Origin: Methyloversatilis discipulorum
GTDB lineage: Bacteria; Pseudomonadota; Gammaproteobacteria; Burkholderiales; Rhodocyclaceae
Reading direction: 5' to 3'
Assembly: GCF_018780585.1 (NCBI RefSeq)
Contig: NZ_JADMJL010000007.1
Coordinates: forward strand, 1 to 53,561
DNA: 53,561 nucleotides
Of the stretch, positions 1-53,561 are shown piece after piece. Both the position numbers and the translations under genes were made by a program. Within the stretch, counting starts at the first letter, position 1, and each line of letters begins with the position of its first letter. Under the pieces are notes generated by a model that saw nothing but the letters and a program-made list of their open reading frames with translations, was not told the origin of the DNA and made no database searches.

Positions 1-58
1 TCGAACCAGGGACCTACGGATTAACAGTCCGGCGCTCTACCGACTGAGCTATCGGGGA
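1..58 (-). tRNA. tRNA-Asn (GTT anticodon), 3' end cut by window edge
   Basis: Read on the minus strand from 58, the sequence begins TCCCCGAT, has a typical D-arm (AGCTCAGTCGGTAGAGC) and an anticodon loop CTGTTAA whose central GTT reads Asn codons. The T-loop motif GGTTCGA is reached at the window edge. The 3' half of the T-arm, the acceptor strand and CCA lie outside the window, so this is a partial gene of about 58 of roughly 76 bases. Confidence 0.93.
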
Positions 59-272
59 AGAAAGAGGCCGCAACTATAGACAGCCTTCCGATAATCGTCA
101 AGCGATTGATGGGATATTTTCTTCGGGCTGAATGTGCGGTCACTCGGCACCCGAGTCGATTTATGATCGCGTCACCGCTGCCTGCAAGACTGTCTGGCAG
201 CCACAACCGCATGACTTCATCTCTTCAGCGCCGGTGATCGAGCCGGCGCGGCAAGGCGGCCAGCGCGCATCC

Positions 273-2063
273 ATGAACGAAAATGCTGTTTACGTAAAGA
301 CCGAGGCCGGCGAAGAGGCGGTGAGCAAGCGCACCATCGTCCAGCGCAACCTGCGCTCCATCCTGATCATGATCGATGGGCGCACGCCTGTCGGCAATCT
401 GGCGCAGCAGTTTGGCGATCCGCTCATCGTCGAGGGCCTGGTCGGCGAACTGGAGCACCGCGGACTGGTGCGCCGGATCGACGCGCCCGCGCAGGGCGAG
501 GACGCGGACCGCGCAGAGCTGTCGTCCATGCTGGTTGATATCGAGGATCTGGTCAGCCAGCCGATCACGCCGGTGTCGGACGACATCCGGCGGGCGCATG
601 AAAAGGCGTCCGCGAAGGAATCACCGGTGCTCGACGAGTTCGCGATGGCCTTGCCCGAACTGGCGGCGCCGGCCCCGGCGAATGCCCCGGCCCCGGCTGC
701 AGCGTTGTCTGCGGCCGACGATGTACGGGGTGCCATTCGTCGCGCGATGATGTCCGCCTCGCCGGATGCCGCTGCCGCGGAGCGGAGCGGCGCTGGCCTG
801 CAACGAGTGTTCGACCTGTTCGCCGGACGCGTCGGGGACCGCAAGGGCCCCCCGGGTTCGCTTGGCAAGAAAATCGTCCTTTCCGCGTCGGTGCTGCTGG
901 TGCTGCTGGTCGGTCTTTTCTTCCTTTATCCCTATCAGCGCCATCTGCCGCACTTCGAGTCTCTGGCGACCGAATTGCTGGGGCAGCCGGTGCGCATCGC
1001 TTCGGTTGCGCCCAGTCTGTTCCCCGAGCCGTCCATCGCGCTTGAAGGGGTGACGGTGGGTGGGCCGGGGCAACTCGAAATCGGCGCGGTGAAGTTGCTG
1101 CCGCGGGTGTCCACGCTGCTGTCGGAACGCACGGTTCTGCGCGACGTGCGCATTGAGCGTGCGGCACTGAATCTGTCTTTCCTGCCCGCGCTGTCGCGCC
1201 GCCAGGACATCAACTGGGCTTCGCGCTGGGTCACGGTCGAGCACGTCAGCATGGTCGACGCCAGCATCGTGCTGCTCGACGGTTCGATCGGCGCCCTCGG
1301 CGGCGATCTGGCGCTGGACGAGAACGGCGTGCTGACGCGCCTGTCGCTCGCCTCTGCCGACGGCGGGCTCAAGCTTCAGGGCAACAACGCCGGCGGCGTC
1401 TGGAGCGTGTCGATGACGGCGCTGGGGTGGCAGACCCCGGGCAAGCCTTCGCTGCTGTTCGACGTGCTGGAGGCGCAGGGCACGCTGAACAGTCGTCGTC
1501 TGCAGTTCGACAAGCTGGATGTGAAACTCTACGACGGTTATGCGACCGGCAGCGTCGCGCTGGACTTTGCGGATGTCGCAAGGTTCGAAGGGCAGTTGCA
1601 GACCTCCCGTCTCAGCCTTGGCGGCCTGCTGAAGGTGTTTGCACCGACGCTGTTGCTGACCGGCGATCTGTCCTTGTCCCTGTCGCTGACCGGCGAGGGC
1701 AGGAACTACGAGGAACTGCAGAAGAACCTCCGGGGCACCGGCACGATGGGCGTGCAGCGCGGGCAGATCGAGCGCGTCGATCTTGTGCAGGCGGTGCGCA
1801 TTCCCCGACCGGGTGGTGTGCGCGGCGGCAGCACGCGCTTCGATCGGCTGGAGGCCAATGCGGTGGTCGACGCCAGCGGCGTGAGCCTGAGCCAGGTGGT
1901 GATGGAATCGGGCCTGGTCGGCGCCAACGGCACGCTGCGTCTGGCTGACGACACCTTGCGCGGGCGTCTCGACGTGACGCTGCAGGGCTCGGCAACGACG
2001 GTGCGCGCGCCGGTGAGCATCGAGGGGCCGTACGCGGATCCGGTGGTGAAGCTGCTGCGCTGA
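273..2063 (+). CDS. AsmA-like single-pass membrane protein with a cytosolic N-terminal domain
   Basis: The protein has 596 residues from the ATG at 273; an in-frame ATG at 132 exists, but the added stretch looks non-coding. Residues 1-70 form a compact predicted helical or winged-helix-like region. An Ala/Pro-rich linker follows to about residue 195. One strong membrane helix lies at 200-220 after a basic patch (GKK), leaving about 375 residues outside. That part has the alternating beta repeats and the closing pattern (GPYADPVVKLL) usual in AsmA/TamB-like C-terminal regions, which are linked to envelope lipid transport. The AsmA call rests on this overall pattern rather than on a decisive motif. 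The N-terminal domain is not part of canonical AsmA. The gene sits 89 bp upstream of the rhamnose operon and may be transcribed separately. Confidence 0.6.
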   Translation: MNENAVYVKTEAGEEAVSKRTIVQRNLRSILIMIDGRTPVGNLAQQFGDPLIVEGLVGELEHRGLVRRIDAPAQGEDADRAELSSMLVDIEDLVSQPITPVSDDIRRAHEKASAKESPVLDEFAMALPELAAPAPANAPAPAAALSAADDVRGAIRRAMMSASPDAAAAERSGAGLQRVFDLFAGRVGDRKGPPGSLGKKIVLSASVLLVLLVGLFFLYPYQRHLPHFESLATELLGQPVRIASVAPSLFPEPSIALEGVTVGGPGQLEIGAVKLLPRVSTLLSERTVLRDVRIERAALNLSFLPALSRRQDINWASRWVTVEHVSMVDASIVLLDGSIGALGGDLALDENGVLTRLSLASADGGLKLQGNNAGGVWSVSMTALGWQTPGKPSLLFDVLEAQGTLNSRRLQFDKLDVKLYDGYATGSVALDFADVARFEGQLQTSRLSLGGLLKVFAPTLLLTGDLSLSLSLTGEGRNYEELQKNLRGTGTMGVQRGQIERVDLVQAVRIPRPGGVRGGSTRFDRLEANAVVDASGVSLSQVVMESGLVGANGTLRLADDTLRGRLDVTLQGSATTVRAPVSIEGPYADPVVKLLR

Positions 2064-2152
2064 GCAGGTCGAGGCATCGCGCAGCTTTCACCGCGTGCTG
2101 TCATGCCAGGCGGTAAAGTGATGGCTCTAACAATCGCACAGGCGTTTGCATC

Positions 2153-3220
2153 ATGACCATCCTGGTAACCGGCGGTGCCGGCTTCATCGGCAGCAACTTC
2201 GTTCTCGACTGGCTGGCCGGCAGCGATGAGCCGGTCGTCAATCTCGATGCGCTGACCTACGCGGGCAACCGCGCCAATCTGACGTCGCTCGATGGCGATG
2301 CACGTCACGTCTTCGTGCACGGCGACATCTGCGACCGCGAACTGATCGACCGGCTGCTCGCGCAGCATCATCCGCGCGCCATCGTGCATTTCGCCGCCGA
2401 ATCGCATGTCGATCGCTCGATCCACGGCCCGGGCGAATTCATGCGCACCAACGTCACCGGCACCTTCACGCTGCTGGAAGCCGCCCGTGGCTACTGGGGT
2501 GCACTCGAAGGCGACGACAAGGCCGCCTTCCGCTTCCACCACGTGAGCACCGACGAGGTCTATGGTTCGCTCAAGCCCACCGACCCGCCTTTCGCCGAAA
2601 CCAATGCCTACGAACCGAACAGCCCGTATTCGGCGAGCAAGGCGGCGAGCGACCATCTGGTGCGCGCCTGGCACCACACCTATGGCTTGCCGGTGGTGAC
2701 CACCAACTGCTCGAACAATTACGGCCCCTATCATTTTCCCGAGAAGCTGATCCCGCTCATCATCGTCAATGCGCTGGCCGGCAAGCCGCTGCCTGTTTAT
2801 GGCGACGGGCAGCAGGTGCGCGACTGGCTGTACGTAAAGGACCACTGCGCGGCCATCCGCGAAGTGCTGGCGCGCGGCCGTCTGGGCGAGACCTACAACA
2901 TCGGTGGCTGGAACGAGAAGCCGAACATCGACATCGTGCGCACGGTGTGCGCGCTGCTCGACGAAATGAGGCCGGACGCTTCCGGCCCCTACGAACGGCT
3001 GATCACCTATGTGAAGGACCGCCCCGGCCACGACCGGCGCTACGCGATCGACGCCCGCAAGATCGAGCGTGAACTGGGGTGGCGGCCGGCGGAAACCTTC
3101 GACACCGGCATCCGCAAGACGGTGCGCTGGTATCTGGACAACCAGACCTGGGTGCAGGACGTGCTCAGCGGCGGTTATCGCGACTGGGTGAGCAAGCAAT
3201 ACGGCGGAGCGTCGGCATGA
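2153..3220 (+). CDS. rfbB: dTDP-glucose 4,6-dehydratase RfbB (RmlB)
   Basis: This 355-residue extended-SDR enzyme converts dTDP-D-glucose to dTDP-4-keto-6-deoxyglucose, the second step of dTDP-L-rhamnose synthesis. The NAD-binding glycine motif GGAGFIG is at residues 7-13, the STDEVYG signature at 132-138 and the catalytic YSASK (Y159, K163) follows. Length is normal for the family. It is the first gene of a tightly coupled rfbBDAC operon; its stop overlaps the start of rfbD by four bases (ATGA). Confidence 0.97.
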
Positions 3221-4110
3221 AAGTCCTGCTGTTCGGCAAGGGTGGACAGGTTGGCTGGGAACTGCAGCGCGCGCTTGCTCCACTGGGTGAGCTGATTGCG
3301 CTGGACTTCGACAGCACCGGACAACTGTCCGGCGACTTCAGTCAGCCCGAGGCCGTGGCCGCGACCGTCCGCGTTGTGGCGCCGGACTTGATCGTCAATG
3401 CCGCAGCGCACACGGCGGTCGACAAGGCCGAGAGCGAGGCCGATCTGGCGCGCCTGATCAACGCGACCACGCCCGGGCGTATCGCACAGGAAGCGAAGGC
3501 ACTCGGCGCCCACCTTGTTCACTATTCGACGGATTACGTGTTCGACGGCAGCGGTGACGCCCTGCGCGACGAGACGGCGGCGACCGGGCCGCTCAGCGTC
3601 TACGGCCGCACCAAGCTGGAGGGCGAGCAGCTGATCGCCGCGTCCGGCGCCACTCACCTCATCCTCCGCACCAGCTGGGTCTATGCTGCACGCGGCGGCA
3701 ACTTCGCGAAGACCATGCTGAAACTGGCGAAGGAGCGCGAACGGCTCACCGTCATCGCCGACCAGATCGGCGCGCCGACCGGCGCCGAACTGCTGGCCGA
3801 CGTCAGCGCACACGCTGCGCGCATGCTGCGCGCCCGGCCCGAACTGAGCGGGCTCTACAACTGCGTGGCCGCTGGCGAAACGTCCTGGCATGGTTACGCC
3901 ACCCATGTGATCGAACGCGCGCGCGCGGCCGGTCACGCGATCAAGGTTGCACCGGACGCCATCCTGCCCATCCCGACCACCGATTACCCCACACCGGCCA
4001 CGCGTCCGCTCAATTCGCGGCTCGATACCCGCCGGCTGCGTGACACCTTCGACCTCGTGCTGCCGCCCTGGCAGCAGGGCGTGGACCGCATGCTGGCCGA
4101 AATCCTCTGA
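3217..4110 (+). CDS. rfbD: dTDP-4-dehydrorhamnose reductase RfbD (RmlD)
   Basis: A 297-residue reductive SDR that makes dTDP-L-rhamnose, the last step of the pathway. Evidence is GKGGQVG at residues 7-13, STDYVFDG at 104-111 and the YxxxK pair Y129/K133 (VYGRTK). The ATG at 3217 overlaps the rfbB stop, which fixes the start and indicates translational coupling. The C-terminal part carries the [11 protein letters not shown]-like substrate-binding stretch usual for RmlD. Confidence 0.96.
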
Positions 4111-4130
4111 ACAGAATCAGGAGCACCCTC

Positions 4131-5012
4131 ATGACACGCAAAGGCATCGTACTGGCCGGTGGATCCGGCACGCGCCTGCACCCGGTGACGATCGCGGTAT
4201 CGAAGCAGCTGATGCCGGTCTACGACAAGCCGATGATCTACTACCCGCTGTCGACGCTGATGCTGGCGGGCATACGCGACGTACTGGTGATTTCGACGCC
4301 GCAGGACACGCCGCGCTTCCAGTCCTTGCTCGGCGACGGTTCGGCCTGGGGCATGCGGATCGAGTACGCGGTGCAGCCCAGCCCGGACGGCCTGGCGCAG
4401 GCCTTCATCATCGGCGAGGACTTCATCGGCGGCGGTCCCTCGGCGCTGGTGCTCGGCGACAACCTTTTCTACGGCCACGAATTCGCGCATGACCTGAAGT
4501 CGGCCAGCGCACGCGAGGCAGGGGCTACGGTGTTCGCCTACGGCGTGACCGACCCGGAGCGCTATGGCGTGGTCGAGTTCGACGCCAACGGACGCGCGAT
4601 CAGTCTGGAAGAGAAGCCGGCCAAGCCGCGCAGCCGCTACGCGGTGACCGGGCTTTATTTCTACGACGGGCAGGCGAGCACGATCGCCAAGGCACTGAAG
4701 CCGTCTCCGCGCGGTGAACTCGAGATCACCGACCTGAACCGCGTGTATCTGGAACGCGGCGCGCTGGAAGTGCAGGTGATGGGCCGCGGTCACGCCTGGC
4801 TGGACACCGGCACGCACGACTCGCTGATCGAGGCGGCGCAGTTCATCCAGACACTGGAGAAGCGCCAGGGTCTGAAGATTTCCTGCCCGGAAGAAATCGC
4901 CTGGCGGCAGGGCTGGATCGATTCCGACCAACTGAAGAAGATCGCCTCCCCGCTGGCCAAGAGCGGTTACGGCCAGTATCTGCTGCGCATCATCGACGAA
5001 CAGGTGTTCTGA
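4131..5012 (+). CDS. rfbA: Glucose-1-phosphate thymidylyltransferase RfbA (RmlA)
   Basis: This 293-residue nucleotidyltransferase forms dTDP-glucose from dTTP and glucose 1-phosphate, the committed and normally feedback-inhibited first step. The [11 protein letters not shown] nucleotide-binding signature is at residues 10-20, followed by [17 protein letters not shown]-type residues and the conserved EEKPAKP and [10 protein letters not shown] motifs. Length matches the family. A ribosome-binding site (CAGGAGCAC) precedes the ATG. The stop overlaps the rfbC start by one base (TGATG). Confidence 0.97.
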
Positions 5013-5563
5013 TGAAGGTGATCGAAACAGGTATCCCCGGGCTGCTCGTGCTTGAACCGAAGGTGTTCGGTGACGCCCGTGGCTTCTTCATGGAAAGCTT
5101 CAACGCGCGCACCTTTGCCGAGGTGACCGGGCTGAAGCTGGACTTCGTGCAGGACAACCACTCGCGCAGCGGACGCGGCGTGCTGCGCGGACTGCACTAC
5201 CAGGTGCAGCGGCCGCAGGGCAAGCTGGTGCGCGTGTCGCAGGGGCGGGTGTTCGACGTCGCGGTCGACCTGCGCCGGTCGTCGCCCACCTTCGGCCGCT
5301 GGCACGGCGTTGAACTGAGCGGCGAGAACCACCGCCAGTTCTGGGTGCCGGCCGGCTTCGCGCACGGCTTCTACGTGCTGAGCGAGTCAGCGGACTTCCT
5401 GTACAAGACGACCGACTACTACGCGCCGGAGCACGAGCGCAGCCTCGCCTGGAACGACCCGACGGTGGGTGTCCAGTGGCCGCTGGACGGCGAGCCGCTG
5501 CTGTCGGCCAAGGATCTGGCGGGCAAGCCGCTGGGTGAGTGCGAAGTGTTCGAGGGGCTTTGA
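5012..5563 (+). CDS. rfbC: dTDP-4-dehydrorhamnose 3,5-epimerase RfbC (RmlC)
   Basis: A 183-residue cupin epimerase acting between RfbB and RfbD. Visible family features include GFFMESFN near residue 26, the QDNHSRS stretch, LRGLHYQ (with the catalytic His) and the PAGFAHGF motif. It overlaps rfbA by one base and closes the operon. Order rfbB-D-A-C with overlaps gives a complete dTDP-rhamnose set for O-antigen or exopolysaccharide. No glycosyltransferase lies within the window. Confidence 0.97.
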   Translation: MKVIETGIPGLLVLEPKVFGDARGFFMESFNARTFAEVTGLKLDFVQDNHSRSGRGVLRGLHYQVQRPQGKLVRVSQGRVFDVAVDLRRSSPTFGRWHGVELSGENHRQFWVPAGFAHGFYVLSESADFLYKTTDYYAPEHERSLAWNDPTVGVQWPLDGEPLLSAKDLAGKPLGECEVFEGL

Positions 5564-5580
5564 GGCGGAAGCGCCTTTCC

Positions 5581-5800
5581 TGCGGGAGCTGCCTTGGCTG
5601 TGAGCGAGTCGGCCTCTGAAATCCTCAGGCTTCGATCAAGGCTGCTGTCGGGGTCAGAAGGTCCCCCACAGAAACCTGGCCCAGGCTCGGATCGCGGGTC
5701 GGGCGCAACCCCTGTGGGAGCGGCCTTGGCCGCGACAGGGCTGCGGCATTCCGCAGGCTTCGATCCAGGCTGCTGTCGGGGTCGGAAGACCTCTCCCACA
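5581..5800. repeat. Cluster of four REP-like palindromes in alternating orientation
   Basis: Copies are at about 5581-5608 (plus), 5646-5670 (minus), 5712-5739 (plus) and 5772-5800 (minus). They follow a consensus close to TGTGGGAG-CGGCCTTGGCCGCGA, in which the inner part is a perfect stem (GCGGCC/GGCCGC in the third copy). Copies 1+2 and 3+4 form two units of about 120 bp; both units share a GCTTCGATC-AGGCTGCTGTCGGGGTC stretch between the inverted copies. The cluster lies between two converging genes and may fold into RNA hairpins there. A related set closes the window at 53382-53475. Confidence 0.75.
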
Positions 5801-5838
5801 AAAGTCCGCTCGTCCGCCGTCGCACGCACCTCCGAGTG

Positions 5839-6741
5839 TCAGGATGCGCCGCTGTCCTCAGCCGCCGCAGCCGCCCTCGCCGCTTTCTCCTCGGCCAGCA
5901 TCTGCGCGCGGGTTTCCGGCGTTTCAAGGCTGACACGGCCGATCAGACCGTCGCGGTAATCCTGCAGCAGCGTGAACGCGGCTTTTTCCAGATCGGGTGC
6001 GCCGCCCTTGATACGGTAGCCGCGTCGCGCGGCGATGTGTTCGATCACCGCAACGCCGTCCATATCCGGCGTGCAGCCGTAACGGGCGGTGAGCATCTGC
6101 GGGTAACGCGCCTGCAGCAGATTGCCGAGAAAGGTGGCGACCTCTTCGTCGATGATGGCGTTGCGGCCGATGGCATGGCTGGCGGCCAGCATCAGACCAT
6201 CGCTCTCGTGCTCGATCTTCGGCCACATCAGGCCCGGCGTGTCGTACAGCGTGAGCCGCGGGTTCAGATGGATGCGCTGGATGCTCTTGGTGATCGCCGG
6301 CTCGTCACCGGTAGCGGCCACCTTCTTCTTCACCAGCGCATTCATCAGCGTCGATTTGCCGACGTTCGGTATGCCCATGATGATGACGCGCAGCGGCTTC
6401 AGATTGTCGTCGCGGTGTGGCGCGAGCGATTGCGCCAGCGACTGGATGCGTCCGGCGTCGCCCGGCTTGCGCGCCGACATGGCGACCGCCTTGGTGTTCG
6501 GCTGGCTGTTGAAGAACTTGAGCCAGGCCGCGGTCACGTCGGGATCGGCCAGATCCGCCTTGTTCAGCAGCTTCAGGCAGGGTCGGTTCCGGTGCGTGCG
6601 GATGGCGTGGATCAGCGGATTGCTGCTCGCCTCCGGCAGGCGCGCGTCGAGCACCTCGACCACGACGTCGATCGATTTCATCGCGTCGGTCGCGTGCTTG
6701 CGCGCGGCGGTCATGTGACCGGGGAACCACTGGATGGACAT
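5839..6741 (-). CDS. ylqF: YlqF/RbgA-family ribosome-biogenesis GTPase
   Basis: A 300-residue circularly permuted GTPase. It starts with the family's MSIQWFPGHM motif, which fixes the start at 6741. G4 (NKAD, residues 60-63) precedes G1 (GIPNVGKST, 123-131) and G3 (DTPG, 167-170), the permuted order typical of YlqF/YawG proteins. By family knowledge it acts in assembly of the large ribosomal subunit in the cytoplasm. The C-terminal 30 residues are Ala/Glu-rich. It converges on the rfb operon across the REP cluster. Confidence 0.92.
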   Translation of the reverse strand: MSIQWFPGHMTAARKHATDAMKSIDVVVEVLDARLPEASSNPLIHAIRTHRNRPCLKLLNKADLADPDVTAAWLKFFNSQPNTKAVAMSARKPGDAGRIQSLAQSLAPHRDDNLKPLRVIIMGIPNVGKSTLMNALVKKKVAATGDEPAITKSIQRIHLNPRLTLYDTPGLMWPKIEHESDGLMLAASHAIGRNAIIDEEVATFLGNLLQARYPQMLTARYGCTPDMDGVAVIEHIAARRGYRIKGGAPDLEKAAFTLLQDYRDGLIGRVSLETPETRAQMLAEEKAARAAAAAEDSGAS

Positions 6742-6856
6742 GTGAGGCGGGCGGGGCGGCGGGAAAGGTCGCCATTCTACCGGTCGACGCGTTGCCTCGC
6801 CCTGAAACACCGGAACGCCTGATGTGGTCGAAGCGGACACTTCACAGGAGACCGCC

Positions 6857-7300
6857 ATGCTCGTCCGCCTCATCTACGCCAGCAAGGTCCGCGACGGCCT
6901 CGCACCTGGCGACATCGACCACATCCTCGCCCGCTCGCAGGCGAACAACGCGCGCGTCGGCGTCACCGGGGCGCTGTGCTACACCGGCGGCGTGTTCCTG
7001 CAGTGTCTGGAAGGCGGGCGGCGGGAGGTGAACGAGGTCTACCACCGCATCGTCGGCGACCCGCGTCATCGCGATCCGGCCATTCTCGGCTTCACCGAGG
7101 TCACGGCGCGCGACTTCGCCGACTGGGCCATGGGATATGTCGGCTACACGGCCGATAACCGCGCGCTGTTCCTGAAGTACTGCCCGCGCCCCGAATTCGA
7201 CCCGTACGCGATGAGTACGGCCTCGGTCGAGGCGCTGCTGCACGAACTGCTCGGCGTGGCGCGCTGGAAGACGGCGCGCGCAGAACGCCCGAGTGCGTGA
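6857..7300 (+). CDS. BLUF-domain blue-light photoreceptor (stand-alone)
   Basis: 147 residues, essentially one BLUF domain that binds FAD and senses blue light. The residues of the flavin hydrogen-bond network are in place: Y7 (LIYAS), N31 (ANNARVGVTGAL) and Q49 (FLQCLEGG), with W89 and M91 in the RDFADWAMG strand. A CAGGAG ribosome-binding site seven bases before the ATG at 6857 fixes the start. There is no fused output domain, as in the short BLUF class that signals by protein contact. The intergenic gap to the divergent GTPase gene (6742-6856) must hold promoters for both. Confidence 0.93.
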   Translation: MLVRLIYASKVRDGLAPGDIDHILARSQANNARVGVTGALCYTGGVFLQCLEGGRREVNEVYHRIVGDPRHRDPAILGFTEVTARDFADWAMGYVGYTADNRALFLKYCPRPEFDPYAMSTASVEALLHELLGVARWKTARAERPSA

Positions 7301-7367
7301 GGCCCACCCCCTGCCGACGGAAGCGCTACAACGCCTGCGGCGACCGATCCCGTCCGGCGTTGGCCCG

Positions 7368-8444
7368 TCAGCGGATCCGGCGGCGACACATCCGCCCGAC
7401 CACCGCAAGGCCGGCCATCATCGACAGCCAGGTCGACGGTTCGGGCACAGGTGCCGCCATCAGGTTGGCGGCGGCCATCTGCGCGCCGATGTAGCGGCCG
7501 ACTTCGCCGGCACCTACCGGGTCCTCTTCGTCGAAGGGCTGAGCCTCATGGTCCTCCGGATTGTAGGCACCCAGATACTCGTAGAACTCGTAGCGCCGGA
7601 TGACCGACTTCCGGTTGTCGACATCGGCGGCCAGGGGTTTTTCGAGCAGCAGTTCGTCACCCTCGCCGTTGTCCTTGTCTGCCGGCTTGGCCTGGAACAG
7701 CACCCACTCGATTTCGGTTTCCGACTGTTCGCGCGGCACGACCGCGTTCTCGCTCAGCAGTTCTTCAAGTTCGACCTCGCGCTCGATCTCGGTCGTGTAG
7801 ACCTTGACCCACTGCGCCACCCCGTATTGCTCGCGGTCTTCCGCAGGTTCCGGGGCAATCACCGCCTGGACGATCGGCGGAGCTGGCGGCAGGCCGGGGT
7901 CGGCGGGTGCGGGATCGACGACCTGCCACGCCGGCGCGGCGATCAGGACGTTGCTGCCGACCGCGCTGATCTGACCGGTGGCCGCGTCGCCCTTGAGCCA
8001 GCGGTACTGGGTACTGGTCGCATTCTTGTTCAGACCGAGACCGAAGTGTTCGCAGCCGCTCCCCGCATAGCCGGCACCGCCACCGGACCAGCAACTGTGA
8101 CCGTCGGTCGGCGAGAAACTGCCCGGCACCGGCGTTGCGGCCAGGAACACGCCGCGGGCACTGTCATAGGCGCTGAGGTAGCGAACGAAGATGCCATCGG
8201 CGAAGCTGTCGATGCGCGGACTACCGTAGCGGTTGTAATCGCCGCCGAAGGTGTAGCTGACGTCTGCCGCCGACACGCCATGCAACTCGATCTCGAAGCC
8301 GTGCGTTTCAGAACCGGTGTCGTTATAGACGTCGAAATTGCTCAGGCTGCCATACAAGGTCGGGCTGGCCAGTGTGGCGCTGGTGCCTCCGGCCAGCAGC
8401 GCGGCGACGATCCAGCGCGCGGTGTTCGATGATTTTCTGTGCAT
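7368..8444 (-). CDS. PEP-CTERM sorting-domain protein, acidic, function unknown
   Basis: 358 residues. The start at 8444 is supported by a GAGGAG ribosome-binding site and yields a signal peptide (RKSSNTARWIVAALLAGG, cleavage near ALA-SP). The C-terminus carries VPEPSTW, a hydrophobic helix and a basic tail (RMCRRRIR), the PEP-CTERM signal recognised by exosortase/archaeosortase-type systems for surface export. The middle region is rich in Asp/Glu, with many charged residues between about 220 and 320. No enzymatic motif is recognised. No exosortase gene is in the window, so sorting must rely on one elsewhere. Confidence 0.85.
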   Translation of the reverse strand: MHRKSSNTARWIVAALLAGGTSATLASPTLYGSLSNFDVYNDTGSETHGFEIELHGVSAADVSYTFGGDYNRYGSPRIDSFADGIFVRYLSAYDSARGVFLAATPVPGSFSPTDGHSCWSGGGAGYAGSGCEHFGLGLNKNATSTQYRWLKGDAATGQISAVGSNVLIAAPAWQVVDPAPADPGLPPAPPIVQAVIAPEPAEDREQYGVAQWVKVYTTEIEREVELEELLSENAVVPREQSETEIEWVLFQAKPADKDNGEGDELLLEKPLAADVDNRKSVIRRYEFYEYLGAYNPEDHEAQPFDEEDPVGAGEVGRYIGAQMAAANLMAAPVPEPSTWLSMMAGLAVVGRMCRRRIR

Positions 8445-8743
8445 GGCGCTCTCCTCGTGCCGAAGTGTGGGGGCAGCGCTTTCCGCGGATGGCTCCTCTC
8501 CCGGGAATACGCTGCGCCTGCCGCGGAACGAGTCAGCAACGAGCGACGCGCACTGTCCGACCGAACAATGCGTGTCGTCGTCCCGTGACGCGACCACGAT
8601 CTGCCGCCATCGTCCTGCACGGACAATAACCATGCATTAAGTAGGGGTTAACGCTCGGCCGGACCCCATTCGGCCGGCCGAGGCCGGGGCTCGCCGGATC
8701 GTCAGGCCTTCGGGTCGGCAGCCGGCGCCGTGCGCCCGGACGC
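8445..8743. other. Gene-free stretch upstream of the PEP-CTERM gene
   Basis: The 299 bases between the minus-strand PEP-CTERM gene and the end of the minus-strand gamma-glutamyltransferase gene contain no convincing reading frame. The half near 8445-8640 is where the promoter of the PEP-CTERM gene must lie. The half near 8660-8690 has a GC-rich palindrome (CGGCCGGCCG) that could be a hairpin after the transferase gene, but it lacks a T-run, so I do not call it a terminator. Confidence 0.5.
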
Positions 8744-10330
8744 TCAGGCGTACTCGACTGAACCATCCGATCGCGGGTCGGATGCGCCTTCCACGCGACC
8801 ATCCGGGTGTCGCACGATCAGCCCGGCGTGTCCGGCGCTGTCGTCGAAATCGCTGAGCGATTCGATCGCGTGGCCGCGCGCGGCCAACTGCTCGAACACC
8901 TCGGGGGCGAAGCGCGACTCGAGCTTCAGCGTTTCGCTGGCCGAACCCCAGGTGCGGCCGAGCAGCCAGCGCGGAGCCGACACAGCGTCCTGCACGCTGT
9001 CGCCGAACACGAGATGGCGGGTGAACACGGTGGCCTGGAACTGCGGCTGACCGTCGCCACCCATGCTGCCGTACACCACGGTGCGTCCGTCCTTCAGTTG
9101 CGCCATCGGTGGGTTCAGCGTGTGGAAGGGCTTGCGGCAGGGGTCGAGCGCATTCAGCGCGCCCGCCTGCAGCGAAAAGCTGACGCCGCGGTTCTGCCAC
9201 AACACGCCGGTGTCACCGGCCACCAGGCCGCTGCCGAACTCGTGATAGATGCTCTGGATGAAGCTCACCGCGCGGCCTTCGCCATCGACCACGCCGAGCC
9301 AGACGGTGTCGCCGGGCGCCGTGTTGACGCGGCCGCCGGCGCGTTCGGGGTCGATGCCGTCGGCCAGGGTGTCGAGGCATTCCGGCGACAGCAGCGATTG
9401 CGCGTCGACGCGCATGCGCGCCGGATCGGTCAGATAGCGGTCGCGGATGCGGAAGGCCTGCCGGGTCGCTTCGACCACGCGGTGGATGTAGTCCACCGAC
9501 TGCCCGTGCAGCCCCTTCAGGCCGAGTCGGTCGAGTTGCCCCAGTATCAGCAGCGACAGCAGGCCCTGGGTCGGCGGCGGCATGTTGTAGATGCGGCCCA
9601 GGCTGTGCTCGAGCTCCAGCGGTGTGCGCCATTGCGCGCGGTGGGCGGCGAAGTCGGACAGGCGCAGCGGGCTGCCGGCACGCTCCAGCGCCGACGCCAT
9701 GCGCCGGGCCAGTTCGCCGGTATAGAAATCGGACAGACCTTCGCGCGCGAGCTGCGACAGCGTGTCGGCCAGCCGCAGCTGGTAGAGCGTGCTGCCGGCC
9801 GCAGGCAACTCGCCGTCCGGCATGAAGTTCAGCGCGAAACCGGGCTGCTGGCCGACCTCGGGTTCTTTCACGCGCAGACTGCGTGCCAGGTTCTCGGTCA
9901 CCGTGACGCCGTTGCGCGCGTGATGTTCGGCGTCGCGCAACAGGCGCGACAGCGGCAGTCGACCACCGGCTTCGGCCGCTGCCTGCAGCGCAAGCTGCCA
10001 GCCGGACACGGTGCCGGCCACGGTCAGCGCGGCCAGCGGACCGCGGTTCGGGATGCGATCGCGCACGTCCTGGTCGGCGTACCACGCACGGCTCGCCAGT
10101 GCGGCAGAGGCGCCGCAGGCGTCGATCGCGCGCGGTGCCTCGCCCGGTTCGGCGATCAGCCAGAAGCCGTCGCCGCCGAGCGCGTTCATATGCGGGTAGA
10201 CGACGGCGATGGTGGCAGCAGCGGCGATCATTGCCTCGATCGCGTTGCCACCTTCGCGCATGATGTCGCGCGCAGATTCTGCGGCGAGGTGGTGGGGGGC
10301 GACGGCGATGCCGCCCGTGCTTGAAGTCAT
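8744..10330 (-). CDS. Gamma-glutamyltransferase-family protein
   Basis: This 528-residue Ntn-hydrolase precursor belongs to a family that cleaves or transfers gamma-glutamyl groups (glutathione and relatives) after autocatalytic splitting. The N-terminal motif (EGGNAIEAMIAAAAT, then HMNALGGDGFWLI) and the candidate nucleophile T342 in GDTVWLGVVD, at the large/small subunit border, are visible. Late SMGGDGQPQ matches the glycine-rich small-subunit motif. There is no signal peptide: the first residues (MTSSTGGIAVAPHHLA) enter the fold directly, unlike periplasmic E. coli Ggt, so it is probably cytoplasmic. Some family members act on other acyl-amides, so the substrate is open. Confidence 0.87.
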   Translation of the reverse strand: MTSSTGGIAVAPHHLAAESARDIMREGGNAIEAMIAAAATIAVVYPHMNALGGDGFWLIAEPGEAPRAIDACGASAALASRAWYADQDVRDRIPNRGPLAALTVAGTVSGWQLALQAAAEAGGRLPLSRLLRDAEHHARNGVTVTENLARSLRVKEPEVGQQPGFALNFMPDGELPAAGSTLYQLRLADTLSQLAREGLSDFYTGELARRMASALERAGSPLRLSDFAAHRAQWRTPLELEHSLGRIYNMPPPTQGLLSLLILGQLDRLGLKGLHGQSVDYIHRVVEATRQAFRIRDRYLTDPARMRVDAQSLLSPECLDTLADGIDPERAGGRVNTAPGDTVWLGVVDGEGRAVSFIQSIYHEFGSGLVAGDTGVLWQNRGVSFSLQAGALNALDPCRKPFHTLNPPMAQLKDGRTVVYGSMGGDGQPQFQATVFTRHLVFGDSVQDAVSAPRWLLGRTWGSASETLKLESRFAPEVFEQLAARGHAIESLSDFDDSAGHAGLIVRHPDGRVEGASDPRSDGSVEYA

Positions 10331-10517
10331 GTGTGGCTCCTGATTCGGGTGGGCGCCGGTTAACGCCGTGCGCCGCTATGGTGCATCAGTCGCGTCCGCC
10401 GTGCATCTGCCGCGCGGCAAAAGGGCATAACACCCGGAACCGAGCGCAAAATGTCGCGGCACGCATCTTGCAACGATTGGCCAAACTTGCTGCCCACCTC
10501 CGACAACGACGTCCGAC

Positions 10518-11876
10518 ATGGCCGACCAGAAATCCTTGCGCGCCCGGCTCATCGCCGCTTGGCTGCGCCTGAAGAATCCCATCCTGCGCCGGCGTCATTA
10601 CGCCTATCTGAAGGTTTGGCTCGGGCGTCTCGTGCTGTGGGGCGGCGCGGTTGGCGTCGGACTGCTGGCGGTCGGCTTTGCGCAGCTTTCGGACCACGCG
10701 GTGCATCTTTTCCGTGACACCGCGGCGAGCCACCCGTGGTGGCCCTTTCTGCTGACGCCGCTGGGCGGCGCGCTGTGCGTATGGATCACGCGCCGCTGGT
10801 TCGCCGGTGCAGAAGGCAGCGGCATTCCGCAGACCATCGCGGAAATGTCGCGACCCGAAACGGCTGGCTGGCGCCCGCTGCTGACACTGCGCATCATCGT
10901 CGGCAAGGTGTTTATCGGCGTTGCCGCCGTCGGCAGCGGCTTCTCGCTCGGCCGCGAAGGCCCGACGGTGCAGGTCGGTGCCTCGCTGATGAATGTGCTG
11001 CATCGCTGGCTGCCCGGCGCGCTGCATATTCCGCGCACCCACATGCTGGTGGCCGGCGGCGCGGCCGGCATTGCCGCCGCCTTCAACACGCCGCTGGCCG
11101 GCATCGCTTTCGCCATCGAGGAACTGACGCGCAGCGTCGAAGCACGCATGAGCGGTCTCATCATCACCGCCATCGTGCTCGCCGGTATCGTGTCGCAGAC
11201 CTTCCTCGGCAAGTCCAGCTATTTCGGGCAGATCGTCATCGCCGGCAGTGACCGCGACATGGCGCTGGCCGTTGCGGTGACCGCGCTGGTGTGTGGCGTG
11301 GCTGGCGGACTGTTCTCGCGCATGCTCATCATCGGTTCGACCTCGTGGTGCGGGCCGCTGGCCGACCTGCGCGCCCGCCGCCCGGTGCTGTTCGCAGCGG
11401 GGTGCGGCCTGCTGGTGGCGGCACTCGGTTTCGTCAGTGGCGGCCTCAGCTTCGGCAGTGGCTACGCCGAAACGCGCGCACTGCTCGAAGGCAATACCGA
11501 GCTTGCCTGGTACTACGGGCCGGTCAAGTTCATCGCCACGCTGATCGCCTATCTGAGCGGCCTGCCGGGCGGCATCTTCGCGCCCAGTCTGGCCATAGGC
11601 GCCGGCATCGGCCACGACCTGGCACCGCTGCTCGGCCAGCAGGACGCGCAGGGCCTGCTGCTGGTGCTGTGCATGGCCGGCTTTCTCGCCGCGGTGACGC
11701 AGGCGCCGATCACCTCCTTCATCATCGTGATGGAAATGGTCGACGGCTATTCGGTCATCATCGGCCTGATGGCGGTGTCGCTGCTGTCCGCCGGTGTGTC
11801 GCGCTTCTTCAGCCAGCCGCTCTATCACACGGTGGCGCGGCACATGATTGCCCGCAATGCCGCGCCGCCCGGGTGA
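10518..11876 (+). CDS. ClC-family chloride channel or H+/Cl- antiporter
   Basis: A 452-residue polytopic membrane protein. The ClC selectivity-filter motifs are present in order: GSGIP (residues 100-104), GREGP (145-149, with gating glutamate E147) and GGIFAP near residue 353. These place it with bacterial ClcA-like transporters that move Cl- in exchange for protons and help with acid stress or anion balance. There are no C-terminal CBS domains. The gene ends exactly where the convergent desaturase gene ends; the junction TGATCA supplies a stop codon to each strand. Confidence 0.92.
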   Translation: MADQKSLRARLIAAWLRLKNPILRRRHYAYLKVWLGRLVLWGGAVGVGLLAVGFAQLSDHAVHLFRDTAASHPWWPFLLTPLGGALCVWITRRWFAGAEGSGIPQTIAEMSRPETAGWRPLLTLRIIVGKVFIGVAAVGSGFSLGREGPTVQVGASLMNVLHRWLPGALHIPRTHMLVAGGAAGIAAAFNTPLAGIAFAIEELTRSVEARMSGLIITAIVLAGIVSQTFLGKSSYFGQIVIAGSDRDMALAVAVTALVCGVAGGLFSRMLIIGSTSWCGPLADLRARRPVLFAAGCGLLVAALGFVSGGLSFGSGYAETRALLEGNTELAWYYGPVKFIATLIAYLSGLPGGIFAPSLAIGAGIGHDLAPLLGQQDAQGLLLVLCMAGFLAAVTQAPITSFIIVMEMVDGYSVIIGLMAVSLLSAGVSRFFSQPLYHTVARHMIARNAAPPG

Positions 11877-12908
11877 TCAGCCGCGCGGGAAGGACATCCA
11901 GACGTGGCGGCGGTAGTCGTACATCTGGCAGTCATTCAGCACGGTCAGGAATTCCTTCAGCGTCAGCTTCACCTTCTTCACATTGCCGCTGAAGGTCTGT
12001 TCCAGTGAAGCCTGGGTCTTGACCAGCCGGTAGAGCGGAATTTTCTTGTCGACGTGGTGGGCGGTGTGCTGGAACACGCGGGCGAAGGAGAAATCCAGCC
12101 AGGCTGGCACTTCGGTGTGGATGGAGCCTTCGACCTGGGCGCGGAAGTAGTTCCACTCGTCGCGGTTGTCGTACCAGCGGATGGTCGGGTAGGTGTGGTT
12201 CTGGATGGTCACGAAGGTCATCACGTAGTTCCACACCAGGAAGGGCAGCCCGACGCACAGCACGAGGTTCCACGCGAACCCGGCCGCATCGGCGGCGAAG
12301 AGGTAGGCCATGAACACCTCGAAGGCGAGGAATCCGAACACCGCGACGAAGTCGGCCAGCGCGACGGCCGGCGGAATCTCCTTGCCGTTCTCCGAGCGGC
12401 GCAGGATGAGCACCTTCCACCAGATGTCGAACAGGTAGTAGCAGCCGAAGCCCCAGATGCTGCGGTAGAAGCGATGCACGCGCTTCTGCCACGGCGACAG
12501 CGCGGCGAACTCGTCCGGCGACATCGGCGGATACACCGGATCCATGCCCTTCAGATTGGTCCAGCCGTGGTGCATCTTGTTGTGCTCGATCTTCCAGGTG
12601 CACACCGGATGCAGAGAAGGCATGAAAGCCAGCGTGGCGAACAGACGGTCGAAGAAGGGGCGGTTGGTCAGCGAGCCGTGCGCGGCGTCGTGGCCGATCA
12701 CGAACATGATGCCGATGGCCTGGCCGCTCATGACGCCGAACAGCGCCTTGAGCAGCAGGTTGTCCATCGACAGCGACAGCGTCCACAGACCGGCGAACAG
12801 GCTCGCCACTGTCAGGAAGAGCAGGCTGCCGAGCGGCAGGCTGTAGGCGTAGGCGATGTCGGGCAGCGTGGAACGGACATCGAGCGGGGTCGGATAACGT
12901 TCGGTCAC
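11877..12908 (-). CDS. Membrane fatty-acid desaturase
   Basis: 343 residues from a GTG at 12908 preceded by CAGGAG at good spacing. An in-frame ATG at 12938, overlapping the P450 stop, would add ten residues but has no ribosome-binding site. The three histidine boxes of the di-iron membrane desaturases are H73-H77 (HDAAH), H109-H114 (HNKMHH) and a late HTAHH near residue 283, between membrane segments at about 25-45, 55-72 and two in 190-240. By family it inserts a double bond into, or hydroxylates, a lipid or acyl chain. It directly follows the P450 gene and is likely cotranscribed with it. Substrate unknown. Confidence 0.88.
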   Translation of the reverse strand: MTERYPTPLDVRSTLPDIAYAYSLPLGSLLFLTVASLFAGLWTLSLSMDNLLLKALFGVMSGQAIGIMFVIGHDAAHGSLTNRPFFDRLFATLAFMPSLHPVCTWKIEHNKMHHGWTNLKGMDPVYPPMSPDEFAALSPWQKRVHRFYRSIWGFGCYYLFDIWWKVLILRRSENGKEIPPAVALADFVAVFGFLAFEVFMAYLFAADAAGFAWNLVLCVGLPFLVWNYVMTFVTIQNHTYPTIRWYDNRDEWNYFRAQVEGSIHTEVPAWLDFSFARVFQHTAHHVDKKIPLYRLVKTQASLEQTFSGNVKKVKLTLKEFLTVLNDCQMYDYRRHVWMSFPRG

Positions 12909-12937
12909 GGGAGTGCTCCTGCAATGAGTGGAAGGCA

Positions 12938-14167
12938 TCAGACGGCGACCGCGCGGGCGTCGGCCGGTTGGGTCTGCATGTCGAGGCGCAGTGTGCTCAG
13001 GCCGCGGAAGCCGAAGTTCGCCAGCCACTCGGGCTGCGCGTCGACGGCGGCGATGTGCGGACAGCGCGCCAGCAGCGCGTCGAAGGCGATCTCCGCTTCC
13101 AGCAGCGCGAGGCGCGTGCCGATGCACACGTGCGGGCCGTGGCCGAAAGCGAAGTGCGCGGTGTCGGCGCGGCCGATGTCGAAGCGGTCGGCGTCGGCGT
13201 GGCGTGTGTCGTCGCGGTTGCCCGACGCGATCAGCGGCACCACCATCTGCCCGCGCCGGATCTGCGCACCGGCGTACTCGAAATCCTCGGCGGCAATCCG
13301 GGTGAGGTACTGCACCGGGCTGTCGTAGCGCAGCATTTCGCGCACCGCGTTCGGAATGCGCGAGCGGTCCTCGCGCAGCGCCTGCATCTGGTCGGGGTGG
13401 CGCAGCAGCGCGAGCATGCCGTTGCCGAGCAGGTTGCGCGTAGTTTCGTGGCCGCCGAACATGAGCATCGAGCACTGCGAAGCCACCTGTTCGCCGTTCA
13501 GCGCCTCCTCGTCCTCCTCGATGCGGATGAGCAGGCTGATCAGGTCCTCGCCCGGCGCGTGCCGCCGCTGCTCGACCACCGCCTCGAAATAGCGCGTCAT
13601 CGCCAGGAGGCTGTCACGCCCGCGGTAAGCCACCTCCAGCGAACTGGCGGGGTTGCCGAAGAAGCGGGCGATGTCGTCCGACCACTCGATGAACTCCGCC
13701 TGATCGCGCGCATCGACGCCCATCAGTTCGCAGATGACCAGCGCCGGGAAGGGGTGGGCGAAGCTGCCCATGTAGTCGACGGTGCCGCCAGTGGGCAGGC
13801 GGTCTATCAGTGCGTGGGCAGTGCGGGTGATCGCATCGCGCCACAGGTCCATCACCTGCGGTGCGAAGCCCTTGTTCATCAGCTTGCGCAGCAGCGTGTG
13901 TTCCGGTGCGTCCTGGAACAGCAGCCACATGCCGAAGACGCGATTGAATTCGGCGAAGGCCGGCCGGACCGGCTCCGGCAGCAGCAGACTGTAGCAATGG
14001 CTGCGCTGCGCGCTCAGGCGGCTGTCGCGCAGTGCGGGCGCGATGTCGGCGTGCCGCGGCAGCAGCCACGCACCGCCGAGGAAGTCGCCATTCCAGTGCG
14101 CGGAGCCGGCTTCGCGCAACGCACGGTAGGTCGGGTAAGGGTTCTCGATGAAGTTCTGGTCGAACAT
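12938..14167 (-). CDS. Cytochrome P450 monooxygenase
   Basis: A 409-residue soluble bacterial P450. It has the I-helix oxygen-binding motif GGHETT (238-243), the K-helix ExxR (EMLR, 277-280) and the heme loop FGHGPHVCIG with ligand C348. The fold resembles CYP107-like hydroxylases of secondary metabolism. No ferredoxin or reductase partner lies nearby, so electrons must come from elsewhere. The gene sits between a PEP-CTERM esterase and a desaturase on the strand divergent from the polyketide operon. A tailoring role for the polyketide or for a lipid is possible but unproven. Confidence 0.93.
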   Translation of the reverse strand: MFDQNFIENPYPTYRALREAGSAHWNGDFLGGAWLLPRHADIAPALRDSRLSAQRSHCYSLLLPEPVRPAFAEFNRVFGMWLLFQDAPEHTLLRKLMNKGFAPQVMDLWRDAITRTAHALIDRLPTGGTVDYMGSFAHPFPALVICELMGVDARDQAEFIEWSDDIARFFGNPASSLEVAYRGRDSLLAMTRYFEAVVEQRRHAPGEDLISLLIRIEEDEEALNGEQVASQCSMLMFGGHETTRNLLGNGMLALLRHPDQMQALREDRSRIPNAVREMLRYDSPVQYLTRIAAEDFEYAGAQIRRGQMVVPLIASGNRDDTRHADADRFDIGRADTAHFAFGHGPHVCIGTRLALLEAEIAFDALLARCPHIAAVDAQPEWLANFGFRGLSTLRLDMQTQPADARAVAV

Positions 14168-14299
14168 GGTCGGCGTCTCCGGCTGGACGATCGCGTTCCG
14201 CGGATGCGGAGCCGTATCGGATGTGAGAGGGCGGCAAAGTGAGGGGGCGCATCGCCGGCAGCGAGGCCGGGATGCGGGTGATTGCGCGGTACTGCGGCG

Positions 14300-15373
14300 T
14301 CAGGCCGCCTTTGCTGTCGCGACGCGTCGGCGGCGAAGCAGGAGCAGCAGGCCGCCCGCGGCCATCATTGCGGCGGCCGAGGGCTCCGGCACCGGCGCGG
14401 CAGCGACGCCGGCGAGTTCGCCCGCGAGCATCGAGTAGGCGGCGGTGGTGAGGTGGATCGAGTCCCAGAAGAAGTACTCGTCCGGCGCACCGCAGGCGGC
14501 GAAGGCGCTGCCGTTGAAGTCGAAACAGGCGGACGCGGCGTTGGTCAGCCCGCCCGGTGCATTGCCGGCAAGCACGGCGGCGATCGTGTCCTCGTACCAG
14601 TCCTGCGCGTCGAAGCGCATCAGGTTTACGGCCGGCTGCGTGCCCTCCAGCGTGTCGAGCAGTGCGTCGAGCCGGGTGTTCATCGTGTCGACGCCTTCGT
14701 GCAGCAGCGCGCGCAACTGCGGATCGCCGGCGAAGGTCGCTGCCCAGAACGGCTCGTACTCGAGCGCGATGCTATTGAGCACCAGGATGTTGCGGGCGCC
14801 TGCATCGATCAGCGCGTCCACGTTGCCGGCGATGTCCTGGGCGGCCAGCGTGCCTGCCTGCTGCAGCGCCGCGCGACGGGCGTCGTCACCGAGCGAGGCG
14901 GGCAGCGCCTGACCCAGGCCCCAGAAGTCGTTGTGGCCGCCCCATACGAAGTACAGCGCGTCCGGATCGGCGCTGCCGGTGGCCGACAGATGGGCGTCGA
15001 CCTGATCGCGCAGACCGGTCGCGCCGAAGGCGGTGTTCACGAAGGGGAGCACGTTGCCATGGCCGCTCAGTGCGCCTGTCCAGGCGTAGTTGGTCAGACC
15101 GATGCCGAGCGTGCCGGCGAGGTGTTCCACAGCCGACGGTCCGTTGGTGGGGCGTCCCTGGAAGAAGCCATCCGCGTAGCCGTGGATCGCGAACGGCGGC
15201 CACCAGGCGAGCACGTCCTCGATCGGCCGTGTGGCCAGCGCGCCGACCAGGTTGCCGGTGTCAGAGAAGCTGTCGCCGAACGAGTACATCGTCGAATAGG
15301 GGGCCGCCCAGGCGGATGCCGCGCCGCCAGCGATGGCCGCGACCGCGGCCAGTCTGCACATGAACCTTCTCAT
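14300..15373 (-). CDS. PEP-CTERM GDSL-family esterase/lipase, exported
   Basis: 357 residues. The ATG at 15373 follows a GGAAGG ribosome-binding site and begins a signal peptide (cleavage near AWA-AP, residue 24). The SGNH/GDSL hydrolase blocks are present: GDSFSDTGN (nucleophile S35), GGHNDF and a late DSIHLT (Asp-His pair). The tail has VPEPSA, a Leu-rich helix and RRRR, the PEP-CTERM sorting signal. The protein should be a surface or extracellular esterase. It lies 132 bases upstream of the P450 gene on the same strand. Confidence 0.9.
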   Translation of the reverse strand: MRRFMCRLAAVAAIAGGAASAWAAPYSTMYSFGDSFSDTGNLVGALATRPIEDVLAWWPPFAIHGYADGFFQGRPTNGPSAVEHLAGTLGIGLTNYAWTGALSGHGNVLPFVNTAFGATGLRDQVDAHLSATGSADPDALYFVWGGHNDFWGLGQALPASLGDDARRAALQQAGTLAAQDIAGNVDALIDAGARNILVLNSIALEYEPFWAATFAGDPQLRALLHEGVDTMNTRLDALLDTLEGTQPAVNLMRFDAQDWYEDTIAAVLAGNAPGGLTNAASACFDFNGSAFAACGAPDEYFFWDSIHLTTAAYSMLAGELAGVAAAPVPEPSAAAMMAAGGLLLLLRRRRVATAKAA

Positions 15374-15686
15374 CAGTGTTTCCTTCCAGAGCCAGGGATC
15401 GATCGTCCGCCGACAGCGCGCACGGCTGAATTTCTGTGTGCGCCGCACAAAAAAGATGTCTGTCCGGTCGCGGCTGCAGCGTCAGCAATAGACATGCCAG
15501 GGACATTGGATGCGGTGCGGGGGATCGGCTCCGGCCAGGGCGCGGGTACCCATGCCTGCCGGGTCCGGACCGCGTCGTTCAGCGCCTCGTCATGGCAGAT
15601 CGGAGCTGGATGGGGCTGTCCGTGGGGATCGAACGGGTGTCTTCATGCCCGATGATTCGTGACCGCGCTCGCGTGAATCATTGGTG

Positions 15687-15715
15687 GTCGAATGTCAATA
15701 CGATATTAATTCGAC
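15687..15715. promoter_or_regulatory. Inverted repeat, candidate operator or promoter element
   Basis: GTCGAAT at 15687-15693 and ATTCGAC at 15709-15715 form a perfect seven-base inverted repeat around an AT-rich 15-base centre that includes CGATATTA. It is the most AT-rich spot in the control region, about 345 bp before the first polyketide gene. Dimeric regulator binding is an inference. Confidence 0.35.
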
Positions 15716-15765
15716 ATCTAAGAAACGATGGTCATAGGCTAGAAGTAGTACAGGTGTCGCAATGC

Positions 15766-15782
15766 TGGACAGATTGTGTCCA
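15766..15782. promoter_or_regulatory. 17-bp palindromic operator-like site
   Basis: TGGACA-GATTG-TGTCCA is a perfect six-base inverted repeat with a five-base centre, the size and symmetry usual for a dimeric repressor or activator site. It lies downstream of the AT-rich repeat and about 275 bp before the polyketide start codon. No regulator family can be assigned from the motif alone. Confidence 0.35.
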
Positions 15783-16057
15783 ACTGCAAACTTTGATGCG
15801 GAGGTCATTCTTGACCGCATCCCGATCGAACCCAATGGCATGGAGGGTCGCGTCGGTCCGGTCATGCCCAGGGTCTTATCGTTGCTGCATCGACGTTTGA
15901 TGCCGGTGCACAGGGAGGCTGGGGGCGCTGCCCACGCGGCACTTTCGTGCGTCATTTCACATGTTGCAGTGAAGCAGAAATGCCCCTGGCACGGTAATGG
16001 CTATTGAGCGCTCCGGCGCCGTGCGTTCTGCACGGATGGATGTCATGAACCGGGGCG

Positions 16058-19000
16058 GTGATCGGCGTGGAACTGCAGAACGACAACTTGCTGGCGTGGC
16101 TCATCGATCGACTTGCCGATGTACTGGGGCATGACGCATCGCGCATTCATCCGCACGGCACGCTGGAGGAACTCGGACTCGAATCGATGTCCGTCGTGGC
16201 CATGGGGCGCGTGCTCGAAGCGCACTTTCCGATGCTGCCGAGGACCTTCCTGTACGACTGCAGGACGGTGGCCGATGTCCATGACTATCTGCGCACGCAC
16301 TTTCCCGGCGAGGCCGCGCGGCTGTCGGCGTCGCTGACGCCGGTTGCCACACACGTCGCCCCGGCGCCGCGCTTCAGCGACCAGTGGGAAACGCTGGACG
16401 AAGTACCGGCCGATGCCGGCGTCGCGGCGATGGATCAGGCGATCGCGATCGTTGGCGTGGCCGGGCGCTACCCCGGGGCCGCCGACCTGGAGTCGTTCGC
16501 CGCCGCACTGGCGGCCGGTACCGACGCAGTGGGCGAGGTGCCGTCCGAACGCTGGTCGGCCGACGGTCTGTTCAGCCGCGATCCGGTGGCCCGCACGCAG
16601 TGGGCCAGCATGTCGAAATGGGGCGGCTTCCTGCGCGACGTCGATGCCTTTGATTCGGCCTTCTTCGGGGTGTCGGCGGTCGATGCCGATGTGATGGACC
16701 CACAGGAGCGTCTGTTCATCGAGTGCGCGTGGCACGCGCTGGAACACGCCGGCCTCGGGCCGGAGCGCCTGCCGCGTTCGCAGCCCGGCGCGGCCGCACG
16801 CGTCGGCGTGTTCGCCGGTATCACCACACTGTCCTATCCCTTGCTCGGCGAGGCGCACTGGCGCAGCGGCGGCGGTCAGGTGCCGACGGCGATGCCGTGG
16901 TCGGTCGCCAACCGCCTGTCCTGGCTGCTCGATTTCGACGGCCCGAGCATTGCGCTCGATACCGCCTGCTCGTCGTCGCTGACCGCGCTCCACCTCGCCT
17001 GCGAAAGCCTGCGCCGCGACGAGTGTGCGGTGGCGCTGGCCGGCGGCGTCAATCTTTACCTGCATCCGTCCAAGTATGTGCAGCTGAGCCAGCAGCGCAT
17101 GCTGTCGCCGACCGGTCGCTGCCATGCCTTTGGTGATGCCGCGGACGGCTTCGTGCCGGGTGAGGGCGTGGGTGTCGTCGTGCTGCGAAGGCTGGCCGAT
17201 GCACGCGCGGCCGGTGATCGCATCCTGGGCGTGATCCGCGCCACCGGCATCGCGCACGGCGGCCGCACGACCGGCTACACGGTGCCCAGTTCGCGCAGCC
17301 AGGGCGTGCTGATCCGTGACACGCTGGTGCGCGCCGGCATGAGCGCGTCGCGCATCGGCTATGTCGAGGCGCACGGCACCGGCACCGGGCTGGGTGATCC
17401 GGTCGAGGTCGAGGGCCTGCTTGCCGGTTGGGCGGGCGAGCGGCCGCAGCGCTGCGCGCTCGGTTCGGTCAAGGCGAACATCGGCCATCTCGAATCGGCC
17501 GCAGGCGTTGCCGGACTGACCAAGCTGCTGCTGCAGTTCCGCGCGCGCACGCTGTTCGCGTCGCTGCATTCGATGCGGATCAATCCGGCCATCGATCTGG
17601 CACGCACGCCGTTCCGCATTCCGCAGCGCACGGAGCCCTGGCCCGACGAGACGCAGCCGCGCTGTGCCGCACTCAGCTCCTTCGGTGCCGGCGGCGCCAA
17701 CGCGCACGTGATCGTCGAGGAGTGGGTCGATGCGCCGTCGGACATCGCTGCCGGCGCGATGGCCACGGTGTTTCCGTTCTCGGCCAGCGACGACGAGCAG
17801 CTCGATGTGGTGCTGGCGCGTTTCCGTGACTGGCTGGCGCCGCGTCTGGCAGAACTCGATACCCCGACCGGACGCGCCCGCGTCGCGGTGACGCTGCAGC
17901 TCGGACGCACGCCGCTGCGCGCCCGGGCACTGGCCGTCGCCGCCTCGCTGGCCGAACTGTTGCAGTCGCTGTCGACCGGTGACCTGCAGCGCGGCGGTGT
18001 CGGGGACGCTCCCGTGACAGCGGATGCAGGCACCGGCGACCCGCTCGCGCTGGCCGCGCGCTGGCTGTCCGGTGCGCCGGTGCAGTGGTCGGCGCTGTGG
18101 CTGACGGCGGGCCGGGTCATGCCGCAGCCGCTGGATCTGCCCGGCTATCCGTTCCGCCGCACCCGCCACTGGATCGGTGGCGCGCAGACACCGTCCGCAG
18201 TGCGTTTCGACGCCGCGCCGGCCAGCGCAGCGCCCGCGGGTGCGCTGCACATTGCGCCGGACGACTGGCGCGCGCGCAATCACGTGGTCGATGGACACGC
18301 TGTCTTTCCTGCGGCCGGCTTCCTGCAGTTGCTGGCGGCGCGCCTGCCCGGCAGCGACGCGATCGAGTTCCGCGACCTGATGTGGGGACGCCCGCTGGTG
18401 CTCGATGCGCCGGCTGACGTGACGGTGGAGCTGGAAGCCGATGGGCGCTGCGCCGTGCGCAGCGGCGGCAGGGACAGCGGCGCGGCTCACCTGCGCGGAT
18501 CGCTGCGTTCGGCTATGACCGAGGCGTCACCGGTCATCATCGGCCGCCCGCCCGGACCGTTCGACCGCGACGCCTTCTACGCGCGCTTCGAACGGATGGG
18601 GCTGCGCTACGGGCCGGACTTCCAGCCGGTACGGGCGCTGATGCGCGAGGCGTCACACGCCGTCGCCGAACTGTTGGTCACTCCGCGCGACGACGTCGGC
18701 CGCATCGATCCGGCCCTGCTCGACGGCGTATTCCAGTGCGCCGTGGCGCTGGCGCCGGACGCCGTGCTGGCGGCCGGGCGCGCCTTCGTGCCGTTCTCGA
18801 TGCGCCGCTTCGCACTGCATGCGCCGCTGCAGGGACGCGCGCGCGTGCGTATCGAGTATCGGGGCAGCCCGGCACCCGGACTGCACGCCTTTGATTTCCG
18901 CGTATGCGCTGACGACGGCGCGCCGCTCGCGGATATCGAGGGCTTCTGCTTCCGCGCCTGGGAGGGTGCCCGCAGCGCACCGCTGCATCTGCTGCAGCGC

Positions 19001-22000
19001 CGCTGGTCCGTTGCCGACAGCCGCCCGCATGCGGCCGCGCCGGTGTCGCCGATGCTGCTTGCGGGGGCGGCGGGCGTCAGTCTCGACGGGCTTGCCGCCA
19101 GGCTGCGCCGCCTGCATCCGGCGCAGCCGCTGTGGCGCATCGAGACTTCGCAGCGCTTCCGCTTCCATGAAGGCCATTGCATCGACATGGATGCGGCCGA
19201 ACTCGCGCACCGGCGCACCTTGCTCGAACTGCTGCAGCACGGCGACGCCTTCCCGGCGACCGTCGTGTGGGTGGCCGGGAATTCGCATGACGCGGTCGAG
19301 GCCGACGTGCGGCGATTCGTCACGCTGGCGCAACTGCTGGTGGGCGCGCTGGGCGCACGTGCGCTGCGCCTGGTCTATGTCGGCACGCCGTCCGCCGACG
19401 ACGGGCGCTGCTTCCACGGCGCCATGGGCGGACTGCTGAAGAGCCTGCACCTCGAAGCGCCCCGCGTGTTGGCCGCCGTGCTGGAGCTGGATGCAGCGAC
19501 GCGCGACGACCCGGTCCGTCGCGCCGATGCGATTGCCGCCGCGCTGGCACGCCCGCTGTCGCCCGGTCAGGTGCCGCGTCTGCGCGTACGCGACGGGCGC
19601 ATCGAGGAGGAACGCTTTGCCTGGCTGGACGCGCCGACGGCCGACTGGTTGCCGACGCGCGGTGCGACCTATCTGATCACCGGTGGCATGGGTGCGCTCG
19701 GACGCATCTTCGCGCGCTGGCTGGCCCGCTGCGGCGTGCATGTTGCGCTGGTGGGCCGCAGTCCGCTGGATGACGAGGGTGCGCGCGCGGTCGCCGCTCT
19801 CGGTGGTGACGGCGCTTCGGTGGTGTACGTGCAGGGCGACGTGACCGACGCCGCTTCGCTCAACGGCGCGCTGCAGCAGATACGTGCAACGCTGGGCCCG
19901 GTACGCGGCGTCATCCATGCGGCCGGTGTGCTGCGCGACGCCTTCTTCGTCAAGCACGGCGACGATGACTGGCAGGCGGTGCTCGCACCCAAGATCGCCG
20001 CCGCACGTCTGCTCGACGAGGCGACGCGCGACGATCCGCTCGAAGCCTTCGTGCTGTTCTCGTCGCTGGCCGGCGCGCATGGCAATGTCGGCCAGAGCGT
20101 CTATGCCTATGCCAACGCCTGGCTGGACGACTACGCCGAACTGCGCGCGCAGGCGGTGGCCGAGGGGCGACGGCGTGGTCGCACGCTGGCGCTGGCCTGG
20201 CCGCTGTGGCGCAGCGAAAGCGGCATGCAGGCGCCACCGCCGGTCATGCAGTGGATGGCCGAGCGCGGCCTTGAACTGCTCGACGCGGAGCAGGGCGTAC
20301 AGGCGTTGCGCAGCGCGATGGCGAGCGGGGCGGCGGGTGTCGTCGTCTGCAGCGGCCGGCGCGAAGGCGTGGCCCGACTGCTGGAAGTCGGGCCGGCCGC
20401 GGTCGAGCGGCAGTCGCGGGCAGCAGCGCCCGTGCGCGCCGTCGCGACGGCTGTCGACACGGCAGGGGCACTGTGCAACCGGCTGGGCGACATGCTGGCC
20501 CGAGCCTGCGGCATCGCCCGCGCCCGTGTCACGCCGACCACGCCGCTGCAGTCGCTGGGCCTGGATTCCATCATGGTGATGGATCTGAATGGCGAACTGG
20601 ACAAGCACTTCGCGTCGCTGCCGAAGACGCTGCTGTACGAAGCCGACACCGTGCAGGCGCTCGCCGCGCACATCGCGTCGGCCGAGCCGGAGGCGGCGGC
20701 ACGCTTCGTCGGCGTCGCCACTGCGCCGCCGGAGGAGGCTGCGCAGCCGGCTGTCGCGGCGGTGCCTGCGGTGCCGGCGCCCTGCATGCAGTCGGAAACC
20801 GGGGGCCGGGGGTCGGAGGCAGGACACGGCCTGGCCATCGCCATCGTCGGCATCGCCGGCCGCTATCCGCGCGCCGCCGACCTCGACACCTTCTGGGACA
20901 ACCTGCTGCAGGGCATGGACTGCGTCGGCGAGCTGTCGCAGCGCTGGCCGGACGATCCCGCCTTCACCCGGCGCGAAGGTGAGGCGGGGAAGAGCGGCGC
21001 CTATGCACGCTGGGCCGCGCTGATCGACCACCACGACTGTTTCGATCCGCTGTTCTTCGGCATCGCGCCGCGCGACGCCGAACGCATGGACCCGCAGGAG
21101 CGGCTGTTCCTCGAAGCGTCCTGGCTGGCCATCGAGGACGCCGGCTACACGCCGCAGACCCTGCAGTCGCCGCCGTCGCGCGACGGCGCGCGGGCGCGCG
21201 TCGGCGTGCTGGCCGGCGTCATGTACGGCGAGTACCAGTACTACGGCGCCGGCGGCTCGGCCACGCTGACCAATTCGTCCTATGCCTCGATCGCCAACCG
21301 CGTGTCCTACACGCTGGGTTTCAACGGTGCCTCATTCGCGCTGGACAGCATGTGCTCTTCCTCGCTGACCGCGCTGCACACTGCCTGCCTGCTGCTGCGC
21401 GCCGGCGAATGCGACGCGGTGCTGGCCGGTGGCGTCAATCTGTCCAGCCATCCGTACCGCTACCGCATGTTGAGCGAACTGCAGTTCGCCGCCAGCGACG
21501 GCCGCTGCCGCAGCTTCGGCGCCGGCGGTGACGGCTATGTGCCGGGCGAGGGCGTCGGTGTGGTGGTGCTCAAGCGGCTGGACGACGCGCTGCGCGACGG
21601 CGACCACATCCACGGCGTCATCCGCGGTTCGGCCATCGGCCATGGCGGGCGCACGTCCGGTTTCACCGTGCCGACACCGGTCGGGCAGAGCGAGGTGATT
21701 GCGGATGCCTTCGCCGCGGCCGGCGTGCCGGCGTCGCGTCTGGGCTATATCGAGGCACACGGTACCGGCACCGGTCTGGGCGATCCGATCGAGCTGCGCG
21801 GCCTGGCGATGGCGCTCGAAGGCGTGCTGGATGATGCGGTCGTGCCGATCGGTTCGGTGAAGTCGCAGATCGGCCATCTCGAATCCGCAGCCGGCGTGGC
21901 CGCGCTGAGCAAGGTACTGCTGCAGATGCGGCATGGCCGGCTGGCGCCGTCGATACACAGCGAGCCGGCGAACCCCAATATCGACTTTTCGAAGCTGCCC

Positions 22001-22801
22001 TTCCGCGTGCAGGCCGAAGCGGCCGACTGGCCGGCACCGCGCGATGCGACAGGCCACACGCTGCCGCGGCTGGCGGCCATCAGTTCCTTCGGTGCTGGCG
22101 GTTCCAACGCGCACCTGGTGGTCGAGGAATGGCCGGGCACGCCGGCCACCGACTTGCCCGGTCCGCACATCGTCGTGCTGTCGGCGCGCACGCCGGACAC
22201 GCTGCGCACGATGGCGCAGTCGCTGGCACGCCATGTCGAACGTGCGCTGGAACTCGGCGAGGCGCAGTCGCTGGCCGATCTCGCGGCGACGCTGCGTATG
22301 GCGCGCGTCGCCCAGCCCAACCGGCTCGCCGTGATCGCCGATGACCTGAGGACGCTGGGGGCGCAGCTGCGCGCCAGTCTGGAAGGCGAGTTCTGGCAGC
22401 TCGACGCCTCCACACTGCCGGCCGGCGTGTTCAAGGGCGTGGCCGACGCCGAGGGCGCGGCCGCCGAGGCGGGCAGCGAGCCCGCGGCGCTGGCGCGTGC
22501 CTGGGTCAGTGGCGCCTTCGATGACTGGAGCGCACAGCCGGTGCCGCCGCTGCGCCGGCGCGTGCCGCTGCCCGGCACCGCCTTCCAGCGCCGGCGCTTC
22601 TGGGCGCAGCCGGTCGCCCCGGCCCCGCAGATCGCCGAGCCGGCGGTGACCTATGTCGCCACAGCGGCAGCACCGCCCGCGCCCGACATCGCTGCGCCGC
22701 TGTCGCCGCGCGACATCCTCGAACGAGTCAAGACCGGCCGCATGAGGCCCGACGAAGCGAAGCGTCTGCTCGCCGGCATGCGGGCCACCGCAGACCAGTA
22801 A
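16058..22801 (+). CDS. Trans-AT polyketide synthase, ACP-KS-DH-KR-ACP-KS
   Basis: 2247 residues from a GTG; an upstream in-frame ATG at 16040 is closed by a stop two codons later. Domains: ACP (1-90, S43 in GLESMS); KS (125-556, C304 in DTACSSSL, with EAHGTGT and NIGHLESAAG); post-KS adaptor ending LPGYPF; DH (735-975, H742 in HVVDGHAVFP, D889 and Q893); KR (1200-1460, GGMGALG 1209-1215, S1336/Y1349/N1353); ACP (1465-1560, S1504); KS (1590-2022, C1766 in DSMCSSSL). No AT domain is present, so malonyl must be supplied in trans. The protein starts with an ACP and ends on a KS, so both end modules are completed by other proteins. Its last residues (ILERVKTGRMRPDEAKRLL) resemble short docking motifs of trans-AT synthases. 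All key catalytic residues look intact. Confidence 0.93.
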   Translation: MIGVELQNDNLLAWLIDRLADVLGHDASRIHPHGTLEELGLESMSVVAMGRVLEAHFPMLPRTFLYDCRTVADVHDYLRTHFPGEAARLSASLTPVATHVAPAPRFSDQWETLDEVPADAGVAAMDQAIAIVGVAGRYPGAADLESFAAALAAGTDAVGEVPSERWSADGLFSRDPVARTQWASMSKWGGFLRDVDAFDSAFFGVSAVDADVMDPQERLFIECAWHALEHAGLGPERLPRSQPGAAARVGVFAGITTLSYPLLGEAHWRSGGGQVPTAMPWSVANRLSWLLDFDGPSIALDTACSSSLTALHLACESLRRDECAVALAGGVNLYLHPSKYVQLSQQRMLSPTGRCHAFGDAADGFVPGEGVGVVVLRRLADARAAGDRILGVIRATGIAHGGRTTGYTVPSSRSQGVLIRDTLVRAGMSASRIGYVEAHGTGTGLGDPVEVEGLLAGWAGERPQRCALGSVKANIGHLESAAGVAGLTKLLLQFRARTLFASLHSMRINPAIDLARTPFRIPQRTEPWPDETQPRCAALSSFGAGGANAHVIVEEWVDAPSDIAAGAMATVFPFSASDDEQLDVVLARFRDWLAPRLAELDTPTGRARVAVTLQLGRTPLRARALAVAASLAELLQSLSTGDLQRGGVGDAPVTADAGTGDPLALAARWLSGAPVQWSALWLTAGRVMPQPLDLPGYPFRRTRHWIGGAQTPSAVRFDAAPASAAPAGALHIAPDDWRARNHVVDGHAVFPAAGFLQLLAARLPGSDAIEFRDLMWGRPLVLDAPADVTVELEADGRCAVRSGGRDSGAAHLRGSLRSAMTEASPVIIGRPPGPFDRDAFYARFERMGLRYGPDFQPVRALMREASHAVAELLVTPRDDVGRIDPALLDGVFQCAVALAPDAVLAAGRAFVPFSMRRFALHAPLQGRARVRIEYRGSPAPGLHAFDFRVCADDGAPLADIEGFCFRAWEGARSAPLHLLQRRWSVADSRPHAAAPVSPMLLAGAAGVSLDGLAARLRRLHPAQPLWRIETSQRFRFHEGHCIDMDAAELAHRRTLLELLQHGDAFPATVVWVAGNSHDAVEADVRRFVTLAQLLVGALGARALRLVYVGTPSADDGRCFHGAMGGLLKSLHLEAPRVLAAVLELDAATRDDPVRRADAIAAALARPLSPGQVPRLRVRDGRIEEERFAWLDAPTADWLPTRGATYLITGGMGALGRIFARWLARCGVHVALVGRSPLDDEGARAVAALGGDGASVVYVQGDVTDAASLNGALQQIRATLGPVRGVIHAAGVLRDAFFVKHGDDDWQAVLAPKIAAARLLDEATRDDPLEAFVLFSSLAGAHGNVGQSVYAYANAWLDDYAELRAQAVAEGRRRGRTLALAWPLWRSESGMQAPPPVMQWMAERGLELLDAEQGVQALRSAMASGAAGVVVCSGRREGVARLLEVGPAAVERQSRAAAPVRAVATAVDTAGALCNRLGDMLARACGIARARVTPTTPLQSLGLDSIMVMDLNGELDKHFASLPKTLLYEADTVQALAAHIASAEPEAAARFVGVATAPPEEAAQPAVAAVPAVPAPCMQSETGGRGSEAGHGLAIAIVGIAGRYPRAADLDTFWDNLLQGMDCVGELSQRWPDDPAFTRREGEAGKSGAYARWAALIDHHDCFDPLFFGIAPRDAERMDPQERLFLEASWLAIEDAGYTPQTLQSPPSRDGARARVGVLAGVMYGEYQYYGAGGSATLTNSSYASIANRVSYTLGFNGASFALDSMCSSSLTALHTACLLLRAGECDAVLAGGVNLSSHPYRYRMLSELQFAASDGRCRSFGAGGDGYVPGEGVGVVVLKRLDDALRDGDHIHGVIRGSAIGHGGRTSGFTVPTPVGQSEVIADAFAAAGVPASRLGYIEAHGTGTGLGDPIELRGLAMALEGVLDDAVVPIGSVKSQIGHLESAAGVAALSKVLLQMRHGRLAPSIHSEPANPNIDFSKLPFRVQAEAADWPAPRDATGHTLPRLAAISSFGAGGSNAHLVVEEWPGTPATDLPGPHIVVLSARTPDTLRTMAQSLARHVERALELGEAQSLADLAATLRMARVAQPNRLAVIADDLRTLGAQLRASLEGEFWQLDASTLPAGVFKGVADAEGAAAEAGSEPAALARAWVSGAFDDWSAQPVPPLRRRVPLPGTAFQRRRFWAQPVAPAPQIAEPAVTYVATAAAPPAPDIAAPLSPRDILERVKTGRMRPDEAKRLLAGMRATADQ

Positions 22802-22837
22802 GCACAGACCACCACCCGCAGACCAACAGGGACAGAC

Positions 22838-24175
22838 ATGACGGATTTTGATCGTACGGTGGGCATCATCGGCGGCGGCGCCTCGGGCATCGGTGTTGCC
22901 AAGGCGCTGACCGAGGCCGGCCTCGACTACGAAGTGCTGGAAGCCAGTGGCGGCCTCGGCGGCAACTGGCAGCCGGAAGGGCCGGCGTCGAAGATGTACG
23001 CGTCGGTGCACCTCATCAGTTCGCGTCGCAACACGCAGTTCTCCGATCTGCCGATGCCGGATAGCTACCCGCACTATCCGCGGCACAGCCAGATGTACGC
23101 CTACCTGATGTCAGTCGCCGAGCGCTTCCGGGTCGAGGCGCACACGCGCTTCCACACCCGGGTCGTCCGTGCGCGGCCGGAGGGCGGCGGCTGGCGCTGC
23201 GAACTGGCTGACGGCGGCGTGCGCCGCTACGCCCATCTGGTGGTCGCCAACGGCCTGCTGCGCATTCCGCTCGTTCCGAAGTTCGAAGGCCATTTTGACG
23301 GCGAAAGCGTGCACTCCGGCGACTATCGCTCGGCGGACCAGTTCCGCGGCAAGCGCGTGCTGGTGGTCGGTGGCGGCAATTCCGGCTGCGACATTGCGGT
23401 CGATGCGGCGCTCAATGCCGATGCGGCTTTCCATTCGACCCGGCGCGGCTATCACTACATGCCGAAGTTCGTCGATGGCAAGCCGACGCAGGAATGGCTG
23501 ATGGACATCGCACCGAAGTTCACCGATGCCCAAGCCTACTGGGACCACGTCGGTGCAGTGTTCAAGCTGGCCGGATTCGATGGCACCGACTTCGGCCTGC
23601 CGGCACCCGACCACCGCATCGATGCGGCACATCCGATCATGAATTCGCAGGTGCTGTACCACATCGGTCACGGCGACCTTGCGCCCAAGCCGGACATCCG
23701 CCGCATCGACGGCCGCACCGTCGAGTTCACCGACGGCAGCCGCGAGCAGATCGACCTCATCCTGTGGGCGACCGGCTTCCGCACCGATCTGTCCTTCTTC
23801 GATGCGGCGGATTTCGATCCGCGCGTCGATCTGGATCGCCTGTTCCTGCGCATGGTGCCGCAGCGCCACGACAACCTGCTCTTCGTCGGCTACCTCAATA
23901 CGCCGTCCGGCCTCGGCAACGTACTCAACATCACCGCGCGCTTCGTTGCCGCCTGCCTGCGCGCGCGCATCGCCGGCAGCGACAACTTCCGCCGGCTGCA
24001 GCAGATGAAGCAGCAGCCGGAGCGGCTCGACCTCGGTCAGGGCCGCTTCATGGATACCGATCGCCATCGCTACGAGGTCGACCTGTGGAAGTACATCCGC
24101 GCGGTCAATTTCGTCACCGGAAAGCTGCTCGACGGCGCCGCACAGACCGCGCCGGCCGAGGCGCTGACCGCATGA
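22838..24175 (+). CDS. Flavin-dependent monooxygenase (class B, FMO/Baeyer-Villiger type)
   Basis: 445 residues. The FAD-binding GGGASG is at 12-17 and the NADPH-binding GGGNSG at 178-183. Between them, F153-D-G-E-S-V-H159-S-G-D-Y163 matches the FxGxxxHxxxY fingerprint of class B flavin monooxygenases; LWATGF is the later FMO signature. Such enzymes in trans-AT clusters oxidise acyl chains still bound to the ACP, inserting oxygen (ester formation) or hydroxylating alpha carbons. The gene starts 36 bp after the first synthase and lies in the same operon. It is related to, but clearly distinct from, the flavin domain at the end of the next protein. Confidence 0.9.
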   Translation: MTDFDRTVGIIGGGASGIGVAKALTEAGLDYEVLEASGGLGGNWQPEGPASKMYASVHLISSRRNTQFSDLPMPDSYPHYPRHSQMYAYLMSVAERFRVEAHTRFHTRVVRARPEGGGWRCELADGGVRRYAHLVVANGLLRIPLVPKFEGHFDGESVHSGDYRSADQFRGKRVLVVGGGNSGCDIAVDAALNADAAFHSTRRGYHYMPKFVDGKPTQEWLMDIAPKFTDAQAYWDHVGAVFKLAGFDGTDFGLPAPDHRIDAAHPIMNSQVLYHIGHGDLAPKPDIRRIDGRTVEFTDGSREQIDLILWATGFRTDLSFFDAADFDPRVDLDRLFLRMVPQRHDNLLFVGYLNTPSGLGNVLNITARFVAACLRARIAGSDNFRRLQQMKQQPERLDLGQGRFMDTDRHRYEVDLWKYIRAVNFVTGKLLDGAAQTAPAEALTA

Positions 24176-24209
24176 GCACCGACTTCACCACGCATACCGG
24201 GGGTTCCGC

Positions 24210-27200
24210 ATGGACATGAGCATCGCCGACGAGCTGTCGCCGGAAGAGGCGCTGGCGCTGATCGAAGGACTGGAGATGGAGGAGACACCCATGGTCGCGC
24301 CGGCCATCGCTCCGGCTCCATCGACCGTTCCTGCAACGCGCGTGGTGCCGGCTGCGCGGCCGGCACTGGAGGTCGCGCTGGAGCACGATCTGGGCGCGCT
24401 GGTCATGGACGTGCTGAAGCTCGAAGCCACCGACTTCTCACCGACGCGCTCGCTGATGGACTACGGCATGGATTCGATCTCGTCCACCGAGATCGGCAAC
24501 CGCTTCACGGCGCGCTTCGGCATCGTCATTCCGCCCACCGTGTTCTTCGAATTCCAGGATCTGCGCGGTCTCACCCGCTATCTGCTGAAGAATCACGACG
24601 CCGACGTGAAGCGCGTGCTGGGTGACCTCGAAGGTTCGGTCGCCGTCGCGCCAGCCGCCGCCGCGGCCCGTGCCCCCGAACCTGTCCGGACAGCTCCCGC
24701 CCCGGTCCCGGTCCCGGCTCCCCGCCCGGCGCCCGTTGCCGCGGCGCCGTCGCCGGCACTGCGGGCGGTGACCGCGGCGGCCGACGCGCCGCTGTCGATC
24801 GAGGCGCTGTGGGCGGAGCAGGGCGGGGCCGCTGCGCCGGTGTCCGTCGTTCCGCCTGCACCCGTTCCCGCACCCTTACGCGTACCCGTCGCCCGGCAGC
24901 AGGACACCACCGCCCCGGAAGGCGGCGTGCGCCAGCCCTCGCGCGAACATCTGGATGCACAGCAGGCCGTCGTCGATCAGGCGCGTTCGGTCAGCGTGCA
25001 GGGTCGTTCCGGCCGCACCATCGAGGCGGCGGTCTACGGACGGGGCCGGCCTGTGCTGCTGCTCGGCGGCCTGGTCATGCACACCTCGGTCATGTGGCGG
25101 CTGCAGCTGCGCGAACTGGGCGAGCATTACCGGCTGATCGCCTATCACATGCCGGGCTGCGGCCGTACCGACTTCTACAGCCCGCTGACGTTGTCGTCGA
25201 TGGCGGACGACGTGGCCGAACTGCTGGATGGCCTGGGCATCAGCGAACCGCTGCCGGTGATCGGCTATTCCTTCGGCGGCGTGCTGGCGCAGCGCTTCTG
25301 CGTCGACCATCCGCAGCGCGTGTCCGCGCTGGTGGCGACGGTCACCTCGCCGTTCGCGCAGGGCGCCAACGATTTCGCCACGCTGATGCGCGAGCTGCAG
25401 ATGAGCGAGCGCTTCATGGAACTGAACCGCGGCTGGAACATTCCGTCGCTGCCGGCCTACCAGGCCGTCGTTGGTGCCTTCGACCACCGCGAGGCGCTGT
25501 CCGCGCTGCGTTGCCCGGCGCTGGTGATCAGCGGGCGCGATGACCGCTACATGCAGCCGGCCTATGGCCGCGCGCTGGCCGACGCGCTGCCCGGTGCGCG
25601 CTACGTCTGCTTCCCGGGCGCCGGCCATCTGCTGGGCTTTACCCATTTCGAGGCCTACAACCGTCTGCTGCTGCGTTTCCTCGACGAAGTGGCGCCGGCG
25701 CGCGGCGAGGTGGCGGGTGTGCCCGCACTGGTGCCGGCCAGCGTTTTCGCACCGGCCGACGCCGACGCGCTGCAGGTGCTGGAGGACTATGTGCGCCGCG
25801 GCGATCAGGGGCACTGCGCCATCCTGTCGCCGCAGTCGGCCCAGGTCGCGCTGCTGCTCAACCGCATCCAGGCACAGAACAAGAGCGGCGACGAGGACTA
25901 CCGCTGCCTGTTCCTGACCTCGCAGCACGAGGCGCTCGACGCCGCGCTGCGCCTGGCCCGGCACCGCGCGCGCAACCGCGACGCCGACAGCAGCGGCGAA
26001 CTGCTGCTGATCGACGCAGGAGAAGGCTGGCGTCGCTACTTCGATCCGCTGGACGCGGGTCCGGACGACGCACTGGTCCCGGGTGTGGTGTTCGTGTCCA
26101 CCGTGCTCGAAGCGATCGAGCGGCTGGAAGGCGGCGCCTCGCCGGTGGCGGCCGTGCTGGTGTGCGATGCCTTCACGCCGGCCGAGGACGCCGACCGCCT
26201 GATCGCCGCCTGCGCCGCGTGCGAGGTGCTCAGCGTGCTGGTCGACAACAACGATCCGGACACTGCGGCTGCGGAGTGGATCGCGCCGTCCTGCCGCGAG
26301 CGCGCCGACATGATCGTGCTCGGCGAATCGATGGCCGCGAGCCGGGTGCCGGTGGCCGCCTGCATGGTGCGCGCGCCGGTACACCAGACCTGGAGCATGA
26401 CGCCCAGCGAAAGCTATGTGCGCAACGTGATGACCAGCTTCGGCTTCCCGCTGGCGGTGGCGCGCGAGGCACTGCTCCGGGCCTTCGGCGATCGCATCGA
26501 CGCCGCTACGCACCGGCTGATGCGGCGCATCGACGCCGACGTCGACGCCTGCTACGACGCGCACCTGCGCTGGGGCAATTCGGGGTATGCGCGGGTGGCG
26601 CGACTGCACGGCTTCGACGCGCGCTTCGAGGCGGCACGCGGCATGAAGTCGCTGCTGCGCGACCGCGACGGCACCGCGCGCACGGTACTCGACTGCTTCG
26701 TGAACGTGGGCACCAGTCCGCGCGGCCTCAATCCGCTGGACGTGATCGACGGCGTGGTGCGCGCGCACGACGCGAACACCGACTACTGGGGCGAACTGGC
26801 TGCGCTGCTCAGTGCGCGCACCGGTCTTCCGCATGCCTTCCCGGCCTCCAGCAACGTGACCGCGGTCGAGGTGGCGCTGACGCTGGGCGCGCTCGCCCGC
26901 CCGCAGAAGCGCCGCATGCTGTTCTTTTCCGGAGGTCTCGGCTTCTCGATGCTGAGCGCGGTCGCTTCGCACGACGCGGTGTTCGACATCTTCCGCAAGC
27001 CCTTCGAGCCTCTGTACCGGCACAGCGTATTCATCGACGCGCACGCGCCGGACGCGGCGCAGAAGCTCGAAGCCGAACTGCTGTCCGGCGACATCGGCTT
27101 GGTGTGGTTCGAAACCATACAGGTGGACGCCAACGCCACCCGCCCGCTGCCGCCGCATCTGGTCGAACTCATCGTCCGTCACCGCGAAGCCGGCGGCTAT

Positions 27201-29447
27201 CTGGTCGGGGTGGATGAAACCCAGACCAATCTGATGACCGGCCGCCTGCTGCATAGCGCGCCGCAGGTGCCGTCGCCCGACCTGGTCGCGCTGGGCACCG
27301 CGCTGTGCGATTCGCTGGTGCCGGCCGGTGTCGTGCTGTGCAGCGACGCGCTACGGCAGCGCGCGCAGCAACGTTCGCCGGCCCGCGTGCAGGAACTGGC
27401 TGGCCGCCAGCGCTGCCCGCTGTCGGCACACATTTCGCTGCACGCGCTGCGCAAGGTGTTCGAGCAGGAACTCGATGAACGTGCGCGCATCACCGGCGCA
27501 TCCTTCCGCTCCAAGCTGACGGCGCTGCAGCGCGAACTGCCGATGATCACCGCCGTGCGCGGCGAAGGCCTGCTGCTCACCATCGATCTCGACCTCGCGG
27601 GCGCCGATCCCTTTCTGCAGCGCAGCTTCGGCTACCTGCTGTGGGGCGCCATGCTGCGCGACCCGGTGCAGGGCGTGGCGGTCGCGGTCTGCCCCATCCA
27701 CAACAACAGCCTGCGTTTCCTGCCGCCGCTGGACATCGCCGACGCCGAGATCGACCTCATCGTCGACAGCCTGCGCCGCCATCTGTCCGGCGGCATCGCG
27801 CCGGTGGTGCTCGACTGCGCGGCGCATTCGGCGCGCATCGGCGAAGCGCGCACCGCCGCATTCCTGAAGTCCCTCGTCCCCACCGAAAACAAGGAGGTCC
27901 GTCGCATGAGTGCTCCCCGTTCACTGTCCGCGCCGCCGGTCGCACGCGAATTCACCCGCGCCTTCGTCGAACGCATTCCGGGCGGCGCACGCATGCTCGA
28001 ACGCCTGCGCGGCAAGGGCCGCTCGCCGCGCCAGCTGCCACGCGTGTGCGTGGTCGGCGCCGGCGTCGGCGGCATTTCCATCGGCAAGGCGCTGACCGAA
28101 TACGGCATCCCCTTCGACTGCTTCGATGGACGCGACCGCATCGGCGGCATCTGGGCCTTCGATCCGGATCGCAAGTTCACCTCGGTGTGGCATGCGATGA
28201 ACCAGAACACGCCGCGTGGCCTGTACCAGTACACCGACTTCCCGATGCCGGACGACTACCCGGATTTCCCGTCGCACCAGCAGGTGCATGCCTATCTGGA
28301 GCGCTATGTCGAGCACTTCGGCTTCCGCGAGTGCATTCAGCTGAACACCCAGGTCACGCGCGCCGAGCGCATCGGTGACAAGGGCTGGCGGGTCACGCTG
28401 GACAGCGGCGAGGTGCGCCACTACGACGCGCTGGTGGTGGCCAACGGTCACCACAACGAACCGAACTTTCCGGACTACTACTATCGCGACGTCTTCGACG
28501 GCGAATCCATCCACTCGCAGCACTACCGCTACCGCGAGGACTACCGCGACAAGGACGTGCTGGTCGTCGGGGTCGGCAACAGCGGTTCGCAGGTGGCGGT
28601 CGACATCAGCCACGCGGCGAAGTCGACCTGCATTTCGCTGCGCCGAGGTGTGTACGTGCTGCCGCACTACCTGCTGGGGCTGCGTATGGACCGCGCGATG
28701 GCCTTCCTGAACGACTGGTGGTTCAAGAAGATCCTGCCCTATCCGCTGTTCAACCTGGTGCACACCGGTCTGTACAAGGCGCTGATCCAGCGCCACAGCA
28801 GCATGGGCATGCCCAAGCCCGATCACCTGATGATGTCCAGCCTGCCGACGCTGTCGGAGAACTTCGCCAACCGCATCGGCGACGGCAAGCTGAAGATCGT
28901 GCCCGAGGTGAAGCACATCAAGGGCCGCAAGGTGTTCTTCGCCGACGGCAGCGTGTGCGAGTTCGACGCCATCGTCTATTCGACCGGATTCAAGACCACC
29001 TTCCCCTTCCTCGACAAGCAGTTCCTGAACGCCGACGACAACAAGGTGCCGATGTTCAAGCGCATCTTCGTGCCGGGCGTGGACAACCTCGCCTTCATCG
29101 GCCTGTTCCAGGCGGTGACCTGGGGCTTCCTCGACATGATGGAGGCGCAGTCGAAGCTGGTGGCCGAGCACTTTGCCGGCTTCTATCGTCAGCCCGATGT
29201 CGCGGCGCAGAAGCGCGACATCGAGCGCGAGCAGAAAATCATCCGCCGCGAGTATCTGGCGACGCTGCGCAACAACTACGAAATGCACGGCCCGACCTAT
29301 ATGCACGAGCTGGCGAAGGAACATGGCCGCGGCCGTGCGCGCGCCCGCAAGGCCGGTCTGCCGATGCCTTGCCCGGCCAGCGGCGTGCCGGTGACCGACG
29401 AGAGCACGTCGCAGGACGTGCCGGCGCTGGCCGGAGCAACGGTGTGA
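24210..29447 (+). CDS. Five-part fusion: ACP - alpha/beta hydrolase - two PLP-fold (class III aminotransferase-like) domains - flavin monooxygenase
   Basis: 1745 residues in one frame. ACP at 55-125 (S89 in YGMDSIS), preceded by LSPEEALALI. An Ala/Pro linker leads to an alpha/beta hydrolase (250-500; S354 in GYSFGG, H473 in GAGHLLGF, acid near 443). Residues 510-770 resemble part of a class III aminotransferase, but the lysine site is E706 (VLGESM) and the cofactor Asp region reads VDNND. Residues 770-1215 are a fuller class III fold with VDETQT (D1002), yet the lysine position is T1030 (LGTALC). The C-terminal FMO (about 1275-1745) has GAGVGG (1283-1288), GVGNSG and FDGESIHSQHY. So neither PLP-like half should form the usual Schiff base. 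It presumably accepts an acyl chain from the upstream KS on its own ACP and oxidises it. The alignments were made by eye. Confidence 0.85.
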   Translation: MDMSIADELSPEEALALIEGLEMEETPMVAPAIAPAPSTVPATRVVPAARPALEVALEHDLGALVMDVLKLEATDFSPTRSLMDYGMDSISSTEIGNRFTARFGIVIPPTVFFEFQDLRGLTRYLLKNHDADVKRVLGDLEGSVAVAPAAAAARAPEPVRTAPAPVPVPAPRPAPVAAAPSPALRAVTAAADAPLSIEALWAEQGGAAAPVSVVPPAPVPAPLRVPVARQQDTTAPEGGVRQPSREHLDAQQAVVDQARSVSVQGRSGRTIEAAVYGRGRPVLLLGGLVMHTSVMWRLQLRELGEHYRLIAYHMPGCGRTDFYSPLTLSSMADDVAELLDGLGISEPLPVIGYSFGGVLAQRFCVDHPQRVSALVATVTSPFAQGANDFATLMRELQMSERFMELNRGWNIPSLPAYQAVVGAFDHREALSALRCPALVISGRDDRYMQPAYGRALADALPGARYVCFPGAGHLLGFTHFEAYNRLLLRFLDEVAPARGEVAGVPALVPASVFAPADADALQVLEDYVRRGDQGHCAILSPQSAQVALLLNRIQAQNKSGDEDYRCLFLTSQHEALDAALRLARHRARNRDADSSGELLLIDAGEGWRRYFDPLDAGPDDALVPGVVFVSTVLEAIERLEGGASPVAAVLVCDAFTPAEDADRLIAACAACEVLSVLVDNNDPDTAAAEWIAPSCRERADMIVLGESMAASRVPVAACMVRAPVHQTWSMTPSESYVRNVMTSFGFPLAVAREALLRAFGDRIDAATHRLMRRIDADVDACYDAHLRWGNSGYARVARLHGFDARFEAARGMKSLLRDRDGTARTVLDCFVNVGTSPRGLNPLDVIDGVVRAHDANTDYWGELAALLSARTGLPHAFPASSNVTAVEVALTLGALARPQKRRMLFFSGGLGFSMLSAVASHDAVFDIFRKPFEPLYRHSVFIDAHAPDAAQKLEAELLSGDIGLVWFETIQVDANATRPLPPHLVELIVRHREAGGYLVGVDETQTNLMTGRLLHSAPQVPSPDLVALGTALCDSLVPAGVVLCSDALRQRAQQRSPARVQELAGRQRCPLSAHISLHALRKVFEQELDERARITGASFRSKLTALQRELPMITAVRGEGLLLTIDLDLAGADPFLQRSFGYLLWGAMLRDPVQGVAVAVCPIHNNSLRFLPPLDIADAEIDLIVDSLRRHLSGGIAPVVLDCAAHSARIGEARTAAFLKSLVPTENKEVRRMSAPRSLSAPPVAREFTRAFVERIPGGARMLERLRGKGRSPRQLPRVCVVGAGVGGISIGKALTEYGIPFDCFDGRDRIGGIWAFDPDRKFTSVWHAMNQNTPRGLYQYTDFPMPDDYPDFPSHQQVHAYLERYVEHFGFRECIQLNTQVTRAERIGDKGWRVTLDSGEVRHYDALVVANGHHNEPNFPDYYYRDVFDGESIHSQHYRYREDYRDKDVLVVGVGNSGSQVAVDISHAAKSTCISLRRGVYVLPHYLLGLRMDRAMAFLNDWWFKKILPYPLFNLVHTGLYKALIQRHSSMGMPKPDHLMMSSLPTLSENFANRIGDGKLKIVPEVKHIKGRKVFFADGSVCEFDAIVYSTGFKTTFPFLDKQFLNADDNKVPMFKRIFVPGVDNLAFIGLFQAVTWGFLDMMEAQSKLVAEHFAGFYRQPDVAAQKRDIEREQKIIRREYLATLRNNYEMHGPTYMHELAKEHGRGRARARKAGLPMPCPASGVPVTDESTSQDVPALAGATV
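27891..27908 (+). promoter_or_regulatory. Strong internal ribosome-binding site and ATG inside the fusion gene
   Basis: AAGGAGG at 27891-27897 is followed, eight bases on, by an in-frame ATG at 27906 (M1233 of the fusion), at the exact boundary before the C-terminal flavin monooxygenase. This is one of the best Shine-Dalgarno sequences in the operon, yet it lies in open frame. It may give a separate monooxygenase of about 513 residues besides the fusion, or be the relic of a former gene border. Confidence 0.5.
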
Positions 29448-32140
29448 TGCAGCCGTCCGCGGCCATCGCCATCGTCGGCCTTGCGGCGCGTCTGCCCGGT
29501 GCGCCGGATGTCGCCAGCTTCTGGCAGACGCTGCTCGGCGACGCAGCGGCCATCGCCGAGGTGCCGCCGTCACGCTGGGACTGGCGCGCGCATTACGCGC
29601 CGCCGGGCGGCGCGGCGAATACCGCCTACTCGACGGTGGGCGGGTTCATCGACGACGTGGATGCCTTCGATCTGCGCCATTTCGGCATCGCGCCGCGCGA
29701 AGCCGAGGCGATGGACCCGATGCAGCGGCTGTTCCTGCAGTCCGCATGGACCGCGCTGGAGGACGCCGGCATCGCGCCGCGCAGCCTGTCCGGCCGGCGT
29801 GTCGGCGTGTTCGCTGGCGTCGGCAATGCCGAGTACACGTCGCTGATGCGTGCCGCGCACTGCGACAACGACGCCTACCGTGCGACCGGCATGGCGCTGA
29901 CGCTGGTCGCCAACCGGCTGTCCTATGTGCTGAACCTGCGCGGCCCGAGCCAGGTGGTCGATACCGCCTGCTCCGGTTCGCTGGTTGCGGTCCATCGCGC
30001 CATCGAGCAGCTGCGTCTCGGCCAGTGCGAACTGGCGCTGGCCGGTGGCATCAGCCTGATGCTGAGCCCGGAACTGCATGTCGCCTTCAGCCAGGCCGGC
30101 ATGCTGAGCAGCGCCGGGCGCTGCCGGCCCTTCGACGCCGAAGCCGACGGCTATGTGCGCGGCGAGGGCGCCGGCGTGGTGGTGCTGAAGCGGCTGGACG
30201 ACGCGATGCGCGACGGCGATTTCATCCACGCCTGCATTCTCGCCTCGGCCGAGAACCACGGCGGCCGCGCACACAGCCTGACCGCGCCCAGCTTCAAGGG
30301 GCAGGCCGAAGTCGTCGCTGCGGCCTGGCAGGCGGCCGGTCCGGCCGTGCGTCATCTGTCGCACATCGAGACGCATGGCACCGGTACGCCGCTGGGCGAT
30401 CCGATCGAGATCGCCGGGCTGAACGAGGCGCTGCGTCAGTGCCGCGGCGTCGATCCCGAATGCACGCCGGCCGGCGACATCCGGCTCGGCGCGCTGAAGG
30501 CGCGCATCGGCCACCTCGAAGCGGCGGCCGGCATCGCCGGTCTGATCAAGACCGTGCTCGCGCTGCGGCACGGGCTGATTCCGGGCCATCCAGCGTTCGT
30601 CCGCGCCAATCCGCAGCTCGAACTGAGCGGCTCGCCGCTGCGCATCGTCGACCGTCCGCAGCCCTGGGGCGAAGGGCCGCTTGTGGCGGGGGTCAGTTCA
30701 TTCGGTTTCGGCGGCGTCAACGCGCACGTCGTGCTGCAGGCGCAGCCTGTGCCGGTGTGGCCGGCCGGTGCTGGCGAGGCCGAGGTCGTGCTGCTGTCGG
30801 CGCGTGACGCCGACACGCTGCGCGCCCGCGCGGTGCAGCTGTTCGACTACCTGTACCCGCAGGTGCAGCCACACGCGCTGCTTGCGCTGCACCGGGCCGC
30901 CGGTGTGCGCGACTTTGATGCGCAGTGGCAGGCGCTCGGTGTCGATGCGGACTCGATGGTGCGCGCTGCCGATGCGGCCGCGCAGGCGCTGGGCATCGAT
31001 GCCGCGCGGCTCGATCTGCGCGACTGCCTGAACTGGGGTGAGGTCGCGGCCGCGCTGAGCGAAGCCTTGCCCGCAACGGATGCGCCGGCGCGGCTGTCCG
31101 CCGACGCCAGCCTGCCGCGGCAGGTGCTGGCGCCGACGCTGCATGCGCTTGCCGGCTCGCTGTTCCTCGGCCGCGATTTGCAATCGCATCGGCTTGCCAT
31201 TGCGGCCGAGGATTTCGGCGAACTGGCGCTGCAGTTGGCGGCGTGGCTTTGCAGTGCGCCCGCCCCCTTGGCCGTTGCCGCACAGAGCGCGAAGGACGGC
31301 GGTGGCGAAAGGCCGTTGCCTGACTGGCAGAGCGCAAGCGGGCTGGCCGACTGGCTGCGTGTTGAACTTGCCTTTCCCGCGTTGAGCGAACAGCTGTCCG
31401 CGCGCTACGTCGCGGGTTGTCTGGCGCGCGTGCCACTGCCCACACTGCCGTTCCGTCGCGATCGTGTGTGGTTCAAGGCGGCGGCGCCGGTTGCCCCGCC
31501 GCCCGCCGCCGAGGAGTCGCACGACATCGACGCATTGCTCGGCCCCTGGACCACCTTCCTCGGCCGCAGGCCTGCCTGCCTGCCTTCGCTGCTGCCTTGG
31601 CCGAGCCATGCCGGCACGAGTGGCGCCGTCAGTTTCATCGGTGTCGCCTGGGCCGCTGCATCGCCGCGTCACCTGCGAGTGACGCCGACCCGCGCGGACG
31701 GCGGTTTGCGCTATCGCGCACAGACGGATGATGGCGCGCAGACCCTGCTGCGCGTCGAGCGCGTCGTCACCGGTGGCGGAGCAGAGGCGGTGACCGGTAG
31801 TCCGCATGCCTTCACGATGGACATCGACGTGTCGCCGTCGCACGACGCGCGCGCGCTGTGGATGCACTGGACGGTTGCCGTCACGCGTGCGTTGCAGGCC
31901 ATGTTCCGCGACGTCACTGCGGTGCCGCTGCTGCCCTACCGCGCGGCGCGGGTGAGCTGGGCCGAAGTGCCGAAGAGCGGTCCGCAGCGCCTGCTGCTGG
32001 CCGTTGACGCCGACAGCGGACGCGTCGGCGTGCGCGGCGAAATCGACGGACGCGCGGTGCTGCAGATCGATGGTCTGGAACTGCGCGAGGCACGCTGGCT
32101 GGCGCAGCCATCGACGACCGGCGCGGAGATGCTGTCATGA
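29447..32140 (+). CDS. Polyketide synthase: ketosynthase with C-terminal degenerate DH-like region
   Basis: 897 residues; the ATG overlaps the previous stop by one base (TGATG). KS at 5-430 has intact C175 in DTACSGSL, ETHGTGT and RIGHLEAAAG. A post-KS adaptor of about 230 residues ends with LPTLPFRRDRVWF. Residues 690-890 align by eye with the second half of a dehydratase double hot-dog: the pair AVLQIDGLELREA matches the DH end (ADIEGF in the first synthase). Neither the HxxxGxxxxP histidine nor the DxxxQ/H motif is visible, so it is probably inactive or a structural DH*. No ACP, KR or AT is present. The KS may work with the discrete ACP encoded two genes on. Confidence 0.88.
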   Translation: MQPSAAIAIVGLAARLPGAPDVASFWQTLLGDAAAIAEVPPSRWDWRAHYAPPGGAANTAYSTVGGFIDDVDAFDLRHFGIAPREAEAMDPMQRLFLQSAWTALEDAGIAPRSLSGRRVGVFAGVGNAEYTSLMRAAHCDNDAYRATGMALTLVANRLSYVLNLRGPSQVVDTACSGSLVAVHRAIEQLRLGQCELALAGGISLMLSPELHVAFSQAGMLSSAGRCRPFDAEADGYVRGEGAGVVVLKRLDDAMRDGDFIHACILASAENHGGRAHSLTAPSFKGQAEVVAAAWQAAGPAVRHLSHIETHGTGTPLGDPIEIAGLNEALRQCRGVDPECTPAGDIRLGALKARIGHLEAAAGIAGLIKTVLALRHGLIPGHPAFVRANPQLELSGSPLRIVDRPQPWGEGPLVAGVSSFGFGGVNAHVVLQAQPVPVWPAGAGEAEVVLLSARDADTLRARAVQLFDYLYPQVQPHALLALHRAAGVRDFDAQWQALGVDADSMVRAADAAAQALGIDAARLDLRDCLNWGEVAAALSEALPATDAPARLSADASLPRQVLAPTLHALAGSLFLGRDLQSHRLAIAAEDFGELALQLAAWLCSAPAPLAVAAQSAKDGGGERPLPDWQSASGLADWLRVELAFPALSEQLSARYVAGCLARVPLPTLPFRRDRVWFKAAAPVAPPPAAEESHDIDALLGPWTTFLGRRPACLPSLLPWPSHAGTSGAVSFIGVAWAAASPRHLRVTPTRADGGLRYRAQTDDGAQTLLRVERVVTGGGAEAVTGSPHAFTMDIDVSPSHDARALWMHWTVAVTRALQAMFRDVTAVPLLPYRAARVSWAEVPKSGPQRLLLAVDADSGRVGVRGEIDGRAVLQIDGLELREARWLAQPSTTGAEMLS

Positions 32141-33282
32141 AGGCGGTCGTCTTCCCCGGTCAGGGCGCACAGCGCAAGGGCATGGGCGTCGAACTGCTCG
32201 AGCGCTATCCGCGGCTGGTCGAGCAGGCCGATGCGGTGCTCGGCTACAGCCTGCACGATCTGTGCACAGAAGGTGCCGACCGTCTGATCGACACCCGCTA
32301 CACACAGCCGGCGCTGTTCGTCACCGGCTATCTCGGCTACCTGGATCACGCGCACCGGCATGGCGCGCCGGCCATGCTGGCCGGCCACAGCATCGGCGAG
32401 TTCGTTGCGCTGGCGGCGGCCGGCGCGCTCGACTTCATCGACGCACTGCGTCTGGTCGACCGGCGTGCCCGCATCATGGCCGCCATCCGCGACGGCGCGA
32501 TGGCGGCGGTCATCGGCCCCGGGCGCGACGAGGTGGACGCGTTGATCGCGCGCCTGGGCGTCGATGGACTGGAGATCGCGAACGAGAACAGTCCCACGCA
32601 GACCATCGTCGCCGGGCTGTCGGGCGAGATCGATGCCTTCGTCGAGCGCTGCCGCGAAGCCGGCACGCGGGCGGTGCGCCTGCGCGTCAGCGGTGCCTTC
32701 CATTCGCGCCACATGCGGCCAGCGGCTGCCGAGTTCGCGCAGACGCTGCGCGAAACGCCGTTCCAGGCCCCGCGCATTCCGGTCATCGCCAATGTGACCG
32801 CACGGCCGCATGACGCGCGGATCGCCGACGTGATGGCCGCTCATCTCTACAGCCCGGTGCGCTGGATGCAGTCGGTGCACGCCATGCTCGACGCCGGCGT
32901 GACCGAGTTCGTCGAGATCGGCCCGGCGCCGGTGCTCGGACCGATGATCGACGAGATCCGAGCCGGCTGGCGACCGCAGCGACGCGCAGCGGTGGCGGAG
33001 GTGCACTGGCCCGAGTTCGCACCGCCCCCGGTTGCAGGTGCTCACGCCGCACTGGCCGCCGCGCTGCACCGGCTGTACGTCGAGCCGGCTGCCAGTGCCG
33101 CCGACTGGGCCGCGCTGTGGCCGTGCGGACTCGATGTCGCAGGCTGGCCGCCGCTCGAACTGGCGGCCACGCCGCGCGCCGTGCGCCGGCAGGTCCGCCG
33201 CGCACTGGCAACCCTGATTCCGGCGGCCGCGTCCGCGCAGCACGCCGACCCGTCTTCACCCTTGCACGGACGACACCCATGA
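32137..33282 (+). CDS. Discrete malonyl-CoA:ACP acyltransferase (trans-AT)
   Basis: 381 residues, overlapping the previous gene by four bases (ATGA). FabD-like features are PGQGAQ (7-12), the nucleophile elbow GHSIGE with S85, and GAFHS with H189, the pattern of malonyl-specific transferases. It supplies extender units to the synthases that lack an AT domain. Residues from about 300 onward form a C-terminal extension of some 80 residues beyond a usual FabD length, without a motif I recognise. It ends by overlapping the ACP gene (ATGA). Confidence 0.93.
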   Translation: MKAVVFPGQGAQRKGMGVELLERYPRLVEQADAVLGYSLHDLCTEGADRLIDTRYTQPALFVTGYLGYLDHAHRHGAPAMLAGHSIGEFVALAAAGALDFIDALRLVDRRARIMAAIRDGAMAAVIGPGRDEVDALIARLGVDGLEIANENSPTQTIVAGLSGEIDAFVERCREAGTRAVRLRVSGAFHSRHMRPAAAEFAQTLRETPFQAPRIPVIANVTARPHDARIADVMAAHLYSPVRWMQSVHAMLDAGVTEFVEIGPAPVLGPMIDEIRAGWRPQRRAAVAEVHWPEFAPPPVAGAHAALAAALHRLYVEPAASAADWAALWPCGLDVAGWPPLELAATPRAVRRQVRRALATLIPAAASAQHADPSSPLHGRHP

Positions 33283-33536
33283 GCACCGAACACGACATCG
33301 CGGACTTCATCACCACCTTCATCGCCGACCGTACCGGCGTACCCGCGCACGACATCGAGCCGGAGGAAAACCTCGGCAGCTACGGACTGGGTTCGATGCA
33401 GGCGGTCGATCTCGTCGGCTCGCTGGAAGACCGCTACGGCGTGTCCTTGCCGCCGGCGCTGGTGTTCCAGTACCCGACCGTGCGCGAGTTGTCGCTTGCC
33501 GTTGCACAGCGCGCCGCCGCGACGACGGGAGCCTGA
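33279..33536 (+). CDS. Discrete acyl carrier protein
   Basis: 85 residues. The ATG at 33279 overlaps the acyltransferase stop, fixing the start. The phosphopantetheine site is S39 in YGLGSMQAVDL; the residue before the serine is Gly instead of the usual Asp, an atypical but known variation. Helix pattern and length fit an ACP. Directly followed, after two bases, by the acyl-AMP ligase gene, which suggests that this carrier receives the activated starter acid. Confidence 0.92.
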   Translation: MSTEHDIADFITTFIADRTGVPAHDIEPEENLGSYGLGSMQAVDLVGSLEDRYGVSLPPALVFQYPTVRELSLAVAQRAAATTGA

Positions 33537-33538
33537 AC

Positions 33539-35323
33539 ATGGATGCGCGCATCGAAACCGACGATCTCGCTGCCGGCCTTTACGACGAGGTGTCCGCGCT
33601 GTCGGTCACCGACATCCTGCAGCGGCGTGCGGAGCGACACCCGCAGCGGGTGCTGTTCCGCTTCCTCGACGAGCACGGCCGCGAGGAGGACGTGCTCACC
33701 TACGGCGACGCCTGGCGGCGCAGCACGGCGATCGCGGCCGTGCTGGCGGCGCACGGCGGGCCGGGCGACCGCGTTGCGCTGTTCTATCCGGCCGGTCTGG
33801 ATTTCATCGTCGCCTTCTTCGGCTGCCTGCTGGCCGGGCGCGTCGCGGTGCCGCTCAATCTGCCGAGCCGGCGCCGCGTCGACCGTTGCCTGCGCATCCT
33901 GCGCGACTGCGGCTGCCGGCGTGCGCTGACCGTGTCGTCGCTGGAGGCCGGGCTGCGCGACATCCTGTCGGTCGACGCCGATCTGCCGCTGGCCTGGCTC
34001 GCCACGGACGCGCTGCGCGAAGAAGCCGAAGCGGCCGGCATCGTGCCGCCGCCGGCCGACGAGCGCATCGCCTTCCTGCAGTACACCTCCGGCTCGACTT
34101 CGCATCCGAAGGGCGTCATGGTGAGCCAGCTCAACATCACCACCAACCTGCGCATGATGCGCACCGCCTGGGAACTGGACCACACGTCGAACACGGTGTT
34201 CTGGCAGCCGCACCATCACGACATGGGCCTCATTCTCGGCCAGCTGCTGCCGGTCATGCTGGGCAACGAAACGGTGCTGATGGGCCCAAACACCTTCGTC
34301 CGCCAGCCGCTGATCTGGCTCGATGCGATCTCGCGCTATCGCGCGGTGCTGGCCGGTGGGCCGAACTTCGCCTACGAGCTCGCAGCGCAGCGCTGGCAGC
34401 CCGGCCGGCTCGACGGCTGCGACCTGTCCAGCTGGCGCATCGCGCTGAATGGCGCCGACGTCGTGCGCGCGGCGACGCTGGAGCGCTTCGCCGCCACCTT
34501 CGGCGCGCTCGGCTACCGGCCCACCACCATGCTGCCGTGCTATGGCCTGGCCGAGGCGACACTGTTCGTGTCCGGCGGCCCGGTCTACGAAATGCCGCGC
34601 GTGCGCAGCATCGATGCACACGCCGCCGAGACCGAAGGCCGCGTGCGCGACGATCTGGGGGCCAGCGGACGTACCGTGGTCGGCTGCGGCCTGCCGTCGG
34701 ACGAGATCGAGGTCGCCATCGTCGATCCGGCGAACGGCGAGCGGCTCGGCTGCGATCGCCTGGGTGAGGTGTGGGTGTCGGGCGACACCAATGCGCTGGG
34801 CTACTGGCAGCTGCCGGAGCAGAGTGCGGCCACCTTCGGCGCCGAGATTGCCGGCGAGCCGGGTCGTCGCTACATGCGCACCGGCGACATCGGCTTCATC
34901 GGTGCCGACGACGGCCAGATCTATCTGTGCGGGCGGATGAAGGACCTGCTCATCGTCGATGGCCGCAACCTGCATCCGGAGGACGTTGAATACACCATCG
35001 TCGAGTCGCATCCGCTGATCAAGCCGCAGAGCTGCGCGGTGTTCGAGGACGACCGCGGCGAGCAGCGCCGGCTGGTGGCGGTGATCGAAGCCGACCGCGA
35101 ACTGAAGCGGGCACTGCCGGAGATCGCGAGGGCGCTGCGCATGCAGGTGCGGCGCGCGGTGTCGGAAGAGCACGGCGTGGCCATCGCCGACATCGTGTTC
35201 ATCGCGCCGGCGACCTTGCGCAAGACCACCAGCGGCAAGGTGCAGCGCAGTCTGATGAAGCAACTGCATCAGCAGTCTGCGCTCGACGTGATCGACGTGG
35301 CGGTGGCGCTCGATGCCGCCTGA
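33539..35323 (+). CDS. Fatty-acyl-AMP ligase (FAAL-type adenylating enzyme)
   Basis: 594 residues of the ANL superfamily. The ATP-binding P-loop YTSGSTSHPKG is at 182-192, WQPHHHDMGL follows (a typical FAAL stretch), then CYGLAEAT near 339, RTGDIGF and a late KTTSGKVQRS containing the catalytic Lys. FAALs activate a fatty or aryl acid as acyl-AMP and load it on an ACP instead of CoA. The FAAL versus acyl-CoA-ligase call is based on the HHHDMGLI pattern, overall length and the ACP context. It probably loads the starter unit. Confidence 0.9.
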   Translation: MDARIETDDLAAGLYDEVSALSVTDILQRRAERHPQRVLFRFLDEHGREEDVLTYGDAWRRSTAIAAVLAAHGGPGDRVALFYPAGLDFIVAFFGCLLAGRVAVPLNLPSRRRVDRCLRILRDCGCRRALTVSSLEAGLRDILSVDADLPLAWLATDALREEAEAAGIVPPPADERIAFLQYTSGSTSHPKGVMVSQLNITTNLRMMRTAWELDHTSNTVFWQPHHHDMGLILGQLLPVMLGNETVLMGPNTFVRQPLIWLDAISRYRAVLAGGPNFAYELAAQRWQPGRLDGCDLSSWRIALNGADVVRAATLERFAATFGALGYRPTTMLPCYGLAEATLFVSGGPVYEMPRVRSIDAHAAETEGRVRDDLGASGRTVVGCGLPSDEIEVAIVDPANGERLGCDRLGEVWVSGDTNALGYWQLPEQSAATFGAEIAGEPGRRYMRTGDIGFIGADDGQIYLCGRMKDLLIVDGRNLHPEDVEYTIVESHPLIKPQSCAVFEDDRGEQRRLVAVIEADRELKRALPEIARALRMQVRRAVSEEHGVAIADIVFIAPATLRKTTSGKVQRSLMKQLHQQSALDVIDVAVALDAA

Positions 35324-36080
35324 GACCGCAGCCGGACGGCTGGTGCGCATCTGCGACGCCGGTGCCGGCGCACCGGTGGTGCTGGCCGTGCCCTACGCCG
35401 GTGGCAGTGCGCAGTCCTTCTTCGCCTGGAAGCCGCTGCTCGACGGACAGCTCACGCTGCTGGCACTCGAACTGCCCGGGCGCGGTCGCTGCTACGGCCA
35501 GCCGATGCCGTCGTCGCTGCTCGCGCTGGCCGATGGGCTGGCGCAGACGCTGGCCACCGAAGGCGTGCAGCCGGACCTGCTGTTCGGTCACAGCCTCGGG
35601 GCGCTGATCGCTTTCGAACTGCTGCGCGCGCTGCGCCGTCGCGGCCGGTCGCTGCCGGCTGCGGCGCTGATGTCGGGCCGCATCGCGCCTTCGCATCCGC
35701 GCACCTTCGGGTTGCCGCGCTTCGGGCGTGAGGATCTGGTCGAGTATCTGCGCGACCTCGGTGGCACGCCGGACAGCGTGCTGAACAACGACGCGGTGAT
35801 CGACATGATGCTGCCGGTGCTGCAGCAGGATCTCGAACTGATTGCCGGCTATGACTACGCGCGGGCGGCGCCGCTGGATATCGACCTGACCGTTGCCGGC
35901 GGTTTCGACGACGGGCGTGTGCCGCTGTCCGGCCTGCTCGGCTGGCACGAGGAATGCACCGGGCGCTTTGCGCTGCACATGCATCCGGGCGGTCACTTCT
36001 TCGTCGAAACCGAGCGCGCCGCGATGGCCACCCTGTTGTGCGAGCTGGCCGCGCGCGGTCCGCGCGCCAAGGCAGCCTGA
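35313..36080 (+). CDS. Type II thioesterase (editing hydrolase)
   Basis: 255 residues, starting 11 bases inside the ligase gene. Alpha/beta hydrolase with PYAGGSAQSF near residue 27, S94 in GHSLG, D199/D200 in GGFDD and H228 in PGGHFF, the triad of type II thioesterases. Such enzymes clear wrongly primed or stalled carriers in polyketide and peptide assembly. As no thioesterase domain ends any synthase here, it may also take part in release, although the internal hydrolase domain of the fusion protein is the other candidate. Confidence 0.93.
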   Translation: MPPETAAGRLVRICDAGAGAPVVLAVPYAGGSAQSFFAWKPLLDGQLTLLALELPGRGRCYGQPMPSSLLALADGLAQTLATEGVQPDLLFGHSLGALIAFELLRALRRRGRSLPAAALMSGRIAPSHPRTFGLPRFGREDLVEYLRDLGGTPDSVLNNDAVIDMMLPVLQQDLELIAGYDYARAAPLDIDLTVAGGFDDGRVPLSGLLGWHEECTGRFALHMHPGGHFFVETERAAMATLLCELAARGPRAKAA

Positions 36081-36082
36081 CG

Positions 36083-36796
36083 GTGCACAGGCTCCCCTCG
36101 GGCACCCTGCGGGTGTTCGTATCGCCGATGGCGGCCTACGATGCCGTCAGCCTGCGCCAGCTCGAACGCGCGGTGCTGGTGCCCGAGGAACAGCGCCGTT
36201 CGCGCGCCATCCTGCGCGCGCCCAGTCGCGACGCCTTCATCGCAGCGCACGCGCTGAAGCGTCTCGTGATGCGCGCGCTGCTCGGCCACGCCCCGAACTT
36301 TGCCTGTGAGGCGGGCGGCAAGCCGGTGCTTGCGGGCAATACGCTGCACTTCAACATCAGCCACTGCGACAGCCATGTCGCGCTGGCGCTGTGCGGCAGC
36401 GCACCGGTGGGCGTCGACGTCGAGTCGGTGCCCATGCGGGTGTCGATGCCGCAGGTCATGCAGGCCGCTCTGACGGCGAGCGAACGCTCGCGCGTGATGG
36501 CGGAGAGCGACCCCGAGCGCTCCTTCCTGATCCACTGGACGGCGAAGGAGGCCTACGTGAAGGCCACCGGCGAAGGTCTGGCGCGCGGTTTCGACACGCT
36601 CACGCTGGGTGCAGGTGCCGGGCCGCTTCATCTGCTCGGCGAGCGGGTCGCCGCGCACAGTCTGCACTGCCGCTCAGCCCGCGAGCACGTGCTGTCGGTC
36701 TGCGCCTTGGGCGAAAAGGAAGACGCTGTGCAGGAGGTGCGGATCGAGTCGGTCATCTGTTCGCTGCGCGGTGTCGAGGTCCTGCGCGCGCGGTAG
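36083..36796 (+). CDS. Sfp-type 4'-phosphopantetheinyl transferase
   Basis: 237 residues from a GTG two bases after the thioesterase stop; this start keeps the LPSGTLRVF strand normal at Sfp N-termini. Family motifs are NISHC (91-95), VGVDVES (109-115) and WTAKEAYVKATGEG (152-165), holding the Mg2+/CoA-binding acid residues and the catalytic lysine. It converts apo-ACPs to holo form and so activates the four carrier domains of this operon. It is the last gene of the operon. Confidence 0.94.
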   Translation: MHRLPSGTLRVFVSPMAAYDAVSLRQLERAVLVPEEQRRSRAILRAPSRDAFIAAHALKRLVMRALLGHAPNFACEAGGKPVLAGNTLHFNISHCDSHVALALCGSAPVGVDVESVPMRVSMPQVMQAALTASERSRVMAESDPERSFLIHWTAKEAYVKATGEGLARGFDTLTLGAGAGPLHLLGERVAAHSLHCRSAREHVLSVCALGEKEDAVQEVRIESVICSLRGVEVLRAR

Positions 36797-36903
36797 CGCA
36801 GCCTCGCTGCCCCGGCCATCGATCAAAAGATGATAGGAATGATTCGCACTCCTGTTTGATCGGACTGTGGGATACTTTCGCGCATCCGAATCCGGCCGCT
36901 CCA

Positions 36904-37713
36904 ATGACAGACCCTTCCAGCTCTGCCGTCCTGACGTCGACGCTGCGTGCCGTGCTGCGCCCGATGGTGCGCCTGATGCTGGCGCGCGGCGTCACCTTGC
37001 CGCTGGCGGTCGAATTGCTGAAGCGCGTCTACGTGCAGGTCGCAATCGAGGATGCGGGACGCGACGGACCGGTCACTGACAGCCGGGTGAGCCTGCAGAC
37101 CGGCGTGCATCGCAAGGACGTCAAGCGGCTGCGCAGTCTGCCCAGCGCGCACGCAGATCTGCCGCGCAATGTGTCGCTTGGCGCGCAACTGATCAGCCGC
37201 TGGCTGGGGCAAGCGCCCTGGCGTGATGCGACCGGCGGGGCACGACCCTTGCCGCGGTTGGCGAGTGCCGGCGGCGGTGTATCTTTCGAGGCGCTGGTTG
37301 CGTCGGTGAGCAAGGACATTCGTGCGCGACCCGTGCTGGACGAATGGCTGCGACTGGGGATTGCCCACCTGAATACGCGCGACGAGGTCGTGCTGAACAC
37401 CGGTGCTTTCGCGCCTCAGGACGGCGCCGACGAACAGCTCGCGCGTTTCGCGCTGCACGTCGGTGACCACGCGATGGCGGCCGTGGACAATCTGCTTGGT
37501 CAGGGCGATTCGTGGTTCGAGCGCGGCGCGCATTATCGCGGGCTGTCGGCGGCGGCGGCGTCGGCGCTGCATGCACGGGCTTCGGAACTGGGTGCAAAGG
37601 CCCTGCAATCGCTGGAGCGCGATGCAGGCGCGGGCGCCCGGTCAGCCGACGATGCAGGTCGGCGACTTACGGTCGGCGTCTATGTCTACGCGGAGCACGA
37701 CAGGCAGCGCTGA
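36904..37713 (+). CDS. Conserved protein of the DUF6502 type
   Basis: 269 residues. The N-terminal part (LRAVLRPMVRLMLARGVTLPLAVELLKRVYVQVA, starting near residue 15, followed by VSLQTGVHRKDVKRL) is typical of DUF6502 proteins and reads like a helix-turn-helix: a recruitment helix and a GVHRKDVKR recognition-type helix. The C-terminal half is helical without a known motif. Function unknown; a DNA-binding role is inference. It is separated from the polyketide operon by 107 bp that hold its own promoter, so I do not count it as an operon member. Confidence 0.75.
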   Translation: MTDPSSSAVLTSTLRAVLRPMVRLMLARGVTLPLAVELLKRVYVQVAIEDAGRDGPVTDSRVSLQTGVHRKDVKRLRSLPSAHADLPRNVSLGAQLISRWLGQAPWRDATGGARPLPRLASAGGGVSFEALVASVSKDIRARPVLDEWLRLGIAHLNTRDEVVLNTGAFAPQDGADEQLARFALHVGDHAMAAVDNLLGQGDSWFERGAHYRGLSAAAASALHARASELGAKALQSLERDAGAGARSADDAGRRLTVGVYVYAEHDRQR

Positions 37714-37723
37714 GCCTGACGTT

Positions 37724-38374
37724 TCAGTACGCAGTCAGCACGCCCAGCTGTTCGACCTGTCCGGCCAATGCGGCACCGAGCAGCGCGTGCTGGTCGGCGT
37801 CGAGGTGCACGCCGTCGTGCGGGCTGGCGCTGATCACGCGACCGGCGTCGAAGAAGGCGCAGCCCAGGTCTGCGCATACCGTCTGCAGCGCGTCGGCCAG
37901 ACCGACGCATTTCGTGTCCCCGCCGACGAACTTCTCCGCGATCGGCCCTTTGGGCGAACTGATCGGCGGCGGCGCGACGACCAGAATCGGAGGCACCGGC
38001 ATGCCGGGTTCGATCGGCGCTTCGCGGATCGCGCGCACCAGTGTTGCCGTGCCCTGGGCCGAGTGCCAGGCGGTGTGCGGGTGCATGGACTGGAAGTCGT
38101 TGGTGCCCAGCATCAGCACCACCAGCGACAGCGGTGAGTGGATCTCGATGCGCTGGGCCAGCCCCGTCAGGCCGTTGCGGCCCGGCTTGAACGGATCCTC
38201 CCACACGGTGCGGCGCCCGTTCAGACAGTCCTCGATCACGCGCACGCGGCGCCGGCCGCCGTTCAGCGCGTTCTCCATCACGCCCGGCCAGCGCCGGTCG
38301 AAGTCCAGACGCTGGCGCGTGGTCGGCACGATGCCCCAGGACAGCGAATCGGCATAGACAAGTATCTGCTGCAT
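37724..38374 (-). CDS. SGNH-hydrolase (arylesterase-like)
   Basis: 216 residues. Start at 38374 chosen for the GGAGG seven bases before it; an ATG four codons earlier is the alternative. SGNH blocks: ADSLSWG with the nucleophile Ser near residue 10, LGTNDF with the oxyanion Asn, and DGVHLD with the catalytic Asp/His near the C-terminus. It resembles the octameric arylesterase/perhydrolase group. No signal peptide, so cytoplasmic. It converges on the DUF6502 gene with a gap of ten bases. Confidence 0.88.
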   Translation of the reverse strand: MQQILVYADSLSWGIVPTTRQRLDFDRRWPGVMENALNGGRRRVRVIEDCLNGRRTVWEDPFKPGRNGLTGLAQRIEIHSPLSLVVLMLGTNDFQSMHPHTAWHSAQGTATLVRAIREAPIEPGMPVPPILVVAPPPISSPKGPIAEKFVGGDTKCVGLADALQTVCADLGCAFFDAGRVISASPHDGVHLDADQHALLGAALAGQVEQLGVLTAY

Positions 38375-38584
38375 CAATGCCTCCATCAAAAAATTAAATG
38401 AATGCCGCGGGCAGTTTGACACGTCGCCGATGGTGCGATGCGGAAATGCCGTGCGCGTGCGTGCGGTCCGCCGGCAGCGTGGCTTGATCGTCCGTGTGGA
38501 GGCGCAGCAGCCGCTGTTCAGCATGTCCATGGAATCGACTTCTCCGGCTGGGCGATCCATTTTGAAACGGCGTGCAGACGCCAT

Positions 38585-38605
38585 CTGTCACGAATTCGGT
38601 GACAG
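38585..38605. promoter_or_regulatory. 21-bp inverted repeat upstream of chemotaxis receptor promoter
   Basis: CTGTCAC at 38585-38591 and GTGACAG at 38599-38605 are perfect seven-base arms around GAATTCG. It sits ten bases before the -35-like TCAAG element, where a regulator dimer could touch the polymerase. It could also be an RNA hairpin for a transcript reading in from outside. Confidence 0.4.
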
Positions 38606-38615
38606 TTCCGGGTGC

Positions 38616-38642
38616 TCAAGGCAGTGCGGAGGACGCCGTAAA
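38616..38642 (+). promoter_or_regulatory. Sigma-28 (FliA)-type promoter of chemotaxis receptor
   Basis: TCAAG at 38616-38620, a 14-base spacer and GCCGTAAA at 38635-38642 match the flagellar sigma-28 consensus (TAAAG, 14 bases, GCCGATAA) in spacing and most positions. It lies 72 bp upstream of a chemotaxis receptor gene, the expected class of target. Confidence 0.55.
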
Positions 38643-38714
38643 GTCGGTCGTTGCCTGCACTGGAGGAGAACCGGCGGGCAGCGACTTCCGTCCATCACCG
38701 CTGGAGAGACATCC

Positions 38715-40379
38715 ATGACCAAGCGCTCCACGACCTTGCCCGACAGCCTGACCGAGCAGGCGGCGCCCCCTGCGCAGCGCGTCGACCTGCGGCGGTCGAA
38801 CCCCATGCGCATGGGCAGCTTCGCCTTCTGTGCGCTGTTCTTCGTCCTGTTCGGGCTGGCCGCCGCCTTCGACCTGGTGAATCCGCGCGCCGCTGCGCTG
38901 CTGGCCTGCGTCGCCGGCGCGATGATCGCCTTCGCCGACGCGCTGTACATCCGCCAGATGGACCACACGATCGCGCTGATGGCGGATGCGCTGGCCGACA
39001 GCGGGCGCGACGTGAACGATCTGTCGAGCGAGTTCGTGCTGCCGGAAAGTTCGCCGGTCAAGGCGATCAGCAAGCTCATCGCCGAGCGCGACGGGCGCGT
39101 GCGCGACATGGTGTTCCGCGTGCGCCGCGGCACGCTGGGCGCGGCCTGCCACACAGCCCACCTGACCCGCTCGCTGCGCGATACGGCGGGTCTCGCGCAA
39201 TCGCAGCGGGCGCTGGCCGAGCAGGTGTTCGCCGCCAGCGAAACCTCGCGCAGTGCGGTCGAGAGCGCACGTCAGCACGCCAATGATCTGGACGAGGCGA
39301 CCACGCGCCACCTGCAGGCGGCGCGTGTGTCGCTGGAGGAACTGCAGTCGGCGGCCGCCCGCGTCGACGAATTCGAGGCGCGCGTGCAGGCCTTCAACCG
39401 CACGGTGCAGCAGCTGCAGAACCAGTCGACGGAAATCAGCCAGGTGGTGCAGATCATCAGCAGCATTTCCGACCAGACCAATCTGCTGGCGCTGAACGCA
39501 TCGATCGAGGCGTCGCGCGCTGGCGAGAACGGTCGTAGCTTCGCCGTCGTGGCTGACGAAGTGCGTTCGCTCGCCGAGCAGGTCAAGGCGGCGACCGAAG
39601 GCGTAAGCCAGAACATCGACCGGATGAACCGGCTGGTCGCCGGCACGCGCAGCGAAACCGACGACATCCGCGACCACATCCTGGCGACCGGCGAGGCGGT
39701 GCGCCGCGCCTCCGGCCGCTTCGGCAGCATGGTGGGCGAGTACGAGGTGATGGGTGAGCGGATCGCGCGTACCGGTGACGCCATCCGCAGCCTGAGCGAC
39801 ACCAACGACCGCATCCATACGCTGGTCAGCGACATCCATACCGGCTGCGACCAGGTGGCCAGCCTGATGCTGGACGGCGAACAGAACCTGACCAAGGTGA
39901 GCCGCTCGACCGAACGCATCCAGGATCTGGCGGCCTCGTTCCGTGTCGGCTCCGACCAACTCGAATCCATCGTCGGCGTGCTCGGGCGCTGTCGCGACGA
40001 GTGCAGTGCCGCGGTGGCCGGTGCGGCCACCGTGCTGGTCGACGACGACGGCGAGGAGGTCGCGCCGCGCGCCGGTCGCGTCGCCACGCTGCCCGAACTC
40101 ACGCGTGCGCTCAGCGCATTGCGCGGCGAGGTGAGCGCCCTGCGTTACGCGCTGGTGACCAATCCGGCGGGGCACGTGCTGGGCAGTACCGGCAACTGTC
40201 CGGCGCCGGCCGACATCGCCCAGCGCGCTGCGAAGAGCGAGCGCGCGCTGCTGATGCAGCCCTTCGCGGCCGACGACGGCACGCTGTATTTCGACATCGC
40301 CCTGCCGATCCGTCGCGGCGAGCGCAACTGGGGCACGCTGCGCGCCGGCGTGCCGGCCGAACTGATGCTGGCGGCCTGA
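38715..40379 (+). CDS. Methyl-accepting chemotaxis protein with C-terminal sensor-like extension
   Basis: 554 residues. Start fixed by GGAGAG before ATG 38715. Two closely spaced membrane helices (34-52 and 58-77) leave almost no periplasmic loop. A coiled-coil signalling domain follows, with the conserved hairpin near 247-290 ([20 protein letters not shown], then [14 protein letters not shown]). After the signalling coil, residues 450-554 form an extra globular part with a PAS/Cache-like look (LVTNPAGHVLGSTG ... LYFDIALPIRRG ... WGTLRAGVP). Sensing after the signalling domain suggests detection of a cytoplasmic cue. It likely signals to a CheA/CheW array. Preceded by a sigma-28-like promoter. 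Confidence 0.9.
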   Translation: MTKRSTTLPDSLTEQAAPPAQRVDLRRSNPMRMGSFAFCALFFVLFGLAAAFDLVNPRAAALLACVAGAMIAFADALYIRQMDHTIALMADALADSGRDVNDLSSEFVLPESSPVKAISKLIAERDGRVRDMVFRVRRGTLGAACHTAHLTRSLRDTAGLAQSQRALAEQVFAASETSRSAVESARQHANDLDEATTRHLQAARVSLEELQSAAARVDEFEARVQAFNRTVQQLQNQSTEISQVVQIISSISDQTNLLALNASIEASRAGENGRSFAVVADEVRSLAEQVKAATEGVSQNIDRMNRLVAGTRSETDDIRDHILATGEAVRRASGRFGSMVGEYEVMGERIARTGDAIRSLSDTNDRIHTLVSDIHTGCDQVASLMLDGEQNLTKVSRSTERIQDLAASFRVGSDQLESIVGVLGRCRDECSAAVAGAATVLVDDDGEEVAPRAGRVATLPELTRALSALRGEVSALRYALVTNPAGHVLGSTGNCPAPADIAQRAAKSERALLMQPFAADDGTLYFDIALPIRRGERNWGTLRAGVPAELMLAA

Positions 40380-40414
40380 GCCGCCGCCGCGACAACCGAG
40401 CTCGGGAGAACAGC

Positions 40415-41119
40415 ATGCTTTCGCACGAACAGATGCAGCAGGCCGCCCAGGGCGGCCGCACGCAGCACGCGGTCTACGTCTATGAAGCGCCGGTGCGCCT
40501 GTGGCACTGGATCACCGTGCTGGCGATGACGGTGCTGATGGCGACCGGCTATTTCATCGGCACGCCTTTCCTGATGCTGCCGGGCGACGATGCCGGCATG
40601 TATCTGATGGGCTATGTGCGCTTCGCCCACTTCGCCGCCGGCTACATCCTCGCCGTCGGCTTCGCTGGACGCATCTACTGGGCGCTGGTCGGCAACGAGC
40701 ACGCGCGGCAGATCTTCATGCCGCCGCTGTTCAAGCTGGCGTGGTGGAGCGAAGTCATGTTCGAACTGCGCTGGTATTTCTTTCTCGAGGACAGACCGAA
40801 GAAGTACGTCGGCCACAACCCGCTGGCCGCCGTGATGATGTTCTTCCTGTTCGTGCTCGGCACGCTGTTCATGATCTTCACCGGCTTCGCGCTGTACAGC
40901 GAAGGTGCCGGCCACGGTCACTGGAGCGGCGTCGTGTTCGGCTGGGTGCTGTGGCTGATCGGCGACAGCCAGACGGTGCACAGCCTGCACCGGCTCGGCC
41001 TGTGGCTGCTGCTCAGCTTCATCCTCGTCCATGTGTATGCCGCGCTGCGCGAGGACATCATGAGCCGGCAGAGCATCATTTCTACGATGATCAGCGGCTG
41101 GCGCTCGTTCCGCGATTGA
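40415..41119 (+). CDS. Di-heme membrane cytochrome b (HyaC/b561-like)
   Basis: 234 residues with four to five membrane segments. Histidines H31 (RLWHW), H72 (FAHFAAGY), H192 (LHRLGLW) and H206 (LVHVYAAL) occupy the positions of the heme b ligands in Ni/Fe-hydrogenase b-type cytochrome subunits. No hydrogenase genes are near, so its electron donor is unknown; such orphan cytochromes also serve other quinone-linked dehydrogenases. GGGAGAA precedes the ATG. It begins 35 bp after the chemotaxis receptor and could be cotranscribed. Confidence 0.85.
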   Translation: MLSHEQMQQAAQGGRTQHAVYVYEAPVRLWHWITVLAMTVLMATGYFIGTPFLMLPGDDAGMYLMGYVRFAHFAAGYILAVGFAGRIYWALVGNEHARQIFMPPLFKLAWWSEVMFELRWYFFLEDRPKKYVGHNPLAAVMMFFLFVLGTLFMIFTGFALYSEGAGHGHWSGVVFGWVLWLIGDSQTVHSLHRLGLWLLLSFILVHVYAALREDIMSRQSIISTMISGWRSFRD

Positions 41120-41250
41120 TCGGCGCTGCGCGTCGGCGGCGGTGCAGCGCGACGCAGGGCGCTGATTCAACTGAAAATTCCGTGCCGGATTTCGCTGCCG
41201 GGCGGGCGCTGTCAATTCCTTCGACCTGCGCCCGCCGGCTGCACGCAGAA

Positions 41251-41874
41251 TCAGGCGCCGTCCGGCCGCACCTTCGGAACGCTGCCGTCGGATCGTCCCT
41301 TCAGGTAGGCGTACAGGTCGTCGAACTTGTCGGCCAGGTAGGGGTGGCCCGGCATGCCGCGCTCCAGCCGGCCATCGGTGACCGCGTGCCGTACTTCGTC
41401 CTTCGACAGCTTCTTCAGCGACTCGATCAGCGACGGGCCGACCATGCCCTCCTGCGCCGGACCGTGGCAGCGCTCACAGGCCGCCGAGCGCCAGGTCTTC
41501 CAGCCCTTCACGATATCGCCACCGGCGACCGCCGTGCCGTCCGCCGGCGCAGCGCTCGATGCCGGCGCAGGGGCGGGCTGACCGGACGGAATGGGACGTG
41601 CGTTCTCCGTGGTGTCGGGCGGGGTCTTGCCGTTCGGCGTGGTCGGTGCGTTCTGCATCGTATCGGCCGGGGAGGGCGGCGTGGCGCCCGGGCCGGGCGC
41701 ATCGGGCAGCGGTGACGCGGCAGGTGGCGAGGGCAGTGCCGGGGCGGCGGTATCAGCCGCGGGTGCGGCGGCATCGGTCGACGGGGCGGTGACGGGTTTC
41801 GGCGGGTCCTGCGGCTTGTCGCAAGCGGCGAGCAGCAGGGCAAGACTTGCGACGGCGAGATGCGTGGTTTTCAT
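41251..41874 (-). CDS. Cytochrome c lipoprotein with long Pro/Ala-rich tether
   Basis: 207 residues. Signal sequence with lipobox LAAC (C18), start supported by GGAGGATCGTC before the ATG at 41874. A low-complexity Pro/Ala/Thr tether covers about 20-118. The C-terminal class I cytochrome c domain has CERCH (C133, C136, H137) and M174 in RGMPGH as probable axial ligand. Expected place: outer or inner membrane-anchored, facing the periplasm. The partner is unknown; the membrane cytochrome b lies next door on the opposite strand. Confidence 0.9.
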   Translation of the reverse strand: MKTTHLAVASLALLLAACDKPQDPPKPVTAPSTDAAAPAADTAAPALPSPPAASPLPDAPGPGATPPSPADTMQNAPTTPNGKTPPDTTENARPIPSGQPAPAPASSAAPADGTAVAGGDIVKGWKTWRSAACERCHGPAQEGMVGPSLIESLKKLSKDEVRHAVTDGRLERGMPGHPYLADKFDDLYAYLKGRSDGSVPKVRPDGA

Positions 41875-42030
41875 GACGATCCTCCAGTCTGTTGTGGGCG
41901 GGAATCGGGTGCTGTAGACGATGGTAGGCCGGATGTGACCGGATGGTGTGCGTTGTAGTCCTGTGCCGACGGTGCACACGCTTCGTGGCATGCTGCGCCT
42001 TCCACAAGAACAGCCGGAGGAGACGCATCC

Positions 42031-42690
42031 GTGAGCAGACTGTACGACCCGCAGCACCGCAGCTTCCAGGACGAGTTCGGTACCCGCGCGATGGCCGACC
42101 GCATCGAGGAGCTGGCCTGCCGCACCGAATTCGACGACGACAGCCGGGGCTTCATCGAGGCGATGGACATGTTCTTCCTGTCCACCGTCGATGCGCGTGG
42201 CCGACCGACCGTGTCATACAAGGGTGGCGACCCCGGCTTCGTGCGCGTCGTCGACGAGAAGACGCTGGTGTTCCCCAGCTACGACGGCAACGGCATGTTC
42301 TATTCGGTCGGCAACATCGCGCAGAACGCCGAAGTCGGCCTGCTCTTCATCTCCTTCGAGAAGCCGCACCGCATCCGCGTGCAGGGCAGGGCGACCGTGT
42401 CGCGCGACGATCCGATGATGGCCTTCTACAACGAAGCCGATTTCATCGTCCGCGTCGAGCTGTCCGAGCTCTGGCAGAACTGTCCGCGCTACATCCACCG
42501 CTATCAGCGCGTCGACCGTTCGCGTTACGTGCCGCGTGCCGACTGCGAAACGCCGCTTGCCGAATGGAAGCGCATCGACCTCGTGCAGGACGTGCTCCCG
42601 CCGGCTGACGCGGCGCGTGCTCAGGCGGCTGGCACCGTGGGCATCGAGGAGTGGATGGACAAGGTGAAGTCAGGCCACCCGGAGGCCTGA
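42031..42690 (+). CDS. Pyridoxamine 5'-phosphate oxidase-like flavin-binding family protein
   Basis: 219 residues from a GTG placed after GGAGGAG. The split-barrel pattern is clear: FFLSTVDARGRPTVSYKGG near 48-66 and VGLLFISFEKPHRIRVQG near 102-119, matching the PNPOx-like superfamily that binds FMN, F420 or heme. The later HRYQRVDRSRYVPR stretch is common in this subgroup of uncharacterised proteins. Substrate unknown; not the vitamin B6 enzyme itself. Confidence 0.8.
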   Translation: MSRLYDPQHRSFQDEFGTRAMADRIEELACRTEFDDDSRGFIEAMDMFFLSTVDARGRPTVSYKGGDPGFVRVVDEKTLVFPSYDGNGMFYSVGNIAQNAEVGLLFISFEKPHRIRVQGRATVSRDDPMMAFYNEADFIVRVELSELWQNCPRYIHRYQRVDRSRYVPRADCETPLAEWKRIDLVQDVLPPADAARAQAAGTVGIEEWMDKVKSGHPEA

Positions 42691-42712
42691 GCCCGTTCCC
42701 GTTCGCGCCGGC

Positions 42713-43819
42713 TCAGCGCAGCAGGCGCGACGGGACGAGGCGGCGCAGCGGCCGGCCGGCGATTTCGCGGAAGCGCGGACTGTGCAGGCAGATGCCGCCG
42801 ACCAGCCCGACGACGCAGCCGAGGACGGTGTCGAAGAAGCGCGCCAGAACCAGCGGGCCAGGCACGGTGTGGCCCAGTGTGGTGGCTTCGGCGAGCAGGA
42901 TGGTGAGCGGCGTGATGAACACCACCGCGATGCCGTAGTGACGCACCACCATCGCCTCGATCACGAAGCTCAGCGCCATGACGCCCAGGCCCACGCTCCA
43001 CGGGCCGAGCGGCAGCATCAGCATGCCCCAGGACAGCACCATGCCGACACCGGTGCCGAGCACCCGCTGCAGCTGCTTGTTCCACACCGCGCGCAGCGAG
43101 GCACCCTGGATCACGGCGAGGCAGCTCACCGGAACCCAGTACGGCTTTTCCAGCTGCAGCGCCTGGGCCAGCGCCAGCGAAATGCCGACGAACGCGCCGA
43201 TTACCACCGAATCGAACACGACGAAGTCGAAGGTCGGCGCCGGCGGTGGGACCACCGGTTCCGGCGCACGACGGCGCAGCGCGTGCAGGCTGTAGGCGAA
43301 GCCAATCAGGCAGGCGAGCAGGCAACCCAGCGCGATCAGACCGACCCGCGCTGGCAGCGTTGCCGGTTCGACCGGCGTATAGACACCGATCGCGGCCGCC
43401 ATGACGAAGAACAGGCTGCCTGGTGGCCCCACGCCATAGACGCGACACACCATGGTGACGACGATGGCGACGAAGGTCAGTACCGGAATCAGCAGCGGCG
43501 CCAGCGAGGGCGGCAACAGATGGCTCAGCGCGCCCAGCGCGTAACAGGCGACCATACCGAAGGCGCTCGCCATCAAGGACACCATGCGGTGTGACAGCGG
43601 CGTCGCAGGCAGATAGAGGAAGACCAGACCGCCCAGTGACGCGACCAGCCCGTCGGCCATGCGCCCGTAGTGGGCGCCGGCCAGCAGCGGCAGGCCGGAG
43701 GCCAGCGCGGCAGCGAACGGCATCGGCCATGCGCGGTCGCTGGCATGCAGCGTGGTCAGCTGACGAAATTCGTTGGCGAATGTCGCCTTGAGCCGGTCCC
43801 AGGCGCCCGTTGATGGCAT
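42713..43819 (-). CDS. FUSC-family aromatic acid exporter-like membrane protein
   Basis: 368 residues. Start at 43819, after GAAGGA. Two sets of membrane helices (about 35-160 and 215-345) are separated by a short basic, Pro-rich loop (HALRRRAPEPVVPPP). The second set begins with LQLEKPYWVPVSCLAVIQG, a recognised FUSC/YccS-like signature (EKPYWV.L). This group includes aromatic-acid efflux components. No periplasmic adaptor gene lies beside it. Confidence 0.8.
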   Translation of the reverse strand: MPSTGAWDRLKATFANEFRQLTTLHASDRAWPMPFAAALASGLPLLAGAHYGRMADGLVASLGGLVFLYLPATPLSHRMVSLMASAFGMVACYALGALSHLLPPSLAPLLIPVLTFVAIVVTMVCRVYGVGPPGSLFFVMAAAIGVYTPVEPATLPARVGLIALGCLLACLIGFAYSLHALRRRAPEPVVPPPAPTFDFVVFDSVVIGAFVGISLALAQALQLEKPYWVPVSCLAVIQGASLRAVWNKQLQRVLGTGVGMVLSWGMLMLPLGPWSVGLGVMALSFVIEAMVVRHYGIAVVFITPLTILLAEATTLGHTVPGPLVLARFFDTVLGCVVGLVGGICLHSPRFREIAGRPLRRLVPSRLLR

Positions 43820-43965
43820 GGACGGTCCTTCTGAATGCGGAGAAGACCGAAAGGGTAAATCGGTCGGCACCGGTAGCGGAGTGCCTGGGCGGGAACGCTC
43901 CCGGCACGCGGCGCAGTGGCCGCGCACGACCGCACCCGCACGGCTGGTGCCGTGCCTGTGATGGA

Positions 43966-45210
43966 CTACAGGCGGAAACGCCCGGTCAGCTCATTCAGAC
44001 TGCCGGCCAGCGACTGCAGGTGGGTGACCGAACTGGCGAGCGTATTCACGGCCGACTGGTTCTGTCCGGACATGCTGGCAATGTGCTCGACGTTGCCAGC
44101 GATATCGCTGGCGGCGCGGCTCTGCTGTTCCAGCGCCTGGTTGATGGCGCGCACCTCGTCGGCGGCAACCGTTACGGCGCGGTGCGCGACGGTGATGACG
44201 CCGGCGGCCGAATCGCTCGACGACTCGGCGACACCGACGGCGTTGCGCCCCTGCGTCAGCGCATCCGACAGGCCGGCGGCACGCTCCGACAGCGAGCGGG
44301 TGATGGTGTCGATCGCGGCGGCCGAGGTTCCTGATTTCTCGGCCAGCTTGCGCACCTCGTCGGCCACCACGGCGAAGCCACGACCCTGTTCGCCAGCGCG
44401 TGCCGCCTCGATCGCTGCGTTCAGCGCGAGCAGATTGGTCTGGTCGGCGATCTCGCGCACTTCGCGCGTCATTTCGGTGATCTGGCGGGCGTTCTCGACA
44501 AAGGCGTCGGCAGCGCCCGACACCTCGTTCATCACGCTTGCGGTGCGGCCGATCGAGCCGCGCAGTTCGGTCAGATGGGTCTGCGCCCGGGTCGACTGAT
44601 CGAGCGACTCGTCGGCCTGCCGTGCCGCATTGCCGGCGTTGTCCGCCACCATTCGGATGGCGGCGGTCACGTCCTCGATCGACGACGCGGTCGAACTGGC
44701 CGCCTGGTTCTGCGCGCTCGACGCGGCGGCAACCCGCTGCGATTCGCTGCCGACCACACCTGACGCCTCGACCAGCGACTGTGCCGACTGCTTGAGCTGC
44801 AGCACCAGCGCGCCCAGATCCCTGCGGATGCGCTCGGCGCTCTGCGCGATCGCGCCCAGTTCGTCGCGTGTCGTGCAGGCGACCGGCTGATGGAAGTCGC
44901 CGCTGGCCAGCCGTTCGAGATCGGACGACAGCGTCTTCGCCGGGCCGATGATGGTGCGCTGCAGTGCCCACAGGAAGAGGCCGAAGGCGACGACGACGAC
45001 GACCGCGAAGGCGGCGCCGGTCAGCATGAGCTTGTTCAGTGTGGCGGCGCGGATCGCCAGCGCCTCGGCGCGCGTGATGTCGCCGGTCAGCGTGTCGATG
45101 GCCGACCACTCGACGCCGAGGCCGACCACTGCGGCGACCAGCAGCGCCGCGGTGCCGCCGCCGCAAATGACCAGAAGCTTGTTGCGGATGCTGCGAGAGA
45201 TGAAGTCCAT
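43966..45210 (-). CDS. Methyl-accepting chemotaxis protein
   Basis: 414 residues. Membrane helices at 10-32 and 62-82 frame only about 30 periplasmic residues, too few for a usual ligand-binding domain. A HAMP-like segment follows (83-135), then the signalling coil with the conserved hairpin ([19 protein letters not shown] near 248, then [15 protein letters not shown]). It may sense through HAMP or membrane state, as in energy-taxis receptors. A sigma-28-like element lies upstream. The second receptor of the window is on the opposite strand. Confidence 0.92.
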
Positions 45211-45286
45211 GAGCGTTCCCGGCGGAAAATTGGTGTGCGGATCAACCCCCGGTTTAACGACCTGTTTTGCGCAAACTTGTGTCGAT

Positions 45287-45312
45287 CGGACGGCGTTTCT
45301 GCGGACATTTGA
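45287..45312 (-). promoter_or_regulatory. Possible sigma-28-type promoter for minus-strand chemotaxis receptor
   Basis: On the minus strand TCAAA (45312-45308), a 13-base spacer and GCCGTCCG (45294-45287) resemble the sigma-28 pattern with one base less than the ideal spacing and a weak -10 end. It lies 77 bp upstream of the receptor start codon. Weaker than the promoter at 38616. Confidence 0.3.
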
Positions 45313-45429
45313 CCTAAATCAGTCCGGCGTGCCGTGCCGGCGCCGGCCGTCCGGGCGAACCGGCGGCTGTACATGCGGTCTGTCCCGCGTCGCGGCGCGT
45401 TCCAGTCGCCGCAGTCTGGGGAGTCATTC

Positions 45430-46401
45430 ATGTATTGGCGCATCTTGCTCATGCTGGCCGCCGCCACAGCCACGCCCTTGAGGGCCGAGGACAGGCCGGC
45501 GCAGGCCGGAGATTTCATCGAGGTGTTTCAGGGCCTGTTCGGCGAGCACAGGGGCGAGCGCAAGGGCCACGCCAAGGGTGTCTGTGCGGTCGGCAGCTTC
45601 ACCGGCAGCGCCGAAGCCGCCCGGATGTTCAGTGCGCCGCTGTTCTCGGGTACGCGCTGGCCCGCGCAGATCCGCTTCTCGATGGCCGGCGGCGACCCGG
45701 CGGTCGCCGACAACGCACGTTCGCCACGCGGGCTGGCCGCGCAGTTCGAGCTCGGCGACGGCCGCGTGCACAACATCGCCACGCTGAGCACACCGGTGTT
45801 CGGCGCGGCCACGCCGGAGAGCTTCCTCGGCCTGCTGCGCGCCTCGCTGCCCGGCCCGGACGGCCGGCCCGATCCCGACAGAGTGGCTGCCTACCGTGCG
45901 GCGCATCCGGACACGCTGCCGCAGTTCCGCTGGCTGCAGCAGAACCCGCCTCCGTGGAGCTACGCCAGCGCGCAGTACTTCGGACTGCATACCTTTCATT
46001 TCGCGACGGCAGAGGGCGAGCGCGCGGTGCGCTGGCGCCTTCAGCCGCGCGACGGCGTGCGCGGCCTCACCGATGACGAGCGCGGCGGCGCCCCGCGCGA
46101 CTTCCTCGCCGCCCGGCTGGGCGAGCGGGTGGCTCGCGGTCCGGTCCTGTTCGACTGGATCGTCACGCTCGGTCAACCGGGCGACAGCGAGTCCGACCCC
46201 TCACTTGCCTGGCCGGAGGGACGCACCGAGCTGGTTGCGGGCACGCTGTCGGTTACGGCTGTCGGGGGCGACGCATGCACCGGTCTCAACTTCGACCCGA
46301 ACGTGCTGAGCGAAGGCATTCGTCCCGGCGATGATCCGATCCTGAAAATGCGCTCGCCGGCCTACGCCATCTCCTTCGGCAAGCGTCTCGGCGGGCGCTG
46401 A
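45430..46401 (+). CDS. Periplasmic catalase-related (SrpA-like) heme peroxidase
   Basis: 323 residues. Start after GGGGAG. A signal peptide (MYWRILLMLAAATATPLRA) gives periplasmic location. Catalase-fold residues: H47 in RKGHAKG, then VGSFTG, RFSMAGGDP and NARSPRGLAAQF typical of the family, and the proximal heme ligand candidate Y312 in RSPAYAISFGKR. It is shorter than a true catalase (about 480 residues), as usual for the catalase-family peroxidases. Role: removal of peroxides or organic peroxidation in the periplasm. Confidence 0.9.
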   Translation: MYWRILLMLAAATATPLRAEDRPAQAGDFIEVFQGLFGEHRGERKGHAKGVCAVGSFTGSAEAARMFSAPLFSGTRWPAQIRFSMAGGDPAVADNARSPRGLAAQFELGDGRVHNIATLSTPVFGAATPESFLGLLRASLPGPDGRPDPDRVAAYRAAHPDTLPQFRWLQQNPPPWSYASAQYFGLHTFHFATAEGERAVRWRLQPRDGVRGLTDDERGGAPRDFLAARLGERVARGPVLFDWIVTLGQPGDSESDPSLAWPEGRTELVAGTLSVTAVGGDACTGLNFDPNVLSEGIRPGDDPILKMRSPAYAISFGKRLGGR

Positions 46402-46402
46402 A

Positions 46403-46416
46403 ACGGCAGCTGCCGT
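46403..46416. terminator. Palindrome between convergent genes, possible bidirectional terminator
   Basis: ACGGCAGCTGCCGT is a perfect 14-base palindrome in the 19-base gap between the converging peroxidase and OsmC genes. There is no T-run, so intrinsic termination is uncertain. Confidence 0.3.
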
Positions 46417-46420
46417 ACGT

Positions 46421-46894
46421 TCATTCAGTCGACAGGCGAGGTTCGCAGCGCACCTCGGTCAGCACCGAGTTGGCGATGAAGCACTGTTCGTGCGCCGCGT
46501 GGTGCAGCGCCGTCAGCTCGACAGCCGTCGGTGCGCCCTCTCCGCCGAAGTGCACCGACGGCCGCAGCGTCACCCGCGCGATATACATCCTGCCGTCGGC
46601 GTTGCGCGCAAGTTCGCCCTCGGCCGCATCCTCGTAACGATCCACGACCAGCCGTTTGAGCGCCGCCAGTTGCAGGAAGGTGAGCATGTGGCAGGCCGCC
46701 AGCGCGGCGACGAAAGCCTCTTCCGGATCGACCGCGTCCGCCGCGGAATAAGGCAGCGGCACCACATGCGGCGACGACGAACCGGCCACCTCGATGCCGC
46801 CGTCGAAGCGGATCAGGTGGCGGCGGCTGTAACGCTTGTCGATGAAGGGCTGGTCGTCGCGGGACCAGAGGATTTCGGCGGTGTGAAGTGACAT
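46421..46894 (-). CDS. OsmC-family peroxidase
   Basis: 157 residues. The two redox cysteines of OsmC/Ohr-type thiol peroxidases are at C68 (AALAACHMLTF) and C138 (HEQCFIANS). It is closer to the OsmC-like YhfA branch than to Ohr by the AHEQCFIANS motif. It reduces organic hydroperoxides. Placed tail to tail with the catalase-like peroxidase gene, forming a small oxidative-stress pair. It begins 11 bp after the cold-shock/Excalibur gene on the same strand. Confidence 0.9.
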   Translation of the reverse strand: MSLHTAEILWSRDDQPFIDKRYSRRHLIRFDGGIEVAGSSSPHVVPLPYSAADAVDPEEAFVAALAACHMLTFLQLAALKRLVVDRYEDAAEGELARNADGRMYIARVTLRPSVHFGGEGAPTAVELTALHHAAHEQCFIANSVLTEVRCEPRLSTE

Positions 46895-46905
46895 GGCGGC
46901 GGTAG

Positions 46906-47448
46906 TCAGAAGCCGCAAAACTGTTCTTCGCAGGGAATGCCGTCGCCGTCGCCGTCCATCTTGGGATCAGGACAGTTCTGCAAGAAGTATCGCGCCTCCG
47001 CGCAGGACGTCATCTGGCTGCAGTGCTGACGGCCGTCACAGCGAAAGCTCTCGCTCGAGAGACGAACGGGAGTTGCGTCGACCACCTTCGCATTACGCGA
47101 AGGAAATCGCTGCGCGTACTCGTGGTAGATCACCCAGCCGAAACCGGCGATCAATGCGATCGAAATGAGCGTGCCGAGCAGCCCCGATCCGCTTCGTGTG
47201 GACTGTCGGGCGCTGTCGCGGCGTGTCGCCGCCACACGAACCGGGCGCTCGACCGCCGTTGCCCGCTTGCGTCCGCGTTCGTCGGTCGTGATGTCGAACA
47301 GCAAGGTTTCACCGACAGCCGGTCGTCGTCCATCGCGCGGAAAAGCGGAAACATGCACGAAGACCGGGTCGCCGCCGGAACGCGGTTCGATGAAGCCGAA
47401 GCCCCGGTCGTCCTGCCACTTCGTCAGTTTGCCTTCGATGCGATTCAT
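46906..47448 (-). CDS. Membrane-anchored cold-shock domain protein with C-terminal Excalibur domain
   Basis: 180 residues. Residues 1-68 are a cold-shock domain: R15-GFGFI-20 is the RNP1 motif (Arg in place of Lys) and VFVH (29-32) the RNP2 motif. A basic linker leads to a membrane helix (88-108), and then a Cys-rich part (137-180) with C-x5-C, DGDGDGIPCE, the Excalibur calcium-binding signature. The RNA/DNA-binding domain should stay in the cytoplasm and the Excalibur part face the periplasm. CSD-plus-membrane-helix proteins (DUF1294 fusions) are known in betaproteobacteria, but here the second half is Excalibur. Function unknown. Confidence 0.88.
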   Translation of the reverse strand: MNRIEGKLTKWQDDRGFGFIEPRSGGDPVFVHVSAFPRDGRRPAVGETLLFDITTDERGRKRATAVERPVRVAATRRDSARQSTRSGSGLLGTLISIALIAGFGWVIYHEYAQRFPSRNAKVVDATPVRLSSESFRCDGRQHCSQMTSCAEARYFLQNCPDPKMDGDGDGIPCEEQFCGF

Positions 47449-47568
47449 GGCGGCTCTCGGGAGGGGCGATTGCAGATGAACGCATCATTATGAGCGTGGC
47501 CCACAGCGCCGGGAAGTGGCGTCCTGCCCGCTTGAGCGATATCGGGTCGACAAGACGGCCGCATGATC

Positions 47569-48033
47569 TCACTGCCAGCGGCAGCCGCGCTCGTAGATCA
47601 GCGGCTCGTCCACCAGCACCCCTTCGGCGACCGTGTCGTGCTGCATTGCGTCGATCAGCACCGGACGTCGCGGCGCACCGTCCATCCGTAGCAGGTAGCG
47701 GCCGCTGGCGGCCAGGTCGGCGTGCATCAGGTAGCACTTCAGGTGCTGCGGAAGGAAGGGGAAACCATAGGGCACGTCACTGAGCCACAGCACGCGCTCG
47801 CCGGGATGCAGCACATAGCTGAAGGCGCGGGCGCGGCTGGACACCTGCACGCCCGGCAGCAGCTTCTCGTCGACCGCGCGCAGCAGCACGGGGTGGTCGG
47901 TATCGATGTCCAGGCGCACTGCGCCGGTGTCCGCCAGTTCGGCACCGTCGACCGGCACGATACCGCGGGTCAGTGCGACGCAACCGTGCAGTGCGACGGT
48001 CAGTGTCAGCAGAACGAAGCGGTGGAATCGCAT
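47569..48033 (-). CDS. Hypothetical lipoprotein
   Basis: 154 residues with a signal sequence and lipobox-like LHGC (C18), so a probable lipoprotein. The mature part has beta-rich patterns (VRLDIDTDHPVLLRAV, LHPGERVLWLSDVPYG) but no family I recognise. It lies 12 bp downstream of the DUF1810 gene on the same strand and may share its transcript. Confidence 0.7.
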   Translation of the reverse strand: MRFHRFVLLTLTVALHGCVALTRGIVPVDGAELADTGAVRLDIDTDHPVLLRAVDEKLLPGVQVSSRARAFSYVLHPGERVLWLSDVPYGFPFLPQHLKCYLMHADLAASGRYLLRMDGAPRRPVLIDAMQHDTVAEGVLVDEPLIYERGCRWQ

Positions 48034-48045
48034 CGCCGGGTGTGC

Positions 48046-48486
48046 TCAGCCGCCGCGCTGACCAAGCAGCCCCAGCGTCTGGCCGTCCGGCCGCCCATCG
48101 TAGAAAGCCGCCAGCGCAGCGCGGAAGCAGGGCTGGTCCGGCGCCACCTCGGCGAACAGGGTCAGGCAGGAGCGGAACTTCAGCGCATCGACTTCGCCCA
48201 GGATGTCTTCCGGGCGCCGCCCGGCGTGGGCGAGGAGGGCGTCGACACACTCGACCAGTCGTGCCCCCAGCAGTGGATGCGCGATGTAGGCGACCGCTTC
48301 GCTGCGGTCGGCGATGCCGTATTCGCGTGCCATCGCGCTGCGGCCGAGATCGCGCAGCTGCGGCAGCACGTACCAGATCCAGTGCGTGCGTTTGCGGCCG
48401 TCACGCAGTTCCTGCAGCGCCTGCGCGTAGTCGCGTGCCTGGGCCTGGACGAAACGGTCGAGCGGATCGGTCGGGGCGGAAGGCAT
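48046..48486 (-). CDS. DUF1810-family protein
   Basis: 146 residues. Start at 48486 (MPSAPTDPLDRFVQAQ) gives the usual DUF1810 beginning; DLxRFVxAQ, then ELRDGRKRTHWIWYVLPQL and SMAREYGI are the family's hallmark stretches, with LKFRSCLTLFAEV later. Soluble and helical; the role is not established. Part of a minus-strand group with the lipoprotein gene. The 176-bp gap upstream is divergent with the DUF1800 gene and holds both promoters. Confidence 0.88.
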   Translation of the reverse strand: MPSAPTDPLDRFVQAQARDYAQALQELRDGRKRTHWIWYVLPQLRDLGRSAMAREYGIADRSEAVAYIAHPLLGARLVECVDALLAHAGRRPEDILGEVDALKFRSCLTLFAEVAPDQPCFRAALAAFYDGRPDGQTLGLLGQRGG

Positions 48487-48662
48487 GTCGGCAATATCGC
48501 AGTGCTCGGGACGGACAGCATGACACGACCGGAGGCGGCGGACGACCGCCCGCCGCCGTCCGCGACTCCAGAAAATCCTGAGCCGGCGGGGGGCGAATTG
48601 CACTGGCTGGCCGGTGCCGCGCCGCTCTACGCTGCAGGCCTGATCTTCCCGGATGTGCCCTC

Positions 48663-50483
48663 ATGTTCCGTATCGCCCCTGTTGCGCTGGCATTCGCCGG
48701 CGCGTTGTTCAGTGCGGTCTCGATCGCCGCATCGCCCTGGGCTGGCGACCTGGCCCCGATTGCCGCCGCCGACTGGAACCGCGCCCGCGCCGCGCACCTG
48801 CTCGAACGGGCCGGCTTCGGCGGAACGCCGGAAGACATCGACGCCTTCGCCCGCCTGACCCCGGCCCAGGCGGTGCGTCGCCTCGTGTATTTCGAGGGCG
48901 CGCCGGCCGTGGCACTGCCGCCGTTCGAGCATTCGGGGGTGTTCGAGGCGGGGCTGGACCCGTTTCCCGCCAGCCGTCCGGCCACCACCGACCTCGCGCG
49001 CGACAGCGGCGAGGCGCTTGGCGTAACGGTCAAGGCGGGCGGCAACCGGCGCATGCAGCCGGTGGTGAACAAGTTCTTCTACTGGCTGCGCGCGAGCAAG
49101 CTCGAAACCGACCGCGTCGCCTACTGGTGGGCGAACCGCATGCTCACGTCGCCGCGCCCGCTGCAGGAGAGGATGGCGCTGTTCTGGCACGGTCACTTCG
49201 CCACCAACGAAGACAAGGTGCGCGACTACCGCAAGATGCTGAACCAGCTGGAACTGTTCCAGAACCAGGGCCTGGGCAGTTTCCGCACGCTGATGATCGG
49301 CGTCGCGCAGGACCCGGCCATGCTCTCCTTCCTCGACGCCGCCGTGAACGTGAAGGGCGCGCCGAACGAGAACTTCGCGCGGGAGATCATGGAGCTATTC
49401 ACGATGGGCGTCGGTCACTACAGCGAACACGACATCCGCGAGGCGGCGCGCGCCTTCACCGGCTGGAACTACCAGGGCGTCGCCTTCCACATCGACGCCG
49501 CAAAGCATGACGGCGGGCCGAAGGACGTGCTGGGCCGTCGCGGCAATTACGACGGCGTGCAGGTGATCGACATCATCCTCGACCAGCCGGTCACGCCGCG
49601 CTACCTCGCCAGCAAGCTGTACCGCCACTTCGTGCGCGAGGACATCGACCCGGCGCTGGCCGAGGAACTGGGCCGGCGGCTGAAGGCGGTCGATTACGAC
49701 ATCGCTGCCTTTCTCGAAATGCTGTTCATGTCGCGCGATTTCCATGCGCCCGAATCGGTGGCGACGCGCATCAAGGGGCCGGTCGAACTGGTGGTGTCCA
49801 CCTACCGCAAGCTGGGTCTGACCGAAGTGCCCGGCGTGCCCGACTTCAACGAAACCACCGCCGCACTGGGCCAGCGCCTGATGCATCCGCCGACCGTGGC
49901 CGGCTGGGCCCAGGGTCGCAGCTGGATCACGCCGGGGCTGCTGCTCGAGCGCGGCAATTTCGCGCTCGACGTCGCGCTGCCCGACATCAACTACATCCCG
50001 GGCGATCGCTACCCCGGCGCACAGGCCGGCTACGAAATCCGCAACATCCACGAGCGCGTCCGCAGCGGCCTCGACCTGAGCACCGCCACCAAGCCCGGCG
50101 GCGCGGATGGCGGCGTCGACATGATGGCGACGTCGAGCATGAACGGCGACCGTGACGAGGACTTCAACACGCGTTACGGCAGCTACCGCGGCTGGCAGAT
50201 GGCGGTCGAGCGCGTGAAACCGATTCCGCGCACGGTGGCCCGGCTGGATCTCGCCGGCATGGTGCTGAAGGCCGGCTGTCGCACGCCGGAAGAGGTCGTC
50301 ACCTACATGGAAGGTCGCTTCCTGTCGGTGCCGCTGGACGGCGCCACGCGCAACAAGCTTGCGGCCTTCCTCGAAAAGGAACTGGGTACGCGCGACCTGC
50401 CGGCCGCAGCCAGTTACGCCGAAGATCCGCTGCGCCTGCTGCTGCACGTACTGCTGAGCCGTCCGGAATATCAACTGGGTTGA
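48663..50483 (+). CDS. DUF1800 protein, exported
   Basis: 606 residues with an N-terminal signal peptide (MFRIAPVALAFAGALFSAVS, cleavage near IAA-SP). DUF1800 hallmarks: HLLERAGFGGTPEDI near 38, the VAYWWANRMLTSPRPLQERMALFWHGHFATN region with conserved WHGHF, and ENFAREIMELFTMGVGHYSEHDIREAARAFTGW. Proteins of this family are nearly always encoded beside DUF1501 proteins, as here 64 bp downstream. The function is unknown; an outer-surface or periplasmic role is suggested by the export signals of both. Confidence 0.92.
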   Translation: MFRIAPVALAFAGALFSAVSIAASPWAGDLAPIAAADWNRARAAHLLERAGFGGTPEDIDAFARLTPAQAVRRLVYFEGAPAVALPPFEHSGVFEAGLDPFPASRPATTDLARDSGEALGVTVKAGGNRRMQPVVNKFFYWLRASKLETDRVAYWWANRMLTSPRPLQERMALFWHGHFATNEDKVRDYRKMLNQLELFQNQGLGSFRTLMIGVAQDPAMLSFLDAAVNVKGAPNENFAREIMELFTMGVGHYSEHDIREAARAFTGWNYQGVAFHIDAAKHDGGPKDVLGRRGNYDGVQVIDIILDQPVTPRYLASKLYRHFVREDIDPALAEELGRRLKAVDYDIAAFLEMLFMSRDFHAPESVATRIKGPVELVVSTYRKLGLTEVPGVPDFNETTAALGQRLMHPPTVAGWAQGRSWITPGLLLERGNFALDVALPDINYIPGDRYPGAQAGYEIRNIHERVRSGLDLSTATKPGGADGGVDMMATSSMNGDRDEDFNTRYGSYRGWQMAVERVKPIPRTVARLDLAGMVLKAGCRTPEEVVTYMEGRFLSVPLDGATRNKLAAFLEKELGTRDLPAAASYAEDPLRLLLHVLLSRPEYQLG

Positions 50484-50547
50484 GGCGAGGGCAGGGCGGG
50501 CGCAGGGACTTCCCGGCGTCACCTTGCCGCTACGCTGGAGAAAGCAC

Positions 50548-51744
50548 ATGAACATCGATCAGAAACGCCGCCGCATCCTGAAGGCCTCCGCCGGGCTCAT
50601 GGTCCCTGGCGTGTTCGGCACCATCGCGCGCGCGGCTGCCGCCGCCGAAGCGGAGGACCGCATCCTCGTCGTCTTCGAAATGTCCGGCGGCAACGACGGC
50701 CTGAACACCGTGGTGCCCTACGCCGATGACCGCTACTACCGGCTGCGGCCCAACATCGGCATCCGCCCGGACAAGCTGCGCAAGCTCGACGAACGCTTCG
50801 GCCTGAACCCGGGCATGGCCGGCTTCGAGCGGCTGTGGAAGGACGGCCAGCTGGCCATCGTGCATGGCTGTGGCTACGACAACCCGTCGTTCTCTCACTT
50901 CACGTCGATGGCCTACCTGCACACCGCCGCACCGAACAGCGGCGACGACTACGGCTGGGTCGGCCGGCTGGCCGACACCATGTCGCCCGCGCCGGTGCCG
51001 AACTACCTGCTCAACATCGACGCCACGCAGTCGCTCGCGGTGCGCAGCCGCATCCACACGCCGGTGGTGTTCGACGAGCCGGAGCGTTTCATGCGCAGCG
51101 CGCTGCACCCGACGCGCGCACTGCTCGACGACGTGAGTGTGGCGAGCACGGACAACCCGTCACGCCGTTTTCTCGAACAGGTGGCGGTGAGCGCGCGCGA
51201 ATCGTCGCTGGCGGTGCGCGAGGCGTGGTCGAACTACAAGACCAACCAGGATTACGGCATCGCTCCGCTGGGTCTGCCCAAGGTGGCGGCCTGCATCGCC
51301 GCCGGTCTGCCGACGCGCCTGTATTACGTTGGCTACCGCAACAACGCCTTCGACACCCACGTGCAGCAGGCTGACATGCACCAGCGCCTGCTCACCTACA
51401 CCTCGGACGCGATCAGCGGCTTCCTGCGCGACATGGAACGCCTGGGGCAGGCCGACCGCGTGAGCCTGCTCGTCTTTTCCGAGTTCGGCCGCCGGGTGCC
51501 GGAGAACACCAGCCTGGGCACTGATCACGGCACCGCCAACGTGATGTTCTTCGCCGGCAAACAGGTGAAGGGCGGCCACTACGGCACGCCGTCCGACCTC
51601 GGCGCGCTGGACGCCGGTGACAACCTCGTCCACACGACCGACTTCCGCTCGGTCTACGCCAGCGCTATCGACGGCTGGTTGAAGCTGGGCGCCGCCGACA
51701 CGGTGCTCAAGGGGCGCTTCGCGCCGGTGCCGGCCTTCGGCTGA
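50548..51744 (+). CDS. DUF1501 protein, Tat-exported
   Basis: 398 residues. Start at 50548, after GGAG. The N-terminus RRRILKASAGLMVPG is a twin-arginine signal, so export is folded via Tat. DUF1501 features: LVVFEMSGGNDGLNTVVPY near 47, IVHGCGYDNPSFSHFTSMAYLHTA near 111, FDTHVQQ and VFSEFGRRVPEN followed by GTDHGTANVMF, a pattern shared with the sulfatase/phosphatase-like fold. It forms a two-gene unit with the DUF1800 gene. Confidence 0.92.
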   Translation: MNIDQKRRRILKASAGLMVPGVFGTIARAAAAAEAEDRILVVFEMSGGNDGLNTVVPYADDRYYRLRPNIGIRPDKLRKLDERFGLNPGMAGFERLWKDGQLAIVHGCGYDNPSFSHFTSMAYLHTAAPNSGDDYGWVGRLADTMSPAPVPNYLLNIDATQSLAVRSRIHTPVVFDEPERFMRSALHPTRALLDDVSVASTDNPSRRFLEQVAVSARESSLAVREAWSNYKTNQDYGIAPLGLPKVAACIAAGLPTRLYYVGYRNNAFDTHVQQADMHQRLLTYTSDAISGFLRDMERLGQADRVSLLVFSEFGRRVPENTSLGTDHGTANVMFFAGKQVKGGHYGTPSDLGALDAGDNLVHTTDFRSVYASAIDGWLKLGAADTVLKGRFAPVPAFG

Positions 51745-51763
51745 GCCGGCCCGGTCTTCCGGT

Positions 51764-51779
51764 GCGCTGCTTTCAGCGC
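51764..51779. terminator. Small hairpin between convergent genes
   Basis: GCGCTG-CTTT-CAGCGC, a six-base stem with a four-base loop, overlaps the stop of the PEP-CTERM gene and follows the DUF1501 gene by 19 bases. It could end transcripts from both sides, but has no T-run. Confidence 0.3.
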
Positions 51780-52498
51780 TGCCGGTCGGCCGTGCTTCGC
51801 CGCCGGGTCGCCCACAGGCCGGCCACGCCGGCGCTTGCCAGCAACGCGGCGGTCGACGGTTCCGGCACCTCGTTGGTGGGCCGGAAGTCGAAAGTCGCGG
51901 CAAAGGCGAGGTCCTGCCCGGCCGTGAATCGCCACTGACCGGAGAGCAGCTCGTCGAGATCGCTTTCGGCATCCCAAGGAATGTTGTAAGCGCCGCCGCC
52001 CAGATCCGTATTCGCGGTAGCGAGGCGCAGGCGCGAATCGTCCGGGATGCGCAGTTCGAAGTTGGTGGCGAACAGGAACATCATGTAGGTGCTGCCCGCC
52101 GTCACCTCGGCGTCGATGTCGAAGGTATAGGTGTGGAAGTCCAGGCCTGCCGTCAGTGGCACCGTCACCGGCGCGCTCGAATAGAGCAGCGGGCCGACGA
52201 TGAAGCGCGTGAACGGGTTGTACTGCACCAGATGTGCGGTGAATTCCACCGGGACGGCATTGGTGTTGCTGCCCTTCAGCGCGTCACTGAGCAGGAAGGT
52301 GAAGTCGAGCAGGCGGTTGCTGCCGGTCGGCGCCACCAGGAACTGCCCCCAGCCGGAGAAGCCGGACGAACCGAAGTCGCCGATGCTGCTGCTGCCGTCC
52401 CACGACGACAGCGTGCTCACGACGATGGGCGCAGCCAGCGCCGGCGTGCCGCCCGCGACACCGAGCAGCAATGACGCGATCAGAACGATTCTCTTCAT
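51773..52498 (-). CDS. PEP-CTERM sorting-domain protein
   Basis: 241 residues. Signal peptide (MKRIVLIASLLLGVAGGTPALA). The mature part is beta-rich and Ser/Gly/Thr-rich, typical of exported PEP-CTERM proteins of unknown role. The C-terminus has VPEPSTAALLAS, a helix and ATRRRS, the sorting signal. Start at 52498 is preceded by GGGAGA at suitable spacing. Convergent with the DUF1501 gene. Confidence 0.88.
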   Translation of the reverse strand: MKRIVLIASLLLGVAGGTPALAAPIVVSTLSSWDGSSSIGDFGSSGFSGWGQFLVAPTGSNRLLDFTFLLSDALKGSNTNAVPVEFTAHLVQYNPFTRFIVGPLLYSSAPVTVPLTAGLDFHTYTFDIDAEVTAGSTYMMFLFATNFELRIPDDSRLRLATANTDLGGGAYNIPWDAESDLDELLSGQWRFTAGQDLAFAATFDFRPTNEVPEPSTAALLASAGVAGLWATRRRSTADRQR

Positions 52499-52696
52499 GT
52501 GGTGATCTCCCGGTCAGAACGGTCCGCGACCGGCTGTTGCCCACGGGCGCAGCGCAGTCTGGCCGGAGGCGGCGCCCGCGATCACGCGGACGCGGCTTCC
52601 TGAGTGCGGCGCTCATTCTGTTCGGCTGGCTCGCCTCAACGCAATACGCATATGCGCGTAGTGCGCGCCGGAGGTGGCGGTGAGCTGGCTGGGCGT

Positions 52697-53308
52697 TCAG
52701 CGTGCGTCCGGTTCGCTCCGGTTCGACGTCATGTAGGCAATCAGCGCCATGCGCATCGCCTCTTCGACCGACATGTCGACCTTGGTCACCCAGGCGCGCG
52801 GCACGAACACGGTGTAGCCGCCGATCATGTAGCCCATGGGCAGGTACACCGCGACCTGGTCCTCCAGTTCCGACAATCCGGCCGGCAGTCCGTCCATCGA
52901 CTGTCGCGTCACCAGGCCGACGATGCCCATCTCGTTGCCCGGCATGCGCAGCAGCACCACCTGCTGGGCGGATTCACCGGTGTGCGGCGCGAAGTAGTCG
53001 GCGAAGTTCTTCAGCGACGAATAGATGCTCTTGACCACCGGCAGATTGGTGAAAGGCAGTTCGACCAGCGACAGCAGGCGCCCGGTCTCCGGTCGCGACA
53101 CCAGCATGCCCAGGCCCACGATGAGCACGGCGCTCAGCGCGATCCCCAGGCCGGGCAGATAGAAGTCGCCGGTGATTGGCCGCACCATCATCATCGCCAG
53201 ACTTTCGGTCCAGGTGACGAACAGCACCAGCACATAGACGGTCAGCGCCAGCGGCAGGAAGGTGATCAGGCCGCGGAAGAAGTACTGGTAGAGGCGATGC
53301 TTGTTCAT
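52697..53308 (-). CDS. DUF502-family membrane protein
   Basis: 203 residues from ATG 53308 (MNKHRLYQYFFRGL). Two membrane segments, about 14-36 and 52-72, are followed by a soluble part with PVVKSIYSSLKNFADYF and the VPRAWVTKVDMSVEEAMRMALIAYM stretch, characteristic of the family. These proteins are frequent in proteobacteria; function is not established. The 198-bp region 52499-52696 between this gene and the PEP-CTERM gene holds a short palindrome (CGCATATGCG near 52645) and nothing else I can support. Confidence 0.9.
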   Translation of the reverse strand: MNKHRLYQYFFRGLITFLPLALTVYVLVLFVTWTESLAMMMVRPITGDFYLPGLGIALSAVLIVGLGMLVSRPETGRLLSLVELPFTNLPVVKSIYSSLKNFADYFAPHTGESAQQVVLLRMPGNEMGIVGLVTRQSMDGLPAGLSELEDQVAVYLPMGYMIGGYTVFVPRAWVTKVDMSVEEAMRMALIAYMTSNRSEPDAR

Positions 53309-53381
53309 GGCGGGGCGGTCGGGAAGGAGGCGCCCGGAGCATACCGTGTGCCGCAGGCGCATGTCGGTCCGGCCGCGCCCT

Positions 53382-53475
53382 TCGTAGGAGCGGTCCTCTG
53401 ACCGCGACAGGGCTGTTGATCCCGCGCCGTCTGATGCTCAACCGCCGCAGTCGGGGTCAGAAGACCCCTCCCACA
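53382..53475. repeat. REP-like palindrome pair
   Basis: A plus copy at about 53382-53411 (GTAGGAGCGGTC-CT-CTGACCGCGACAGGG) and a minus copy at about 53449-53475 (TCGGGGTCAGAAGACCCCTCCCACA) match the family seen at 5581-5800. Downstream, the sequence to 53561 resembles the spacer of the first cluster (GTGGATCGGGCG), suggesting a further partial copy near 53510. The stretch 53476-53561 holds no gene. Confidence 0.7.
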
Positions 53476-53561
53476 GAACTCCGGCTCCAGCCGTGGATCG
53501 GGCGCCATCCCTGTAGATACTGTTATCCGAGTCAAGCACCGTGAGCGGTTGGGTCGAAAGG

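Follow-up and report, generated by a model that had tools for sequence, protein, structure and literature searches.

Folds of PLP-dependent enzymes that lack the Schiff-base lysine are unusual, and the locus described here raises the question of what two such units, joined in tandem within one polypeptide, might do. The window, a stretch of 53,561 nucleotides from Methyloversatilis discipulorum (contig NZ_JADMJL010000007.1), encodes a protein with two consecutive units resembling class III aminotransferases, designated unit 1 (PsiAT1) and unit 2 (PsiAT2), together with the neighbouring genes listed in Table 1. Nucleotides 25740-27860 correspond to residues 511-1217, such that position p of this region is residue p + 510; the numbering given in an earlier note for this span, and for E706 (within LGESM), D1002 and T1030 (within LGTALC), was found to be correct.

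Table 1. Features of the two-unit protein and of the surrounding gene cluster in the window.
Feature	Positions	Strand	Evidence
PKS protein (PKS1), two KS, DH, KR and ACP domains, RhiE-type KS linkers	16058..22801	+	
FMO1, stand-alone flavin monooxygenase, conserved upstream neighbour	22838..24175	+	Pfam FMO-like 5.3e-42
ORF, 1745 residues: ACP - alpha/beta hydrolase - unit 1 - unit 2 - flavin monooxygenase	24210..29447	+	
ACP domain, residues 61-125, DSI motif at S89	24390..24584	+	Pfam PP-binding 4.1e-14
Alpha/beta hydrolase, nucleophile motif GYSFGG with S354; H473	24930..25718	+	Pfam Abhydrolase_1 4.3e-24
Unit 1 (PsiAT1), class III aminotransferase large domain, residues ~511-770	25740..26519	+	Model, Foldseek, profile
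E706 codon (GAA), Schiff-base lysine column of unit 1	26325..26327	+	
W-x-MTP-x-E-x-YVR loop of unit 1, residues 728-738, modelled with low confidence	26391..26423	+	
Unit 2 (PsiAT2), class III aminotransferase-like subunit of almost full length, lysine absent, residues ~770-1215	26520..27860	+	
D1002 codon, pyridine-nitrogen Asp equivalent, 15/15 rows	27213..27215	+	
T1030 codon (ACC), Schiff-base lysine column of unit 2	27297..27299	+	
FMO2, flavin-dependent monooxygenase domain, residues 1278-1704	28041..29321	+	Pfam FMO-like 1e-63
KS protein, C-terminal ~430 residues without Pfam match	29444..32140	+	
Free-standing acyltransferase (AT)	32137..33282	+	Pfam Acyl_transf_1 6.8e-40
AMP-binding ligase, probably fatty acyl-AMP-ligase-like	33539..35323	+	Pfam AMP-binding 2.4e-63
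Thioesterase (TE)	35313..36080	+	Pfam Thioesterase 3.5e-33

Relatives were collected by a scan of a genome collection (84,980 species according to its description), which yielded 13 loci, and by tblastn of plasmids at a coverage of at least 80%, which contributed one further locus (L031) on the megaplasmid of M. extorquens AM1. Given that the scan requires one of two exact peptide patterns, more distant relatives would be missed. Together with the window these loci form an alignment of 15 rows, in which a draft Methyloligella locus (L041) was cut ahead of a frameshift and a locus from a Beijerinckiaceae contig (L037) is partial. The frameshift lies within unit 2 at about position 11911 of L041 and is either a sequencing error or real; the match region is free of stops in the 14 other rows. 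The nearest relative is that of Methyloversatilis universalis, at 92% in the two-unit region, and the source genome of the window contains a single match. Profile searches at E ≤ 1e-60 detected copies in at least 1 of 300 genomes of the window's order (the window's own), at least 4 of 298 genomes of the genus of L034 and at least 2 of 397 genomes of the order of L038, the starting genome being included in the latter two counts; these are lower bounds because just two or three candidates were scored per genome. Seven profile-found loci, the window's own excepted, repeat existing rows and therefore represent no new copies. Among viral contigs, 46 stretches matched the patterns and none encoded a relative.

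The earlier note had described the region as two tandem class III aminotransferase folds. Both units are indeed predicted to carry the large domain of fold type I (class III aminotransferase, PF00202), with model, Foldseek and profile evidence placing a type I PLP fold in each region, but unit 1 is a large cofactor domain of ~260 residues and not a complete subunit. In a Pfam search of the whole protein, unit 2 alone was detected (Aminotran_3, residues 949-1190, E 6.3e-16) and unit 1 had no match; unit 2 also aligned with the putrescine aminotransferase YgjG (4uox) over almost its full length. Unit 1 gave a weak match to NCBIfam (E 0.0028; 16 bits, where the cut-off is 467). When a 14-member profile of unit 1 was compared with the PDB, the best match was acetylornithine aminotransferase (2eh6, 1.6e-5) and the second a class III aminotransferase (6.3e-4), all others having E values of 0.01 or worse. 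Modelled alone, unit 1 reached a pLDDT of 82.8 and a pTM of 0.82, and the 50 Foldseek matches listed for this model were aminotransferases or relatives of the class III fold, such as amino acid racemases; the best E value among these matches was 1.1e-8, but structural agreement was moderate by TM-score (0.51-0.64, query length) and the rmsd was large (4.2-12.1).

A local profile comparison of the two units gave a score of 47.9 (P 7.8e-6, probability 84%) over unit 1 positions 60-218, a value reached by none of 100 column shuffles (maximum 26.2) and well above that of the reversed profile (15.3). In this local alignment LGESM of unit 1 pairs with LGTAL of unit 2; a forced global alignment was weaker (probability 25%). 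The joint model of both units was confident (pTM 0.88), as expected if the two are held in a constant orientation, but this is not proof of packing like that of a class III dimer. The least confident stretch of both models (pLDDT <50 at region positions 216-232) coincides with the W-x-MTP-x-E-x-YVR loop of unit 1, the named residues of which are identical in 15/15 rows. This invariance arises partly by construction, since MTP[SN]E[SG]YV was itself used, with one other pattern, in the scan. In six rows it is the only pattern present, such that invariance of the loop was forced; the other nine contain both patterns, such that it was not. An invariant loop modelled at low confidence is what might be expected of a segment that becomes ordered only on a partner or ligand. 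A loop of unit 2 at region positions 400-415 was poorly modelled, and its alignment is unreliable.

To place the missing lysine, the 15 rows were aligned jointly with control aminotransferases, of which 25 of 29 loci were usable, four that were unmatched by the unit 2 query having been left out. E706 and T1030 fell in one column, which holds Lys in 25/25 controls, in agreement with the earlier proposal that the lysine is missing at both sites. At this column unit 1 has Glu in 14 rows and Gly in one, and unit 2 has Thr in nine and Ser in six, so that Lys is found in 0/15 rows of either unit; the Thr/Ser difference requires one change on the 15-row tree. A replacement lysine within the region had also been considered, yet none of the lysine columns in the 707-residue two-unit region is invariant across the 15 rows, the commonest being those of K558 (13/14 rows with a residue) and K902 (12/15).

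Other residues of the cofactor site are retained in unit 2. D1002, equivalent to the Asp that contacts the pyridine nitrogen and already described as kept in the earlier note, is conserved (15/15 rows; controls 25/25), as are Q1005 (15/15; controls 24/25), an Asp or Glu at 973 (15/15; Glu in 21/25 controls), R1169 (14/14 rows reaching that far; controls 23/25), and T1004 and E968 (each 15/15). In a pairwise alignment D1002, Q1005, residue 973 and R1169 correspond to Asp271, Gln274, Glu243 and Arg426 of YgjG. Disregarding gaps, 113 of the 445 positions of unit 2 are invariant, polar residues of the cleft included. By contrast, the phosphate-cup Gly present in 25/25 controls is replaced by Asn, Thr, His, Tyr or Gln in all 15 rows of unit 2, and a TFGGN-type segment present in the control rows listed is absent. 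At the pyridine-nitrogen Asp column of the joint alignment, unit 1 has Val or Ile in 15/15 rows.

YgjG, as described in the sections of its structural report consulted (PMC4244111), has K300 and contacts the phosphate through Gly150, Thr151 and, from the other subunit, Thr332; it has both the lysine and the cup Gly, unit 2 neither. When matched by helix register, the cross-subunit Thr falls at region position 232, where Thr or Ser is found in 10 rows and Ala in five; on this alignment the dimer-crossing Thr does not appear to be clearly retained in unit 1. T731 of the MTP motif was considered as a stand-in for Thr332 and rejected, as alignment from the helix start places the Thr at position 232. 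The stacking residue F180 of YgjG was paired with F912 by phmmer and unpaired in the multiple alignment, and we make no claim for it. Without the phosphate-cup Gly, unit 2 is unlikely to perform canonical PLP chemistry despite its retained Asp and Gln, and ordinary Schiff-base transamination should not be expected from either unit on the basis of these sequences.

Selection was assessed domain by domain. Between the window and M. universalis, dN/dS was 0.077 for the hydrolase, 0.086 for FMO1, 0.112 for unit 2, 0.167 for the AT, 0.183 for the ACP, 0.187 for the AMP-ligase, 0.192 for unit 1, 0.215 for PKS1, 0.279 for the TE and 0.294 for the KS protein. In this comparison the unit 2 value is bracketed by those of its catalytic neighbours, and unit 1 is under weaker constraint than unit 2. 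Against the more distant L032, the corresponding values were 0.219 (hydrolase), 0.252 (unit 2), 0.253 (AT), 0.290 (TE), 0.323 (AMP-ligase), 0.344 (unit 1) and 0.408 (KS protein). The ratios of both units therefore speak against decay.

The genetic setting of the units is conserved. The order PKS1, FMO1, ACP/hydrolase/unit 1/unit 2, FMO2, KS, AT, AMP-ligase and TE was observed in 13/14 other loci as far as the contigs reach; clusters without the two-unit region would be invisible here because the loci were found through that region. FMO1 is in place in 12/14 other loci (L032 and L037 start downstream of it), and FMO2 was found in 13/14, the exception being L037. The DSI motif of the ACP is present in 12/14 (L032 and L037 are truncated at that point) and the G.S.GG motif of the hydrolase, the Pfam match of which starts at residue 281, in 13/14 (L037 being truncated there), such that both the ACP serine and the hydrolase nucleophile motifs are kept in every locus covering them. 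In all five Pseudomonas loci (L034, L035, L039, L043 and L044) the ORF stops after unit 2 and FMO2 has an ORF of its own, a natural form suited to expression of the protein without fused FMO2. On the 3556-base contig of the Beijerinckiaceae MAG (L037:1912-2021), a KS gene directly follows unit 2 with no FMO2 between them. The FxGxxxHxxxY pattern, a fingerprint of FMO and not of Baeyer-Villiger enzymes, is present in both window monooxygenases, that of FMO2 included; it was not found in FMO2 of 6/13 loci or in FMO1 of L036 and L041. A cytochrome P450 gene (12938-14167, minus strand) lies upstream of the PKS gene on the opposite strand and was unmatched in the 14 fetched loci, most of which barely extend upstream of the PKS gene.

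The RhiE-type KS linkers, taken together with the free-standing AT, identify the window cluster by sequence as one of the trans-AT PKS type. On the AM1 megaplasmid, 3/3 matches to this linker family lie inside the L031 cluster, and in the genome of L042 the three above the cut-off all lie in the cluster, a fourth, elsewhere, being below it; the family also matched in 2/14 control genomes and is not a strict trans-AT marker. L031 contains all 11 cluster parts in the same order. L031 is probably the cluster for toblerol, a cyclopropanol polyketide, and the conserved cluster would then be of the toblerol type. Toblerol assembly is described in a commentary as following poorly understood principles (PMC12338139), and the authors of a 2022 study of a different cyclopropanol pathway state, citing the toblerol report, that no other routes to cyclopropanol products were known (PMC9359912).

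Part of the present finding has been anticipated. In the sections of Milano et al. (2013; PMC3870968) consulted, the M. extorquens protein C5B3B9 is listed as CP-ABHy-PLP1-FMO and the M. universalis protein F5RC11 with ABHy6, and the lysine is given as replaced by Thr in the proteins of M. extorquens (C5B3B9 and H1KFY7) and M. universalis (F5RC11). The M. extorquens accession appears there as C5B3B9 in the table and as C3B5B9 in the text. The listed domain order of C5B3B9 and F5RC11 and their Lys-to-Thr change are the same as in the window protein and its unit 2, and from species and layout we infer that C5B3B9, H1KFY7 and F5RC11 are the L031 protein and kin of L033. Because the Lys-to-Thr change is stated in those sections, the finding is already in print as far as unit 2 is concerned. 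The same sections list a single PLP domain per protein, whereas the window protein has two units; mention of unit 1, of pairing or of a family-wide Glu/Thr/Ser survey was not seen in them, and the word "tandem" occurs zero times in the main text. Unit 1 may be described in the toblerol report (Ueoka 2018). Also listed in PMC3870968, within the same sections, is the Sorangium cellulosum protein A1YBQ7 (CP-KS-CP-CP-ABHy6-PLP1, Lys to Val), which is a PKS that, like the window protein, has a hydrolase beside a class III domain lacking the lysine, but differs in having Val at the lysine site and no monooxygenase in the listed layout.

Among characterized enzymes, PigE (4ppm), the transaminase of the prodigiosin pathway, was the best NCBIfam match of unit 2 and occupied the first Foldseek row for the two-unit model. 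In the sections of the PigE report consulted (PMC8341465), the enzyme has the spectrum of a PLP-lysine Schiff base and an N-terminal domain similar to acyl-ACP reductases. That unit 1 might be a PigE-like reductase was ruled out, its model having the aminotransferase fold; an acyl-ACP-reductase-like domain does not adjoin the units, the neighbours of which are the hydrolase and FMO2. Comparable in one respect are serine palmitoyltransferase (LCB1/LCB2) and the glycine decarboxylase P-protein, in which a Lys-less fold-type-I unit completes a pair. In those proteins, however, the partner retains its lysine, whereas both units of the window protein are without it.

Retention of the lysine loss in all relatives found suggests from sequence that the aminotransferase fold now serves another function, and several readings of that function can be weighed. 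The two units could be catalytically dead, serving only as a tether between ACP, hydrolase and monooxygenase or as a docking site for the ACP. Loss of the lysine from both units and of the cup Gly from unit 2 fits such a scaffold, as do the reduction of unit 1 to a large domain without the Asp in the joint alignment and its weaker constraint (0.192 versus 0.112). Against it, the invariant positions of unit 2 include polar cleft residues, its dN/dS falls among the values of catalytic neighbours, and the monooxygenase is encoded by its own ORF in the five Pseudomonas loci and does not adjoin the units in L037; strong conservation could nevertheless also be caused by packing. We regard the scaffold as unlikely on balance, though a serious contender. 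A purely structural role, one of the suggestions of the earlier note, is possible and not favoured, given that D1002, Q1005, D/E973 and R1169 persist in unit 2, the dN/dS of which is 0.112. The other suggestion, gating of the adjacent monooxygenase, is weakened by the Pseudomonas and L037 arrangements.

Alternatively, unit 2 might bind PMP or PLP non-covalently and employ another base, as in the ColD-type sugar dehydratase, where His takes the place of Lys. The Asp and Gln retained in 15/15 rows and the acid-Arg pair would suit a cofactor, but the replacement of the cup Gly, the absence of the TFGGN-type segment and the presence of Thr or Ser, not His, at the lysine site make a lysine-free PLP/PMP enzyme improbable. 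It is very improbable that the protein is an ordinary transaminase with its lysine supplied from elsewhere in the region: only the K558 and K902 columns are frequent, and, considering the lysines of this region alone, no column is invariant. That the units are a functionless, decaying remnant is scarcely credible, even if the residue losses look decay-like and the L041 draft copy is frameshifted in unit 2, given the dN/dS of each unit, the like patterning of the lysine-site residues, D1002 and Q1005 in 15 rows from several proteobacterial families, and the uninterrupted reading of the other 14 rows.

A working domain that operates without a Schiff base is favoured because of the selection on the units and the kept pocket acids, Gln, Arg and Thr/Ser hydroxyl. 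Specifically, we place slightly short of an even chance on unit 2 being a functional domain whose substrates are ACP-bound intermediates and whose built-in pseudo-protomer is unit 1; the dimer-like pairing, the substrate and the chemistry are what we infer. Unit 1 would be a non-catalytic internal partner that replaces the second protomer and places its W-x-MTP-x-E-x-YVR loop at the cleft of unit 2. Unit 2 would still be the working domain, its former cofactor cleft now presenting the Asp and Gln, the acid-Arg pair and a Thr/Ser hydroxyl in place of the lysine, and would handle an ACP-bound polyketide intermediate in this cleft. Its step may be among the on-line steps around the hydrolase and monooxygenase, which would yield the unusual oxygenated part of the polyketides (in toblerol, the cyclopropanol). 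A more specific version, which we consider quite unlikely, is that the pair is a cofactor-independent enzyme whose pseudo-dimer cleft catalyses a carbon-skeleton step on the ACP-bound, monooxygenase-oxidised chain, such as a Favorskii-like closure to the cyclopropanol.

The working-domain reading names its own targets, T1030, D1002, E706 and the MTPxExYVR loop, and a relative of the gene is available in M. extorquens AM1. The Sorangium protein with the Lys-to-Val change is one that we take to belong to the ambruticin (cyclopropane) cluster; if it is the ambruticin protein, and if the pair is indeed a cofactor-independent enzyme of the kind just described, the device would be common to two cyclopropane pathways. 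Within the family itself, both units are without the lysine in 15/15 rows and yet are under purifying selection, which points to a repurposed fold.
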